From Bacteroidota bacterium (GTDB taxonomy: Bacteria; Bacteroidota; Bacteroidia; Cytophagales; UBA9547): DNA of 50,114 bases. The stretch is from the NCBI GenBank assembly GCA_004293915.1, contig RDZG01000059.1, positions 1 to 50,114 on the forward strand. The letters are read 5' to 3'. The stretch's first letter is position 1; the number at the start of each line of letters is the position of its first letter. Below, one piece after another: positions 1 through 50,114 of the stretch. Made by a program: the position numbers and the translations under genes. Under the pieces are notes generated by a model. It saw only the letters and a program-made list of their open reading frames with translations. It had not been told where the DNA came from and made no database searches.

Positions 1-54
1 ATCTAAAATCGGCAACTCTTCGAATATCTTTAGTATATCTCTCGTGTCTCCCAT
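1..54 (-). CDS. possible N-terminus of a gene running off the left edge
   Basis: Reading leftward on the minus strand from an ATG at 54, the frame stays open to the window edge for 18 codons, beginning MGDTRDILKIFEELPILD. No domain can be recognised from this fragment. It lies head-to-head with the lipoprotein gene starting at 124, so the 69-base spacer could hold divergent promoters. It could equally be a chance open frame, because 54 bases is too short to tell. Confidence 0.25.
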   Translation of the reverse strand, partial: MGDTRDILKIFEELPILD

Positions 55-123
55 AATTCAAAGATATTATTTTTTGTTGTATTTTTAAGAACATAGCCAT
101 ATATTGTTAAATAAGTAGAAATA

Positions 124-632
124 ATGAAAAACTTTATTTTAATTCTATTATCATATTGCTTAATATTTAGCTGTAAACAAAAAGAAAGTATTAGTGGTGG
201 AGAGGTGAAAATAATTACTCCTGAATATGTTTTAGATAAAGATATTGTAAGATTTATTAAAGAATACATACAGAGTACAGATAATTTGTACGCAAAAAAC
301 TTATGTATGTACGTTTACAAATTATCTGGAAGATATACTGTTATTCAACTTGAATCTAATAATTACGCTTGTAATAATAATTCTGGAGAATCAAATATAA
401 TTATTGACGATAAAAAATAGCATTAGTTTTTGGCATTAGCTCAATACTAATACTTCCAGATTCTTTAAGCAATCAAAAATGTGTACCAGATACAAATAAC
501 ATAAGACATTTCCCTATTTGGGAATTAACAATTGATAAATATAAAAAAACTAAAACTATTAAAAAAAATATTACTAGTTCCTTAAATTTAATTAAAGGAG
601 ATCCACTTCCATTTGTTACAAAAAAGCAGTAA
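124..632 (+). pseudogene. small lipoprotein, frameshifted
   Basis: The first frame (124-420) gives 98 residues with a lipoprotein signal peptide, MKNFILILLSYCLIFSCKQ, whose likely lipidated Cys is residue 17. It stops right after the six-A run at 412-417. From that run another frame stays open to a TAA at 630-632, giving about 70 more residues (IALVFGISSILILPD..., ending GDPLPFVTKKQ). Joined, the two parts make a protein of about 170 residues, which suggests a one-base slip in the A run rather than a natural end. I do not recognise the family. The slip may be a true mutation, a slippage switch or a sequencing error. Confidence 0.5.
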
Positions 633-2214
<1,582 letters not shown>

Positions 2215-2229
2215 TTTTTTTAGAAACAG

Positions 2230-2264
2230 GCGTTCAAGACTTGTATAGTTTTGAACGCTTTTTT
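2230..2264 (+). terminator. intrinsic terminator of metY
   Basis: The arms GCGTTCAA (2230-2237) and TTGAACGC (2251-2258) pair perfectly across a 13-base loop and are followed by six T (2259-2264), 16 bases after the metY stop. Confidence 0.8.
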
Positions 2265-2334
2265 GTTTTTAGCTAAGTTAAAAAATCACAACAAAATGTG
2301 ATTTAGACAAAGTGTAAAATATACTAAATTAAAG

Positions 2335-2384
2335 TTGCCACGAATGCACGAAAAAAACACTAAAAATTAGTGAATTCGTGGCAA
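2335..2384. repeat. nested inverted repeat (REP-like intergenic element)
   Basis: The outer arms TTGCCACGAAT (2335-2345) and ATTCGTGGCAA (2374-2384) are perfect complements. Inside them a second perfect hairpin, CACTAA/TTAGTG, spans 2358-2372. Similar CCACGAAT...ATTCGTGG palindromes are familiar intergenic sequences in Bacteroidota, but I could not count copies here. Confidence 0.6.
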
Positions 2385-2497
2385 AATAAATTTGTTAAAT
2401 TTTTGGTTTTATAAACTAAAATAAAATTTAAAAATGTTGTTCAATTTATAATGTAGCCATTTTTTATATCCAGTTTTATTATTCATAATTATTTGAT

Positions 2498-2528
2498 TTT
2501 GAAAGTTTAGTAAAAGATTATAATTTCG
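2498..2528 (+). promoter_or_regulatory. probable promoter of the arginine decarboxylase gene
   Basis: TTTG (2498-2501) is followed after 19 bases by TAATTTCG (2521-2528), one mismatch from TANNTTTG. The spacing is canonical. The predicted start lies about 40 bases before the ATG at 2573. Confidence 0.4.
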
Positions 2529-2572
2529 CAGTCTTTTATAAAAATTTAATCGCTTTTATGGTATTTCGATAA

Positions 2573-3964
2573 ATGGATAGATACGTAGACCTGATTCACC
2601 AAAACTATGAATTTCCAACAGTGGAATTCAAAGAATTGAAAAACGAGCTTTTCTTTCATGACATTCCGCTCATGAAATTAATAAAAAAATACGGCACTCC
2701 GCTTCGTATTACTTACCTACCAAAAATAACCCAACAAATCCAAAAAGCACGCAGACTTTTTAGGAATGCCATGAAAAAATACGATTTCGATGGCGACTAT
2801 ACGTATTGCTATTGTACAAAATCTTCGCATTTTTCTTTTATAGTTGAAGAAGCCATGAAAAGCGATATTTACTTAGAAACTTCATCATCAAACGATCTCG
2901 AAATCATTAAATCTTTGCAACAAAAAGGCAAAGTAGATGAAGATATGTATATTCTTTGCAACGGCTACAAACAAAAAAAATATACTGACGGTATCTTAGA
3001 TTTGTTCAATAGAGGCTTTGAAAATATTGTTCCAATTTTGGACAACATGAAAGAGGCAGATGCCTATGCCAATCAAACAGAAAAAGTGATGCAAATTGGC
3101 ATCAGACTGGCGGCTGATGAAGAACCAAAATTTGAATTTTATACCTCACGCTTAGGTGTGCGTCCGAGCGAAGTTGTAAATTTTTACAAAGATAAAATTG
3201 CCAAAACTAAAAACTTCAAACTTAAGCTTTTACACTTTTTTATCAATACTGGAATAAAAGATACTCCCTATTATTGGAATGAGTTTACAGAGTTTTTGCA
3301 TTTGTATTGCGAACTCAAACAAATTTGCCCAACGCTAGACACCATTGATATTGGTGGCGGATTTCCGATCAAAACCAGCATCAATTTTGAGTACGATTAC
3401 AAATATATGACCGAACAAATTATTGAAAATATTGTCAATATTTGTAAAGAATATAATGTGCCTCATCCAAATATTTTTACCGAATTTGGTAGTTTCACTG
3501 TTGGCGAAAGTGGTGCTATTATTTATGAAGTAATCGACTGCAAAGCCCAGAACGACAAAGAGTTATGGTATATGATAGACAGTTCCTTTATGACAACTTT
3601 GCCCGATATTTGGGGGATGAAACAGCGTTTTATCATGCTTGCCATTAACCATTGGCAAAAAGAATATAACCGAGTAAACTTGGGTGGAATTACCTGCGAT
3701 AGCATGGATTATTACAATTCTGAAGCCGAAGGACAAGATTTGTTTTTACCTGAATATAAGGAAGATGATCCGCTTTATGTAGGCTTTTTTCACACAGGTG
3801 CGTATCAAGAATCTGTAGGTGGATATGGCGGTGTGCAGCATTGTTTGGTGCCTGCCCCAAAACATATTTTAGTCGATTTAGACGAAGACGACAATATTCA
3901 AACCAGACTTTTTGCTGGCGAGCAAACCACAGATAGCATGATGAAAGTGTTGGGTTACAAATAA
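2573..3964 (+). CDS. speA: arginine decarboxylase, short Bacteroidota type
   Basis: The predicted reaction is Arg to agmatine plus CO2, the first step of spermidine synthesis. The 463 residues fit a fold-III PLP decarboxylase (alanine racemase-like barrel followed by a beta domain). Visible features are YCYCTKSSHF near residues 77-86, whose lysine should hold PLP; the IGGGFPIK glycine loop near 259-266; the EFGSFTVGESG segment near 302-312; TCDSMDYY near 373-380; and GFFHTGAYQE near 403-412, a typical second-subunit active-site motif. It is shorter than the classical SpeA of about 630 residues, but the sequence matches the shorter family annotated as arginine decarboxylase in Flavobacteriia and Cytophagia. 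The neighbour galK follows after 46 bases and may be co-transcribed, though no functional link is apparent. Diaminopimelate or ornithine decarboxylase are less likely alternatives. Confidence 0.82.
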   Translation: MDRYVDLIHQNYEFPTVEFKELKNELFFHDIPLMKLIKKYGTPLRITYLPKITQQIQKARRLFRNAMKKYDFDGDYTYCYCTKSSHFSFIVEEAMKSDIYLETSSSNDLEIIKSLQQKGKVDEDMYILCNGYKQKKYTDGILDLFNRGFENIVPILDNMKEADAYANQTEKVMQIGIRLAADEEPKFEFYTSRLGVRPSEVVNFYKDKIAKTKNFKLKLLHFFINTGIKDTPYYWNEFTEFLHLYCELKQICPTLDTIDIGGGFPIKTSINFEYDYKYMTEQIIENIVNICKEYNVPHPNIFTEFGSFTVGESGAIIYEVIDCKAQNDKELWYMIDSSFMTTLPDIWGMKQRFIMLAINHWQKEYNRVNLGGITCDSMDYYNSEAEGQDLFLPEYKEDDPLYVGFFHTGAYQESVGGYGGVQHCLVPAPKHILVDLDEDDNIQTRLFAGEQTTDSMMKVLGYK

Positions 3965-4010
3965 AAATTACATTTTAAAAAGAATACATTACCTAAAAAA
4001 GTTCATAAAA

Positions 4011-5177
4011 GTGTCAAACGAATTAGCATCTTTCAAAAAAGATATTTCTCAAAAATTTACTGCGGTTTTTAAACAAAATGCAACATTTATTTCGGTTGCT
4101 CCGGGCAGAATAAATGTAATTGGCGAACACACAGATTACAATTTAGGTTTGTCAATGCCTGCAGCCATCAACCGTTGGGTGATAATTGCATTTGCGTTCA
4201 GAGAAGATAATTTAATAAAAATATCATCTGAAAGTTTTAATAATCAAATGGAATATACGCCAGGTAAACCTTTCACACCAACCGAAAGTTGGATGAAATA
4301 TATTTTTGGCGCATTGGAGATTTTTCAGCGTACCGATAAAATTACAAAAGGTTTCAATGCCTACATTTGGGGAAATGTGCCACTTGGCTCTGGTGTTTCT
4401 TCATCGGCTGCTATCGAAGTTGCTATGATGGGATTGCTTCGCAAAGCATTTTCTGCTAGTTTTGACGATGTAACGTTGGTAAAAAATTGCCAAAAAATAG
4501 AACATGAATTTTTAGGTGTAAAGTCTGGATTATTAGATCAATATGCTTCGCAATTGTCGAAAGCAGGAAAACTAATGGCACTGGATTTTCAAAGTATGAC
4601 TCACCGCTATTTTGATGCCGAAATTGGCGAATATGCGTGGGTTTTGGTTAATACAAAAGTAAAAAGAGAACTTGCAGGAAGTAAATTTAGCGAACGTGTA
4701 GACGAAACACAAATTGCTTTTAAAGAAATTGCTTCTAAAAATAGTGCAGTAAAGCATTTTAGAGATATTACATTGAAAGATGTAGAATTAGTTTCAGATT
4801 CGGTATTAAAGAACAGAATCAAACATTTTGTCTTGGAAGATCAGCGTGTGTTTGATACTGCTGATGCTTTTAAAAACAATGATTTGAAAAAAGTTGGAGA
4901 ATTGTTACTAGAAAGTCATTATTCGCTCAAAAATGATTATGAAGTTAGCTGCCCCGAACTTGATTTTTTAGTCGAAAAAAGCAAAACTTTTGATGGCTTT
5001 TTGGGAGGCAGAATGATGGGTGGCGGTTTTGGAGGTTGTACTATAAACTTGATTAAAAAAGCAAAAATCGAAGAGTTTAAGACTTTTATTTTACCTGCAT
5101 ACAAATCGCAATTTAATATCGATGGCGAAGTTTATGCTTTCGATATGGTTGATGGTGCAAATGTAGAAAAAGTGTAA
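4011..5177 (+). CDS. galK: galactokinase
   Basis: Galactokinase phosphorylates galactose at C1 in the Leloir pathway. The 388 residues show all three GHMP-kinase signatures: PGRINVIGEHTDYN near 31-44 (the galactokinase signature), the ATP-binding loop GSGVSSSAAIEV near 127-138, and GGRMMGGGFGGC near 335-346. The start codon is GTG at 4011, which reads MSNELASF, and no in-frame ATG precedes the signature. No galT, galE or galactose transporter is nearby. The gene ends 3 bases from the end of the convergent ABC ATPase gene. Substrate specificity within the GHMP family (galactose or N-acetylgalactosamine) cannot be fixed by eye, but the signature favours galactose. Confidence 0.9.
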   Translation: MSNELASFKKDISQKFTAVFKQNATFISVAPGRINVIGEHTDYNLGLSMPAAINRWVIIAFAFREDNLIKISSESFNNQMEYTPGKPFTPTESWMKYIFGALEIFQRTDKITKGFNAYIWGNVPLGSGVSSSAAIEVAMMGLLRKAFSASFDDVTLVKNCQKIEHEFLGVKSGLLDQYASQLSKAGKLMALDFQSMTHRYFDAEIGEYAWVLVNTKVKRELAGSKFSERVDETQIAFKEIASKNSAVKHFRDITLKDVELVSDSVLKNRIKHFVLEDQRVFDTADAFKNNDLKKVGELLLESHYSLKNDYEVSCPELDFLVEKSKTFDGFLGGRMMGGGFGGCTINLIKKAKIEEFKTFILPAYKSQFNIDGEVYAFDMVDGANVEKV

Positions 5178-5180
5178 GGC

Positions 5181-5927
5181 TTATTTCTGAAGATGTTTTA
5201 ATAGATGGTTAGCAAAAATGAAACTTTGAAGTTCTTTTACTTCGGTTTCTAAAATATCTTTATTGCTTCCTTCCCAAAGTTTTAACCCTTTGTACATAAA
5301 TACAATTCGCTCTCCAATTTCCATAACCGAATTCATATCATGCGTTACAACAACGGATGTAGTTTGATATTCGTGGGTTATTTCGGCAATTAGTTCGTCT
5401 ATTTTTACAGAAGTTTGTGGATCTAAACCAGAGTTTGGTTCGTCAAAAAACAAATATTGTGGATTTAAAACTATAGCTCTGGCAATGCCAACTCGTTTTT
5501 TCATTCCGCCACTCAATTCTGATGGCATTTTTTTATTAGAACCTTCTAAACCAACACGTTGTAAACAAACATTTACACGTTCGAGCATTTCGCTTTTTGG
5601 CATTTTTGCTAACAATTCTAGCGGAAACATCACATTTTGTTCCACATTTTTGCTATCAAAAAGTGCAGAATTTTGGAAAAGCATACCCATTTCTCTGCGA
5701 ATATCAGTTTTTAAACCACTATCGCCTTGTGTAAAGTTTCTGCCATCGTATAAAACCACTCCCGATTCGGGTTTTACCAAACCTACTATAACTTTAAGCA
5801 AAACCGATTTGCCTGTTCCAGATGCTCCAATAATAAGATTTGTTTTTCCTTTTTCGAAAGTATAACTTACATCGTTAAGGATTTTTTTATCTAAAAATGA
5901 TTTATGAAGGTTTTTTACTTCTATCAA
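5181..5927 (-). CDS. ABC transporter ATP-binding protein, MlaF/Mkl-like
   Basis: This is a cytosolic ATPase of an ABC system, closest in pattern to the MlaF family that maintains outer-membrane lipid asymmetry together with MlaE and MlaD. The 248 residues carry Walker A GASGTGKS (34-41), the Q loop in GMLFQNSALF (81-90), signature LSGGM (138-142), Walker B YLFFDEPNSGLD (158-169) and the switch histidine in VVVTHDMNS. The DEPNSGLDP and GALF-like NSALFDS segments favour the Mla group. The expected permease (mlaE) and MCE protein (mlaD) are not adjacent. The gene lies 23 bases downstream of the GldJ-like gene and is probably read from the same promoter. Confidence 0.8.
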   Translation of the reverse strand: MIEVKNLHKSFLDKKILNDVSYTFEKGKTNLIIGASGTGKSVLLKVIVGLVKPESGVVLYDGRNFTQGDSGLKTDIRREMGMLFQNSALFDSKNVEQNVMFPLELLAKMPKSEMLERVNVCLQRVGLEGSNKKMPSELSGGMKKRVGIARAIVLNPQYLFFDEPNSGLDPQTSVKIDELIAEITHEYQTTSVVVTHDMNSVMEIGERIVFMYKGLKLWEGSNKDILETEVKELQSFIFANHLLKHLQK

Positions 5928-5950
5928 TGGAATTATTTGTTTTATAAAAA

Positions 5951-7312
5951 TTATTTTTTTTCAGCCTCTTTTTCTTCTTTTTTCTCGACTTCCTTTTCTT
6001 CTTTTGGGTCTTCTTCTTTTAGGTTTTCTTTTTTGTCTTTTTTAGAAACACTAGCAGTTGTATCCACAGGCATTTTCACGGCTGCTTCCATCACACATCG
6101 AAAACCAATAGTGGATGCCGAAGAATCTTCTGCAAAAAACCTACGGGTATATGGCGAAAGCCAATAAGCCACATCGTTCCACGAGCCACCTTTGTATACT
6201 CTAAAACGCTCTTCTTCAAGATACAATTGAAAATTATCTGTTTCCTCATCTTCTTCTTTTGCCTCTACTTTGTTGCCATCTTTATCTTCGTGCGATTTTT
6301 TGTTGAACTCATACTTTGCTACTTCGTTTGGCACAAAATCTTGCAAATCTTGTACCCATTCGTTTACATTGCCAGCCATATTATACAAACCAACATCGTT
6401 TGGCGGATAGGCATAAATATATTCGGTATACGAAGCACCATCGTTTTTGCTGCGTGCCACACCCGAATAGTCGCCTCTGCCTCGTTTGAAATTTGCAAAA
6501 AAGTTTCCTTTCTTTTTGCCATATGGATTTCGCAAACCAGTTCCATCCCAAGGATAGACACGTTTATAAAAATCTTTTTCGTCTAAGTAAGGTTTGTGAT
6601 AGCTAAATGTGCCAGCAGCATAAATCCATTCGGCTTCGGTTGGCAAGCGATAAGTAACTTCAATTTCTTTTTTTTCTGTATTTTTTGGTGTACGATATCC
6701 TTCATAAACCCAAAGCGAATCGCCAAGTTGAATCCGTTTGCCTGTTCCTCTTTTCACAACTTCTTCTGCCACTTTTTTTACCAATGGCGAAGATCTCCAT
6801 TTGCAATATTCGTTGGCTTGGAGCCACGAAACACCAACTACTGGATAAAAACGAAAAGCAGGATGTCGAAAATAGTTTTCGACATAAAAATCATTAAACG
6901 AAAATTCTCTTGCCCAAACATTGGTATCGGGCAATGCGGCCAAATATTCTTGATCAGAACGTCTGCGGATATAAAATAAATATTCGAGCCAATGCACATT
7001 TGCCACTTCGGTTTCGTCCATATAAAAAGTTTCTACTGTGGCGGAATAAGTTTGTGTTTGCTTCGATTCAAAATCTAGATTTTCGGAGCCTACCAAAGAC
7101 CTGCCACCTTCGATTAAAAGCATATTTGGTCTAAAAACTTTTTCGGCTTCTGGTGGTTTGCCATTGCTTTTGCTTGATGTCGATTTTCGCGTAGAATCTC
7201 CCGAAACTTCGCCTTTGTTGTCAGCTGTGTTTGTGCTTTTTTTTGAACAAAAAGTGCATAGCAACAAAGTCGAAAAAAATATAAAAATTTTGTATGTAAT
7301 ACCTTTTAACAC
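5951..7312 (-). CDS. gldJ-like: GldJ-like gliding/T9SS lipoprotein (SUMF1 fold)
   Basis: A lipoprotein signal (residues 1 to about 22, cysteines at 19 and 22) leads into a formylglycine-generating-enzyme-like fold. Segments recalling GldJ of Flavobacterium are FYMDETEVANVHWLEYL, ALPDTNVW, YPVVGVSWLQANEYCKWR, LPTEAEWIYAA, NMAGNVNEWV and the closing KGGSWNDVAYWLSPYTRRFF...STIGFRC. GldJ is an outer-membrane lipoprotein needed for gliding and for stable GldK in the type IX secretion system. At 453 residues this copy is shorter than the GldJ of about 560 residues. It ends in a charged tail of some 30 residues rich in Lys and Glu, which is unusual. It matters here because two proteins in the window carry T9SS sorting domains. 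GldK or another SUMF1-fold lipoprotein is the main alternative. Confidence 0.7.
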   Translation of the reverse strand: MLKGITYKIFIFFSTLLLCTFCSKKSTNTADNKGEVSGDSTRKSTSSKSNGKPPEAEKVFRPNMLLIEGGRSLVGSENLDFESKQTQTYSATVETFYMDETEVANVHWLEYLFYIRRRSDQEYLAALPDTNVWAREFSFNDFYVENYFRHPAFRFYPVVGVSWLQANEYCKWRSSPLVKKVAEEVVKRGTGKRIQLGDSLWVYEGYRTPKNTEKKEIEVTYRLPTEAEWIYAAGTFSYHKPYLDEKDFYKRVYPWDGTGLRNPYGKKKGNFFANFKRGRGDYSGVARSKNDGASYTEYIYAYPPNDVGLYNMAGNVNEWVQDLQDFVPNEVAKYEFNKKSHEDKDGNKVEAKEEDEETDNFQLYLEEERFRVYKGGSWNDVAYWLSPYTRRFFAEDSSASTIGFRCVMEAAVKMPVDTTASVSKKDKKENLKEEDPKEEKEVEKKEEKEAEKK

Positions 7313-7337
7313 TTGCCTTTAAATCAACTAATTTAAG

Positions 7338-7370
7338 CAAAAATAGTATAAAAAATATCTTATTTACAAA
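7338..7370 (-). promoter_or_regulatory. promoter for the GldJ-like/ABC pair
   Basis: Read on the minus strand, TTTG (7370-7367) and TATTTTTG (7345-7338) are 21 bases apart. The predicted transcription start is close to 7331, just ahead of the ATG at 7312. Confidence 0.5.
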
Positions 7371-7410
7371 TTTTATCCATTTAGTAGTGTGTTTTTTATA
7401 ACTAGGTATC

Positions 7411-7448
7411 TTTTGATAACCAAAAAATGATTTGTTTGGTTATCAAAA
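7411..7448. terminator. 14-bp perfect hairpin at the end of the NAD operon
   Basis: TTTTGATAACCAAA (7411-7424) and TTTGGTTATCAAAA (7435-7448) are perfect complements around a 10-base loop. The hairpin lies 23 bases beyond the stop of the minus-strand nicotinamide phosphoribosyltransferase gene, so it is probably the terminator of that operon. No long T run follows on the minus strand, so it may instead protect the mRNA 3' end. Confidence 0.55.
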
Positions 7449-7471
7449 AATATCCAATTATTATTTAGTAT

Positions 7472-8920
7472 TTACTTCATTCTGTTCCTGATTTGTGCTA
7501 AAGAATAATCAATTAAAAGTTTGCCATCTCTAAAAACTTCTTTTAGTTCGCCTTCTTTTTCTTGTTTCCAACTTGCTTGATCAATGAGTTTATAAGATCC
7601 ATTTTCAAGTTCAATTTTCATGAGCCCTTTCGCAGATTTTTTAGTTCCATCATCTGTAATAGGATCTTTGAAAATCTCTCTGCCTTGTCCGTTTACCTCC
7701 CCATAAGTCGCTTTCATAGCAAAACCAAAGGTATCTCTGGTATTGTATTGATACGTATATGAGCCAATTCCTAAAACCACATTTGTAGATGCAAAACCTT
7801 TAGCTTTTAATCGTTCGCAAATTGCCGTTGCTCTTGCAACAGTAATACTATCGCCATAGATTGCACCTATATGTGGATCTAATTCTTTGAATCCTTTTGC
7901 ATTTACTTGTCCACCAAAAGTTTCCCAAAGTAATTCGATTACTCCTTTTTTCTCATTCTGGTTTTTGCCATTTGGATTACCACAAATAATATCTACTGGG
8001 TCGCCACTATCTGGTCTGATTACTACTTTCCCTTCTCTATTTAAAACTTCATTTTTTAATTTTGGTAAATATTCGGTTAGTACTTTCCACAAATCCCAAG
8101 TGTCAGAAACGATTGAAACTATTCCTTTTGGATAAACATCACAGATTAATCTTCGGAAAGTTCCAATTTCATCTTCAATTGTTCCCATACACATCACACT
8201 ATGTTCGGTAGCAGAAACAGAACCACCTACCAGTTCTTTGTCAGAATTGGCATTGTAATATTTTTCTAACAAATTAATGGCTGGAATGGTATCTGTACCA
8301 CTAAAACTTAATAGATGTCCACTTGCTGAGATAACACTGGCTTCAATCCCTGCCATCCCACGCATAGAAAAATCGTGTCCTTGCCAATCTACAAATTCAG
8401 GTATTGAAGACGTTTCTAGGGCAAATTTGTCCAAAACTTTTCTGTACTGTTTTGCAATGGTTGCAGAGGTACAAGGCATCCAAACTACTGCAGAAACTAA
8501 TGTTTCAAAATAATTGGTTAGCCAAAAGAATTCTGGCAAAGTATTGTACATGGTAAACATGGGAACTCTGATTGGCACACTTGCACCCTCTGGCAATGCT
8601 TTGATTACCATGGGGATATAACCCAAATCATGCAAATCTTCTATATGTTTTGTTCCAACTTGGTTCTCCCCTAAATAATTATTGATTCTTCTGCTATATT
8701 CTGCTACAACTTTTTCTTTTGGTTGTTTGAAAAAATAGGATTCAAAATCTTCTAAAATATATTTTTTGATGAAATATTGTAGTCCAAAAAGTACAATTTC
8801 ATCTACATCTTCCATTCGACTTTTTCTTGGCGTCCAATTTGAGTATACCAATGTAGTTCCATCTGGATACTGTCTTCTGTGGTCAACTTTGTAACCGTCT
8901 GTTAATAATAAGGGATTCAT
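7472..8920 (-). CDS. nadV: nicotinamide phosphoribosyltransferase (NadV/NAMPT)
   Basis: The expected reaction is nicotinamide plus PRPP to NMN, which salvages NAD in the cytosol. The 482 residues match NAMPT length (human enzyme about 490). Family marks are LLLTDGYKVDHRRQYP at residues 4-19, DFSMRGMAGIEAS and SFSGTDTIPA in the middle, SATEHSVMC, the phosphate-binding RPDSGDP, and a GIGSYTYQYNTRDTFG loop. It is the last gene of the NrtR-linked operon, 4 bases after the HAD gene. Because its partners include a PRPP-synthetase-like protein and a possible ADP-ribose-binding protein, transfer onto ADP-ribose pyrophosphate, as in the phage NARR1 pathway (Adps and Namat), should be considered as an alternative to the standard reaction. 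Confidence 0.88.
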   Translation of the reverse strand: MNPLLLTDGYKVDHRRQYPDGTTLVYSNWTPRKSRMEDVDEIVLFGLQYFIKKYILEDFESYFFKQPKEKVVAEYSRRINNYLGENQVGTKHIEDLHDLGYIPMVIKALPEGASVPIRVPMFTMYNTLPEFFWLTNYFETLVSAVVWMPCTSATIAKQYRKVLDKFALETSSIPEFVDWQGHDFSMRGMAGIEASVISASGHLLSFSGTDTIPAINLLEKYYNANSDKELVGGSVSATEHSVMCMGTIEDEIGTFRRLICDVYPKGIVSIVSDTWDLWKVLTEYLPKLKNEVLNREGKVVIRPDSGDPVDIICGNPNGKNQNEKKGVIELLWETFGGQVNAKGFKELDPHIGAIYGDSITVARATAICERLKAKGFASTNVVLGIGSYTYQYNTRDTFGFAMKATYGEVNGQGREIFKDPITDDGTKKSAKGLMKIELENGSYKLIDQASWKQEKEGELKEVFRDGKLLIDYSLAQIRNRMK

Positions 8921-8924
8921 ATGT

Positions 8925-9335
8925 TTATATATATTTATGTGTTAATAAAGTTTTAATTACACTATTCAATTCATCAAATACTTGCTTTAATCCTGCTCTG
9001 TCGTCTAAATAGGTATTGGCATAAATTTTTCTGCTTGTCGATTTGTGGAAAGGTGGATTTTCATTTTCAGCATCAAAAGGAATATTATTTTCCTTTAAAT
9101 AGGATTTTACAAATTCTACATCTTCCTGACCTGTCCAACAAATAAGATAACAATTTATTGATTTTAATTTTTGTAAAAGCTTAGTTACATCGCTATAAAT
9201 TCTGCCTTTTTTATGAAAATCATAAACAGTATCGTCAAAATCAAACGCTACCACCAAAGTGCCGTATTTTATATATTCATCAACTAGCCTGTTGGATGAA
9301 TTTTCGGGATTAAGATAATAGTCCATTGCAATCAA
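8925..9335 (-). CDS. small HAD-family phosphatase
   Basis: The 136 residues form a minimal HAD hydrolase. Motif I is FDFDDTVYD, with nucleophile D32 and acid D34. Motif II is Thr68 in ICWTGQ. A lysine (98 or 103) lies in FHKSTSRK, and motif IV is LDDRA with D111 and D112. There is no sizeable cap domain, so it may act on larger or exposed phosphate groups. Its start overlaps the end of the preceding gene by 26 bases, and nadV follows 4 bases later, so translation is probably coupled. The substrate is unknown. Given the operon, a nucleotide or ADP-ribose-type phosphate is the natural guess, which is inference only. A second in-frame ATG lies three codons downstream of the chosen one. Confidence 0.72.
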   Translation of the reverse strand: MIAMDYYLNPENSSNRLVDEYIKYGTLVVAFDFDDTVYDFHKKGRIYSDVTKLLQKLKSINCYLICWTGQEDVEFVKSYLKENNIPFDAENENPPFHKSTSRKIYANTYLDDRAGLKQVFDELNSVIKTLLTHKYI

Positions 9336-10311
9336 TCATTTGTTTTAATTTAGGATTAGAGTTTTTATAACTTACTATACTAATATCTAAAGGACATTTT
9401 TGAAACTTATTTATCACTTTTTGGATTGTTTCTAATATCCAATGTTGTTCATTGCCAAATGCCCCACCACCAACCAAAGTCAGAAAAACTTTATTTGAAC
9501 CGTTTTTTTGAAAATTTATTAACCCTGCATATAAAGTTGCTTCATATGTTGCCTCCAATATTATTCTAGCAAACTTCTCCCAATAAAATGACTCAATACT
9601 ACTATATGCTACTGGCAATGCTGAACAATATATTTGTGAAACAAATTGTTTTTTTGAAATAATTGTAACTTCAGTATTCCATTGAATTCCAACTTTTAGT
9701 TTATTTTTTAACAACTCAATTTGGTTGTTTGTTAGTTGAGATAGTTTTTTGTTGAGATATAAAAGACCTTCTTTATTTATTAGTGCGTAGCCATTCTTCA
9801 TGGTCCAAAGATTAAGCTCTTTATTTTTTAATTCATCCCCAATTAATTCTAAACAATCAATTTGATTGTTACTATTTTGTCCAATTTGATTTCCATTTTT
9901 TAGAAAGTAATTTCTGTAAATGGTTCCTGCACCACAAGCAATGGCACATGCTGGACCTTGAGTATAATCCTTATCATAGATATCAATTCCATGCTCAGGT
10001 ACAACATTTGGTCCAGCCATTTCCAAAAGATTGAATTGGGATGCAGCTTGAAATAATGCATGTGAATTTTGATTGTCACAATGTAGTTCTTGAACATTTG
10101 CTACTATTTCGTTTACTCGAATTTTATTATTAAAAGACTCAATTGGAGGGCTTATTTGTTTCAACTCTTGCAAAGTTGGAATTTGCAACTCTCCGAAAAC
10201 AAATTCATTTCCATTTACTACTGATTTAATTGAGTTGCCTTCAACTCTTAAATTTTCTCTAACATTTTCAGGTGATATTTCTTTAAAACCTGTTAGTTTT
10301 TCAAACCACAT
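9310..10311 (-). CDS. conserved protein with possible macro-domain-like fold
   Basis: The 333-residue protein has no signal peptide or membrane segment. The segments that look most conserved are LFQAASQFNLLEMAGP near residues 88-103, TQGPACAIACGAGTIYRNYF near 116-135, VSQIYCSALPVAYSS near 224-238, LEATYEATLYAGLINFQ near 251-267, and VFLTLVGGGAFGNE near 275-288. The glycine-rich GGGAFGNE loop after a beta strand and the FNLLEM segment resemble ADP-ribose-binding macro domains, and I suspect that fold, but I cannot prove it by eye. The gene overlaps prs by 11 bases and the HAD gene by 26, so the three are tightly coupled. Its place between NAD-salvage genes under a probable ADP-ribose-sensing regulator makes a role in ADP-ribose or NAD fragment handling plausible. 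Confidence 0.55.
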   Translation of the reverse strand: MWFEKLTGFKEISPENVRENLRVEGNSIKSVVNGNEFVFGELQIPTLQELKQISPPIESFNNKIRVNEIVANVQELHCDNQNSHALFQAASQFNLLEMAGPNVVPEHGIDIYDKDYTQGPACAIACGAGTIYRNYFLKNGNQIGQNSNNQIDCLELIGDELKNKELNLWTMKNGYALINKEGLLYLNKKLSQLTNNQIELLKNKLKVGIQWNTEVTIISKKQFVSQIYCSALPVAYSSIESFYWEKFARIILEATYEATLYAGLINFQKNGSNKVFLTLVGGGAFGNEQHWILETIQKVINKFQKCPLDISIVSYKNSNPKLKQMIDCNGLLS

Positions 10312-11131
10312 TGCTTAATTTGATTTGAGTTAAACAATCGCTTTCCATATTTTTAAATGAATCAGTGGTAAATATTCTTTCAAAGCATTTTAAATCCTCA
10401 AAACCTTTGCTGAAAATACCATGACTTACAGCTAAATACAACTTGCCTGCATTTTTCTTTTTTAATTCTTCAGCAAGTCCAATAAATGTGCCGCCACCAT
10501 CGCAAATGTCATCCACTATCAAGCAATCTTTAGCTTGTAAATCTTCTGAATAAACTTTAAAGCCCGTCAATTTTCCTGTTTTCACATTTCTACTTTTGCT
10601 ACATTCTACCACTTCTACTCCTCCTAAATATTCTGATACCTTATATATTTTTTTCAAAGCTCCTCCATCTGGAGAAATCAATAAAACTTCACTTCCAATT
10701 TCTTGGATTGCTTTTTGGATAAATATATGATTAGACACTACCACACAATTATTTAAAACCGCTGGGGTTACTTCTGAATGGGCATCAAAAACAATTACTT
10801 TTTGAAAATTTAAATGATTGATAATATCAGCATACACTTTTACAGACAAAGGTTCTCCTTTTATCATCACCCTATCTTGTCTTGCAGATGGGAAATAAGG
10901 AATGATTAACGTTTCTAATTTTACGTCCATTCTATGCAAAGCATCTACTGCCAGACACAGCAACCCCAAATCATTAAATGAGTTTAATCGATGTGTAACA
11001 GTTATACTTTTTGAAATGTCAAAATCGGGATTTATTTTAATATGTGGCTCTCCACCTGAAAATGTAAAACTTTCAAATTGTATTTCTTTTCCACCAACTG
11101 GTTTAAAATTTTTATCTAAATGTAGTATCAT
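10301..11131 (-). CDS. prs-like: short ribose-phosphate pyrophosphokinase-like protein (Prs type)
   Basis: PRPP synthetase transfers pyrophosphate from ATP to ribose 5-phosphate; PRPP is the co-substrate of the nadV product. Family marks are YFPSARQDRVMIKGEPLS (ATP loop), IVFDAHSEV (metal/substrate segment), LISPDGGALKK, and the PRPP loop CLIVDDICDGGGTF, where DIIDTGGT is usual. It is about 40 residues shorter than housekeeping Prs. I chose the ATG at 11131 (276 residues, MILHLDKNFKPVGG) over the GTG at 11158, because that GTG lies inside the palindromic operator at 11141-11161. A variant enzyme acting on ADP-ribose, like phage Adps, is a real alternative given the neighbours. Confidence 0.8.
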   Translation of the reverse strand: MILHLDKNFKPVGGKEIQFESFTFSGGEPHIKINPDFDISKSITVTHRLNSFNDLGLLCLAVDALHRMDVKLETLIIPYFPSARQDRVMIKGEPLSVKVYADIINHLNFQKVIVFDAHSEVTPAVLNNCVVVSNHIFIQKAIQEIGSEVLLISPDGGALKKIYKVSEYLGGVEVVECSKSRNVKTGKLTGFKVYSEDLQAKDCLIVDDICDGGGTFIGLAEELKKKNAGKLYLAVSHGIFSKGFEDLKCFERIFTTDSFKNMESDCLTQIKLSNVV

Positions 11132-11140
11132 AATTTTGTA

Positions 11141-11161
11141 TTTGTGTAATATGTACACAAA
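11141..11161 (-). promoter_or_regulatory. palindromic operator, probable NrtR box 1
   Basis: TTTGTGTA (11141-11148) and TACACAAA (11154-11161) form a perfect inverted repeat with a 5-base spacer. It covers the end of the -7 element and the predicted transcription start of the prs-nadV operon, a classic repressor position. Confidence 0.65.
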
Positions 11162-11187
11162 GTTAAATCAAATAATTTAATAACAAA
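11158..11187 (-). promoter_or_regulatory. promoter of the prs-macro-HAD-nadV operon
   Basis: On the minus strand TTTG (11187-11184) and TAACTTTG (11165-11158) lie 18 bases apart. The promoter sits between two palindromes, with box 1 overlapping its -7 element and box 2 just upstream of its -33 element. Confidence 0.65.
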
Positions 11188-11190
11188 ATA

Positions 11191-11213
11191 TTTTGTGTAA
11201 ATTTTACGCAAAA
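11191..11213 (-). promoter_or_regulatory. palindromic operator, probable NrtR box 2
   Basis: TTTTGTGTAAA (11191-11201) and TTTACGCAAAA (11203-11213) are inverted repeats with one mismatch around a single central base. The repeat overlaps the last codons of nrtR and shares the TGTGTA core with box 1. Confidence 0.55.
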
Positions 11214-11896
11214 TTAATTTCAAATAGAAATCCTTCATTAAGCAACTTGTTGTATTTCAACTTATTAAAAACAAATAGCTTGGCTGGTCTTCCATTTTTC
11301 TTATCTCCATATTTATCTGTTTCCTCAACTATACCAAAACTTAATATTTTTTTTCTAAAGTTTCTTCTATCTATTTCTTTTTCCAAAATAGAACAATAAA
11401 GATTTTCTAGTTCTGAAAATAAAAACTCATTTGGCAATAAATCAAATCCTATGGGTTGATAAATAAGCTTACTTTGAAGCCTTTTGAGAGCCATTTGTAC
11501 AATTTCTTTGTGATCAAAAGCAAGATTTGGTAGTTCTTGTATAGGAAACCATTGTGCATCCTCAGCATCACTGTCTGCATGTAAAATTAGTTCTGTAGAA
11601 TTAACTAAGGCAAAATAAGCAACAGAAACTACTCTACATCTTGGATCTCTTTCTATATTATCTCCAAATGTGTACAGCTGTTCTAAATAGTTGACTTTTA
11701 TACCCGTTTCTTCGTGAAGCTCTCTATTGACGGCATCGTACAGAGATTCATTATCTTTTACAAATCCCCCAACTAAAGCCCATTGATTTTTTAGAGCTCC
11801 AAATTTTTGTTTAATAAGCAATACATTCAAGCAATGGTTTGAATATCCAAAAACAATAGCGTCAACTGCTATTTTAATACTTTGTTTAAGATTCAT
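11204..11896 (-). CDS. nrtR: NrtR-type Nudix transcriptional regulator of NAD metabolism
   Basis: The 230 residues combine an N-terminal Nudix domain with a C-terminal winged helix, the NrtR layout. The Nudix box is intact from G44 to I66 (GFVKDNE, then RELHEETGI), so catalysis may be retained, whereas several NrtR proteins keep only ADP-ribose binding. The C-terminal half holds DRRNFRKKILSFG and a KNGRPAKLFVFNK wing, typical of this family. NrtR proteins are generally repressors released by ADP-ribose or related NAD products. The gene precedes the prs-nadV operon on the same strand, with 72 bases between its stop and the chosen prs ATG. It has a palindrome at its own promoter, suggesting autoregulation. 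A plain ADP-ribose pyrophosphatase is less likely because of the winged-helix tail. Confidence 0.85.
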   Translation of the reverse strand: MNLKQSIKIAVDAIVFGYSNHCLNVLLIKQKFGALKNQWALVGGFVKDNESLYDAVNRELHEETGIKVNYLEQLYTFGDNIERDPRCRVVSVAYFALVNSTELILHADSDAEDAQWFPIQELPNLAFDHKEIVQMALKRLQSKLIYQPIGFDLLPNEFLFSELENLYCSILEKEIDRRNFRKKILSFGIVEETDKYGDKKNGRPAKLFVFNKLKYNKLLNEGFLFEINFA

Positions 11897-11901
11897 TTTA
11901 A

Positions 11902-11924
11902 ATATGTGTATAATTGACGCATAT
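11902..11924 (-). promoter_or_regulatory. inverted repeat upstream of nrtR, possible NrtR box 3
   Basis: ATATGTGT (11902-11909) and ACGCATAT (11917-11924) are inverted repeats with one mismatch and a 7-base spacer, 5 bases upstream of the nrtR start codon. They share the TGTGTA and ACGCA half-sites with boxes 1 and 2. Confidence 0.45.
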
Positions 11925-11968
11925 GTAACAAATTTTGCTTACATAATAAAACTGATACGATTAGATAC

Positions 11969-12004
11969 CAAAAAAAATAGTCGACAGCAAACTGCTTCGA
12001 CTAT
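11969..12004 (-). terminator. intrinsic terminator of the efflux operon
   Basis: On the minus strand ATAGTCGA and TCGACTAT arms (plus-strand 11977-11984 and 11997-12004) enclose an inner AGCA/TGCT stem, and are followed by a run of eight T. The hairpin lies 24 bases past the stop of the adaptor gene, so transcription of the efflux operon should end here. Confidence 0.8.
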
Positions 12005-12027
12005 CTATACTTCAATCAACCTAAATT

Positions 12028-13137
12028 TTAAAAACTCAATGCTTGTCCTTCGACAATATCTGAATATCCAAATGTAACGATGTTATCGCCTGATTTTAAG
12101 CCACTTAAGATAAGTGCATCTGTTCCATACGTTTCGCCAACTTTGATAGGCTTACGCACTGCCTTATTATTTTCTATGGCATAAATAAATTGCCCGTCTC
12201 TCGAACTTTGTACTGTATTTATTGGAGCAACTATTGCATTTGATTTTGAAAAATCTTTGATTTTGAGATATGAAATCATGTTTGGTTTGATTTGATTTGA
12301 AAGTTGTGGCAACATAACTTCGATTTTGAATGTACGATTAATAGTATTGATTGCACTTCCAACAACCGAAATTTTCGATTTTACTTCTTTGTTCAAATCA
12401 GGAAAAGTTATTAAAACCTCATCACCAATATTTACTTTATCTAGATATGTTTCAGCTAGTTCGCCTACAATTTTATAACCCGAATAATCCACAATTCTAA
12501 ATGCAGGTGCACCTGGAGAAGCCATTTCGCCTACACGTCTGAAATTTTCGTCCACATATCCATCAATTGGCGAAACAACTCTAGCTTTTTTCAATTGCTC
12601 GTTATATGTAGCTTTTTGTGCTTCTAAACTTTCTTTATTGGCTTTTGCTTGTAAATATTGCACCTCTGTCCCAATATTTTCTTTCCAAAGGCGTTCTTGT
12701 TTTTCAAAAACAGTTGTTGCCAATTCTAAACCAGATTTTAGTTGGTCAATCGATTTGCGAATCAAAGCAGCATCAATTTCGGCTAGAGATTGTCCTTTTC
12801 GCACTCTGTCGCCTTGTTTTACAAAAATATTGGTAATTATACCTGGCGTTTCGGCACTCACAATCACATTTTTGTCGGTTTCAACTTTGCCTTGTATTTC
12901 TACAAAATGATTAAACGTTTGAGCTTTTAGTTGAGCCACTTTTACCATTTTGGTTTTCACTTCTTTTTTGGTGGTGTCGAGTGCATCCACTTCTGCTTGC
13001 AATGTTTTGATTTGTGCAGCTAGTTCGGTTTGTTTTTTTATCAAGCCTTCTAATTGTACTTTTTTATCTGGATTTTCTTTGCTGCACGCAAATGCAAAAA
13101 TTGTACTCGCTACGATTATTTTGTTTATATTTTTCAT
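12028..13137 (-). CDS. efflux RND-type periplasmic adaptor lipoprotein (AcrA/HlyD family)
   Basis: The adaptor is a periplasmic link between an inner-membrane pump and TolC. The 369 residues begin with a lipoprotein signal (MKNINKIIVASTIFAFACSK, lipidated C18). A coiled-coil stretch follows at about 30-60. Then come the lipoyl half VSAETPGIITNIFVKQGDRV near 93-112, an alpha-hairpin to about 175, the second lipoyl half ARVVSPIDGYVDENFRRVGE, a beta barrel, and a membrane-proximal domain. The Cys places it on the inner-membrane outer face, as for AcrA. It is the last gene of the operon, and no RND pump follows: a terminator comes 24 bases later. The pump must be encoded elsewhere, lost, or replaced. 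Confidence 0.88.
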   Translation of the reverse strand: MKNINKIIVASTIFAFACSKENPDKKVQLEGLIKKQTELAAQIKTLQAEVDALDTTKKEVKTKMVKVAQLKAQTFNHFVEIQGKVETDKNVIVSAETPGIITNIFVKQGDRVRKGQSLAEIDAALIRKSIDQLKSGLELATTVFEKQERLWKENIGTEVQYLQAKANKESLEAQKATYNEQLKKARVVSPIDGYVDENFRRVGEMASPGAPAFRIVDYSGYKIVGELAETYLDKVNIGDEVLITFPDLNKEVKSKISVVGSAINTINRTFKIEVMLPQLSNQIKPNMISYLKIKDFSKSNAIVAPINTVQSSRDGQFIYAIENNKAVRKPIKVGETYGTDALILSGLKSGDNIVTFGYSDIVEGQALSF

Positions 13138-13141
13138 ATTT

Positions 13142-14137
13142 CTAACTATTTAATTCTTGTTTTGCTAATTCTGAAAATTCGTGTAACTTTTGTAATAAGA
13201 TTTTTTTATCAATCAATTTAGTTTCATATTCGGCTATCATCATTGGCGAGGTGTTTCTCGACATCGCAAATTCAACCACTTCTGTATCTTTTCCCTTGCA
13301 CAATAATATGCCAATACTTGGGTTTTCTTTTTCTTTTTTCACAGTTCTATCTAACGCCTCTAAATAGAAATTCATTTTACCCATAAACTCGGGTTTAAAC
13401 TCTTCCGTTTTTAATTCTATCGTTACCAAACAATTCAAATCACGATGATAGAACAACAAATCAAGGTAATAATCGTGGTTTCCCACTTGAATTCTATATT
13501 CATTTCCTACAAATGCAAATCCTTTTCCAAATTCCAGAATAAAAGATTTTAAGTTTTCAATGATGCCTTTTTGCAAATCTTTTTCGCTAAAACTTTCTGG
13601 CAAATTCAAAAATTCAAGCACATATTTATCTTTAAAATACTTTGTTTCTAATTGTGTCAACAGTGTTGACACAATTAGATTTTTATGATTTGAGCGTTCG
13701 TAATAACAAGAATCTATTTGCCTTTCGAGTTCACGAACACTTAATTTATCATTTATTGTTAAATTTATATAAAACTCTTTCTCTTCAATAGTTTTTGTCT
13801 TGCTTAATATAAACAAATGATGCGTCCAGCTAATTTGTGTCATCACTGATGACACTTTTTCAAATTCGTAATAAGTTTCATAAAATTGTTTCATTCTATA
13901 TAAACCTCTTGCATTAAAACCTTTCACTGTAGGTAGCTCATTTTCAATATATTGAGCCAATGTTTTAACCACAGATTCACCCCATATTCCTGAACTAACT
14001 TTATCAGAAACTGTTTTTCCTATTTGGTAATATAATTGAACTAAAGTTGCGTTTACATATTGGTAAGATTTGTATTGTGCTTCTTTAATTAGACTAACGA
14101 TAGCAGAAAAATCGGTTTTATTTAGAATTTCAGCCAT
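13142..14137 (-). CDS. DUF1016 / YhcG-like PDDEXK nuclease
   Basis: The 331 residues show the DUF1016 N-terminal helical domain (to about 165, including KGFNARGLYRMKQFYETY and WTHHLFILSK) and a C-terminal PDDEXK nuclease-like domain. Putative catalytic residues are the Asp in YYLDLLFYH and the Glu and Lys in VTIELK. Members are widespread in accessory DNA, sometimes beside restriction systems, but their role is not firmly established. Here the gene is inserted between tolC and the adaptor gene, with 9 and 4 bases of spacing, so it is transcribed inside an efflux operon where it has no obvious function. It contains two perfect palindromes (13647-13679 and 13837-13855). Confidence 0.85.
   Translation of the reverse strand: MAEILNKTDFSAIVSLIKEAQYKSYQYVNATLVQLYYQIGKTVSDKVSSGIWGESVVKTLAQYIENELPTVKGFNARGLYRMKQFYETYYEFEKVSSVMTQISWTHHLFILSKTKTIEEKEFYINLTINDKLSVRELERQIDSCYYERSNHKNLIVSTLLTQLETKYFKDKYVLEFLNLPESFSEKDLQKGIIENLKSFILEFGKGFAFVGNEYRIQVGNHDYYLDLLFYHRDLNCLVTIELKTEEFKPEFMGKMNFYLEALDRTVKKEKENPSIGILLCKGKDTEVVEFAMSRNTSPMMIAEYETKLIDKKILLQKLHEFSELAKQELNS
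13647..13679. repeat. 33-base perfect palindrome inside the DUF1016 gene
   Basis: Two 16-base arms, starting TCTAATTGTGTCAACA at 13647, are perfect reverse complements around one central base at 13663. A second shorter palindrome, GTGTCATCA-C-TGATGACAC, lies at 13837-13855 in the same gene. Both share a TGTCA core and would form strong mRNA hairpins. Confidence 0.75.
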
Positions 14138-14146
14138 GTTAGGCGC

Positions 14147-15538
14147 TTATTTTATATTTCCAACCGCCAAATCATAATCTACTTTTGATGTAATGGCATC
14201 AAAAAGTGTATTATAATAATTTATTTGTGCTTCTTTTAACGATGCTTCAGCAGTAATTACTTCTAAGTTTGAGCCAGTTCCTTGTTTGTATTTTTTTTGC
14301 GTTATAGTTGATACATTTTGGGCTAATTTCATGTTTCTTTCTTGCATTTGCAACGATTTTATGTTGTTGCGAAGCATTAATTCGGATTGTTTTGCTTGCA
14401 AATCAACCACTTGCTCAAAATTTTGAATGTTATTATCAGACTTTTTGATATTTAATTTGCTTTGCTGGGTTTTATACCCTTTGCTAAACCCGCCAAAAAT
14501 GGGAACTGTCATGCCAACTTGAATCAACCCATAGTTTGCCCAGCGAGAATTAGCAGCTCCTAAAGCAAAATAGTTGTTTCCTGAAAAAACATCTCCAAAG
14601 TTTTTAGCTGATGTAAATATACCGACATTTAAAGATGCAGCTATAGATGGCAATGCAGACCAGCGATTATTTTTTAAATCCATTTCTTGCAATCTTTTTG
14701 CAGTTTGTAATTGTTGGTATTCAACACGTTCGTTATAATTTACTTTTTCTGATTTAATAGCTGATTCATCTATAGAAATATTTTTTAGATTATCCATTAA
14801 TACAATGTTTTTATCCATTGGCATTCCCATCTGATATTTGAGTAGTACATTGCTTAAAAGCATCATATTCATAAATTTGTCTCGCTCGGTTATCAAATTA
14901 TTAAGCGTAACTTCCAATCTATCTACATCAATGCTTTCCACCAATCCTTGCTTATTCAAGGCTTTTGTTTGTTTCAAAATAGAATCGACTCTACTAATAT
15001 TTATTTGAAAAAGATTGGCTCTTTCCAAATTTATTAAAGCCATATAATATGCTTTTGTAACATCCGCCTTAGTTTGAATTTCAGATTTTTGTTTCGATTT
15101 TTGAGATAATTCTTTATATATTTTTGCTGTTTGCAATCCCACAATATAACTCCCACTAAATAATAGTTGGGAAACTGTCAAAGATGCATCTATAGAATTT
15201 GGTAACTGAAAAAAGTTTGCTACTCTTAAATCTTTACCTACTCCATCGTTTGGTATAGGAGTACCAAAAACATTAGGTTCAGTAGGGTTCAAAAATATAT
15301 CTCTTAACTTTAAATTATGCTGCACTCCAACCGAACCACTCACTTGCGGCAAACCAATAGCTCTAATTTCTCCCACTTTTGCATTTGCAATTTGCTCATC
15401 TAAACTTGCATTTTGAATTGTTTTGCTATTTTTCAACGCATAATCCACACATTCCTGCAAACTCATTTTTAAGGTATCGTTTTGAGCATTTGCTACTATA
15501 CAAAAAACGGTAAACAAAAGTATAACTCCTTTTTTCAT
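14147..15538 (-). CDS. TolC family outer membrane efflux protein
   Basis: TolC-family proteins form the outer-membrane channel and periplasmic tunnel of efflux pumps. The 463 residues start with a signal peptide (MKKGVILLFTVFCIVANAQ) and show the family opening LQECVDYALKNSKTIQNASL, the IGLPQVSGSVGVQ segment, and repeated long helices such as YKQGTGSNLEVITAEASLKEAQINYYNT (two separated pieces). The length is typical. The gene is 3 bases after tetR, so it is in the same operon, and 9 bases before the DUF1016 gene. Confidence 0.9.
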   Translation of the reverse strand: MKKGVILLFTVFCIVANAQNDTLKMSLQECVDYALKNSKTIQNASLDEQIANAKVGEIRAIGLPQVSGSVGVQHNLKLRDIFLNPTEPNVFGTPIPNDGVGKDLRVANFFQLPNSIDASLTVSQLLFSGSYIVGLQTAKIYKELSQKSKQKSEIQTKADVTKAYYMALINLERANLFQINISRVDSILKQTKALNKQGLVESIDVDRLEVTLNNLITERDKFMNMMLLSNVLLKYQMGMPMDKNIVLMDNLKNISIDESAIKSEKVNYNERVEYQQLQTAKRLQEMDLKNNRWSALPSIAASLNVGIFTSAKNFGDVFSGNNYFALGAANSRWANYGLIQVGMTVPIFGGFSKGYKTQQSKLNIKKSDNNIQNFEQVVDLQAKQSELMLRNNIKSLQMQERNMKLAQNVSTITQKKYKQGTGSNLEVITAEASLKEAQINYYNTLFDAITSKVDYDLAVGNIK

Positions 15539-15541
15539 GTT

Positions 15542-16150
15542 CTATATTTTATATTTCATTAATTCGTCTAATCTCTCGTGTCCTTTTAGTGTAGATACAC
15601 CATATATAAAGTGTTTAAAAAACTCCATTTGTACTTCGCCATTGTTATATGTTTCCGAAGGATAAATATCATTATTAAAACCCATTTCAATTTGTTCGGC
15701 TCTCAAGCGTGCCAAAATTGGCCCATGAATATTTTCTCTAAAATAACCTTCTCTAATTCCTCTATCTAAGCTTCTTAAAATCATTTCTACAATAAAAACT
15801 TTTTTAAAATCTTGAAAATATTTCCAAGCTTCTGGATGATATTTTTTTAAATCAAACAGCAAAGCGGGGTTTAGATTGATTACATGAGCACGCATATACT
15901 CGCCAAACAACATCAACTCTTCAATCACATCTTTTGATTTGTTGGTAATAACGTTAAGCTCTTTTTTGTCATGATTCAAATCTCTTACCAAAACCTCCAA
16001 AACTAATTTGTCTTTATCTTCAAAATGTTGGTAGATAGTTTTTTTAGAAATCGATAAATGTCGGGCAATATCGTCCATACTAATAGACTTTACGCCATAC
16101 TTTTTAAACAACTCCGAAGCACCTTGAACTATTTGACTACTTGTCTCCAT
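15542..16150 (-). CDS. TetR/AcrR family transcriptional regulator
   Basis: The 202 residues start with a TetR helix-turn-helix: ASELFKKYGVKSISMDDIAR, then HLSISKKTIYQHFEDKDKL (about residues 12-52). The rest is a helical ligand-binding and dimerisation domain. As first gene of the efflux operon it is probably an autoregulated repressor released by an efflux substrate. An inverted repeat at 16174-16197 overlaps the promoter and is a good operator candidate. Confidence 0.9.
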   Translation of the reverse strand: METSSQIVQGASELFKKYGVKSISMDDIARHLSISKKTIYQHFEDKDKLVLEVLVRDLNHDKKELNVITNKSKDVIEELMLFGEYMRAHVINLNPALLFDLKKYHPEAWKYFQDFKKVFIVEMILRSLDRGIREGYFRENIHGPILARLRAEQIEMGFNNDIYPSETYNNGEVQMEFFKHFIYGVSTLKGHERLDELMKYKI

Positions 16151-16162
16151 AACTTAATGCCA

Positions 16163-16197
16163 CAAAACTATGGAAACTTTTTTCATTCCAAAAGTTT
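16163..16197 (-). promoter_or_regulatory. promoter and probable TetR operator of the efflux operon
   Basis: On the minus strand TTTG (16192-16189) and TAGTTTTG (16170-16163) lie 18 bases apart. AAACTTTT (16174-16181) and AAAAGTTT (16190-16197) form a perfect 8-bp inverted repeat with an 8-base spacer covering the -33 region. The predicted transcript begins only a few bases before the tetR ATG. Confidence 0.5.
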
Positions 16198-16450
16198 TTT
16201 GAGTTTATTTTTTATTTTTTTTTGTTTGTATTTGAATCGATATTTCTAAAACGTTTATAAAATTGTAATATTAGAAGATAAATGATAATAGAATAAACGT
16301 AACTTTCTAATCATAAAATTTACTTTTAAAAAAAGTAGGTTAAATATTTAACTTGTTTTTCGCAAAACATATATTTTTTTATAAATTATAGTTATTTTTT
16401 GAACCATATTTTTAAAATAATGTAGTTTTTTAAAAAAAGTATTAAAAATA

Positions 16451-16482
16451 TTTGGATGTTAATTTTTTTTAATATATGTTTG
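16451..16482 (+). promoter_or_regulatory. promoter of the susC operon
   Basis: TTTG (16451-16454) and TATGTTTG (16475-16482), 20 bases apart, match the Bacteroidota consensus exactly. The predicted start near 16489 leaves a leader of about 200 bases. Confidence 0.6.
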
Positions 16483-16570
16483 TATCAAATAATAAAAACA
16501 TGCGATTTATTAAATCAAAATGTATTTACTTTTTAACTACTGCAAGATGTAAGTCTCTATCTCTAATGGG

Positions 16571-16591
16571 ACTTCAGCCAATTTTCAATAA
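16571..16591 (+). repeat. 21-base motif after a hairpin, second copy at 674-694
   Basis: The motif ACTTYAGCCAATTTTYAATA plus one more A matches at 19 of 21 positions between 674-694 and 16571-16591, on the same strand. Each copy is preceded by a potential hairpin (AGTGT/ACACT near 645-675; AAGTCTC/GGGACTT here). Confidence 0.45.
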
Positions 16592-16686
16592 CTGATTTTA
16601 ATTTTTTTTATAGTTCAATTAGCTTTTGTGTAAATTTACTCATTGCTCTATTTGTTCATTACGTTCAGTTAATTTAATATTTACTT

Positions 16687-19600
16687 ATGGTTCTTACAAT
16701 TACAAGAATTGTTAGCACACTATTTTTGTGCCTAACATTTTATTCTAATGCCCAAATTTTAATTAAAGGTGTTGTTTCTGATAGCAAAGAAGCACTTGCT
16801 GGTGTTACGGTTATCGAAACAGGTACAACAAATGGTACTGTTACAGATATTGATGGAAAATTTTCTTTAACAGTAAAAGATACAAATTCTGTTTTGTCTT
16901 TTAGCTATATGGGATACAAAGCTAAAACAGTAGTTGCAAAAACCAATGCAAATTTTACAATTGTTTTAGAAGAAGAAATTAAACAGATAGAAGAAGTTAT
17001 TGTAACTGCAATTGCAATCAAAAAAGAAAAAAGAGAACTTGGCTTTGCTGTACAAGAAGTAAAAAGCCAAGAAATTTTAGATGCCAAAGAAACAAATCTT
17101 GTAAATGCCTTAAATTCTAAGGTAGCTGGTGTGCAAGTAGTTTCTTCGTCTGGCTCGCCAGGTGCTGCAGCTCGCATACGCTTGAGAGGAAGCACATCTA
17201 TTACTCAAAACAACGATCCTTTATTTGTTGTAGATGGAATACCAATTGACAATAGTGGCGGAGTGCGAACTAGAGATATTGAAAGCTCTAATCGAGCAAT
17301 TGATATAAACCCTGACGATGTAGCTTCGATGACTATTTTGAAAGGACCAGCCGCCACAGCACTTTATGGGATCAGAGCCGCAAACGGTGCAGTAATTATC
17401 ACGACCAAATCGGGACAATCAGGCAAAACTACTGTAAGTTTTTCTAGCTCTGTAGGTATAGACCAAGTAAATAAACTGCCACAACTTCAAACTAAATATG
17501 CGGGTGGTCAGAATGGTGTATTTATTCCGTTTGAATCAAGAACTGGTAAGCCAGCATCTGCGGCTTGGGGACCTGCTTATGGTGATCCAAGTTTGCCAAC
17601 TGGTGTGCAGTTTTATGATAATCCATCTGCTTTTTTTACTACTGGATTTCAAAGAAACAATCATATTAGTGTATCAGGCGGAAGCGAAAAATCGACTTCA
17701 TATTTTTCGATAGGAAATTTTAGGCAAACAGGTGTGGTGCCAAATCAAGACTTTGAGCGTACATCCCTTAAATTAACAAATGCCACGCAAGTAGCTAAAT
17801 TTTTGAAAATTACAGGTTCGATTAATTATAATTTATCTACCGCCACTAGGCTTAGAAAAGGTGGAAACTGGTCGGCACCTATGATATCTTTGTATAGAGG
17901 GGCAAGTGATTTTGATATTACAGGCGGATACAAAGACCCTTTAGATACCCCAGATGCGTATTTAACTGCCGATGGCTTGAAACAAAAAACAGCTTCGGTT
18001 TACGATAATCCATTTTTTTCGGTTAATAAAAATAAAAATACAGAGGCTATAAATAGAATTATTGGTTTTGTGCAAGCTGATTTAACACTCACACCATGGC
18101 TTACAGGTATGGCTCGTATTGGTGCCGATGTATTTAATCAAGTAATAACCGAAAATTACGACAAACGCTCAGCCGAAAATCATGCTCAACAATCTTTTAA
18201 AGGATCGTATTACGAAAGCCAACAATTCAAACAAGATTTTAACTCTGATTTAATGCTTAATGCACAACACAAAGTAGGTAAAGATTTTGAGGTTGGACTA
18301 AGACTCGGACAAAACTTTTGGACTTCGAAAAGTACTCGAATTGGTGTGCAAGGTTATAATTATTTATTTGATAATTTTTATGATTTTAATGCTTTAGATG
18401 TATCAGGAAGCCCATTACAACTAAGCCCTACCTCAAGAAATATCCAAAGAGCTTTGATGGCTGCTTATGCTGATGCTAAGGTTAGTTATAAAAACTATTT
18501 GTTTGTAAATTTTACAACTCGTATGGAAAAAGCTTCTACTTTACCAGCAAATAAAAACACGTATTTATATCCAACAATTAATGTAGCATTAGTATTTTCA
18601 GATTTGTTAGGTATCACAAACAAAAAATGGTTTAGCTATGGTAAAATTAGGGCTGCATGGGCACAAGTTGGTAATTTACCAAACCCTTATTTAACTACAA
18701 ATTATTATTCTCCAGTAATTTCAGGAGGATTCAATGGTCAGAATTTATATGCAATTTCTGGAGATTTAGGAAACGCAAATATCAAACCCGAAGTTTCAAC
18801 TACGCAAGAATTAGGCTTAGAACTCAAATTTTTCAAAAACAGATTAGGATTTGATGCAACTTATTATAATACTCTTAATACAAATCAAATTATTGCAGCC
18901 GATGTTTCGCCAACCTCTGGTTTTGGTTCTGCTTGGTTAAATGGTGGAAAAATAAGAAATACAGGTTTAGAAATTGTATTGAATGGAACGCCAATTAAAA
19001 CTACCAATTTTAGTTGGGATGCATCTGTTAATTTCACTTCGCAACGTACAATTGTAGAAGATCTAGTTGGAGATTTTCAATATATTGGTGGTGGTGCAGG
19101 TTTTAATAATGGTTCTAATGCTGCTTTTGTAGGTTATCAATATGGTGTATTAACAAGTCCTCAACGTTTTAAAAGATATGGACAAGACCCTAATGACTTA
19201 ACCATTCGTAAAGATTTGCCTATAGAGGTAGATTCTTCTGGGAATCCAATTATACAATCAGCTCCTAAAGGTTTTTATATTATTGGCAATCCAAATCCAA
19301 AATGGTTTGCAGGTTTGCGAAACTCTTTTACTTATAAAGGACTATATTTTTCTTTCTTATGGGATTTTAGAAGTGGTGGCGATTTGATAAATCTCACTCG
19401 TGGAAGCATGAATTATTTTGGCACACATAAAGATACAGAAAATAGAGAACAAGCCACAGTATTAGAAAATTCAGTAAAATCTGATGGGTCTGCAAATACT
19501 ACTCCAGTTTTAAAAAATGCAGCTTTTTATAACCGCTTAGGCGAAAATGCTACAGTTGGAGAGCTTTGGATTGAGAGTGGGTCGTGGGTGCGTTTACGTG

Positions 19601-19821
19601 AAGTAACCTTGCGATATAGCTTTGGAGAAAACACCACAAAAAAAATGTTTATGAAAAACTTGAGCCTAGCTTTAACCATGCGAAACCTGTTTTTATTAAC
19701 AAGTTATTCGGGTATCGACCCTGAAACCAATGCAGCTGGCAACGACCCAAGTTTAGGAAAAGATGCTTACAACATGCCAAATACAAGAAGTTTTCTTTTG
19801 ACTTTAAATGCTACGTTTTAA
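16687..19821 (+). CDS. susC-like: SusC/RagA family TonB-linked outer membrane transporter
   Basis: This is a TonB-dependent outer-membrane importer. The 1044 residues show a signal peptide (to SNAQ, about residue 23), a carboxypeptidase-regulatory-like domain (ILIKGVVSDSKEALAGVTVI to about 100), a plug with the SusC marks AARIRLRGSTSI, PLFVVDGIPIDN and GPAATALYGIRAANGAVII, and a long barrel ending in the aromatic terminus LTLNATF. The susD gene follows at once, so the pair should form a SusCD pedal-bin complex. Although most such pairs import glycans, RagAB imports peptides. The neighbours here encode cyanophycin and arginine breakdown, so a peptide-like substrate such as cyanophycin fragments is inferred. 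Confidence 0.93.
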   Translation: MVLTITRIVSTLFLCLTFYSNAQILIKGVVSDSKEALAGVTVIETGTTNGTVTDIDGKFSLTVKDTNSVLSFSYMGYKAKTVVAKTNANFTIVLEEEIKQIEEVIVTAIAIKKEKRELGFAVQEVKSQEILDAKETNLVNALNSKVAGVQVVSSSGSPGAAARIRLRGSTSITQNNDPLFVVDGIPIDNSGGVRTRDIESSNRAIDINPDDVASMTILKGPAATALYGIRAANGAVIITTKSGQSGKTTVSFSSSVGIDQVNKLPQLQTKYAGGQNGVFIPFESRTGKPASAAWGPAYGDPSLPTGVQFYDNPSAFFTTGFQRNNHISVSGGSEKSTSYFSIGNFRQTGVVPNQDFERTSLKLTNATQVAKFLKITGSINYNLSTATRLRKGGNWSAPMISLYRGASDFDITGGYKDPLDTPDAYLTADGLKQKTASVYDNPFFSVNKNKNTEAINRIIGFVQADLTLTPWLTGMARIGADVFNQVITENYDKRSAENHAQQSFKGSYYESQQFKQDFNSDLMLNAQHKVGKDFEVGLRLGQNFWTSKSTRIGVQGYNYLFDNFYDFNALDVSGSPLQLSPTSRNIQRALMAAYADAKVSYKNYLFVNFTTRMEKASTLPANKNTYLYPTINVALVFSDLLGITNKKWFSYGKIRAAWAQVGNLPNPYLTTNYYSPVISGGFNGQNLYAISGDLGNANIKPEVSTTQELGLELKFFKNRLGFDATYYNTLNTNQIIAADVSPTSGFGSAWLNGGKIRNTGLEIVLNGTPIKTTNFSWDASVNFTSQRTIVEDLVGDFQYIGGGAGFNNGSNAAFVGYQYGVLTSPQRFKRYGQDPNDLTIRKDLPIEVDSSGNPIIQSAPKGFYIIGNPNPKWFAGLRNSFTYKGLYFSFLWDFRSGGDLINLTRGSMNYFGTHKDTENREQATVLENSVKSDGSANTTPVLKNAAFYNRLGENATVGELWIESGSWVRLREVTLRYSFGENTTKKMFMKNLSLALTMRNLFLLTSYSGIDPETNAAGNDPSLGKDAYNMPNTRSFLLTLNATF

Positions 19822-19840
19822 TAGACAAATTATACCATTT

Positions 19841-21268
19841 ATGAAAAATATATTTCAAATTTTATTTATTTTTTGTGTAATCTCCATTTCGAGTTGTGAT
19901 TTTACAAAAACAAACATTGATCCAAACAATATCACAGAAGACAAACTTTTGCTCAATCAACGTTTGCCTACATTGGAATATTTCTTTGGAAATGTATTAG
20001 CTTCTGACATTCCAAAAACAGTTGGTAATACTATGGGTCAAACCATTTATATTCAAGGAAATACAGGCTTAAATACGTATTTATACGGACCTGCCGATCC
20101 ATCCAAAATTTCGCTTTGGGGTAGTTCATATTCTAGGGTTTTGTTTACTGCAGACCAAATCATAAAAGATGCTGATTCCAAAAATGCACCATTATATAAA
20201 GGCATTTCTAAAATTATATATGCTGTTGGTCTAGCTAATTTGGCATCGATTTGGGGTGATGTACCCTACAAACAATTATTTAATATTGGAGATTTTCCTG
20301 ATCCAGTGTTTGATAGCCAAGAATCTGTTTATGATGGTATTCAAAAATTATTAAACGATGCCATTATTGATTTAACCAATACAACTTCGGCTCTCAAACC
20401 CACTGCAGACGATTTTATTTTCAATGGCGATGTTGCTAAATGGACAAAAACAGCTTATGCTCTCAAAGCGAGATACCATTTGCATACCATTAGAGTTAGG
20501 CAAACGAGCTATGATTTGGCAGAAGCTGCATTGGCTAATGCGTTGCAATCTAATGCCGATAATTGTGTTTTTAAATTTGTTGCAGGTAACCCAAGCCAAA
20601 CACACCCGCTTTATAATGAGCGTGTGGGCACACAAAATACACAAGTTGATACCAAATTTACGGATTTGCTAAACGCAAAAAACGACCCACGTTTGCCTTT
20701 TTATAGCACCGTTAGAAGTAGTTTAACAACAGGAAAACGTGCCTTATATGGTCCATTGTACTCTTCAAAAGATTCTTATATGCCAGTAATAACTTACGAA
20801 GAATGTATGTTTATGAAAGCAGAAATTACGATGGCTAAATCTGGAAAAGCAGCTGCTGAATCGGATTTTAAAACAGCCATAAAAGCTTCTCTCGAACGCG
20901 TTTGTTCCGAAAAAAAATGGACTTCTGATTCCGGCACAACTGCATTAAGCATTATACCTATTACAAGTTCTATCTTAGGTACTTTTATTAATTCACAAGG
21001 AAATATTGATTCGCTTGCAACAGATGCTGATGTTTGGAAACGGATTTTTGAACAAAAATATATAGCTATGTTTTTGCAAGCAGAAACATGGAACGATTAC
21101 CGCAGAACTAAAAAATATATTCCGGAAGCTGATGGATTACCCATTTTAACACCCAGAGCTGGAAATGCTTTACCAAGACGATACAATTACCCTTCAAACG
21201 AAATCAACTACAACAAAAGTACACCTGCCGACAAAGGCATATTTGCCACTGTTTGGTGGGATAATTAA
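19841..21268 (+). CDS. susD-like: SusD/RagB family substrate-binding lipoprotein
   Basis: This is the surface lipoprotein partner of the SusC-like transporter. I chose the ATG at 19841, giving 475 residues starting MKNIFQILFIFCVISISSC, because it puts the lipobox (SISSC) at the right place. An upstream ATG at 19808 would overlap susC and bury the signal peptide. SusD-type helical repeats are visible as YGISK-like IIYAVGLANLASIWGDVPY, KALYAL-like KTAYALKARYHLH and the closing LQAETWNDYRRTKKYIPEA. The pattern fits the SusD-like_2 group. The gene lies 19 bases after susC. Confidence 0.9.
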   Translation: MKNIFQILFIFCVISISSCDFTKTNIDPNNITEDKLLLNQRLPTLEYFFGNVLASDIPKTVGNTMGQTIYIQGNTGLNTYLYGPADPSKISLWGSSYSRVLFTADQIIKDADSKNAPLYKGISKIIYAVGLANLASIWGDVPYKQLFNIGDFPDPVFDSQESVYDGIQKLLNDAIIDLTNTTSALKPTADDFIFNGDVAKWTKTAYALKARYHLHTIRVRQTSYDLAEAALANALQSNADNCVFKFVAGNPSQTHPLYNERVGTQNTQVDTKFTDLLNAKNDPRLPFYSTVRSSLTTGKRALYGPLYSSKDSYMPVITYEECMFMKAEITMAKSGKAAAESDFKTAIKASLERVCSEKKWTSDSGTTALSIIPITSSILGTFINSQGNIDSLATDADVWKRIFEQKYIAMFLQAETWNDYRRTKKYIPEADGLPILTPRAGNALPRRYNYPSNEINYNKSTPADKGIFATVWWDN

Positions 21269-21307
21269 TTAATAAATTTAACAATTAACAATTAAACCTT
21301 TATTATT

Positions 21308-24300
21308 ATGAAAATGAATTACAATGCTTTAAAATTATTTAAAATTAGAAACGGAGTTTTCTATGTAACCACGCTTTTTGGCGTAATGTTGAGTGTGATG
21401 GAAAGTAACGGGCAGATTTCTTTACCTGCTCCAAGGCAAATTCCATTTTTTGAAGATTTTAGTAATACCATTTCTGGAGCATATTTGACAAATGCTTCTA
21501 TTTTAGTTGCAAGAGGTTTTACATCAGGTGCGCCACCGCTTGCGCCTGCTCAAACTACCAAAAGTGGTGCTGAAGCCACACTAGATGGTGCTTTTGCAGC
21601 AAGAGCCTTAGGAACTGGACTTTTAGCCCCACTTTCTAATACAGTTGGATCTGGTACTAGGTCGAATGGATCAAATCCTGCTTCCTACTTAAATATAACA
21701 GATGCAGGTTTACTAATTAGCTTAAATAATAGAAGTTGGGCTGTAGTTTCTGGTATAAAAACAACAGGTTTTCAAAATGTAAAATTGTCTTACACTTTGG
21801 CATTAACTGAAAGAGCAGCAAATAACTTGACACCAAATCTTAATTTAGTAGTTTTTGCTCAATATAAACTTAATGCAGCTGATTCTTGGAAAACTATTCT
21901 AGGTAGCGATTGGTCTACAACGGGTATAAATGTCAATGATATTTCTACTTTTACTGGCTTAACCTTACCTACTGAAGTTGAAAACAGGAATGAAGTATAT
22001 ATTAGATTTGTTCATTACCAAACTGCAGATGTAACTGTTTCAGATTTATTAAGTTATGCAATCGACAATATTAGCGTAACTGGGGATGCTTTTACCCTTT
22101 CAAATTTGGATATTTCGGTGCCATCAGCACCTGCAGAAGGAGTTCCATTTGATGTTGTTGTAAAAGCAACTAATGCAGCTGGTACTGTTGGAACTGTTAC
22201 AGGAAATACCGCAGTTACACTTTCTGGTGTAGGTACAACTGGCGTTTTGGCTGGTAATCTATCAACCACCATTTTGAGTGGAATGAGTTCTGCCACTTTT
22301 TCTGGATTAACATTTTCACAAGCATCTGCACTTACACTTACAGGGACAGTTGTTTCGGGGGATGCATTAGCAGCAGATATGGCAGTAGTTACAGTTGCTG
22401 CGTTACCTACAAAATATAAAATAGAAAGAGTAGTACCACAAGCTGGAACTGTATTTTTTGCAAACCAACCCATATCTGTTGTGATTAGCTCATACAACAC
22501 GCTAGATTTACTCTCTCCTGTACCAAATAATTCAATATTTACACTTACAGGCACAGATCTAGCTGGAATTACCACAGGCACAATTACTTCGGGAATGAAT
22601 CAAACAACCGTTACAGGTGTTTTAATTCCAAGCACAGCATCGGGTTATACTATTTCTGTTTCAAGTATGTCTGGAAGTAACTTAGCTTCGGCTACTTCAA
22701 GTGCTTTTGATGTAAAACTGTATCCAACTATTTTAAGTATTTCTACACTTTCAGGCATTGCTAGAAAATCGCCATTTACAATATTAGTAAACACAAAAAA
22801 TATAGCAGACGAAATATATAATTTGAATACCGCTTTAGGTCTTACACTTTCAGTTGCTTCTGGAACAGGCACACTTAATACTACAAGTGCTACTATTTCT
22901 GTTGGTACTTCAAGCATTACAATTACTGGAGTTACTTACGACAAAACCGAATCGGGAGTTTCTATTTCAGTTTCAGGAGCAGGATTTGTTGGTGCTGTAA
23001 CAAATGTGTTTACAGTTTCTGGTCCTGCAATACCAACTGAGGGCTTTACTATTCCTTTAGCACAATCTCTTCCTTATCTCCAAGATTTTGGAACTAATAT
23101 TTCAATATGGAATGATGTAACGGCTTCATCTTCTATTTTACCTTTTGGATTAGTGGTTGCAAGGCAAACACCTACTCCTTTTAGAACATTTGACGATGCT
23201 GATTTGTCTAATTATTTAGCAACTGGTTTCGTAGGCGGGTCATCTGTTAATCCTGTAACTTATGCAGGTGGAAATATTGGTTTAAGAATTGAAACCAGAG
23301 AAAATAGAGGAGAAGCACTCGTACTTGCTTTAAAAAGTTCTGGTTATGAAAATTTAAAATTATCTTACACTTTAGTTCCCGAAGTAATAACTGGAGCTGG
23401 TGTTTATGGAATGGTGGCTCAAGCTAGAATTGGTTCATCAGGATTTTTTAGTAATATAGTTGGCACAGAATATGTCTCAACTGCTCCTGGAGTGGTTTTG
23501 GGCACACCGATTAATTACAATGTTACATTACCAAGTGCATTAAGCGGACAAAGTGTTGTAAATATTCGTTGGGTAAGATGGCATAATAATGTTGATAATT
23601 CTGTTATTCTCGACAACATCTCTATCTCTGGTACAAAAACAAATTATTTGTCGATAACTGGAATTAATCCTTCAAAAATATTTGTAGGCGATGCATCTAG
23701 TATAATTGTTTCAGCTTTTGATAAATTTAATATGCCTCAAACCGTTACTTCTGCCACTGTGATTTCGATTACAGGCAATACAAGTCTTTTGGGTACAACA
23801 ACTGCAACAATTTTGGCTGGTTCATCGAGTGCAACAATCAGTGGATTGCTATTCGCTACATCAAAATACCAAGCATCACTTAATGCTTTTGTAGTAAGTG
23901 GCGATGCATTTGGAGCGGCAAGTAGTAATTTATTTAATGTTTCGGGTGTACCTACTTTGTTTAAAGTTATCGATATTCAACCCTTAGGTGCTAAACAAAT
24001 TGGAAAACCTGTTTCCGTAAAAATAAAACTTGTTGATGCTTTTGGCAAAACTGCATTGGCAAAAACCAATACCAATGTGGTGGTTTCGGTCTCAGGTGGA
24101 ACAGGAATTTTAGTTGGCACAACAACAGGCACATTTACAGCAATGATGGATAGTATTATCACTATAAAAACATTTACGTACAGCAAAGCCGAATCTAATC
24201 TTAAATTAGCTATCAATGGTGGAGGTTTTGCCGAAGTGTTGTCTGACACCATTTCTTTTAAAGCAGATGCTTTTGCAGGTATTTCGGTTTTGTATAGCGA

Positions 24301-25177
24301 GGATTTTGAAAAATCTGTTAAACCAAGCGTTGGCTTTCCTTCTATTCCTTCGGAAATGAAAATGTTTAGCATTGATGGACAAACTGCAATAACTGCAACA
24401 TATCCTAGTTATGGAACAGATGCTTGGGTAATTAGAAGAGTTCCTCAAGAAGGTTTCTTAGGACGTGGTGGCGATGTGCAACCAACACCAACTTATTGGA
24501 GCAATGTTAATTCAGCTGCACCAGATTCTAACTATATAGCTTATTCGGCATCTTGGTTTAATGATAACACAAAAGCGGCAGATCGTTGGTTGGTTACACC
24601 AGGTATATCTATGGTAGGTGGTAATTTCAAACTAAATTATCAAGCCAAATCTTCTACAAGTTCAGGAAATTTTAAAGATAGATTAGAAGTAAAAGTTACT
24701 ACTCAATTTAATGGCACTTCTATAATTTCTAACGATTGGGAAACTATTTCAGTAAAAAACTTATCAACTGGTTTAGATTCGCTTTCTCATTTGGTTTCAA
24801 CTCGTGTAATTAATTTTGAATATGCTTTTAATGATGCATTTGTTAAAAATCAAGTTATTTATTTAGCATTTAGATTAGTAACTCCTGCTGATAAAGGCGA
24901 TAGAATTTCGGTTGATAATATTTATGTTACTTCAGGAGGAGCAACTTCAATAAAATCTTCTGAAATTTCAACTATTGGTTTGAAAGCAATGCCAAATCCT
25001 GCATATGAAACTATAGTAATTCAATCGGCAATTTTGGAAGAAGTTAAAATTTATAATCTAATTGGAAACGAAGTTTTAACTGCCAAAACCAATTCAATAA
25101 TTTCAATTGGTTCGCTTACCAAAGGGTTATATATTGCAGTAACTAAAAATGGTTCTATAAAATTTGTAGTTGAATAA
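21308..25177 (+). CDS. large T9SS-secreted surface protein with repeated beta-domains
   Basis: The 1289 residues begin with a signal peptide ending near ESNGQ and close with a type A T9SS sorting domain (MPNPAYETIVIQS near 1230, then VKIYNLIGNEVL and LTKGLYIAVTKNG). In between, three jelly-roll-like choice-of-anchor or cleaved-adhesin modules start with PFFEDFSNT, LPYLQDFGTNIS and VLYSEDFEKS. They alternate with Ig-like repeats rich in Gly, Thr and Ser (TGVLAGNLSTTILSGMSSAT and similar). No catalytic motif is visible. It sits 39 bases after susD, where glycan utilisation loci encode surface binding proteins, so a substrate-binding or adhesive role outside the cell is plausible but unproven. 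Confidence 0.75.
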   Translation: MKMNYNALKLFKIRNGVFYVTTLFGVMLSVMESNGQISLPAPRQIPFFEDFSNTISGAYLTNASILVARGFTSGAPPLAPAQTTKSGAEATLDGAFAARALGTGLLAPLSNTVGSGTRSNGSNPASYLNITDAGLLISLNNRSWAVVSGIKTTGFQNVKLSYTLALTERAANNLTPNLNLVVFAQYKLNAADSWKTILGSDWSTTGINVNDISTFTGLTLPTEVENRNEVYIRFVHYQTADVTVSDLLSYAIDNISVTGDAFTLSNLDISVPSAPAEGVPFDVVVKATNAAGTVGTVTGNTAVTLSGVGTTGVLAGNLSTTILSGMSSATFSGLTFSQASALTLTGTVVSGDALAADMAVVTVAALPTKYKIERVVPQAGTVFFANQPISVVISSYNTLDLLSPVPNNSIFTLTGTDLAGITTGTITSGMNQTTVTGVLIPSTASGYTISVSSMSGSNLASATSSAFDVKLYPTILSISTLSGIARKSPFTILVNTKNIADEIYNLNTALGLTLSVASGTGTLNTTSATISVGTSSITITGVTYDKTESGVSISVSGAGFVGAVTNVFTVSGPAIPTEGFTIPLAQSLPYLQDFGTNISIWNDVTASSSILPFGLVVARQTPTPFRTFDDADLSNYLATGFVGGSSVNPVTYAGGNIGLRIETRENRGEALVLALKSSGYENLKLSYTLVPEVITGAGVYGMVAQARIGSSGFFSNIVGTEYVSTAPGVVLGTPINYNVTLPSALSGQSVVNIRWVRWHNNVDNSVILDNISISGTKTNYLSITGINPSKIFVGDASSIIVSAFDKFNMPQTVTSATVISITGNTSLLGTTTATILAGSSSATISGLLFATSKYQASLNAFVVSGDAFGAASSNLFNVSGVPTLFKVIDIQPLGAKQIGKPVSVKIKLVDAFGKTALAKTNTNVVVSVSGGTGILVGTTTGTFTAMMDSIITIKTFTYSKAESNLKLAINGGGFAEVLSDTISFKADAFAGISVLYSEDFEKSVKPSVGFPSIPSEMKMFSIDGQTAITATYPSYGTDAWVIRRVPQEGFLGRGGDVQPTPTYWSNVNSAAPDSNYIAYSASWFNDNTKAADRWLVTPGISMVGGNFKLNYQAKSSTSSGNFKDRLEVKVTTQFNGTSIISNDWETISVKNLSTGLDSLSHLVSTRVINFEYAFNDAFVKNQVIYLAFRLVTPADKGDRISVDNIYVTSGGATSIKSSEISTIGLKAMPNPAYETIVIQSAILEEVKIYNLIGNEVLTAKTNSIISIGSLTKGLYIAVTKNGSIKFVVE

Positions 25178-25227
25178 AAATCAAATTCCTTAAAAGTTAA
25201 TTAATAATTTAGTATTAAAAACCTTAA

Positions 25228-25257
25228 CATACCCTCTTCGATTCAGAAGGGGGTATG
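25228..25257. terminator. 12-bp hairpin between the surface protein and cyanophycinase genes
   Basis: CATACCCTCTTC (25228-25239) pairs with GAAGGGGGTATG (25246-25257) with one T-G wobble and a 6-base loop. No T run follows, so it may cause partial termination or mark an mRNA processing site rather than end the transcript. Confidence 0.45.
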
Positions 25258-25361
25258 CTAGGGATTAATTTGCCAAAAAATAGTAAAAATATCATATGTC
25301 TTTTCGACAATAGTAAATTTAAAGAACAAAGTCTAAATAGTATATTTTAAAAAATACCAAA

Positions 25362-27374
25362 ATGAAAAAATTTATATCCATTTGCTTCTTATTTGCTATT
25401 TCAAATCTTTTTGCACTTTCAGGTAAACTTTTGCTAGTTGGTGGTGGCACCGAGCGTGATACCCCAAACTCGTGGAGTACTCCCGCATTTCAGTGGGCTA
25501 TCAATCAATCTGCCAATAAAAAAGCTCTTATTTTACATTACGAAACAACTTCTACTTTTTACCCAACTTACATGACAGGCGAATGTGGGGCTGTTGCATC
25601 AAAAAATTTAGTTATCAATGCTACAAATGCTGATTTGCAAGAAACCTATGATACAATTATGAAATATGATTTTGTATTTTTCAGAGGTGGCGACCAATCG
25701 GTTTATTATTCCACCTATCTCAACACAAAAACCGCTCAGGCAATAAATGACAAATTTAATGCGGGTGGTGTTATTGGTGGCACATCTGCTGGTTTGCATA
25801 TTTTATCAAAAGTGATTTACAATGCCCAAGATGCATCGGTAACACCGCTCGAAACGATGATAAATGTATCAAACACAGGCATAACCTTAAAAAATGATCT
25901 TTTTAATCTTTTTCCAGGTTTTGTATTCGATTCGCACGTGGCTGAGCGAGGCAGATTTCCTCGAACCATTGGTTTTATGGCAAAATGGTTTAATGAAAAC
26001 AACGAAAAAATTAAAGGAATTACTGTAGATGATTTAACCGCCATGGGAATTGGCTCTGATGATATAGGCACAGTTTTTGGTACTGGTGCTGTGGGTATTT
26101 ACGAATCTAAATCTTTGAAATTAAGTCCTTATTCAATTTCAGGAAAGTTAAAAACCGACTCTATACAAGTTACACAATTAATAAATGGTTGGAAATATAA
26201 TTTCAATACTCAATCTATCACTACATCTGGTGTAGTTTCTATCACAAGCACTTTTGCATCAGAAACAAATCAAAGTACCATTTTGCTTTCTGGGGCTGAT
26301 GATTTTGCAAATAATTCAAATTTTATAACTCATTTTGTAACTAAAATCGGTAAAACCGATTTTCCGATAGTTATTTTTACAGGAACAGATTCCACTTTAG
26401 CAAGAAGTTTTAAACTCAATATACTTTCAAAAGGTGCAAAAAGATGTAAAATTATTCGTTTAATTCCTTCTCGATTAACAGTTGTAGGCTTATTAGATAC
26501 CATCAAACAAACCAATAAATTTTTATTTATAGGAAATTCAATTTCTCAATTATACTCAATTTTAACGGTAGATGGCATTGGAAAATTTATAAATACAAAA
26601 ATCAGAGCCAAAGGTGTTGCCGTTGGATTTGTTGGCAATAATGCAAGATTTGCGGGAAAAAAAGTCTTGAGCGATAATTACATTACTTCGGGTGCCGCTT
26701 ACGATAACCTTATTCGTACTACCAAAGGTTTAGGTTTGCTTCAAAATACAATAATTTTTCCAAATGCGTACCTTAATTCAAATGTAAATGAAAACAGTGT
26801 GTCTGTCATACCCTATTTTATGGTTCAAGATAGCGTTTTGCATGGCATTATGCTGACAAGCAATTCTTACTTAAAATATGCAACTAAAATCGACAACAAA
26901 GCCTATTTTACATCCGATGGCTTTCAGCCAGCTATAGTTTTGAAAAATAAATCAGGCATCAAAACTGGATTTTCTAATACCATATCAGGCAGATTTACTG
27001 TAATGTCCCCGCGACAGATTGTAGGGTTTGAGCAAATGTCAGTTTCGTTTTTAGACACAAACGCAACTTTTGTGGCAGCAGAAAATGTACAATATTCGCC
27101 TATAAATGATTCATTATTACTAAACATAAATCAAAATTATTCCTTAAAAAACGAATTTAAAATTTATCCAAATCCAACAAATGAAGTATTGAATTTAGAA
27201 AATGATACGTTTATTAACTTAAAAATTTACGATTTATTAGGAACATTTTTAATGGAAAAAACGGGTATTATTAATCAAATTTATGTCTCAAACTTACCCA
27301 AAGGAGTTTACTTCTTAGAAATAAAAACTCCAGAAACAACTTATAAATTAAAGTTTTATAAAACAGAATATTAG
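25362..27374 (+). CDS. secreted cyanophycinase fused to a degenerate second copy, with T9SS tag
   Basis: Cyanophycinase (peptidase family S51) cuts the arginyl-polyaspartate polymer into beta-Asp-Arg dipeptides. The 670 residues contain: a signal peptide (1 to about 19); an S51 domain with KLLLVGGGTERD at 22-33, FFRGGDQ (106-112), the nucleophile S142 in GGTSAG and a likely histidine at 192 in DSH; a second stretch (about 305-530) that follows the same order of elements but lacks them, with FVGNN at 423-427 where GTSAG should be; and a T9SS sorting domain from about 600 (IYPNPTNEVL, KIYDLLG, NLPKGVYFLEI). It should be exported to the cell surface or medium. The next gene, 6 bases on, is another cyanophycinase. 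The pseudo-domain may bind polymer or form an internal dimer. Confidence 0.85.
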   Translation: MKKFISICFLFAISNLFALSGKLLLVGGGTERDTPNSWSTPAFQWAINQSANKKALILHYETTSTFYPTYMTGECGAVASKNLVINATNADLQETYDTIMKYDFVFFRGGDQSVYYSTYLNTKTAQAINDKFNAGGVIGGTSAGLHILSKVIYNAQDASVTPLETMINVSNTGITLKNDLFNLFPGFVFDSHVAERGRFPRTIGFMAKWFNENNEKIKGITVDDLTAMGIGSDDIGTVFGTGAVGIYESKSLKLSPYSISGKLKTDSIQVTQLINGWKYNFNTQSITTSGVVSITSTFASETNQSTILLSGADDFANNSNFITHFVTKIGKTDFPIVIFTGTDSTLARSFKLNILSKGAKRCKIIRLIPSRLTVVGLLDTIKQTNKFLFIGNSISQLYSILTVDGIGKFINTKIRAKGVAVGFVGNNARFAGKKVLSDNYITSGAAYDNLIRTTKGLGLLQNTIIFPNAYLNSNVNENSVSVIPYFMVQDSVLHGIMLTSNSYLKYATKIDNKAYFTSDGFQPAIVLKNKSGIKTGFSNTISGRFTVMSPRQIVGFEQMSVSFLDTNATFVAAENVQYSPINDSLLLNINQNYSLKNEFKIYPNPTNEVLNLENDTFINLKIYDLLGTFLMEKTGIINQIYVSNLPKGVYFLEIKTPETTYKLKFYKTEY

Positions 27375-27380
27375 TTATTA

Positions 27381-28214
27381 ATGAAAAACCACATATTATA
27401 TTATATTTTATTTTTTAGTTTAAATATTTTCGCTCAAGGAAAGTTGTTTATTATTGGAGGTGGCAAAAGACCTACGCCAATGCTTGAACGCTTGATTTCT
27501 GAAAGTGGCGTTGATAAATCTGGCTATATTTACATTTTGCCTTATGCAAGCGAAGAGCAAGATAGTTCAATTTTCTATGCTAAAAAGCAATTTGACAAAA
27601 TGGGACTTATGAATGTTTTTGGTGCTATTGTAGCTAAAAATCAAATGGTTCCGCCTTCTTTTTTAGATAGTATTTCAAATGCAAAATGTATATACATTCC
27701 TGGTGGCGACCAAGTAAAATTTATGGATATTGTTAAGTCCACTAGAATAGATATTGCTATAAAAAAATGTTTTAAAAACGGTGGATTAATTGCAGGAACT
27801 AGTGCGGGAGCAGCCGTGATGAGCCAAAAAATGATTACAGGTGTAGAATTAAAATATCCATCAACAACCGAAAATACAGAAAACAAAGGTTTTGAAACCA
27901 TAGAAGCAAATAATATTGAAATTAGTGAAGGTTTAGGTTTTTTACAGAATAGCATTATCGACCAACATTTTATCAAACGCAAACGTCAAAACAGATTAAT
28001 TGCAGTTGCTATTGAAAACCCAAATTTTTTATGTGTCGGAATTGATGAAGCTACTGCTATTTTAGTAAAAAACAATATTGCCGAAGTAATTGGCGATTCG
28101 CAGGTTCTAACTTTATTAAATACGCAAAAAATAAATAAAATTACGCCTAAATTATCAGCTAAAAATTTACAATTAAGTTTATATCAATCCAAAGAAAAAT
28201 TTAAAATAAAATAA
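27381..28214 (+). CDS. cyanophycinase, single-domain, signal-peptide form
   Basis: The 277 residues are one S51 peptidase domain after a signal peptide (MKNHILYYILFFSLNIFAQ). Marks are KLFIIGGGKRPTPM at 21-34, IPGGDQ (106-111), the nucleophile S141 in AGTSAGAAVMS, and IIDQHFIKRKRQNR with H196, the classical cyanophycinase segment. There is no T9SS tag, so it should stay in the periplasm and finish fragments imported through SusC/SusD. Its stop codon lies inside an AAAAT tandem repeat that also holds the next start codon. An unrelated exopeptidase of the S51 group (peptidase E) is less likely, because DQHF and the length favour cyanophycinase. Confidence 0.87.
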   Translation: MKNHILYYILFFSLNIFAQGKLFIIGGGKRPTPMLERLISESGVDKSGYIYILPYASEEQDSSIFYAKKQFDKMGLMNVFGAIVAKNQMVPPSFLDSISNAKCIYIPGGDQVKFMDIVKSTRIDIAIKKCFKNGGLIAGTSAGAAVMSQKMITGVELKYPSTTENTENKGFETIEANNIEISEGLGFLQNSIIDQHFIKRKRQNRLIAVAIENPNFLCVGIDEATAILVKNNIAEVIGDSQVLTLLNTQKINKITPKLSAKNLQLSLYQSKEKFKIK

Positions 28215-28232
28215 AATAAAATAAAATAAAAT
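28203..28232 (+). repeat. six tandem AAAAT units across a stop-start junction
   Basis: Six perfect AAAAT units fill 28203-28232. The cyanophycinase stop codon (28212-28214) and the first two bases of the transporter start codon (28231-28233) lie within the array, so changes in copy number would alter the spacing between the genes. Confidence 0.85.
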
Positions 28233-29640
28233 GATCAAAAAACTTCCCGATACCTTAGTAATAATTTCAATTGTTTTGTTAGTTTTTGCAGTCTTATCTT
28301 GGATAATACCTGCTGGCGAATTTGAAAGAATAGAAAAAGATGGTAATATTAAAATTATTCAAAATTCTTTTCATAATGTCAAACAAGTGCCACAGGGCAT
28401 TGCAGAACTTTTCCAAGCACCCGTAAAAGGTTTTGCACAAACTGCATTAGTAATTGCGTTTGTGTTTTTTGTGGGTGGTGTGTTTGGTGTAGTTAATAGT
28501 ACTGGAGCAATCGAATCTGGCTTGACTTTAGTTTTGAAACAAACCGAAAAAAATCCAAAATATAAACGCATCATTATTCCACTTTTGATGCTGTTTTTTG
28601 CTATCACAGGGGCAACTTTTGGACTTAGTGAAGAGGTTTTGATTTTTGTATTAATTACAATTCCGCTTTGTGTTTCACTTGGTTACGATTCTATTGTTGG
28701 AGTGGCAGTTCCACTTGTAGGTACTGCTATTGGTTTTGGAGGAGCCATTACAAATCCTTTCACAATAGGCATAGCTCAAAGTATTGCCGATGTGCCACTT
28801 TTCAGCGGTTGGGAATATAGATTATTTTGTTTGATTGTATTTTCGATATTAGGGATTGCTTATTTGATTTTTTATATGTCAAAAATTGAAAAAAATCCAC
28901 TCTTGAGTCCAGTTTACGAAATTGACAAAGAATTTAGAACCAAAATGTCTTCGGGTTCAAATTTAGATTTGGAAAACAAACATGAATTTACGTTGAAAAG
29001 AAAAATGATAGTTGTGTTGTTTTTTTTAACAATTATAACATTAGTGGTTGGTTCTACAACATTTGATTGGTATATTAATGAAATCTGTGCGTTGTTTTTG
29101 GGTTTAGCAGTAACAAGTGCTTTGGTATATCGAATCAAAGCCAATGATTTAATTGCTTCTTTTATGGTTGGAGCCAAAGATATGTTGCCAGCATGTTTAA
29201 TAATTGCTTTTTCAAAAGGTATCATTATTATAGCCACAGAAGGCAAGATTATTGATCCAATTTTATTTTCGATTGCCAATGCTTTAAAAGATTTCCATCC
29301 GCTTGCTTCGGTCGAAATTATGTTTTTTGTGCAATCTTTAATTAATGTAATCGTACCTTCTGGTTCAGGACAAGCAGCTTTGACGATGCCTATTTTGGCA
29401 CCTTTGAGCGATATTATTGGAGTTACTCGCCAAACCGCAGTGCTTGTTTTTCAAATGGGAGATGGACTTAATAACATGATTATTCCTACAAGTGGTGTAA
29501 CCATGGGAACATTAGCAATTGCCAAAATACCTTATCAAGTATGGGTTAAATGGATTTTGCCATTAATGATAGTTTTATTTGTTTCTTGTATGTTATTATT
29601 AATTCCACCTGCATTGTTTATGTATTATGGACCAAAGTAG
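28231..29640 (+). CDS. YfcC/DcuC-family inner membrane carrier
   Basis: The 469-residue polytopic protein has about 12 hydrophobic segments. Family marks are WIIPAGEFERIEKDG near the N-terminus, FFVGGVFGVVNSTGAIE, FGLSEEVLIF, GTAIGFGGAITNPFTIGIAQ and the C-terminal PSGSGQAALTMPI and NMIIPTSGVTMG. The family is annotated from C4-dicarboxylate carriers, but many members probably carry amino acids or peptides and the substrate cannot be read from sequence. Between cyanophycinase and isoaspartyl peptidase genes it is well placed to move beta-Asp-Arg, arginine or aspartate from periplasm to cytosol, which is inference. Confidence 0.82.
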   Translation: MIKKLPDTLVIISIVLLVFAVLSWIIPAGEFERIEKDGNIKIIQNSFHNVKQVPQGIAELFQAPVKGFAQTALVIAFVFFVGGVFGVVNSTGAIESGLTLVLKQTEKNPKYKRIIIPLLMLFFAITGATFGLSEEVLIFVLITIPLCVSLGYDSIVGVAVPLVGTAIGFGGAITNPFTIGIAQSIADVPLFSGWEYRLFCLIVFSILGIAYLIFYMSKIEKNPLLSPVYEIDKEFRTKMSSGSNLDLENKHEFTLKRKMIVVLFFLTIITLVVGSTTFDWYINEICALFLGLAVTSALVYRIKANDLIASFMVGAKDMLPACLIIAFSKGIIIIATEGKIIDPILFSIANALKDFHPLASVEIMFFVQSLINVIVPSGSGQAALTMPILAPLSDIIGVTRQTAVLVFQMGDGLNNMIIPTSGVTMGTLAIAKIPYQVWVKWILPLMIVLFVSCMLLLIPPALFMYYGPK

Positions 29641-29703
29641 TTATTAGTTATTAGTTATTAGTTATTAGTTATTAGTTATTAGTTATTAGTTATTAGTTAT
29701 TAA
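29641..29703 (+). repeat. heptamer array TTATTAG, eight copies plus a variant
   Basis: Eight perfect TTATTAG units run from 29641 to 29696, and a ninth unit ends in A. The array starts right after the transporter stop codon. It resembles the TTGTTAG array at 31847 and the inverted copies near 32270. Confidence 0.9.
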
Positions 29704-29760
29704 ATTACTTATGAATGATTTTGAGAATAATTTAAAAAAATAACAGCATCGGGACGAAGC

Positions 29761-29780
29761 CCCTCCCCTTGGGGAGGGGT
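29761..29780. repeat. GC-rich perfect hairpin
   Basis: CCCCTCCCC and GGGGAGGGG pair perfectly around a TT loop. It stands out in an AT-rich region, and such CCCCTCCCC-TT-GGGGAGGGG elements occur between genes in many Bacteroidota. Confidence 0.7.
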
Positions 29781-29852
29781 TGGGGTGGGGTTTTACGGAA
29801 TAGGAGCAAAATTTGTTGGGGTGGGGTTTTGCGGAATAGGAGCAAAATTTGT
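29781..29852 (+). repeat. 36-base tandem repeat, two copies plus start of a third
   Basis: Copies at 29781-29816 and 29817-29852 begin TTGGGGTGGGGTTTT and end GAGCAAAATTTG, and differ at one base (A or G). A third partial copy starts TTGGGGT at 29853. Confidence 0.85.
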
Positions 29853-29988
29853 TGGGGTATTTGGGGGCTTTTTATTCCCGTGGAAGATGTACTAATCAGC
29901 CAAAGCGTTGAGATTATTAAAATAACATTTATATGAAATTTATTACTTTGAATTTACCTAATTTTAAACTAAAAAGTACAATAAAAAA

Positions 29989-30921
29989 ATGAAAAAATAC
30001 TCATTAGCGATTCATGGTGGAGCTGGCACTATTTCAAAAGCCCAGCTTACTCCAGAAAAAGAACTTTTGTATCATGAAGCTTTACAAAAAGCCTTAAATG
30101 TAGGCAAATATTTTCTTGAAAATGGCGGTACTGCTTTAGATGCAGTCGAATTTAGTGTTCGTTGTCTTGAAGATATCGACTTGTTTAATGCTGGAAAAGG
30201 TTCCGTATTTGGCAACGATGGCAAACACGAAATGGAAGCTTCTATTATGTGTGGCTCAACTTTAAATGCAGGTGCAGTTGCAGGTATTAGAAATGTTAAA
30301 AATCCAATTCAACTGGCTAGAATGATTAAAAAAAATACCGATTATGTTTATTTACATGGTTCCGAAGCCGAGAATTTTGCTAAAATTAATCATTTACCTT
30401 TTGAGGATGATTTTTATTTCTATACGCAAGAACGATTTGACCAACTTCAAGCTGTAAAACATTCTGATAAAGTAATTTTAGACCATACTGATGTCGATTA
30501 TAAATTTGGAACTGTAGGAGCTGTTGCCCTCGACCAACATGGAAACTTAGCTGCCGCAACTTCTACAGGCGGATTGACAAATAAAAAATATGGCAGACTT
30601 GGCGATAGCTCAATTATAGGTGCTGGAACTTATGCCAATAACGAAACTTGTGCCATTTCTTGCACGGGTTATGGCGAATATTTCATTCGTGCCGTAGTGG
30701 CTCACGATGTTTCTTGCCTGATGCAATACAAAGGTTTGACTTTGCAACAAGCGAGTGAAATTGTAGTAAAAGATAAACTTATCAAGATGGGTGGCGAAGG
30801 TGGTTTAATTGGGGTTGATGCCGATGGAAATATTGCACTAGTCTTTAACAGCGAAGGAATGTATAGAGGATATACTTCGAACAAAAATACGAATTTAATT
30901 ACTGAAATATATGGAAACTAA
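29989..30921 (+). CDS. iaaA-like: isoaspartyl peptidase / plant-type L-asparaginase
   Basis: This Ntn-hydrolase cleaves itself to expose a catalytic Thr, then hydrolyses beta-aspartyl peptides. Members of this type are known to hydrolyse beta-Asp-Arg from cyanophycin. The 310 residues show IHGGAGTI (8-15), NAGKGSVFG (67-75), ASIMCGSTLNAGAVAG, the autoprocessing and nucleophile site FGTVGAVALD with T175, and the substrate loops GDSSIIGAGTYA and CTGYGEYFIR. No signal peptide is present, so it acts in the cytosol and would release Asp and Arg. It overlaps the next gene by 11 bases, implying coupled translation. Confidence 0.92.
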   Translation: MKKYSLAIHGGAGTISKAQLTPEKELLYHEALQKALNVGKYFLENGGTALDAVEFSVRCLEDIDLFNAGKGSVFGNDGKHEMEASIMCGSTLNAGAVAGIRNVKNPIQLARMIKKNTDYVYLHGSEAENFAKINHLPFEDDFYFYTQERFDQLQAVKHSDKVILDHTDVDYKFGTVGAVALDQHGNLAAATSTGGLTNKKYGRLGDSSIIGAGTYANNETCAISCTGYGEYFIRAVVAHDVSCLMQYKGLTLQQASEIVVKDKLIKMGGEGGLIGVDADGNIALVFNSEGMYRGYTSNKNTNLITEIYGN

Positions 30922-31843
30922 AATTCAAAATAAAGCCTATTTTGCCAACGAAATTCATTTTGAAATATCTGACATTAAAGATAGAACCGAGCCTCGAAAT
31001 ATTCTGATGGCTTCGCCAAATTATTTTGATGTCGTTGATGTCAAAAATGTACACATGGCTGGCAATGCGGGTAAAATAGATAAAAAACTGGCTCATATTC
31101 AATGGAATGAACTTAAATCGGCTTTTAATCATGCTGTTAAAGAAAAAGTTTTAGATAATGTTTTGGTTATTGATGGAGCAAAAGATTGCGAAGATATGGT
31201 TTTTACTGCCAATCAATCTTTTCCTTGGATAGATGAAAATGGCAATAAAATTGTTGTAATGAGCAAAATGCGACATGATAGTCGAAAGCGTGAAGTTCCT
31301 TTTTTTGAAGCCTATTATCAAAATTTGGGATACAAAACATTGCATCTGAACCAAACGGAAATGTTTGAAGGCATGGGAGATTTAATTCCGCATATAGGTA
31401 AAAGATTATTGTATGGCGGATTCGGACACCGAACCAATAAAGATGCTTACACCGAACTTTCTGCACTTTTGCAAGTACCAATTATTGCCCTTGAGTTGAT
31501 AGACGAACGTTTTTATCACCTCGATACGTGTTATGTTTCACTCGGGAAAGATGCTGTAATGATATGCAAAGAGGCTTTTACTCCCGAGGGATTGCAAGCG
31601 CTAGCAAAAATGTACAAAAGAGTGTATTATATTCCAATCGAGGAAGCAGTAGATTATTTTGCCCTTAACGCACATACTGTTTTTGATTTTGTATCAAACA
31701 AAAAAATAGCATTTATTCATAAAGGAACAAAAGTTACTTATGACATTTTAAAAAAAGAAGGCTTTGAAATCATCGAAATAGATACTTCAGAATATATGAA
31801 ATCGGGTGGAAGTGTGTTTTGTATGAAAATGATGGTGTATTAG
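30911..31843 (+). CDS. guanidine-group hydrolase of the ArgZ/DDAH superfamily
   Basis: The 310-residue protein belongs to the amidinotransferase/arginine deiminase fold. Visible sites are VFTANQSF with N101 where deiminases have Asp, FEGMGD with E154 and D158, the catalytic histidine H204 in FYHLDT, and the nucleophile C304 in GGSVFCM. The Asn in FTAN is the feature of cyanobacterial arginine dihydrolase (ArgZ/AgrE), which makes ornithine directly from arginine. The fused cyclodeaminase domain of AgrE is absent. With a separate arginine deiminase downstream, it may instead hydrolyse citrulline, giving ornithine in two steps. Dimethylarginine hydrolase is another family option. Ornithine is the substrate of the aminotransferase at the end of this locus. 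Confidence 0.75.
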   Translation: METKIQNKAYFANEIHFEISDIKDRTEPRNILMASPNYFDVVDVKNVHMAGNAGKIDKKLAHIQWNELKSAFNHAVKEKVLDNVLVIDGAKDCEDMVFTANQSFPWIDENGNKIVVMSKMRHDSRKREVPFFEAYYQNLGYKTLHLNQTEMFEGMGDLIPHIGKRLLYGGFGHRTNKDAYTELSALLQVPIIALELIDERFYHLDTCYVSLGKDAVMICKEAFTPEGLQALAKMYKRVYYIPIEEAVDYFALNAHTVFDFVSNKKIAFIHKGTKVTYDILKKEGFEIIEIDTSEYMKSGGSVFCMKMMVY

Positions 31844-31846
31844 TAG

Positions 31847-31888
31847 TTGTTAGTTGTTAGTTGTTAGTTGTTAGTTGTTAGTTGTTAG
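31847..31888 (+). repeat. heptamer array TTGTTAG, six copies
   Basis: Six perfect TTGTTAG units run from 31847 to 31888, directly after the stop of the guanidine hydrolase gene and 19 bases before the four-helix-bundle gene. The same units appear inverted after that gene. Confidence 0.9.
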
Positions 31889-31907
31889 ATTTAGTTATTA
31901 GGTTTAT

Positions 31908-32273
31908 ATGAAAGATAATAATTTAAAGAACAAGAGTTTTCTATTTGCCATTCGTATTGTAAAACTTTTTCAATTTATGCAATCCGAAAAAAAAGAGTAC
32001 GTTTTGAGCAAGCAACTATTGCGATGTGGAACAAGTATAGGAGCAATGGTTAGTGAATCTGTTCATAGCGAAAGTAAAGCTGATTTTATACATAAATTAG
32101 CGATTGCACAAAAAGAAATAAATGAAACAATTTATTGGTTAGAACTTTTAAAAGCATGTGATTATTTAACTAAAGAACAATTTGAAAGTATGAATAACGA
32201 TTCCATTGAACTAATAAAAATAATTACGACAATCATTAAAAACACCAAAAACAACCTAAAACCTAACACCTAA
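31908..32273 (+). CDS. four-helix-bundle protein (23S rRNA intervening-sequence family)
   Basis: The 121 residues match the four-helix-bundle family first found in 23S rRNA intervening sequences and related in fold to the Avd protein of diversity-generating retroelements. Typical segments are SKQLLRCGTSIGAMVSES, ADFIHKLAIAQKEINETIYW and LLKACDYL. Function is unknown. It is unrelated to the surrounding arginine genes, and it is bracketed by heptamer repeats in opposite orientation, with its last codons and stop lying in the right-hand copy. This suggests that it arrived as an insertion. Confidence 0.85.
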   Translation: MKDNNLKNKSFLFAIRIVKLFQFMQSEKKEYVLSKQLLRCGTSIGAMVSESVHSESKADFIHKLAIAQKEINETIYWLELLKACDYLTKEQFESMNNDSIELIKIITTIIKNTKNNLKPNT

Positions 32274-32310
32274 CAACTAATCCCTAACAACTAATAATCA
32301 ATAACTAATA
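32262..32310 (-). repeat. inverted heptamer copies right of the four-helix gene
   Basis: CTAACAACTAA occurs at 32270-32280 and 32284-32294, followed by related CTAATAA units near 32304-32311. These are reverse complements of the TTAGTTGTTAG and TTATTAG units at 31847 and 29641, so the four-helix gene has inverted flanks. Confidence 0.75.
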
Positions 32311-32320
32311 ATTAAGAAAT

Positions 32321-33574
32321 ATGATAAACGTATCTTCAGAAATAGGAAATCTAAAAAAAATAATCATACACAGTCCTGATGATGGAATTGAAATGGTTAC
32401 GCCTGATAAAGCCGTAGAGTATTTATATGAAGATATTGTGTATTTGGATAAAATGCGAAAAGAACACAATGTGTTTAAAAAAGTGCTAGAAGCATTTGTT
32501 GGGACAGAAAACGTATTAGATATTCAACATTTGATAGAGGAAGTTTGCCAAATAGATAATGTAAAAAAAGAGTTAATTGAAGCGGTTTGTAAACTCGAAA
32601 AAAAACCAAGTTTAATTTCTGTTTTATCAAAACTTTCGGCTAAAAATCTTGCTTACACTTTTATTACTGGAATACTAAAATCAAATAAAACGATACTCAT
32701 TTCTCCCATTTCAAATTATATCTTTTGCAGAGATATTGGTGTGATTGTTAATAATTATTTGCTCATCACACAAGCCATGAAAAAGGCGAGAAGTAGAGAA
32801 TCTTTGCTGAGTTGGTATGTGTATCATTACAGCAAAACATTTGATATTATTCAGCGAAACGATTGGTTTATAAAAATTTCAAATGATGCAAATGAATTGG
32901 TCGAAAACATTGGACACAACGAAAACGAACTTTCTATCGAAGGCGGTGATGTGATGACATTTGGAGAAGAATATTTATTAATTGGCTGCAGCGAACGAAC
33001 AAGTCGTTATGCTTTTGATAAAGTAAAAGAACTTATTTTTCATCGCAAAACAATCAAATATGTGGTAATGGTAGAAATACCCAAAGATCGCTATTGCATG
33101 CATCTGGATACGATTTTTACTCGAATTAGTACAGATGAATGTGTAGTATTTGCTCCACTTATCATGCAAAAAGGAAAACTATTGATTAAAAAATTTGAAA
33201 AAGGAATACCAAATCCTCAAATCTATGATTCGTTGCAAGATTTATTACTTGAAATAAATCCAAATATGAAATTTATAGCTTGTGGCGATGGCAAATCTCC
33301 GTACCAAGAACGAGAACAATGGACAGATGGTTGCAATTTATTTGCCATTCGTTCGGGAGTTGCAGTTACTTATGATAGAAACCAAGTAACCACAAAAGCC
33401 ATAGAAAAACATGGTTATAAAGTAATAAAAGCCGAACAATTATTATCAAAATTTAAAACCAAAGAACTCGACCCAAAAACATTAGAAAAAACATTGATTC
33501 TAATTCCATCAAACGAACTTTCTAGAGCAAGAGGGGGTACACATTGCTTAACATTTCCAATTTTGAGAGAGTAA
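32321..33574 (+). CDS. arcA: arginine deiminase
   Basis: Arginine deiminase converts Arg to citrulline plus ammonia. The 417 residues show YIFCRDIGV (the F-x-R-D substrate segment), IEGGDVM with the active-site Glu and Asp, MHLDTIFT with the catalytic His, and the C-terminal ELSRARGGTHCLTFP with nucleophile C409. This is a complete active site. The usual partners ornithine carbamoyltransferase (arcB) and carbamate kinase (arcC) are absent from the window, so the ATP-yielding pathway is not supported here. It lies 47 bases after the four-helix gene. Beside the ArgZ-like enzyme it may supply citrulline for a second hydrolysis to ornithine. Confidence 0.9.
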   Translation: MINVSSEIGNLKKIIIHSPDDGIEMVTPDKAVEYLYEDIVYLDKMRKEHNVFKKVLEAFVGTENVLDIQHLIEEVCQIDNVKKELIEAVCKLEKKPSLISVLSKLSAKNLAYTFITGILKSNKTILISPISNYIFCRDIGVIVNNYLLITQAMKKARSRESLLSWYVYHYSKTFDIIQRNDWFIKISNDANELVENIGHNENELSIEGGDVMTFGEEYLLIGCSERTSRYAFDKVKELIFHRKTIKYVVMVEIPKDRYCMHLDTIFTRISTDECVVFAPLIMQKGKLLIKKFEKGIPNPQIYDSLQDLLLEINPNMKFIACGDGKSPYQEREQWTDGCNLFAIRSGVAVTYDRNQVTTKAIEKHGYKVIKAEQLLSKFKTKELDPKTLEKTLILIPSNELSRARGGTHCLTFPILRE

Positions 33575-33592
33575 GTTAATTTTATACATTTG
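33562..33592 (+). promoter_or_regulatory. internal promoter before the P5C dehydrogenase gene
   Basis: TTTG (33562-33565) and TACATTTG (33585-33592) lie 19 bases apart and match the consensus exactly. The -33 element is inside the last codons of arcA, so the downstream genes could be expressed without the upstream locus. Confidence 0.55.
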
Positions 33593-33677
33593 AAAAAGAT
33601 TAAAAAATCATAATGGGATTTTTAAAAAAAACATTTTTGATTATTAAAATAGATTATCTCATAATTAAATATTATCT

Positions 33678-35303
33678 ATGAACGGAACATTCAAAATCCC
33701 ATTTCCTATAAACGAACCTACTTTGCAATATGCCCCAAATTCTAAAGAGCGTTTGCAAATTTTGGAAGCAATCAAATTGGCAAAATCAACCGAAATTGAA
33801 GTACCAATGTATATTGGAAATAAAACAATAAAAGAAGGAATTAAAAAGCGAATGTCGCCACCACACGAACATGCACATACTTTAGGCTACTATTGGGAAG
33901 GCAAAGAAAACCATGTTTCACAAGCCATAAACGCTGCTCTTGAAACCAAGGAAAGTTGGGAATTGTTGCCTTGGGAACAAAAAGCAAGTATTTTTTTGAA
34001 AGCTGCAGACTTAGTTTCTGGTTCGTATCGCTTCAAAATAAATGCAGCTACCATGCTTTGCCAATCCAAAAGTGTGTTTCAAGCCGAAATTGATGCCGCT
34101 TGCGAATTTGCTGATTTCTTACGTTTTAATGTCTATTATGCCGAAGAAATTTATAAATCACAACCAATAGTGAACTCCCCTGCTATATGGAACCGAATGG
34201 AATACAGACCTTTGGAGGGTTTTATATATGCACTTACACCATTTAATTTCACGGCTATTGCTGCGAATTTGCCCATTGCTCCAGCCTTAATGGGCAATGT
34301 AATTGTTTGGAAACCTGCCGATTCGCAAGTATATTCGGCTCAAGTAATTATGGAAATTCTTACCGAAGCAGGTTTGCCAACAGGCGTAATTAATATGGTG
34401 ATGTGCGATGGACCAAAAGCGGGAGAAGTTGTTTTTGCCCATCGTGATTTTGCAGGTATTCATTTTACGGGTAGCACAGCCGTTTTTAAAACAGTTTGGA
34501 AAACGATAGCTCAAAATTTAAATACATACAAATCTTACCCAAAAATAGTGGGAGAAACTGGCGGAAAAGATTTTATTTTGGCTCACCCAACAGCCGATAT
34601 AAAGGTTTTAGTAGCTGCCCTTATTCGTGGAGCTTTTGAGTTTCAAGGTCAGAAATGTTCAGCTTGCTCAAGGGCATATATTCCAAAATCCATTTGGAAC
34701 GAAGCTTGGAAATTGATGGAAACGGAGCTTAAAACCATAAAAATTGGCTCTACGGAGGATTTATCTTGCTTTATGAATGCGGTAATTGATGAAAAATCAT
34801 TTACAAAAATTTCGGGATATATTGAAAAAGCAAAAGCATTAAAAAGTAATAAAATCATTTTTGGTGGCAATTATGATAAATCAAAAGGTTACTTTATCGA
34901 ACCAACTGTAATTTTAACTACAGATCCTCATTCGCTAACAATGGAAGAAGAAATTTTTGGTCCTGTTCTTACTATTTATGTTTATGATGATGAAAAATTG
35001 GACGAAACTTTAACACTTATCGACCAAACTTCGCCTTATTCGCTCACTGGAGCAGTGATTGCAACCGATAAAATAGCGATTGCAAAAATAGCTGAAAAAC
35101 TACGAAATAGTGCAGGTAATTTCTATATCAATGATAAGTGTACAGGGGCAGTAGTTGGTCAGCAACCATTTGGAGGAGCCAGAATGAGCGGCACAAACGA
35201 CAAATCGGGCTCGTTTTTAAATCTTTTGCGTTGGGTTTCACCTCGCACTATTAAAGATAATATGTTGCCTGTAAAAGATTATCGTTATCCTTTTTTGGGG
35301 TAA
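33678..35303 (+). CDS. pruA: L-glutamate gamma-semialdehyde (P5C) dehydrogenase
   Basis: This enzyme oxidises glutamate semialdehyde to glutamate with NAD, completing arginine, ornithine or proline catabolism. The 541 residues match the stand-alone PruA/RocA type of about 540. Sites are the N-terminal PFPINEPTLQYAPNS, FTGSTAVF of the NAD fold, the general base E293 in VGETGGKD, the catalytic C327 in GQKCSACSRAY, and EEEIFGPVLTIYVYDD. No proline dehydrogenase is nearby. Its substrate here should come from the ornithine aminotransferase two genes downstream. Confidence 0.93.
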   Translation: MNGTFKIPFPINEPTLQYAPNSKERLQILEAIKLAKSTEIEVPMYIGNKTIKEGIKKRMSPPHEHAHTLGYYWEGKENHVSQAINAALETKESWELLPWEQKASIFLKAADLVSGSYRFKINAATMLCQSKSVFQAEIDAACEFADFLRFNVYYAEEIYKSQPIVNSPAIWNRMEYRPLEGFIYALTPFNFTAIAANLPIAPALMGNVIVWKPADSQVYSAQVIMEILTEAGLPTGVINMVMCDGPKAGEVVFAHRDFAGIHFTGSTAVFKTVWKTIAQNLNTYKSYPKIVGETGGKDFILAHPTADIKVLVAALIRGAFEFQGQKCSACSRAYIPKSIWNEAWKLMETELKTIKIGSTEDLSCFMNAVIDEKSFTKISGYIEKAKALKSNKIIFGGNYDKSKGYFIEPTVILTTDPHSLTMEEEIFGPVLTIYVYDDEKLDETLTLIDQTSPYSLTGAVIATDKIAIAKIAEKLRNSAGNFYINDKCTGAVVGQQPFGGARMSGTNDKSGSFLNLLRWVSPRTIKDNMLPVKDYRYPFLG

Positions 35304-35311
35304 TCGCAAAC

Positions 35312-35342
35312 TTGACAACTTGACAACTTGTTTGTATATTTG
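35312..35342 (+). promoter_or_regulatory. promoter with direct repeats before the toxin-antitoxin pair
   Basis: TTG (35312-35314) and TATATTTG (35335-35342) are 20 bases apart. The -33 region is built from direct repeats of ACTTGACA (35310-35330), a plausible site for autoregulation by the antitoxin. Confidence 0.5.
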
Positions 35343-35359
35343 AATAAAAATATAAAATT

Positions 35360-35614
35360 ATGAGAACAATACCTGTAGCAGAATTCAAAACAAACTTTTC
35401 GGCAATTCTAAAAGATGTCGAAAAAGGAGAAAAAATTGCCATTTCGTATGGCAGAAAAAAAGAAGGTGTAGCAATGCTTGTGCCTTTTGAAAATACAGAA
35501 GAAATGCCGAAAAGAAAATTAGGTTTATTACAAGATAAAGGGGCAAGTATGAAAATTATGCCTGATTTTGAAATGACAGACGAAGAGGTTTTAAACGAAA
35601 AACTGTACGATTGA
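35360..35614 (+). CDS. type II antitoxin, Phd/YefM family
   Basis: The 84 residues begin with the Phd/YefM DNA-binding fold: MRTIPVAEFKTNFSAILKDV, then EKIAISYGRKKEGVAMLVPF. The C-terminal third (DFEMTDEEVLNEKLYD) is acidic and should wrap around the toxin. Its stop codon overlaps the start codon of the toxin gene by one base (TGATG), the common layout for such pairs. It probably represses its own promoter. Confidence 0.88.
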   Translation: MRTIPVAEFKTNFSAILKDVEKGEKIAISYGRKKEGVAMLVPFENTEEMPKRKLGLLQDKGASMKIMPDFEMTDEEVLNEKLYD

Positions 35615-36012
35615 TGGGATATTTGTTAGATACACATTTTGTACTTTGGCTTTTATTTGATTATAAAAAAATAAATCCAAAAATTAAAACAATTTTAGAA
35701 AACCGAAATAATGAAATTTTTATCAGTCAAATTAGCCTTTGGGAGATAAGTTTAAAATATGGATTAGGAAAACTAGATTTATACAATTCTAAACCTGATG
35801 AGATTCAACAAATACTAATTTTAAATGGCTACAAAGTACTTGATTTGAAATCAGAAAACATACTGAGTTTTTATAATCTTCCCCAAAAAATTCATAAAGA
35901 TCCTTTTGATAAAATGTTAGTTTGGCAAGCCATAAAAAATAATTTAACACTCATTTCTCAAGATAAAAAACTAGAGGTTTATCAACAAAATGGATTAAAA
36001 ATAATGTTTTAA
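35614..36012 (+). CDS. PIN-domain toxin (VapC-like ribonuclease)
   Basis: PIN toxins are metal-dependent RNases. The ATG at 35614 overlaps the antitoxin stop codon; a TTG three bases earlier is less likely. The 132 residues show [15 protein letters not shown] with the first acidic residue, the conserved Glu in [15 protein letters not shown], and [14 protein letters not shown] with the later Asp pair. The pair lies between pruA and rocD, unrelated in function to its neighbours. Transcription from its promoter may run on into rocD, which begins 23 bases later. Confidence 0.88.
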
Positions 36013-36035
36013 AATTAATCATAACCTATAAAAAA

Positions 36036-37256
36036 ATGAAATCATCACAAACCTATATCGACCTCGAAGATAAATTTGGAGCCCACAATTACCATCCCAT
36101 TCCTGTTGTTTTAGCCAAAGGTGCTGGAGCCGAAGTTTGGGATGTGGATGGAAAAAAATATTACGATTTTCTTTCTGCATACAGTGCTGTAAATCAAGGG
36201 CATTGCCATCCTCGAATTATACAAGCACTCACCCAACAAGCATCAACTATTACGCTTACTTCAAGAGCTTTTTATAACAATTTATTAGGCGATTACGAAA
36301 AATTCATAACCGAATATTTTGGCTATGAGCGTGTTTTGCCAATGAATACAGGTGTAGAAGGTGGCGAAACCGCTATAAAATTATGCAGAAAATGGGCATA
36401 CAAGATTAAGAAAGTACCTCAAAACGAAGCAAAAATTATTTTTGTTGAAGGTAATTTTTGGGGCAGAACATTAGCCGCCATTTCTTCATCTACCGACCCA
36501 AGTAGCACTACTGATTTTGGTCCGTTTATGCCTGGCTATCAAATTATTCCTTATGATGATATTCCTGCATTAGAACTTGCCTTGCAAGATCCAAATGTGG
36601 CAGGATTTATGCTTGAACCGATACAAGGTGAAGCAGGTGTAAAAATTCCTGCCGATGGATATTTAAAAAAAGCATACAATTTATGCAAAGCTAAAAACGT
36701 GCTTTTCATTGCCGATGAAGTGCAAACAGGTATTGGTAGAACAGGAAAGCTATTGGCTTGTGAACACGAAAACGTAAAACCAGACATTTTAATCTTAGGA
36801 AAAGCCCTTTCTGGTGGAGTTTTGCCAGTTTCTTGTGTACTTTCGAGTCACGAAATCATGCTTACCATCAAACCTGGCGAACATGGTTCTACTTTTGGTG
36901 GAAATCCTTTGGCTTGTGCCGTAGCCACAGAGGCTTTAAAAGTGCTAAAAGAAGAAAATATGATTGAAAATGCCGCTAAAATGGGTGATATTTTGCGAGC
37001 AGAACTCAACAAACTAAAATCAAAATATAATTTTATTAAATTGGTTCGTGGCAGAGGATTGCTTAATGCCATTGTAATTAAAGAATCTGATAAAATAAAT
37101 GCGTGGGATATTTGTATAAAATTTGCCGAAAACGGACTTTTAGCAAAGCCAACACATGGAAATATTATTCGATTTGCACCTCCTTTAGTGATTAATGAAA
37201 AACAACTCCTAGAATGTATAGCTATAATTGACAAATCTTTGTCTTTTTTTGCATAA
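36036..37256 (+). CDS. rocD: ornithine aminotransferase
   Basis: The enzyme transfers the delta-amino group of ornithine to 2-oxoglutarate, giving glutamate semialdehyde. The 406 residues match the class III aminotransferase pattern for ornithine: N-terminal [60 protein letters not shown] with the PLP-contacting Asp, and the Schiff-base lysine K256 in [18 protein letters not shown] and [10 protein letters not shown] are typical of ornithine rather than acetylornithine enzymes. It is the last gene of the locus before a strong terminator and provides the PruA substrate. Confidence 0.93.
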
Positions 37257-37270
37257 TGCCTCTGTTTTTA

Positions 37271-37320
37271 AAGCGAGTTTATCAAAAATGTAACTTTTTT
37301 TTATAAAACTCGCTTTTTAT
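37271..37320 (+). terminator. terminator of the cyanophycin/arginine locus
   Basis: AAGCGAGTTT (37271-37280) and AAACTCGCTT (37306-37315) pair perfectly and a run of T follows (to 37318). It lies 15 bases after the rocD stop. Confidence 0.75.
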
Positions 37321-37405
37321 TTCAACTATTTTTTGTATTATTTGTAGATAATTAAGTTAAGCGAGTTTGTATTTTAACCTTACATTATTTTAATTTGTAA
37401 ATGCT

Positions 37406-39382
37406 ATGCTTTCAGAAAAATATAATACCATACGGTTTAAAATATCTTTCATTGTTGGAGTAATTACCATCACATATAGCCTAATTTTAGTAGGATATTT
37501 GAATTATAATTATAAAAGTTCTAAAATAAATGATGCCATAGAAATTTCAAAAGTATATGCACAAAACTACGCTACAGAAATAAAATCGCAAATCGAACAA
37601 GCATTAGATATAAGCCGAACAACTGCTCAAATTTTGAGTTGCAGGCAAAATTTAGAAAATCCACTTTTATTAAATAGAAAAGATGCAAGTGAAATCATAA
37701 AAAATTTAGTTTCTAAAAATAAGTTTTTGTTAGGAATGTATACTGCTTGGGAACCTAATGCTTTTGATAATAATGATAATGCATATGCTGGACTTCCAAA
37801 CAATCATCCTGACGGGCATTTTGTGCCCTATTGGTACAGAGATAATCAATCTAATACTATTGCTTTTGAGCCATTAAAATATTATTTAGTACCTGGCAAA
37901 GGCGATTATTATTTATTGCCACGCAAAACAAAACAAGAAACAGTTATCGATCCTATTTCATATAAAATTGGCGAAAAACAAGTTTTATTAATGACATTAG
38001 TTGTGCCAATTTTAACTAATAAAGCCAATTTTTTAGGTGTAGTTGGTACTGATATAAGTTCAGAATCTATTTTAAATTTAATTAAATCAAAACTCATTTT
38101 TGAAGGCAACGGCAAAGTAAATATTATTTCAAATAATGGTACTATAGTGGCTTCATCCTATAACGATAGTATTTCTGGAAAACAAATGGCTGATATATTG
38201 CCAGAAATTAAAGATAAAATAAACAATCTGAATGGCATTAATTCTTATACCGAAAACGATGAATTAACTACCATTGTACCCATTAAGTTTGGCTCAACTG
38301 CAAATACATGGTATGTAGTAATTAAAACGCCAATAGAATACTTAATAAAAGATTTGAATACTGAACTTATTAAATTAACAGGTTTTGCTATTTTATTTTT
38401 TATAATTTTATTACTTGTAACAAACTATTTTATAACTAAATTTTTAAAACCAATTTTTAAGATAACGAGAGTTGCTCAAAAGGTTGCAATTGGGAATTTA
38501 GAAGTTTGGGATGTAGAATCATCAACTGTAGAAATCGAAAAGCTAAATACTGCATTCAAAAAAGTAATAGATTCACAAAAAGATATTGCAGAAGTTACAA
38601 CATCAATCTCCAATGGCGATTATTCTAAAAAAGCAATTATTAAAAGCGAAAAAGATATTTTGGCAATATCTGTCAATAAAATGATTGAAAACCTAAAATC
38701 TACTACCGAAGAAGAGCAAAAACGAAAATGGACAAACGAAGGTTATGCCAACTTTGCTGAATTATTACGACACAACGAAAGTCTAAACAATAGCTCGTTT
38801 AGTGCTTTAAAATTTTTGATTCAATATTTAAACGCTAATCAAGGAGGAGTTTTTCTTGTCGAAAAAACCGACAGAATTTATCTTGAATTAAAAGCTAGCT
38901 ATGCTTATGATAGACAAAAATTCAACCAAAAAACAATCGAAATAGGCGAGGGGTTAGTTGGGCAATGTTTTGTAGAAAAAGAGATGCTGTTACTAAATGA
39001 CTTGCCAAAAAATTATATTAGCATCACTTCTGGTCTTGGTTTTGCAAATCCAAACTATATTATTTTGCTTCCAATCATGTACAACGAATCTATCGAAGGT
39101 GTGATAGAAATTGCAACATTTCATACGTTTGAAAGCCATCAAATTGAGTTTTTGAAAAGATGTGTGAATTTATTTGCTTCGGTGGTTTCAAATATAAAAA
39201 CAAATGATTTAACAACTTCTTTGTTAGCGAATGCTCAAAATCAAACAGAATCAATGAAAATACAAGAAAATGTAATGCGTCAAAACATGGAAGAACTTAC
39301 TGCTTTACAAGAACAAATGACTAGAAAAGAAACAGAGTATATAGAAAAAATCGAGCAATTAATGAAAAAAATAAACAACTGA
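37406..39382 (+). CDS. membrane receptor with dCache, HAMP and GAF domains
   Basis: The 658 residues contain a membrane segment (about 12-30), an extracytoplasmic dCache-like sensor (about 40-310, with GMYTAWEPNAFD, DGHFVPYWYRD and FLGVVGTDISSESI), a second membrane segment (about 325-345), a HAMP-like linker, a helical stretch, a GAF domain (about 460-610, with GVFLVEK and VGQCFVEKEMLLLNDLP) and a C-terminal coiled coil. No histidine kinase, cyclase or methyl-accepting signalling tip is present, so the output must go through a partner. dCache domains often bind amino acids or small organic acids. It follows the terminator of the cyanophycin/arginine locus, so any sensory link is speculation. 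Confidence 0.75.
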   Translation: MLSEKYNTIRFKISFIVGVITITYSLILVGYLNYNYKSSKINDAIEISKVYAQNYATEIKSQIEQALDISRTTAQILSCRQNLENPLLLNRKDASEIIKNLVSKNKFLLGMYTAWEPNAFDNNDNAYAGLPNNHPDGHFVPYWYRDNQSNTIAFEPLKYYLVPGKGDYYLLPRKTKQETVIDPISYKIGEKQVLLMTLVVPILTNKANFLGVVGTDISSESILNLIKSKLIFEGNGKVNIISNNGTIVASSYNDSISGKQMADILPEIKDKINNLNGINSYTENDELTTIVPIKFGSTANTWYVVIKTPIEYLIKDLNTELIKLTGFAILFFIILLLVTNYFITKFLKPIFKITRVAQKVAIGNLEVWDVESSTVEIEKLNTAFKKVIDSQKDIAEVTTSISNGDYSKKAIIKSEKDILAISVNKMIENLKSTTEEEQKRKWTNEGYANFAELLRHNESLNNSSFSALKFLIQYLNANQGGVFLVEKTDRIYLELKASYAYDRQKFNQKTIEIGEGLVGQCFVEKEMLLLNDLPKNYISITSGLGFANPNYIILLPIMYNESIEGVIEIATFHTFESHQIEFLKRCVNLFASVVSNIKTNDLTTSLLANAQNQTESMKIQENVMRQNMEELTALQEQMTRKETEYIEKIEQLMKKINN

Positions 39383-39485
39383 TTAGGCACTTTTATATAG
39401 CTAATAAATTATTCTGATAAATTTTATATTCTTGATGTTGTATCTCGAGTAATGTATCACTAAGTTTGCTAAAAATATAATCAAC

Positions 39486-40595
39486 TTGATTCAGGACATC
39501 GTTTTATACACATTTGGCTTTTTTTTACTTTTGCAGTTCTACTATCACTTTTTTTATTTCGCTCATTTGGCAGCCTACAAAAACGAAGTAAAATCTCAGG
39601 GTCATAAACCAGTTTCCGTAGTGGTTTGTGCACACAATGAGTATGAAAATCTAAAAAAATTAATTCCACTTTTGCTCACACAAAATTATCACAATTATGA
39701 AATTGTAATCGTGAACGACCGCTCTTATGACGAAACCTATGATTTTTTGAAAGAAAAAGGAGATATGTATGCCTCAAAATTAAAAATTGTGAATATAAGC
39801 GATTTACCACAAAAAATGGATCCCAAAAAATATGCTTTAACAATGGGAATAAAAGCCGCAAAACATGATTTGATTATTTTTACAGATGCAGATTGCACAC
39901 CGTATAATAACAACTGGATATTGCAAATGCAGGCTCAAGCAACCGAAAAACCAAATATTATATTAGGTGTTTCGCAATACCAAGTTTTACCAGGTTTTTT
40001 AAATCTTTTGATTCGATTCGAAACATTTTATACTTGCATACAATATTTATCTGCTGCTATTGCTGGAAAACCATATATGGGAGTAGGTAGAAATTTAGCC
40101 TATCATAAATCAATATTTTTCGATAATAAAGGCTATCATCCGTATATGGATGTTACAGGTGGCGATGACGATTTGTTTATCCACAAAGTGGCAAACAAAG
40201 AAAATACTACTATAGCAATAGAGATTGAAGCCCAAACTGTTTCGATTCCTAAAACTACATTTGGCGAATGGTTTACCCAAAAAACAAGGCATTTATCTGT
40301 TGGTAAACATTATAAATTTTCGCAAAAACTAAATACAGGCTTATTACATTTTTCGCAATTAATGGTAATAGTTTTTACTTGTGTATTACTCTTTGATCAG
40401 AATTATTATATTTACGCTTTGTCTGGTTATTTCCTTCGATTTTTAGTAATTAGTATTATTTATAGTATAATTATAAAAAAACTAAGATATAATTTAAACA
40501 ATTGGGCTATATTTGTGGTTGATATCATCTATCCTTTTTATTATATAGTGGTAGGATTCAATGCATTAAGATCAAAAAAAGTAAAATGGAAGTAG
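39486..40595 (+). CDS. family 2 glycosyltransferase, membrane-bound
   Basis: The 369 residues have an N-terminal membrane segment, a GT-A domain (VSVVVCAHNEYENLKKLIP, IVIVNDRSYDET, the DXD-like FTDADCTPYN, and a GGDDDLF acceptor-region motif) and two or more C-terminal membrane segments. It probably adds a sugar to a lipid or polysaccharide intermediate at the inner membrane. The start is TTG at 39486. In-frame sequence is open back to a stop at 39450 without any ATG, so a non-ATG start is needed. Its end overlaps the sigma factor gene by 10 bases. Confidence 0.82.
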   Translation: MIQDIVLYTFGFFLLLQFYYHFFYFAHLAAYKNEVKSQGHKPVSVVVCAHNEYENLKKLIPLLLTQNYHNYEIVIVNDRSYDETYDFLKEKGDMYASKLKIVNISDLPQKMDPKKYALTMGIKAAKHDLIIFTDADCTPYNNNWILQMQAQATEKPNIILGVSQYQVLPGFLNLLIRFETFYTCIQYLSAAIAGKPYMGVGRNLAYHKSIFFDNKGYHPYMDVTGGDDDLFIHKVANKENTTIAIEIEAQTVSIPKTTFGEWFTQKTRHLSVGKHYKFSQKLNTGLLHFSQLMVIVFTCVLLFDQNYYIYALSGYFLRFLVISIIYSIIIKKLRYNLNNWAIFVVDIIYPFYYIVVGFNALRSKKVKWK

Positions 40596-41197
40596 AAGAA
40601 AAAGAATTTTCAGATAAGGCAAAAAAAGACTTTTTACTCGTTGATAGAGCAATCAAAAACAACGATCAAAAAGCCTATGCCGAGTTGATGAAAAGATACC
40701 GAAAATCTGTTTTTCATTTGGTGCTTAAAATGGTTAGAAATGCCGATGAAGCCGAAGATTTAACCATAGAAGCTTTTGCTAAAGCTTTTAAAGGATTGCA
40801 TAAATTTAATCCAGAATTTACATTTAGCACATGGCTTTTTAGAATTGCAACCAACAATTGTATTGATTATATTCGTAAAAAACGTGTACTTACCACAAGT
40901 ATCGACAATCCAATGAAAGATAGCGATGGCGATGAAATGACCATCGATATCAAAGACAGTGCGCTTAATCCTGAAGATCAAAACATCAGAACTCAAAAAA
41001 TAGAACTGATGCAAATGATTGTTACAAAATTGCCATCAAAGTATCAGGTTTTGATAAAAATGCGTTATTTTCAAGAATTGTCTTACGAAGAAATTGCTGA
41101 CAATTTAGATTTTCCGCTCGGCACTGTAAAAGCCCAACTCCACAGAGCCAAAGAGTTACTTTTTGATATGGTTAAAGACAGAAAAGATGCCATTTAA
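40586..41197 (+). CDS. RNA polymerase sigma factor, sigma-70 family (ECF-like)
   Basis: The 203 residues show region 2 (YRKSVFHLVLKMVRNADEAE, then LTIEAFAKAFKGLHKF and FSTWLFRIATNNCIDYIR) and region 4 (LPSKYQVLIKMRYFQELSYE, then EIADNLDFPLGTVKAQLHRA). No anti-sigma gene follows, although ECF factors usually have one. It overlaps the glycosyltransferase and the next small gene, so the run is translated together. Control targets are unknown. Confidence 0.9.
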   Translation: MEVEEKEFSDKAKKDFLLVDRAIKNNDQKAYAELMKRYRKSVFHLVLKMVRNADEAEDLTIEAFAKAFKGLHKFNPEFTFSTWLFRIATNNCIDYIRKKRVLTTSIDNPMKDSDGDEMTIDIKDSALNPEDQNIRTQKIELMQMIVTKLPSKYQVLIKMRYFQELSYEEIADNLDFPLGTVKAQLHRAKELLFDMVKDRKDAI

Positions 41198-41433
41198 TGT
41201 TACTTTTATTTATTGAAATTATTGGTTGGTTAGGTGCAATTTTTGTTTTAACTGCTTATATATTATTGTCGATAAATAAAATTTCATCAAAAGGATATTG
41301 GTACCAAATACTCAATTTATTAGGAGCTATTTTCTTGATTATCAACACGTTTTATCTCAAAGCCTATCCATCTATGTTTGTAAATGTGGTTTGGGTTGGC
41401 GTTGCTATTTTGGGAATGTATAAAAACAAGTAA
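41197..41433 (+). CDS. small membrane protein, CBU_0592-like
   Basis: The 78 residues have three hydrophobic segments and match the pattern of the small CBU_0592-like membrane family (IIGWLGAIFVLTAYILLS, then YQILNLLGAIFLIINTFYLK and FVNVVWVGVAILGMYK). Function is unknown. It begins on the last base of the sigma factor stop and ends 2 bases before the next gene. Confidence 0.75.
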   Translation: MLLLFIEIIGWLGAIFVLTAYILLSINKISSKGYWYQILNLLGAIFLIINTFYLKAYPSMFVNVVWVGVAILGMYKNK

Positions 41434-41435
41434 AC

Positions 41436-41804
41436 ATGAAAGGGATTTACACCATTTTGCTGCTTACAGTTTCAAATATTTTTATGAATTTGTCTTGGTA
41501 TGGACATTTGCAATTTAAAAAATGGGGCTGGTTTGAGAGTTCGGGTTTTTTTGTGATTGTACTTTTGAGTTGGGGTTTAGCTTTTTTTGAGTATGTGGTT
41601 ATGATTCCTGCCAATAGAATAGGTTTTGAAGAAAATGGCGGTCCGTTTAGTTTGATACAGCTCAAAGTGATTCAAGAAGTGATTTCACTCACTGTTTTTG
41701 TTACTATATCCATTTTGGTATTTAAAACAGGTAAATTTACTTTTAACCAATTGCTTGCTTTGTTTTTTTTGGTTTTGGCAGTATATTTTACTTTTAAGAA
41801 ATAA
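41436..41804 (+). CDS. DMT-like small membrane protein (DUF486)
   Basis: The 122 residues form four membrane segments with DUF486 marks: LLTVSNIFMNLSWYGHL, SWGLAFFEYVVMIPANRIG and the QLKVIQEVISL segment. The family is distantly related to small drug/metabolite transporters. No substrate is known. Confidence 0.85.
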   Translation: MKGIYTILLLTVSNIFMNLSWYGHLQFKKWGWFESSGFFVIVLLSWGLAFFEYVVMIPANRIGFEENGGPFSLIQLKVIQEVISLTVFVTISILVFKTGKFTFNQLLALFFLVLAVYFTFKK

Positions 41805-41842
41805 TAACGAATAAAATTTTTAAAATAAATTTCAAATATTGA

Positions 41843-41871
41843 TTGTTGAAATAAAAAAGCAACTATATTTG
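41843..41871 (+). promoter_or_regulatory. promoter of tRNA-Phe
   Basis: TTG (41843-41845) and TATATTTG (41864-41871) lie 18 bases apart. The predicted start near 41878 is about 18 bases before the mature tRNA 5' end. Confidence 0.6.
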
Positions 41872-41895
41872 CACTCCGTTTTGCAAAAAACTGAT

Positions 41896-41968
41896 GGGAC
41901 TGTAGCTCAGTCGGTAGAGCAAAGGATTGAAAATCCTTGTGTCGATGGTTCGATTCCATTCGGTCCCA
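41896..41968 (+). tRNA. tRNA-Phe (anticodon GAA)
   Basis: The acceptor stem GGGACTG pairs with CGGTCCC (one T-G wobble). The D arm has GCTC-AGTCGGTA-GAGC. The anticodon stem AAGGA/TCCTT holds loop TTGAAAA with GAA at 41929-41931. The T arm has GGTTCGATTCC. CCA is not encoded. A promoter and a strong terminator flank it as a single-gene unit. Confidence 0.96.
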
Positions 41969-41973
41969 CTTCT

Positions 41974-42011
41974 AAAAAAAGAGGCTCACAAATTTGTGAG
42001 CCTCTTTTTTT
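41974..42011. terminator. bidirectional terminator after tRNA-Phe
   Basis: GAGGCTCACAAA (41981-41992) is followed directly by its perfect complement TTTGTGAGCCTC (41993-42004), with an A run before and a T run after. It can serve the tRNA and, in reverse, the convergent GH92 gene. Confidence 0.88.
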
Positions 42012-42186
42012 ATTTCCTCAATTCTCAGTTACCTCACCAAAATTATCATGCCTTTTACACTTTGTATTTGATTGTTGAATCGGTTTATGATAATTGCCAA
42101 AAATATAAGTCATCAGCATGGTTTTGAGCTGAAGAAATGATTTTAAAGTCAATCTAATTATTTTATTTTTTTAAAGTTTAGTTTTT

Positions 42187-44451
42187 TCACTTAAAATAGA
42201 TATTTAAAATTCCTCCATTAATAATTTCGGAATGTGTAATATAGTTTTGAGTAAGTATTTTATCGTTTAATATAATTTTAGCAACTGTAATTTGATTTGG
42301 ATTAGACTTAATATAATTTATTTTTAATGCTTTTTTTTCAGAGTAATTTATAATAGCCGAATTTAATTTCGATGTTCCAAAATAATACTTTCCATCAGCA
42401 GGATTAACAGGATAAAGCCCTAATGCACTAAATACATACCAAGCCGACATTTGCCCACAATCATCGTTTCCGCTTAATCCTGATGGATTTATTGTATATT
42501 GTGTATCCATAATAAGTTTTGTTTTCTCGGCAGTTTTTTCCGGCTTGTTTATAAAATTATATAAATAAGTGATGTGATGCGAAGGTTCGTTACCATGAGC
42601 ATACATTCCTAAACTTCCCATTGAACCGGTATGATTTTTTTCTGAATCAGGCAATTTTTTCAAAAATAAACTATCTAATTTTGCTTCAAAATTTTCTTTT
42701 CCACCCATTAATTTTATCAGAGTATCGATTTGGTGTGGTACAAAAAATGTGTATTGAAAAGAATTTCCTTCCACAAAAGCACTTGTTTTCCAATCGCTTA
42801 CAGAATATGGATTGAAAGGACTTTGCCATTTTCCGTTGGCTAATTTTGGTCGCATGTATTGCGTTTCTTTATCAAAAATGTTTTTATAAGATTGGCATCT
42901 ATTATTAAAAAAGTTATATTCTTTGGTTTTATTTAACTTTAATGCCACTTGTGCTACACACCAATCATTATAACACAATTCTAGCAACTGAGTAACGCTT
43001 TCTCGAATAGAATCGTGTGGTATATAGCCATATTTATTAATTAAGTCAAAGCGGTTTCTGTCGCCACGAGAACCATACTCACCCCAATAATTAGGTATAA
43101 AGCCATAATTTTGCTGAACATCAAAGGTTGTTTTTGAGAATAGTTTTGTGGATGTTTCATATAATGCTCGCCAAACTAAGTTTGTATCTAAAGTAATATT
43201 TCCTTTTAAAAAAGCATCTGTAATTACAGGAATGGCAGGATTACCTGTCATGCAATAATTTTCATTTCCCCATAAAGTCCAAATGGGTAACCTTCCAAAA
43301 TTTTCAAAGTGCTTCAGCATGGATTGTACAAATTCATAGTTTTTATTTGGTAATATTATTGAATATAGCGGATGAACTGCCCTAAAAGTATCCCAGAGCG
43401 AAAAGGTAGAATAATGTTTTGTTTGTTTTGAGGTATGAATTTTAAAATCAGAACTTGAATACTGACCATTTGCATCGCTCAATAGATTAGGAGCAAGCAA
43501 AGTATGATACAATGAAGTGTAAAAAAGTGCCTTAGAATTTTCGTCTGAATCTATTTTAATTTTACTTAAATTGTCATTCCAAATTTCTTTAGCTTGGTTT
43601 TTATATTTTTCAAAATCCCAATCTGTTATTTCAAGGTTTAAGTTTTGTCGAGCATTTTCTATACTAGTACTAGAAATTCCTGTTTTAATTTTAAGTTCAT
43701 TGCTATTTTTAAATAAAACGACAGTTTGAAGTATTGAATCAGAATGTGTTTTTATATTATTAGTGATTTTATTTTTATCTTTTATAAAATAATTTAAAAT
43801 GGGTTGATTGAATTTTATTACAAAATATACATTTTGATTAGAAGCCCATCCAGCTGATTTTTTATATCCTGAAATAGTATATTTATCTTCAAAGTTAAGT
43901 TGGCATTTCTTTATAACATCAGGAATCCATGTATTTTTTGTTCCAAAAATGCTATGATTTAAATCTATAAAAACGCCTTGAGAATTGCTTTTTTGCAAAT
44001 AAATGTACTTTTGAAATCCGCATCTTTCTGTTGCTGTTAAATTGACTTTTGTTTTACAATTTTCTAAAATAACTTCATAAAACCCTGGAATTGCTTTTTC
44101 ATTTTTATGATTAAATTTTGATTTAAAATCTGGAAATTTATTGTTAAAGTTGGCTGTTTTTGTATTTATTGGCATCATTAAAATATCCCCAAAATCTCCT
44201 AATCCAGTACCACTCAAATGGGTGTGGCTGAATCCTAAAATCATTGAATCTTTGTAATCATAGCCTGAGGGTTTCATAACATCGGAATCAGGACTTAGCT
44301 GAACCATGCCAAATGGAAGGGTGGCTCCAGGAAATAAATTTCCTTCATCGGTAGTTCCTGTAAATAAATTAACATATTGGGTAAAGTTTTCGTTTTGTGA
44401 ATAGGAATATATATTGAATAAAATATACACAATTATGCTTTTTGTTTTCAT
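42187..44451 (-). CDS. GH92 family alpha-mannosidase, exported
   Basis: GH92 enzymes are calcium-dependent exo-alpha-mannosidases, mostly acting on N-glycan mannose. The 754 residues start with a signal peptide (MKTKSIIVYILFNIYSYSQ) and show VNLFTGTTDEGNLFPGATLP, GFSHTHLSGTG, SLWDTFRAVHPL, the catalytic-region AHGNEPSHH, and GNDDCGQMSAWYVFSALGLY. The length is typical. No other glycan-degrading genes are nearby, and the susCD pair in this window is about 20 kb away on the other strand. A -7 like TATCTTTG lies about 23 bases upstream of the ATG on the minus strand. Confidence 0.92.
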   Translation of the reverse strand: MKTKSIIVYILFNIYSYSQNENFTQYVNLFTGTTDEGNLFPGATLPFGMVQLSPDSDVMKPSGYDYKDSMILGFSHTHLSGTGLGDFGDILMMPINTKTANFNNKFPDFKSKFNHKNEKAIPGFYEVILENCKTKVNLTATERCGFQKYIYLQKSNSQGVFIDLNHSIFGTKNTWIPDVIKKCQLNFEDKYTISGYKKSAGWASNQNVYFVIKFNQPILNYFIKDKNKITNNIKTHSDSILQTVVLFKNSNELKIKTGISSTSIENARQNLNLEITDWDFEKYKNQAKEIWNDNLSKIKIDSDENSKALFYTSLYHTLLAPNLLSDANGQYSSSDFKIHTSKQTKHYSTFSLWDTFRAVHPLYSIILPNKNYEFVQSMLKHFENFGRLPIWTLWGNENYCMTGNPAIPVITDAFLKGNITLDTNLVWRALYETSTKLFSKTTFDVQQNYGFIPNYWGEYGSRGDRNRFDLINKYGYIPHDSIRESVTQLLELCYNDWCVAQVALKLNKTKEYNFFNNRCQSYKNIFDKETQYMRPKLANGKWQSPFNPYSVSDWKTSAFVEGNSFQYTFFVPHQIDTLIKLMGGKENFEAKLDSLFLKKLPDSEKNHTGSMGSLGMYAHGNEPSHHITYLYNFINKPEKTAEKTKLIMDTQYTINPSGLSGNDDCGQMSAWYVFSALGLYPVNPADGKYYFGTSKLNSAIINYSEKKALKINYIKSNPNQITVAKIILNDKILTQNYITHSEIINGGILNIYFK

Positions 44452-44587
44452 GATTTATTTGATAAATGTTAAGCAAAGATATTAAAATACTTGTGGTAGA
44501 ATATTAGCTTTAGAAAATAATATATTGAAGATGAAAAAGTATTGCTAGGTAGCTAATCAACTATTTAATTGGCTAAACATCAACAGA

Positions 44588-44640
44588 ATTACCAATCAAA
44601 TACATGAATGGTGGTACTATTCGTGTATTTGATTGGTAAT
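44588..44640. repeat. 22-bp near-perfect hairpin in a divergent spacer
   Basis: Arms at 44588-44609 (starting ATTACCAATCAAATACATG) and 44619-44640 pair at 21 of 22 positions around a 9-base loop, with TTTT following. Both flanking genes read away from it, so it does not terminate either. Confidence 0.75.
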
Positions 44641-44866
44641 TTTTGAGCTAATCGAAAAAAACTATCTATATTTAGCTATATTCACAATGAAAACTATGCA
44701 AAAACAGTTAATTCAAAAGCTTGTTTGATTGATAGTTATTATAGACTTGTATTGCTAAAATTCAAAAAAGGGCTATATTATTTTTCATATTTGTCTCATA
44801 GTTTAGCACAATAGTTTAGCAAATTATTTACTTAAGAAATTGCAAAATTCTCATCCTTTTGGAATA

Positions 44867-44874
44867 TAATTTTG
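44867..44874 (+). promoter_or_regulatory. -7 element of the lysS promoter
   Basis: TAATTTTG matches TANNTTTG. The best upstream TTG (44840-44842) is 24 bases away, longer than usual, so the -33 element is uncertain. Confidence 0.35.
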
Positions 44875-44973
44875 CGAAATCATCAGATTTTTAATAAATT
44901 TTCAGTTATAAAACCTATTTTTGACAACATTTTGGATTACAAAATATTTTAACAAAGCAATTAAATATTATTC

Positions 44974-46521
44974 ATGTTACATCTTTCAGAACCAGAAATA
45001 CTTCGCAGACAAGCAAAAGAAGAATTAGAAAAATTGGGCATTAATCCATATCCAGCCGAACTTTTTGAAATAAATGCTTCTACAACTGATATTTTGGCAC
45101 ATTACGAAGCCAATAAAATTGAATACAAAACCGTATCAATTGCTGGCAGATTGATGACTCGCAGAATTATGGGCAAGGCTTCGTTTGCTGTTTTGCAAGA
45201 CGAAAAAGGAAAAATACAATTATATATCAGTCGTGATGAAATTTGCAAAGGTGAAGACAAAGAATTATATAATACTGTTTTTAAAAAACTCTTAGATATT
45301 GGCGATTTTATTGGCGTAAAAGGCTATGTTTTCACCACTCAAACGGGTGAAATTTCAATACATGTTACCGATTTAAAACTGCTTTCTAAATCGCTAAAAC
45401 CTTTGCCGATTGTGAAAGAAGCTGTTGATGAGCAAGGGAATAAAACAACATTTGATGCAGTTTCAGACCCAGAGTTTCGCTATCGCCAACGCTATGCCGA
45501 TTTAATAGTTACGCCTGGTGTGAAAGAAACTTTTTTGAAACGAACAACCATGATTCGAACCATTCGAGATTTTTTAAATAATCATGGTGCTGTAGAAGTT
45601 GATACACCTGTTTTGCAATCGATTCCGGGTGGTGCTGCTGCCAAACCATTTATTACTCACCACAATGCCTTAGATGTACCATTTTATTTACGAATTGCTA
45701 ATGAGTTGTATCTCAAGCGATTAATCGTTGGTGGATTTGATTGGGTGTATGAATTTTCACGTAATTTTAGAAATGAAGGCATGGATCGTACGCATAATCC
45801 AGAGTTTACCATTTTGGAATTTTATGTGGCTTATAAAGATTATTTTTGGATGATGGATTTTACTGAAAAAATGCTAGAAGCTGTTTGTGTGGCTTTGCAT
45901 GGAAAATCAGAAGTTCAAGTTGGCGATAAATTGATAAGTTTTGAAGCTCCTTTTAAACGCATTTCTATTTTTGATGCCATAAAAGAAAAAACAGGAATTG
46001 ATATTTCGGAAATGGACGAAGTTGGTTTGCGTGAAGTTTGCCAAAAACTAACTATTCATATCGAACCAACGGTTGGAAAAGGAAAAATAATTGATGAAAT
46101 TTTTGGTTCTACATGCGAAAAATCATGTATTCAGCCCACTTTTATTATCGATTATCCTGTGGAAATGAGCCCATTAACTAAAAAACACCGCAGTAAACCA
46201 GGTTTGGTTGAGCGATTTGAGTTAATGATAAATGGAAAAGAAGTTGCTAATGCTTATTCAGAATTGAACGACCCAATCGACCAACGTGAGCGATTTGAAG
46301 AGCAAGTAAAACTTATGGAACGAGGCGATGAAGAAGCTATGTTTATCGATAATGATTTTTTGCGTGCTTTAGAATATGGAATGCCGCCAACAGCTGGTAT
46401 TGGTATTGGAATCGACCGTTTATGTATGCTCATGACCAACCAACCATCGATTCAAGATGTGCTTTTCTTTCCGCAAATGCGACCAGAGAATGTGCAAAAC
46501 GAAGCCCAAAAAGAAAACTAA
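44974..46521 (+). CDS. lysS: lysyl-tRNA synthetase, class II
   Basis: This cytosolic enzyme charges tRNA-Lys. The 515 residues have an N-terminal OB anticodon domain (VSIAGRLMTRRIMGKASFAV, then LQDEKGKIQLYI) and the class II core: motif 1 near FLNNHGAVEVDTPVL, motif 2 FRNEGMDRTHNPEFT and motif 3 GIGIGIDRLCML. The length is standard. The hemoglobin gene follows after 3 bases. Confidence 0.97.
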   Translation: MLHLSEPEILRRQAKEELEKLGINPYPAELFEINASTTDILAHYEANKIEYKTVSIAGRLMTRRIMGKASFAVLQDEKGKIQLYISRDEICKGEDKELYNTVFKKLLDIGDFIGVKGYVFTTQTGEISIHVTDLKLLSKSLKPLPIVKEAVDEQGNKTTFDAVSDPEFRYRQRYADLIVTPGVKETFLKRTTMIRTIRDFLNNHGAVEVDTPVLQSIPGGAAAKPFITHHNALDVPFYLRIANELYLKRLIVGGFDWVYEFSRNFRNEGMDRTHNPEFTILEFYVAYKDYFWMMDFTEKMLEAVCVALHGKSEVQVGDKLISFEAPFKRISIFDAIKEKTGIDISEMDEVGLREVCQKLTIHIEPTVGKGKIIDEIFGSTCEKSCIQPTFIIDYPVEMSPLTKKHRSKPGLVERFELMINGKEVANAYSELNDPIDQRERFEEQVKLMERGDEEAMFIDNDFLRALEYGMPPTAGIGIGIDRLCMLMTNQPSIQDVLFFPQMRPENVQNEAQKEN

Positions 46522-46524
46522 AAT

Positions 46525-46926
46525 ATGCCAGACATTGAATCTCGAAACGATTTAGATTTTTTGATTTCAACGTTTTATAGCGCTTTGCTCAAAAATCAAG
46601 AAATGAAAAAGTTTTTTGAACACATTGATTTTGAGGCACATAAGCCTCGCATGATTTCGTTTTGGGATTTTATAGTATTCAACACCCCAAATGCCTATAC
46701 AGGCAGTTTGATGCCTGTGCACGAACATTTGCACAAAATGTTTCCTTTTGAGAAACAACATTTTGAAATTTGGTTAGCCACTTTCAAAAAAACAGTTGAC
46801 GAAAATTTTGTTGGAAATAGAGCCGAAGCCATTAAAAATGCAGCTGTACAAATTGGAGCTACGATGAAATATAAAATCATTGGAAGCGATTCAAAACATA
46901 CTTTTACAGTTACAAAAATTGAGTAA
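46525..46926 (+). CDS. group III truncated hemoglobin
   Basis: This is a small heme protein whose role is uncertain; oxygen, NO or peroxide chemistry has been suggested for group III. The 133 residues show LDFLISTFYSALLKNQEMK, the SFWDFIVFNTPNAYTG helix-loop typical of the group, PVHEHLHKMFPFEKQHF with proximal H79, and WLATFKKTVDENF. It is 3 bases after lysS and presumably co-transcribed. Confidence 0.88.
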   Translation: MPDIESRNDLDFLISTFYSALLKNQEMKKFFEHIDFEAHKPRMISFWDFIVFNTPNAYTGSLMPVHEHLHKMFPFEKQHFEIWLATFKKTVDENFVGNRAEAIKNAAVQIGATMKYKIIGSDSKHTFTVTKIE

Positions 46927-46996
46927 GTAAAGTGAATAATTTTATAGATAAATAGCATTTGCTATATATTGACACTTTTTATATAATAGAAAAAAA

Positions 46997-47392
46997 ATGA
47001 CACATTTAATACATAATTTAAAGTTTATTTTTTATGTCTTTTTTTTTGTAGGTTTTAATTATGTACTAGCACCAGAAGTATTAGGATTTGCCATCATTAT
47101 AACTATTCCATTAACATTTGGAATAATTGTATATTACTACAAACAAATTTATTTAGACAAATATCTTTGTGAAAACAAATATATACAAATAGCTGTCATT
47201 GCAATAAATTCAATACTAATTATTGTTTTTACAAACCTATATTTAGTATTTATAAATTATCTTAAAAATACTAATGAATTTACTTTTTCATCTAAATCCA
47301 CATTTGGTTTAATTATAGTCACATTCTGTTTTATTATATTTTGGTGGATATTATTTTCTGTAATAAAATATTTCCGTAATAAAAATGGTTAG
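46997..47392 (+). CDS. small membrane protein of unknown function
   Basis: The 131 residues contain four strongly hydrophobic segments (about 11-27, 30-47, 62-85 and 103-124) and end in a basic tail. I do not recognise the family. It starts 70 bases after the hemoglobin gene. Confidence 0.6.
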   Translation: MTHLIHNLKFIFYVFFFVGFNYVLAPEVLGFAIIITIPLTFGIIVYYYKQIYLDKYLCENKYIQIAVIAINSILIIVFTNLYLVFINYLKNTNEFTFSSKSTFGLIIVTFCFIIFWWILFSVIKYFRNKNG

Positions 47393-47517
47393 CATAAATT
47401 GGAACAGCTATATATAAAGTTCCTACTGCTGATAAAATTCAAAATACTATTTAGGTAAACTACCCTACATTAGATAAAAACAGATGATATTTAAAGTTAT
47501 AATTTTATACAATAACC

Positions 47518-48024
47518 ATGAAAGAAATTATTGAGCTTTCATCTAAAACGATTTCTATTGAAAGAAACGAATTTCTAAAAGTAAAAGGTAGCATCGACAC
47601 AAATATATATTTTGTTGAAAGTGGAAGTTTGAGGATATTTGTTTTAGATGAATATGAAGAACAAACCATAAGATTTGGCTATAAAGAAAATTTAATTGTT
47701 GCACTAGATTCGTTTTTAACGGGAAAACCATCCGACTTGTATATTCAAGCTATAAAAAACTCAGTTGTAAAAGTTATAACCAAGCCTCAGTTTGACGATT
47801 TTTTAAATACGGAAAACAATAGAAATTGGTGGACAAAAACAGTAGAAAATTTAGTACTTCAACAAATGGAACGTGAAATAGATATTCTTACTACTTCGCC
47901 AAAAGAACGATACGAAAGAGTTTTAAAACGAAGTCCACAACTTTTTCAGGAAATACCGCATAAATACATTGCAGACTATTTACGAATGAGTGCAGAAACA
48001 TTATCACGATTAAAAAAATCTTGA
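47518..48024 (+). CDS. Crp/Fnr family transcriptional regulator
   Basis: The 168 residues comprise a cyclic-nucleotide-binding-like beta roll (ESGSLRIFVLDEYEEQTIRF and following) and a short winged helix ending IADYLRMSAETLSRLKKS. The C-terminus is shorter than classical Crp (about 210). No cysteine cluster for an iron-sulfur centre is seen, so the signal is probably not oxygen through the Fnr mechanism. Many Bacteroidota members of this type sit beside small enzymes that they control. A palindrome of FNR-box form overlaps its stop codon. Confidence 0.85.
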   Translation: MKEIIELSSKTISIERNEFLKVKGSIDTNIYFVESGSLRIFVLDEYEEQTIRFGYKENLIVALDSFLTGKPSDLYIQAIKNSVVKVITKPQFDDFLNTENNRNWWTKTVENLVLQQMEREIDILTTSPKERYERVLKRSPQLFQEIPHKYIADYLRMSAETLSRLKKS

Positions 48025-48034
48025 TTTCAATCAA
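48021..48034. promoter_or_regulatory. FNR/CRP-box-like palindrome
   Basis: TTGATTTCAATCAA matches TTGAT-N4-ATCAA exactly and extends to a 16-base to 18-base palindrome (48019-48036). It overlaps the stop codon of the Crp/Fnr gene and lies about 57 bases before the DinB-like gene. Confidence 0.5.
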
Positions 48035-48090
48035 GATTTAAGTTCATATTGCTTTGCAATTTTGCATCTCAAATTTTTAAATAATTAAAA

Positions 48091-48630
48091 ATGAATGCAG
48101 AGTTGCTTATACAAAATTTAATTGAACATACACGAAAAATGCTAAATCAAGCTGAAAAACTTAAAAGTTTAGATTTTGAAATGTTAGTTTGGAAACAAAT
48201 TGAAACTTCTTGGAATGTTTTGGAATGTTTGGAACATCTGAATTTGTATGGCAACTTTTATTTGCCACAAATAGAAAACAAAATAAAAACATCGTATACA
48301 AAACCCGAAATTGAATTTAAAAGTGGGCTTTTGGGGAATTATTTTGCCCAAAGTATGTTACCAAAAGAAAAATTATTCAAAATGAAAACGTTTAAAGACA
48401 AAAATCCTTTAAATGCTAATCTCGACAAAACCATTATTGATAAATTTATAAATCAACAAATCAAATTATTGGATTTATTAAACCAATCGAGAAAAGTAAG
48501 TTTGAATAAAGTTAAAATTCAAACTTCAATTTCTGGCTTAATTAGGCTAAAATTAGGAGATACTTTTCGGTTTCTTATTAATCATAATATTAGGAATTTG
48601 AATCAAATTGAAAGAATATTGGTAAGCTAA
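48091..48630 (+). CDS. DinB-like four-helix protein
   Basis: The 179 residues fit the DinB/YfiT-like metal-binding four-helix fold. WKQIETSWNVLECLEHLNLY gives the first conserved His, and RFLINHNIRNLNQIERIL gives the typical C-terminal helix with His. Enzymatic role is unknown; relatives include thiol-dependent transferases. It is probably controlled by the Crp/Fnr gene 66 bases upstream. Confidence 0.75.
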   Translation: MNAELLIQNLIEHTRKMLNQAEKLKSLDFEMLVWKQIETSWNVLECLEHLNLYGNFYLPQIENKIKTSYTKPEIEFKSGLLGNYFAQSMLPKEKLFKMKTFKDKNPLNANLDKTIIDKFINQQIKLLDLLNQSRKVSLNKVKIQTSISGLIRLKLGDTFRFLINHNIRNLNQIERILVS

Positions 48631-48943
48631 AAAAGTTTATGAATAAAAGAGTGGTCTTTACATATTGCAAATACTTTATTTGTATAATTTCATTTAAAAA
48701 AGAAAAATTTATTAGAAGTAAGAATATAAAGTCAAGTTTTGTACTTTTAAAAATAACACCTAAATAGTTTGAGCATTCTGAGATTTATAAAAAATATTCT
48801 CGTACTTTTGAAAGCAATTTTTCTAAAATTTTTATTATGTATTAGAAAAAAATTTGAGAACTATTTATAATTATTTACGTTTTAATTAGTAAATTTAAAA
48901 CAATAAATGCTTTTTTGTAACTCGAAATTAATCAAAATTTAAA
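48631..48943. other. AT-rich intergenic stretch
   Basis: No gene is seen. The stretch has a possible -7 element TACTTTTG (48803-48810) without a well-spaced -33 partner, and a weak hairpin TTTCTAA/TTAGAAA near 48820-48848. Confidence 0.5.
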
Positions 48944-49150
48944 ATGTTCAAGTTAAACGAGGCTAGTAAGGCTTCTATTTTTGAAGATACTGGGATTTCT
49001 TTTGACGAATTTAAAACTTTATCTGCAAGCGAGATTGATAGCAGAGTTGAAAAAAAAATTGGAAAGCGTTTGACCTTTCCAAACTCTACCGATGAGCGTT
49101 TTCAAAGCCGTGGCTCTGTATTTTTGTTCTTAAATCGTTTTTTAAGATAA
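48944..49150 (+). CDS. small hypothetical protein
   Basis: The 68 residues (MFKLNEASKASIFEDTGISF ... GSVFLFLNRFLR) have no signal peptide or known motif. They look like a real protein: the composition is balanced, and the gene lies 8 bases before the start of the next one, so the two probably form an operon. I do not recognise the family. Confidence 0.55.
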   Translation: MFKLNEASKASIFEDTGISFDEFKTLSASEIDSRVEKKIGKRLTFPNSTDERFQSRGSVFLFLNRFLR

Positions 49151-49158
49151 TTTTTTTA

Positions 49159-50012
49159 ATGCGTAATTATAATGAAGAAGAAAAAAAATTTATGATGAGA
49201 TTTTCTCTACTTATAACGATGTAATTAAACCACTTCTTGCTCAAGTAGAAGTAAGATATCAGCGTTTCCCAATCCAAATTTTCAATGAAATCAGAGCACT
49301 TTTTGATCATTTAGCACGTATAGAAAGTGCCGAGTTGCCAACTGAAGATGTTTTACACGAACTCAAAAGAGCAAAAAGTCATATTAGCAGAACAATTTTA
49401 GATTGTTATAAATTTCTTTCTGTGTCATCGTATGAAAGCATAAAAACATTTGAATATCAAACCAGAAATATTGATTTATCGGCTATTAAAGATGGGCAAT
49501 TTAAAGCATTTTTAGAATCAAATCGAGCTAAAAAGGAACTCAAGTTTGCCAAAATTTACGATACTGAAACTAAGTTAAATCGGTTATTTTACAATTCAAA
49601 GTTCAAAATTACAGATACTTTTTATATATTAATTAGTTACTTTAGATACAAATATTACAAATGGTTTGATTGCGAAAGAATACCCATTACTTATGAAAGT
49701 TTCTTCTTAGAATATTATAAAATAAGAAAATCTGGAGATTTGAATTTGCTAGAAGCAAAAAAACTAGAAACAAAAACAAAAAACCACCAACTCGCTTTTG
49801 AAGCTTATGAAAAAGCACATAACGAGTTTTCTAAATTAGAAAATTTAATTCACGAAAATAGACTTGAAATTCATTATGCACGAACAAAATTTAGAATAAA
49901 GTCTAGTTTATGGTTATTTTTTACGTTTATTGGGTCTATAATTTTAGAAAAAGTTTTAGAGAAATTATTCAAATATGATTTTATAGAAATAATATATCAA
50001 TATTTTTTCTAA
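49159..50012 (+). pseudogene. membrane-anchored helical protein, frameshifted at an A8 run
   Basis: An ATG at 49159 opens MRNYNEEEKK and then reaches the A8 run at 49181-49188, after which this frame soon stops. Adding one base at the run joins it to a frame open to 50012: IYDEIFSTYNDVIKPLLAQV, RYQRFPIQIFNEIRALFDHL, and on to a C-terminal hydrophobic segment (SSLWLFFTFIGSIILEKVL). The joined product is about 284 residues, mainly helical, with one membrane anchor near the C-terminus. The TTG at 49335 sometimes picked as start is not convincing, because the coding character continues upstream. The family is not recognised. Confidence 0.6.
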
Positions 50013-50114
50013 ATTGGGATTACAGTATTTAGCGTGAATGGAGCAAAAGTTTACCTTGAAAAAATAGGATAGAATTTCTATACCCATTAAAATTAGGATA
50101 TCCCTTTGCTACTG

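Follow-up and report, generated by a model that had tools for sequence, protein, structure and literature searches.

Cyanophycin is a nitrogen store of many cyanobacteria, and to our knowledge little is known about the extracellular attack of heterotrophs on this insoluble polymer. The cyanophycinases that we know of contain one S51 domain each. Pseudoenzyme fusions, in which a single chain joins an active domain to a homologue that has lost catalysis, show the same pairing as the gene described here, and we know of no such active/dead fusion for S51. The extracellular CphE of Pseudomonas alcaligenes is reported to have a mature mass of 43.6 kDa (PMC3235067). A cyanophycin utilization locus has been described (Ben Hania et al. 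2017, as cited in PMC10206079), in which, by that account, genes for cyanophycinase, isoaspartyl peptidase and a transporter are clustered. In Citromicrobium, a TonB-dependent transporter gene is mentioned near the cyanophycinase gene (PMC3400609).

Gene content of the locus and comparison with described systems

We analyzed a stretch of 50,114 nucleotides (the window) on contig RDZG01000059.1 of a Bacteroidota bacterium from the order Cytophagales (assembly GCA_004293915.1). The initial annotation had described its gene at 25362–27374 as a cyanophycinase fused to a catalytically dead copy of itself. The reading frame and the active-site motifs named for its first half, GGDQ at residues 109–112 and Ser142 in GGTSAG, proved correct. 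The 670-aa product consists, in this order, of a signal-peptide-like start, an S51 domain, a degenerate S51-like domain and a type IX secretion system (T9SS) sorting tail, and the stretch between the S51 domain and the tail gave no Pfam match (Table 1). The sorting domain at residues 601–667 is absent from the initial annotation. It is of type A, and SprA, the T9SS part searched for, scored over its cut-off in the same genome, a combination expected of a T9SS substrate. TIGR04183 tails were detected in 29 of the 37 two-half loci found in total (E ≤ 0.001).

Table 1 Features of the two-half gene and its surroundings in the window
Feature	Residues	Position	Strand	Evidence
SusC/RagA TonB-linked outer-membrane transporter		16687..19821	+	TIGR04056, 650 bits (cut-off 368)
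SusD-like lipoprotein		19808..21268	+	PF12771, 163.9 bits (cut-off 27)
1289-aa choice-of-anchor J protein, T9SS tail match under Pfam cut-off		21308..25177	+	Pfam, NCBIfam
Whole two-half gene, 670 aa		25362..27374	+	ORF list, Pfam, NCBIfam
N-terminal signal-peptide-like stretch	1–20	25362..25421	+	sequence inspection by eye
First half, S51 peptidase domain	21–285	25422..26216	+	PF03575, 37.7 bits (cut-off 23.9)
GGDQ motif	109–112	25686..25697	+	present in 33/33 readable first halves
Nucleophile elbow GTSAG, Ser142	140–144	25779..25793	+	Ser in 33/33 readable first halves
DSHVAERGRFPR, His192 and arginine cluster	190–201	25929..25964	+	His in 36/36 readable
Second half, degenerate S51-derived domain	about 302–575	26265..27086	+	NCBIfam, PDB profile search, MAFFT, hhalign
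IGNSIS, place of the GGDQ motif	390–395	26529..26546	+	alignments
GFVGNNARFAG, place of the nucleophile elbow, without serine nucleophile	422–432	26625..26657	+	alignments
Glu477-Asn478, nearly invariant in the dead half	477–478	26790..26795	+	E 36/37, N 37/37
T9SS type A C-terminal sorting domain	601–667	27162..27362	+	TIGR04183, 44.6 bits (cut-off 23)
Stand-alone CphB-type cyanophycinase		27381..28214	+	TIGR02069, 150.9 bits (cut-off 126.6)
DcuC/YfcC-type inner-membrane transporter		28231..29640	+	PF03606, 344.7 (cut-off 23.1); NF008611, 370 (below cut-off 500)
Asparaginase_2 / isoaspartyl (beta-aspartyl) peptidase, IaaA type		29989..30921	+	PF01112, 345.5 (cut-off 27); NF007589, 341 (below cut-off 567)
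DDAH / arginine-dihydrolase-like guanidino-group enzyme		30911..31843	+	PF19420, 53.8 (cut-off 23); NF045659, NF052232 under cut-offs
Arginine-deiminase-like enzyme		32321..33574	+	PF02274, 197.8 (cut-off 22.8); TIGR01078 under cut-off
L-glutamate gamma-semialdehyde dehydrogenase		33678..35303	+	TIGR01236, 781 bits (cut-off 613.6)
Ornithine--oxo-acid transaminase		36036..37256	+	TIGR01885, 663 bits (cut-off 378.4)

The first half shares with CphB and CphE (MEROPS S51, TIGR02069) the S51 serine and histidine, the GGDQ motif and the arginine cluster, Ser142 and His192 being the assigned residues of the catalytic triad. To this common core the two-half protein adds the degenerate domain and the T9SS tail. 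Against the cyanophycinase equivalog TIGR02069 the first half scores 88.4 bits, below the curated cut-off of 126.6, whereas the adjacent gene at 27381–28214, with GGDQ, GTSAG, DQH and a signal-peptide-like start, exceeds it. First halves also carry Ser or Thr where CphB-type proteins have the Gln of the DQH motif; because of this exchange and the low TIGR02069 score, their substrate may differ. The elbow reads GSSAG in two of the 33 readable first halves and GTSAG in the others. In the fragment L091, the Asp and some of the arginine cluster are missing from what remains of the first half; it may be dead as well, a hint that the pair can lose activity.

The region 27381–30921 resembles the published utilization locus in its clustered cyanophycinase, isoaspartyl peptidase and transporter genes, the latter two identified by Pfam at scores under the NCBIfam equivalog cut-offs. 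The peptidase is of the Asparaginase_2/IaaA type in the window and of the IadA type in the published locus, as far as the latter is described in PMC10206079. The window goes beyond that description, since the same stretch also carries SusC/SusD, proteins with T9SS tails and a route from arginine to glutamate. Since several of the enzymes score over Pfam but under NCBIfam equivalog cut-offs, the exact substrates of the carrier, the isoaspartyl peptidase and others are putative. Cyanophycin synthetase (cphA1, TIGR02068) gave nothing over the cut-off in the 156 contigs of the genome (best score 64 bits vs 850); any cyanophycin degraded would accordingly be of external origin. Two adjacent matches to the Mur-ligase part of the synthetase (62 and 64 bits; contig C102 of this genome, G000, 25566–26653) are possibly a split Mur-ligase-like gene.

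Taken as a whole, 16687–37256 seems to encode every step needed to turn extracellular cyanophycin into glutamate; it includes two proteins that match T9SS tails, a pair of cyanophycinase-type genes and two guanidino-group enzymes. Between the two arginine enzymes lies a four-helix-bundle gene (TIGR02436, 31908–32273) that is retained in the related locus L074. The protein encoded at 21308–25177 exceeds its counterparts in the nearest relatives in length; the one in L074 aligns only with residues 6–367 and 982–1289, so that the middle part resembles an insertion of repeated domains.

A 690-aa protein from another genome of the order (L050, 307–2379, forward strand) likewise has two S51 domains per chain. 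Both of its domains keep GGDQ, GTSAG and DTH and neither looks dead, and it falls outside the two-half family; it is apparently an independent S51 pairing with two live sites. Among the literature matches listed, judged by titles and abstracts and drawn largely from outside the subscription journals, there was no two-domain or dead-domain cyanophycinase, and the same mainly non-subscription coverage gave no match for a cyanophycinase that is catalytically inactive or secreted by the type IX system. 

Relation of the second half to S51 peptidases

The initial annotation saw the order of S51 elements repeated at about residues 305–530. MAFFT and hhalign alignments confirmed this order in FLFIGNSISQLY, GVAVGFVGNNARF and GLGLLQNTIIFPNAYL. 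The S51-like stretch ends further downstream, at about residue 573 by hhalign. Searched alone against 18,950 NCBIfam models, the second half had a sole match, the cyanophycinase model TIGR02069 (residues 286–575, E 1.6e-4, or 286–580, E 1.7e-4; profile positions 2–162 of 250). As 3 of 15 second halves matched TIGR02069 as single sequences and none of the 15 matched Pfam S51 at E ≤ 0.1, single second-half sequences are, judged by these searches, mostly too divergent for family-model matches. A profile of the 15 sequences, compared with 177,635 PDB sequences, had cyanophycinase 7uqv as its top match (E 0.0046), followed from E 0.038 by mostly Ras proteins; in hhalign its matches were weak, with a probability of 57% for the first halves and of 9% for a mixed collection of S51 proteins.

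The profile comparison envisaged in the initial annotation, carried out by local hhalign with 37 members, aligned second halves and S51 over about 240 columns. The second-half profile matched 16 stand-alone CphB-type proteins over 246 columns (P 7.3e-10, score 73.5), 33 first halves over 239 columns (P 5.7e-8, score 60.1) and 16 lipoprotein-type S51 proteins over 179 columns (P 2.3e-7), with decoys, the same three profiles reversed, at a background P of 0.45–0.57. Used to search genomes, the second-half profile also matched four stand-alone CphB-type proteins (L093, L094, L095, L115; E 2e-4 to 8e-4 per genome), and these were all of its matches other than two-half proteins. We take homology of the second half to S51 as shown at the level of sequence.

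Structure prediction gave models of low confidence, and the proposed S51 derivation rests on the sequence comparisons. AlphaFold reached a mean pLDDT of 35.7 for the second half with its two close orthologues and of 42.5 with an S51-biased alignment (three second halves, three first halves, and two CphB-type plus two lipoprotein-type S51 paralogues). A Foldseek search with the latter model returned no match at E ≤ 0.001, PepE 6iru ranking second and sixth. Up to the elbow, helices and strands alternate beta-alpha in both low-pLDDT models, which presumably matches S51 and counts for little.

The loss of the nucleophile and of GGDQ, recognized earlier in this gene, extends to 37 of 37 members. 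FVGNN-type sequences stand in place of GTSAG, and a nucleophile is present in 0 of 37 second halves; the GDSLG of the L109 second half sits at the GGDQ place, not at the elbow. Mean pairwise identity among the 33 complete members is 22% for the second half vs 43% for the first. Twelve second-half positions are conserved at >75%. G432 is found in 33, Y447 in 34, G456 in 37 and R551 in 33 of 37 members, and position 449 is Gly in 34 of 37 and Asn in the window gene. The register of Glu477-Asn478 depends on the alignment: the pair lies opposite the Glu-Arg of the first-half ERGR in one and opposite its Arg-Gly in another. In comparisons of the window gene with the two relatives closest to it and of these with each other, where synonymous sites approach saturation in two of three pairs, dN/dS was 0.10–0.16 for the second half, 0.07–0.09 for the first half and 0.25–0.58 for the tail. 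Given this ratio and the 12 positions held at >75%, the second half is, on the evidence of codon and residue conservation, constrained by purifying selection and not decaying. Net charge was dropped as an indicator of polymer binding: the second half of the window gene contains 29 K+R vs 16 D+E, but values across the 37 members range from -25 to +13.

Occurrence and origin of the two-half architecture

Two-half genes were present in 3 of the 10 genomes of the window's own family, and a whole-protein search of 291 genomes at the order level yielded 16 two-half loci in 15 genomes. Second-half profile searches, in which at most six candidates per genome were scored, found the gene in 2 of 395 genomes besides the window's own in a draw from the class and in 19 of 395 besides its own in a draw from the phylum, the two draws overlapping in part. 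The architecture, which the initial annotation had proposed to count in other Bacteroidota, does recur there, with 37 loci in 36 genomes in total; the G113 locus is split across two contigs. A first half stands ahead of the second in all 33 loci whose contig extends far enough to show it, and the remaining four (L041, L091, L092, L112) are cut by contig ends. No free-standing second half and no other partner was seen in the class and phylum draws (395 genomes each, at most six candidates scored per genome). The two nearest relatives of the window gene come from metagenome genomes named 'Cytophagales bacterium'. Just downstream of the two-half gene they have an extra lipoprotein-like S51 gene (L064, about 12025–13062; L063, about 9905–10945), which is missing from the window.

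The neighborhood is partly shared. Among the 16 order-level loci, including the window, a CphB-type gene lies near the two-half gene in nine, the carrier in nine and SusC in ten; an isoaspartyl peptidase is near in 8 of 16, or nine with one further stretch. Six of the nine loci come from one genus group (f19/g37) and are not independent. At 6 of the 16 loci (L075, L076, L078–L081, with L081 at a contig end), the fetched stretch contained none of the pathway genes searched. Eight stretches chosen beyond the carrier held an ornithine transaminase in five cases (L139, L140, L141, L145, L146) and a close P5C dehydrogenase in L139 only. In the class and phylum stretches, a separate CphB-type gene occurs in 5 of 20 and the carrier in 3 of 20; 3 of the 20 are contigs of <10 kb.

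Phylogenetic analysis did not support the wording that the second half is a copy of the first. We calculated an unrooted tree from 46 rows hand-picked from 102, comprising 15 of 33 first halves, 15 of 37 second halves, 8 of 16 CphB-type and 8 of 16 lipoprotein-type proteins. All second halves fall into a single clade (100/100), whose branch is very long at about 2 changes per column. They are placed apart from the first halves, which cluster with lipoprotein-type S51 proteins, away from second halves (96/87). The free tree contains a split of second halves plus CphB-type proteins. A clade of first and second halves, not found in the tree, was not rejected either (p-AU 0.234), and a clade of second halves and lipoprotein-type proteins had a p-AU of 0.076. 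Long-branch attraction is likely in this tree. The 37-member profile also scores higher against CphB-type proteins than against first halves (73.5 vs 60.1). The second half may have arisen by fusion with a CphB-like copy or by a self-duplication of great age. Since the pairwise identities of the two halves correlate (Spearman 0.71; 528 non-independent pairs from 33 members) and second halves form one clade, a single old fusion of the halves would fit these data.

Putative function of the enzyme and its dead half

Because an active half, a sorting tail and a fitting locus occur together, we consider it quite probable that the gene encodes a secreted cyanophycinase-like enzyme with cyanophycin as putative substrate; this is our best reading of the gene. 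The fuller proposal, a type-IX-secreted cyanophycinase-like exopeptidase whose dead half serves as a pseudo-protomer within a cyanophycin-to-glutamate pathway, appears to us evenly balanced. Points against it are the low-confidence structure models, the first half's TIGR02069 score below the cut-off and its Ser or Thr in the DQH motif, the loci whose fetched surroundings held no pathway gene or no separate CphB-type gene, the presence of the two-half gene in 3 of 10 genomes of its own family, and the degenerate first half of L091. Domain make-up, motif loss, selection (three close genes), first-half linkage, tail and clustered genes are read from the DNA; the substrate, the cell compartments, the pathway order and the pseudo-protomer role we infer, as follows. 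The gene product would be a type-IX-secreted cyanophycinase-like serine exopeptidase in which the first S51 domain does the cutting. The second domain would be an S51 relative of ancient origin, no longer catalytic, that has become a permanent structural partner, a built-in pseudo-protomer replacing the second subunit of the ordinary cyanophycinase homodimer. The enzyme would release beta-Asp-Arg outside the cell from cyanobacterial cyanophycin, and the products would cross the outer membrane via SusC/SusD. In the periplasm, the neighboring CphB-type enzyme could finish oligomers; the dipeptide would then be imported by the YfcC-type carrier and split by the isoaspartyl peptidase, and arginine would be converted via ornithine to glutamate.

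For the dead half, we favor the role of a built-in structural partner over its main rival, polymer binding. This preference draws on the dimeric structure of CphB (PMC5399006), on the active site of PepE, located at the dimer interface according to a title in the reference list of PMC9239234, and on the observation that no dead half was seen without an S51 first half. By analogy, the dead half would take a pseudo-protomer position at the dimer interface.

Instead, the dead half could be a polymer- or granule-binding module that holds insoluble cyanophycin near the active half, as a carbohydrate-binding module does, with Glu477/Asn478 and neighbors as part of the putative site. The Glu-Asn pair, Tyr447, position 449, Gly456 and Arg551 are kept despite the low mean identity of 22%, and the pair lies at or beside the place of the active half's Glu-Arg-Gly-Arg cluster, in a register that varies by alignment; both points suit a binding surface. 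Binding modules, however, tend to recur in combination with other enzymes, and no example outside the pairing with an S51 first half was seen here among at most six candidates per genome in the class and phylum draws. Nor do the 37 members share a common electrostatic feature, given their range of net charge. We regard binding as an unlikely though serious alternative to the structural partner.

It is more improbable that the second half has turned its S51 scaffold into a different enzyme or a receptor, whose new site would lie around Glu477-Asn478, Tyr447 and Arg551. The strong conservation of a few polar residues where the old triad has left no trace, together with purifying selection, is what such a change would predict, but the members show no recurring family match except the weak one to S51, and the conserved residues may be structural. 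Least probable is an unrelated Rossmann-like alpha/beta domain with generic similarity: the two low-confidence models, the empty Foldseek result, the Ras proteins among the PDB matches, the missing Pfam S51 matches and the 57% and 9% of the 15-sequence profile would allow it, but the only NCBIfam match and the first PDB match are both cyanophycinases, the 37-member profile aligns over its full length with decoys at background, and the second-half profile finds CphB-type proteins.

Returning to the structural partner, a bolder version can be imagined, in which active and dead halves form an obligate pseudo-heterodimer throughout the phylum. The dead half would complete the active site, or gate it, across the former dimer interface, and a newly gained site around the Glu-Asn pair would grip the cyanophycin chain so that the secreted enzyme acts processively on insoluble granules. 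This version is doubtful.

The two-half secreted enzyme would provide a testable handle on how heterotrophs attack cyanophycin outside the cell. It also bears on whether a built-in partner can replace the S51 dimer and on the role of the dead half. At the level of gene content, the window would extend the known cyanophycin utilization locus to a SusCD/T9SS-based form.
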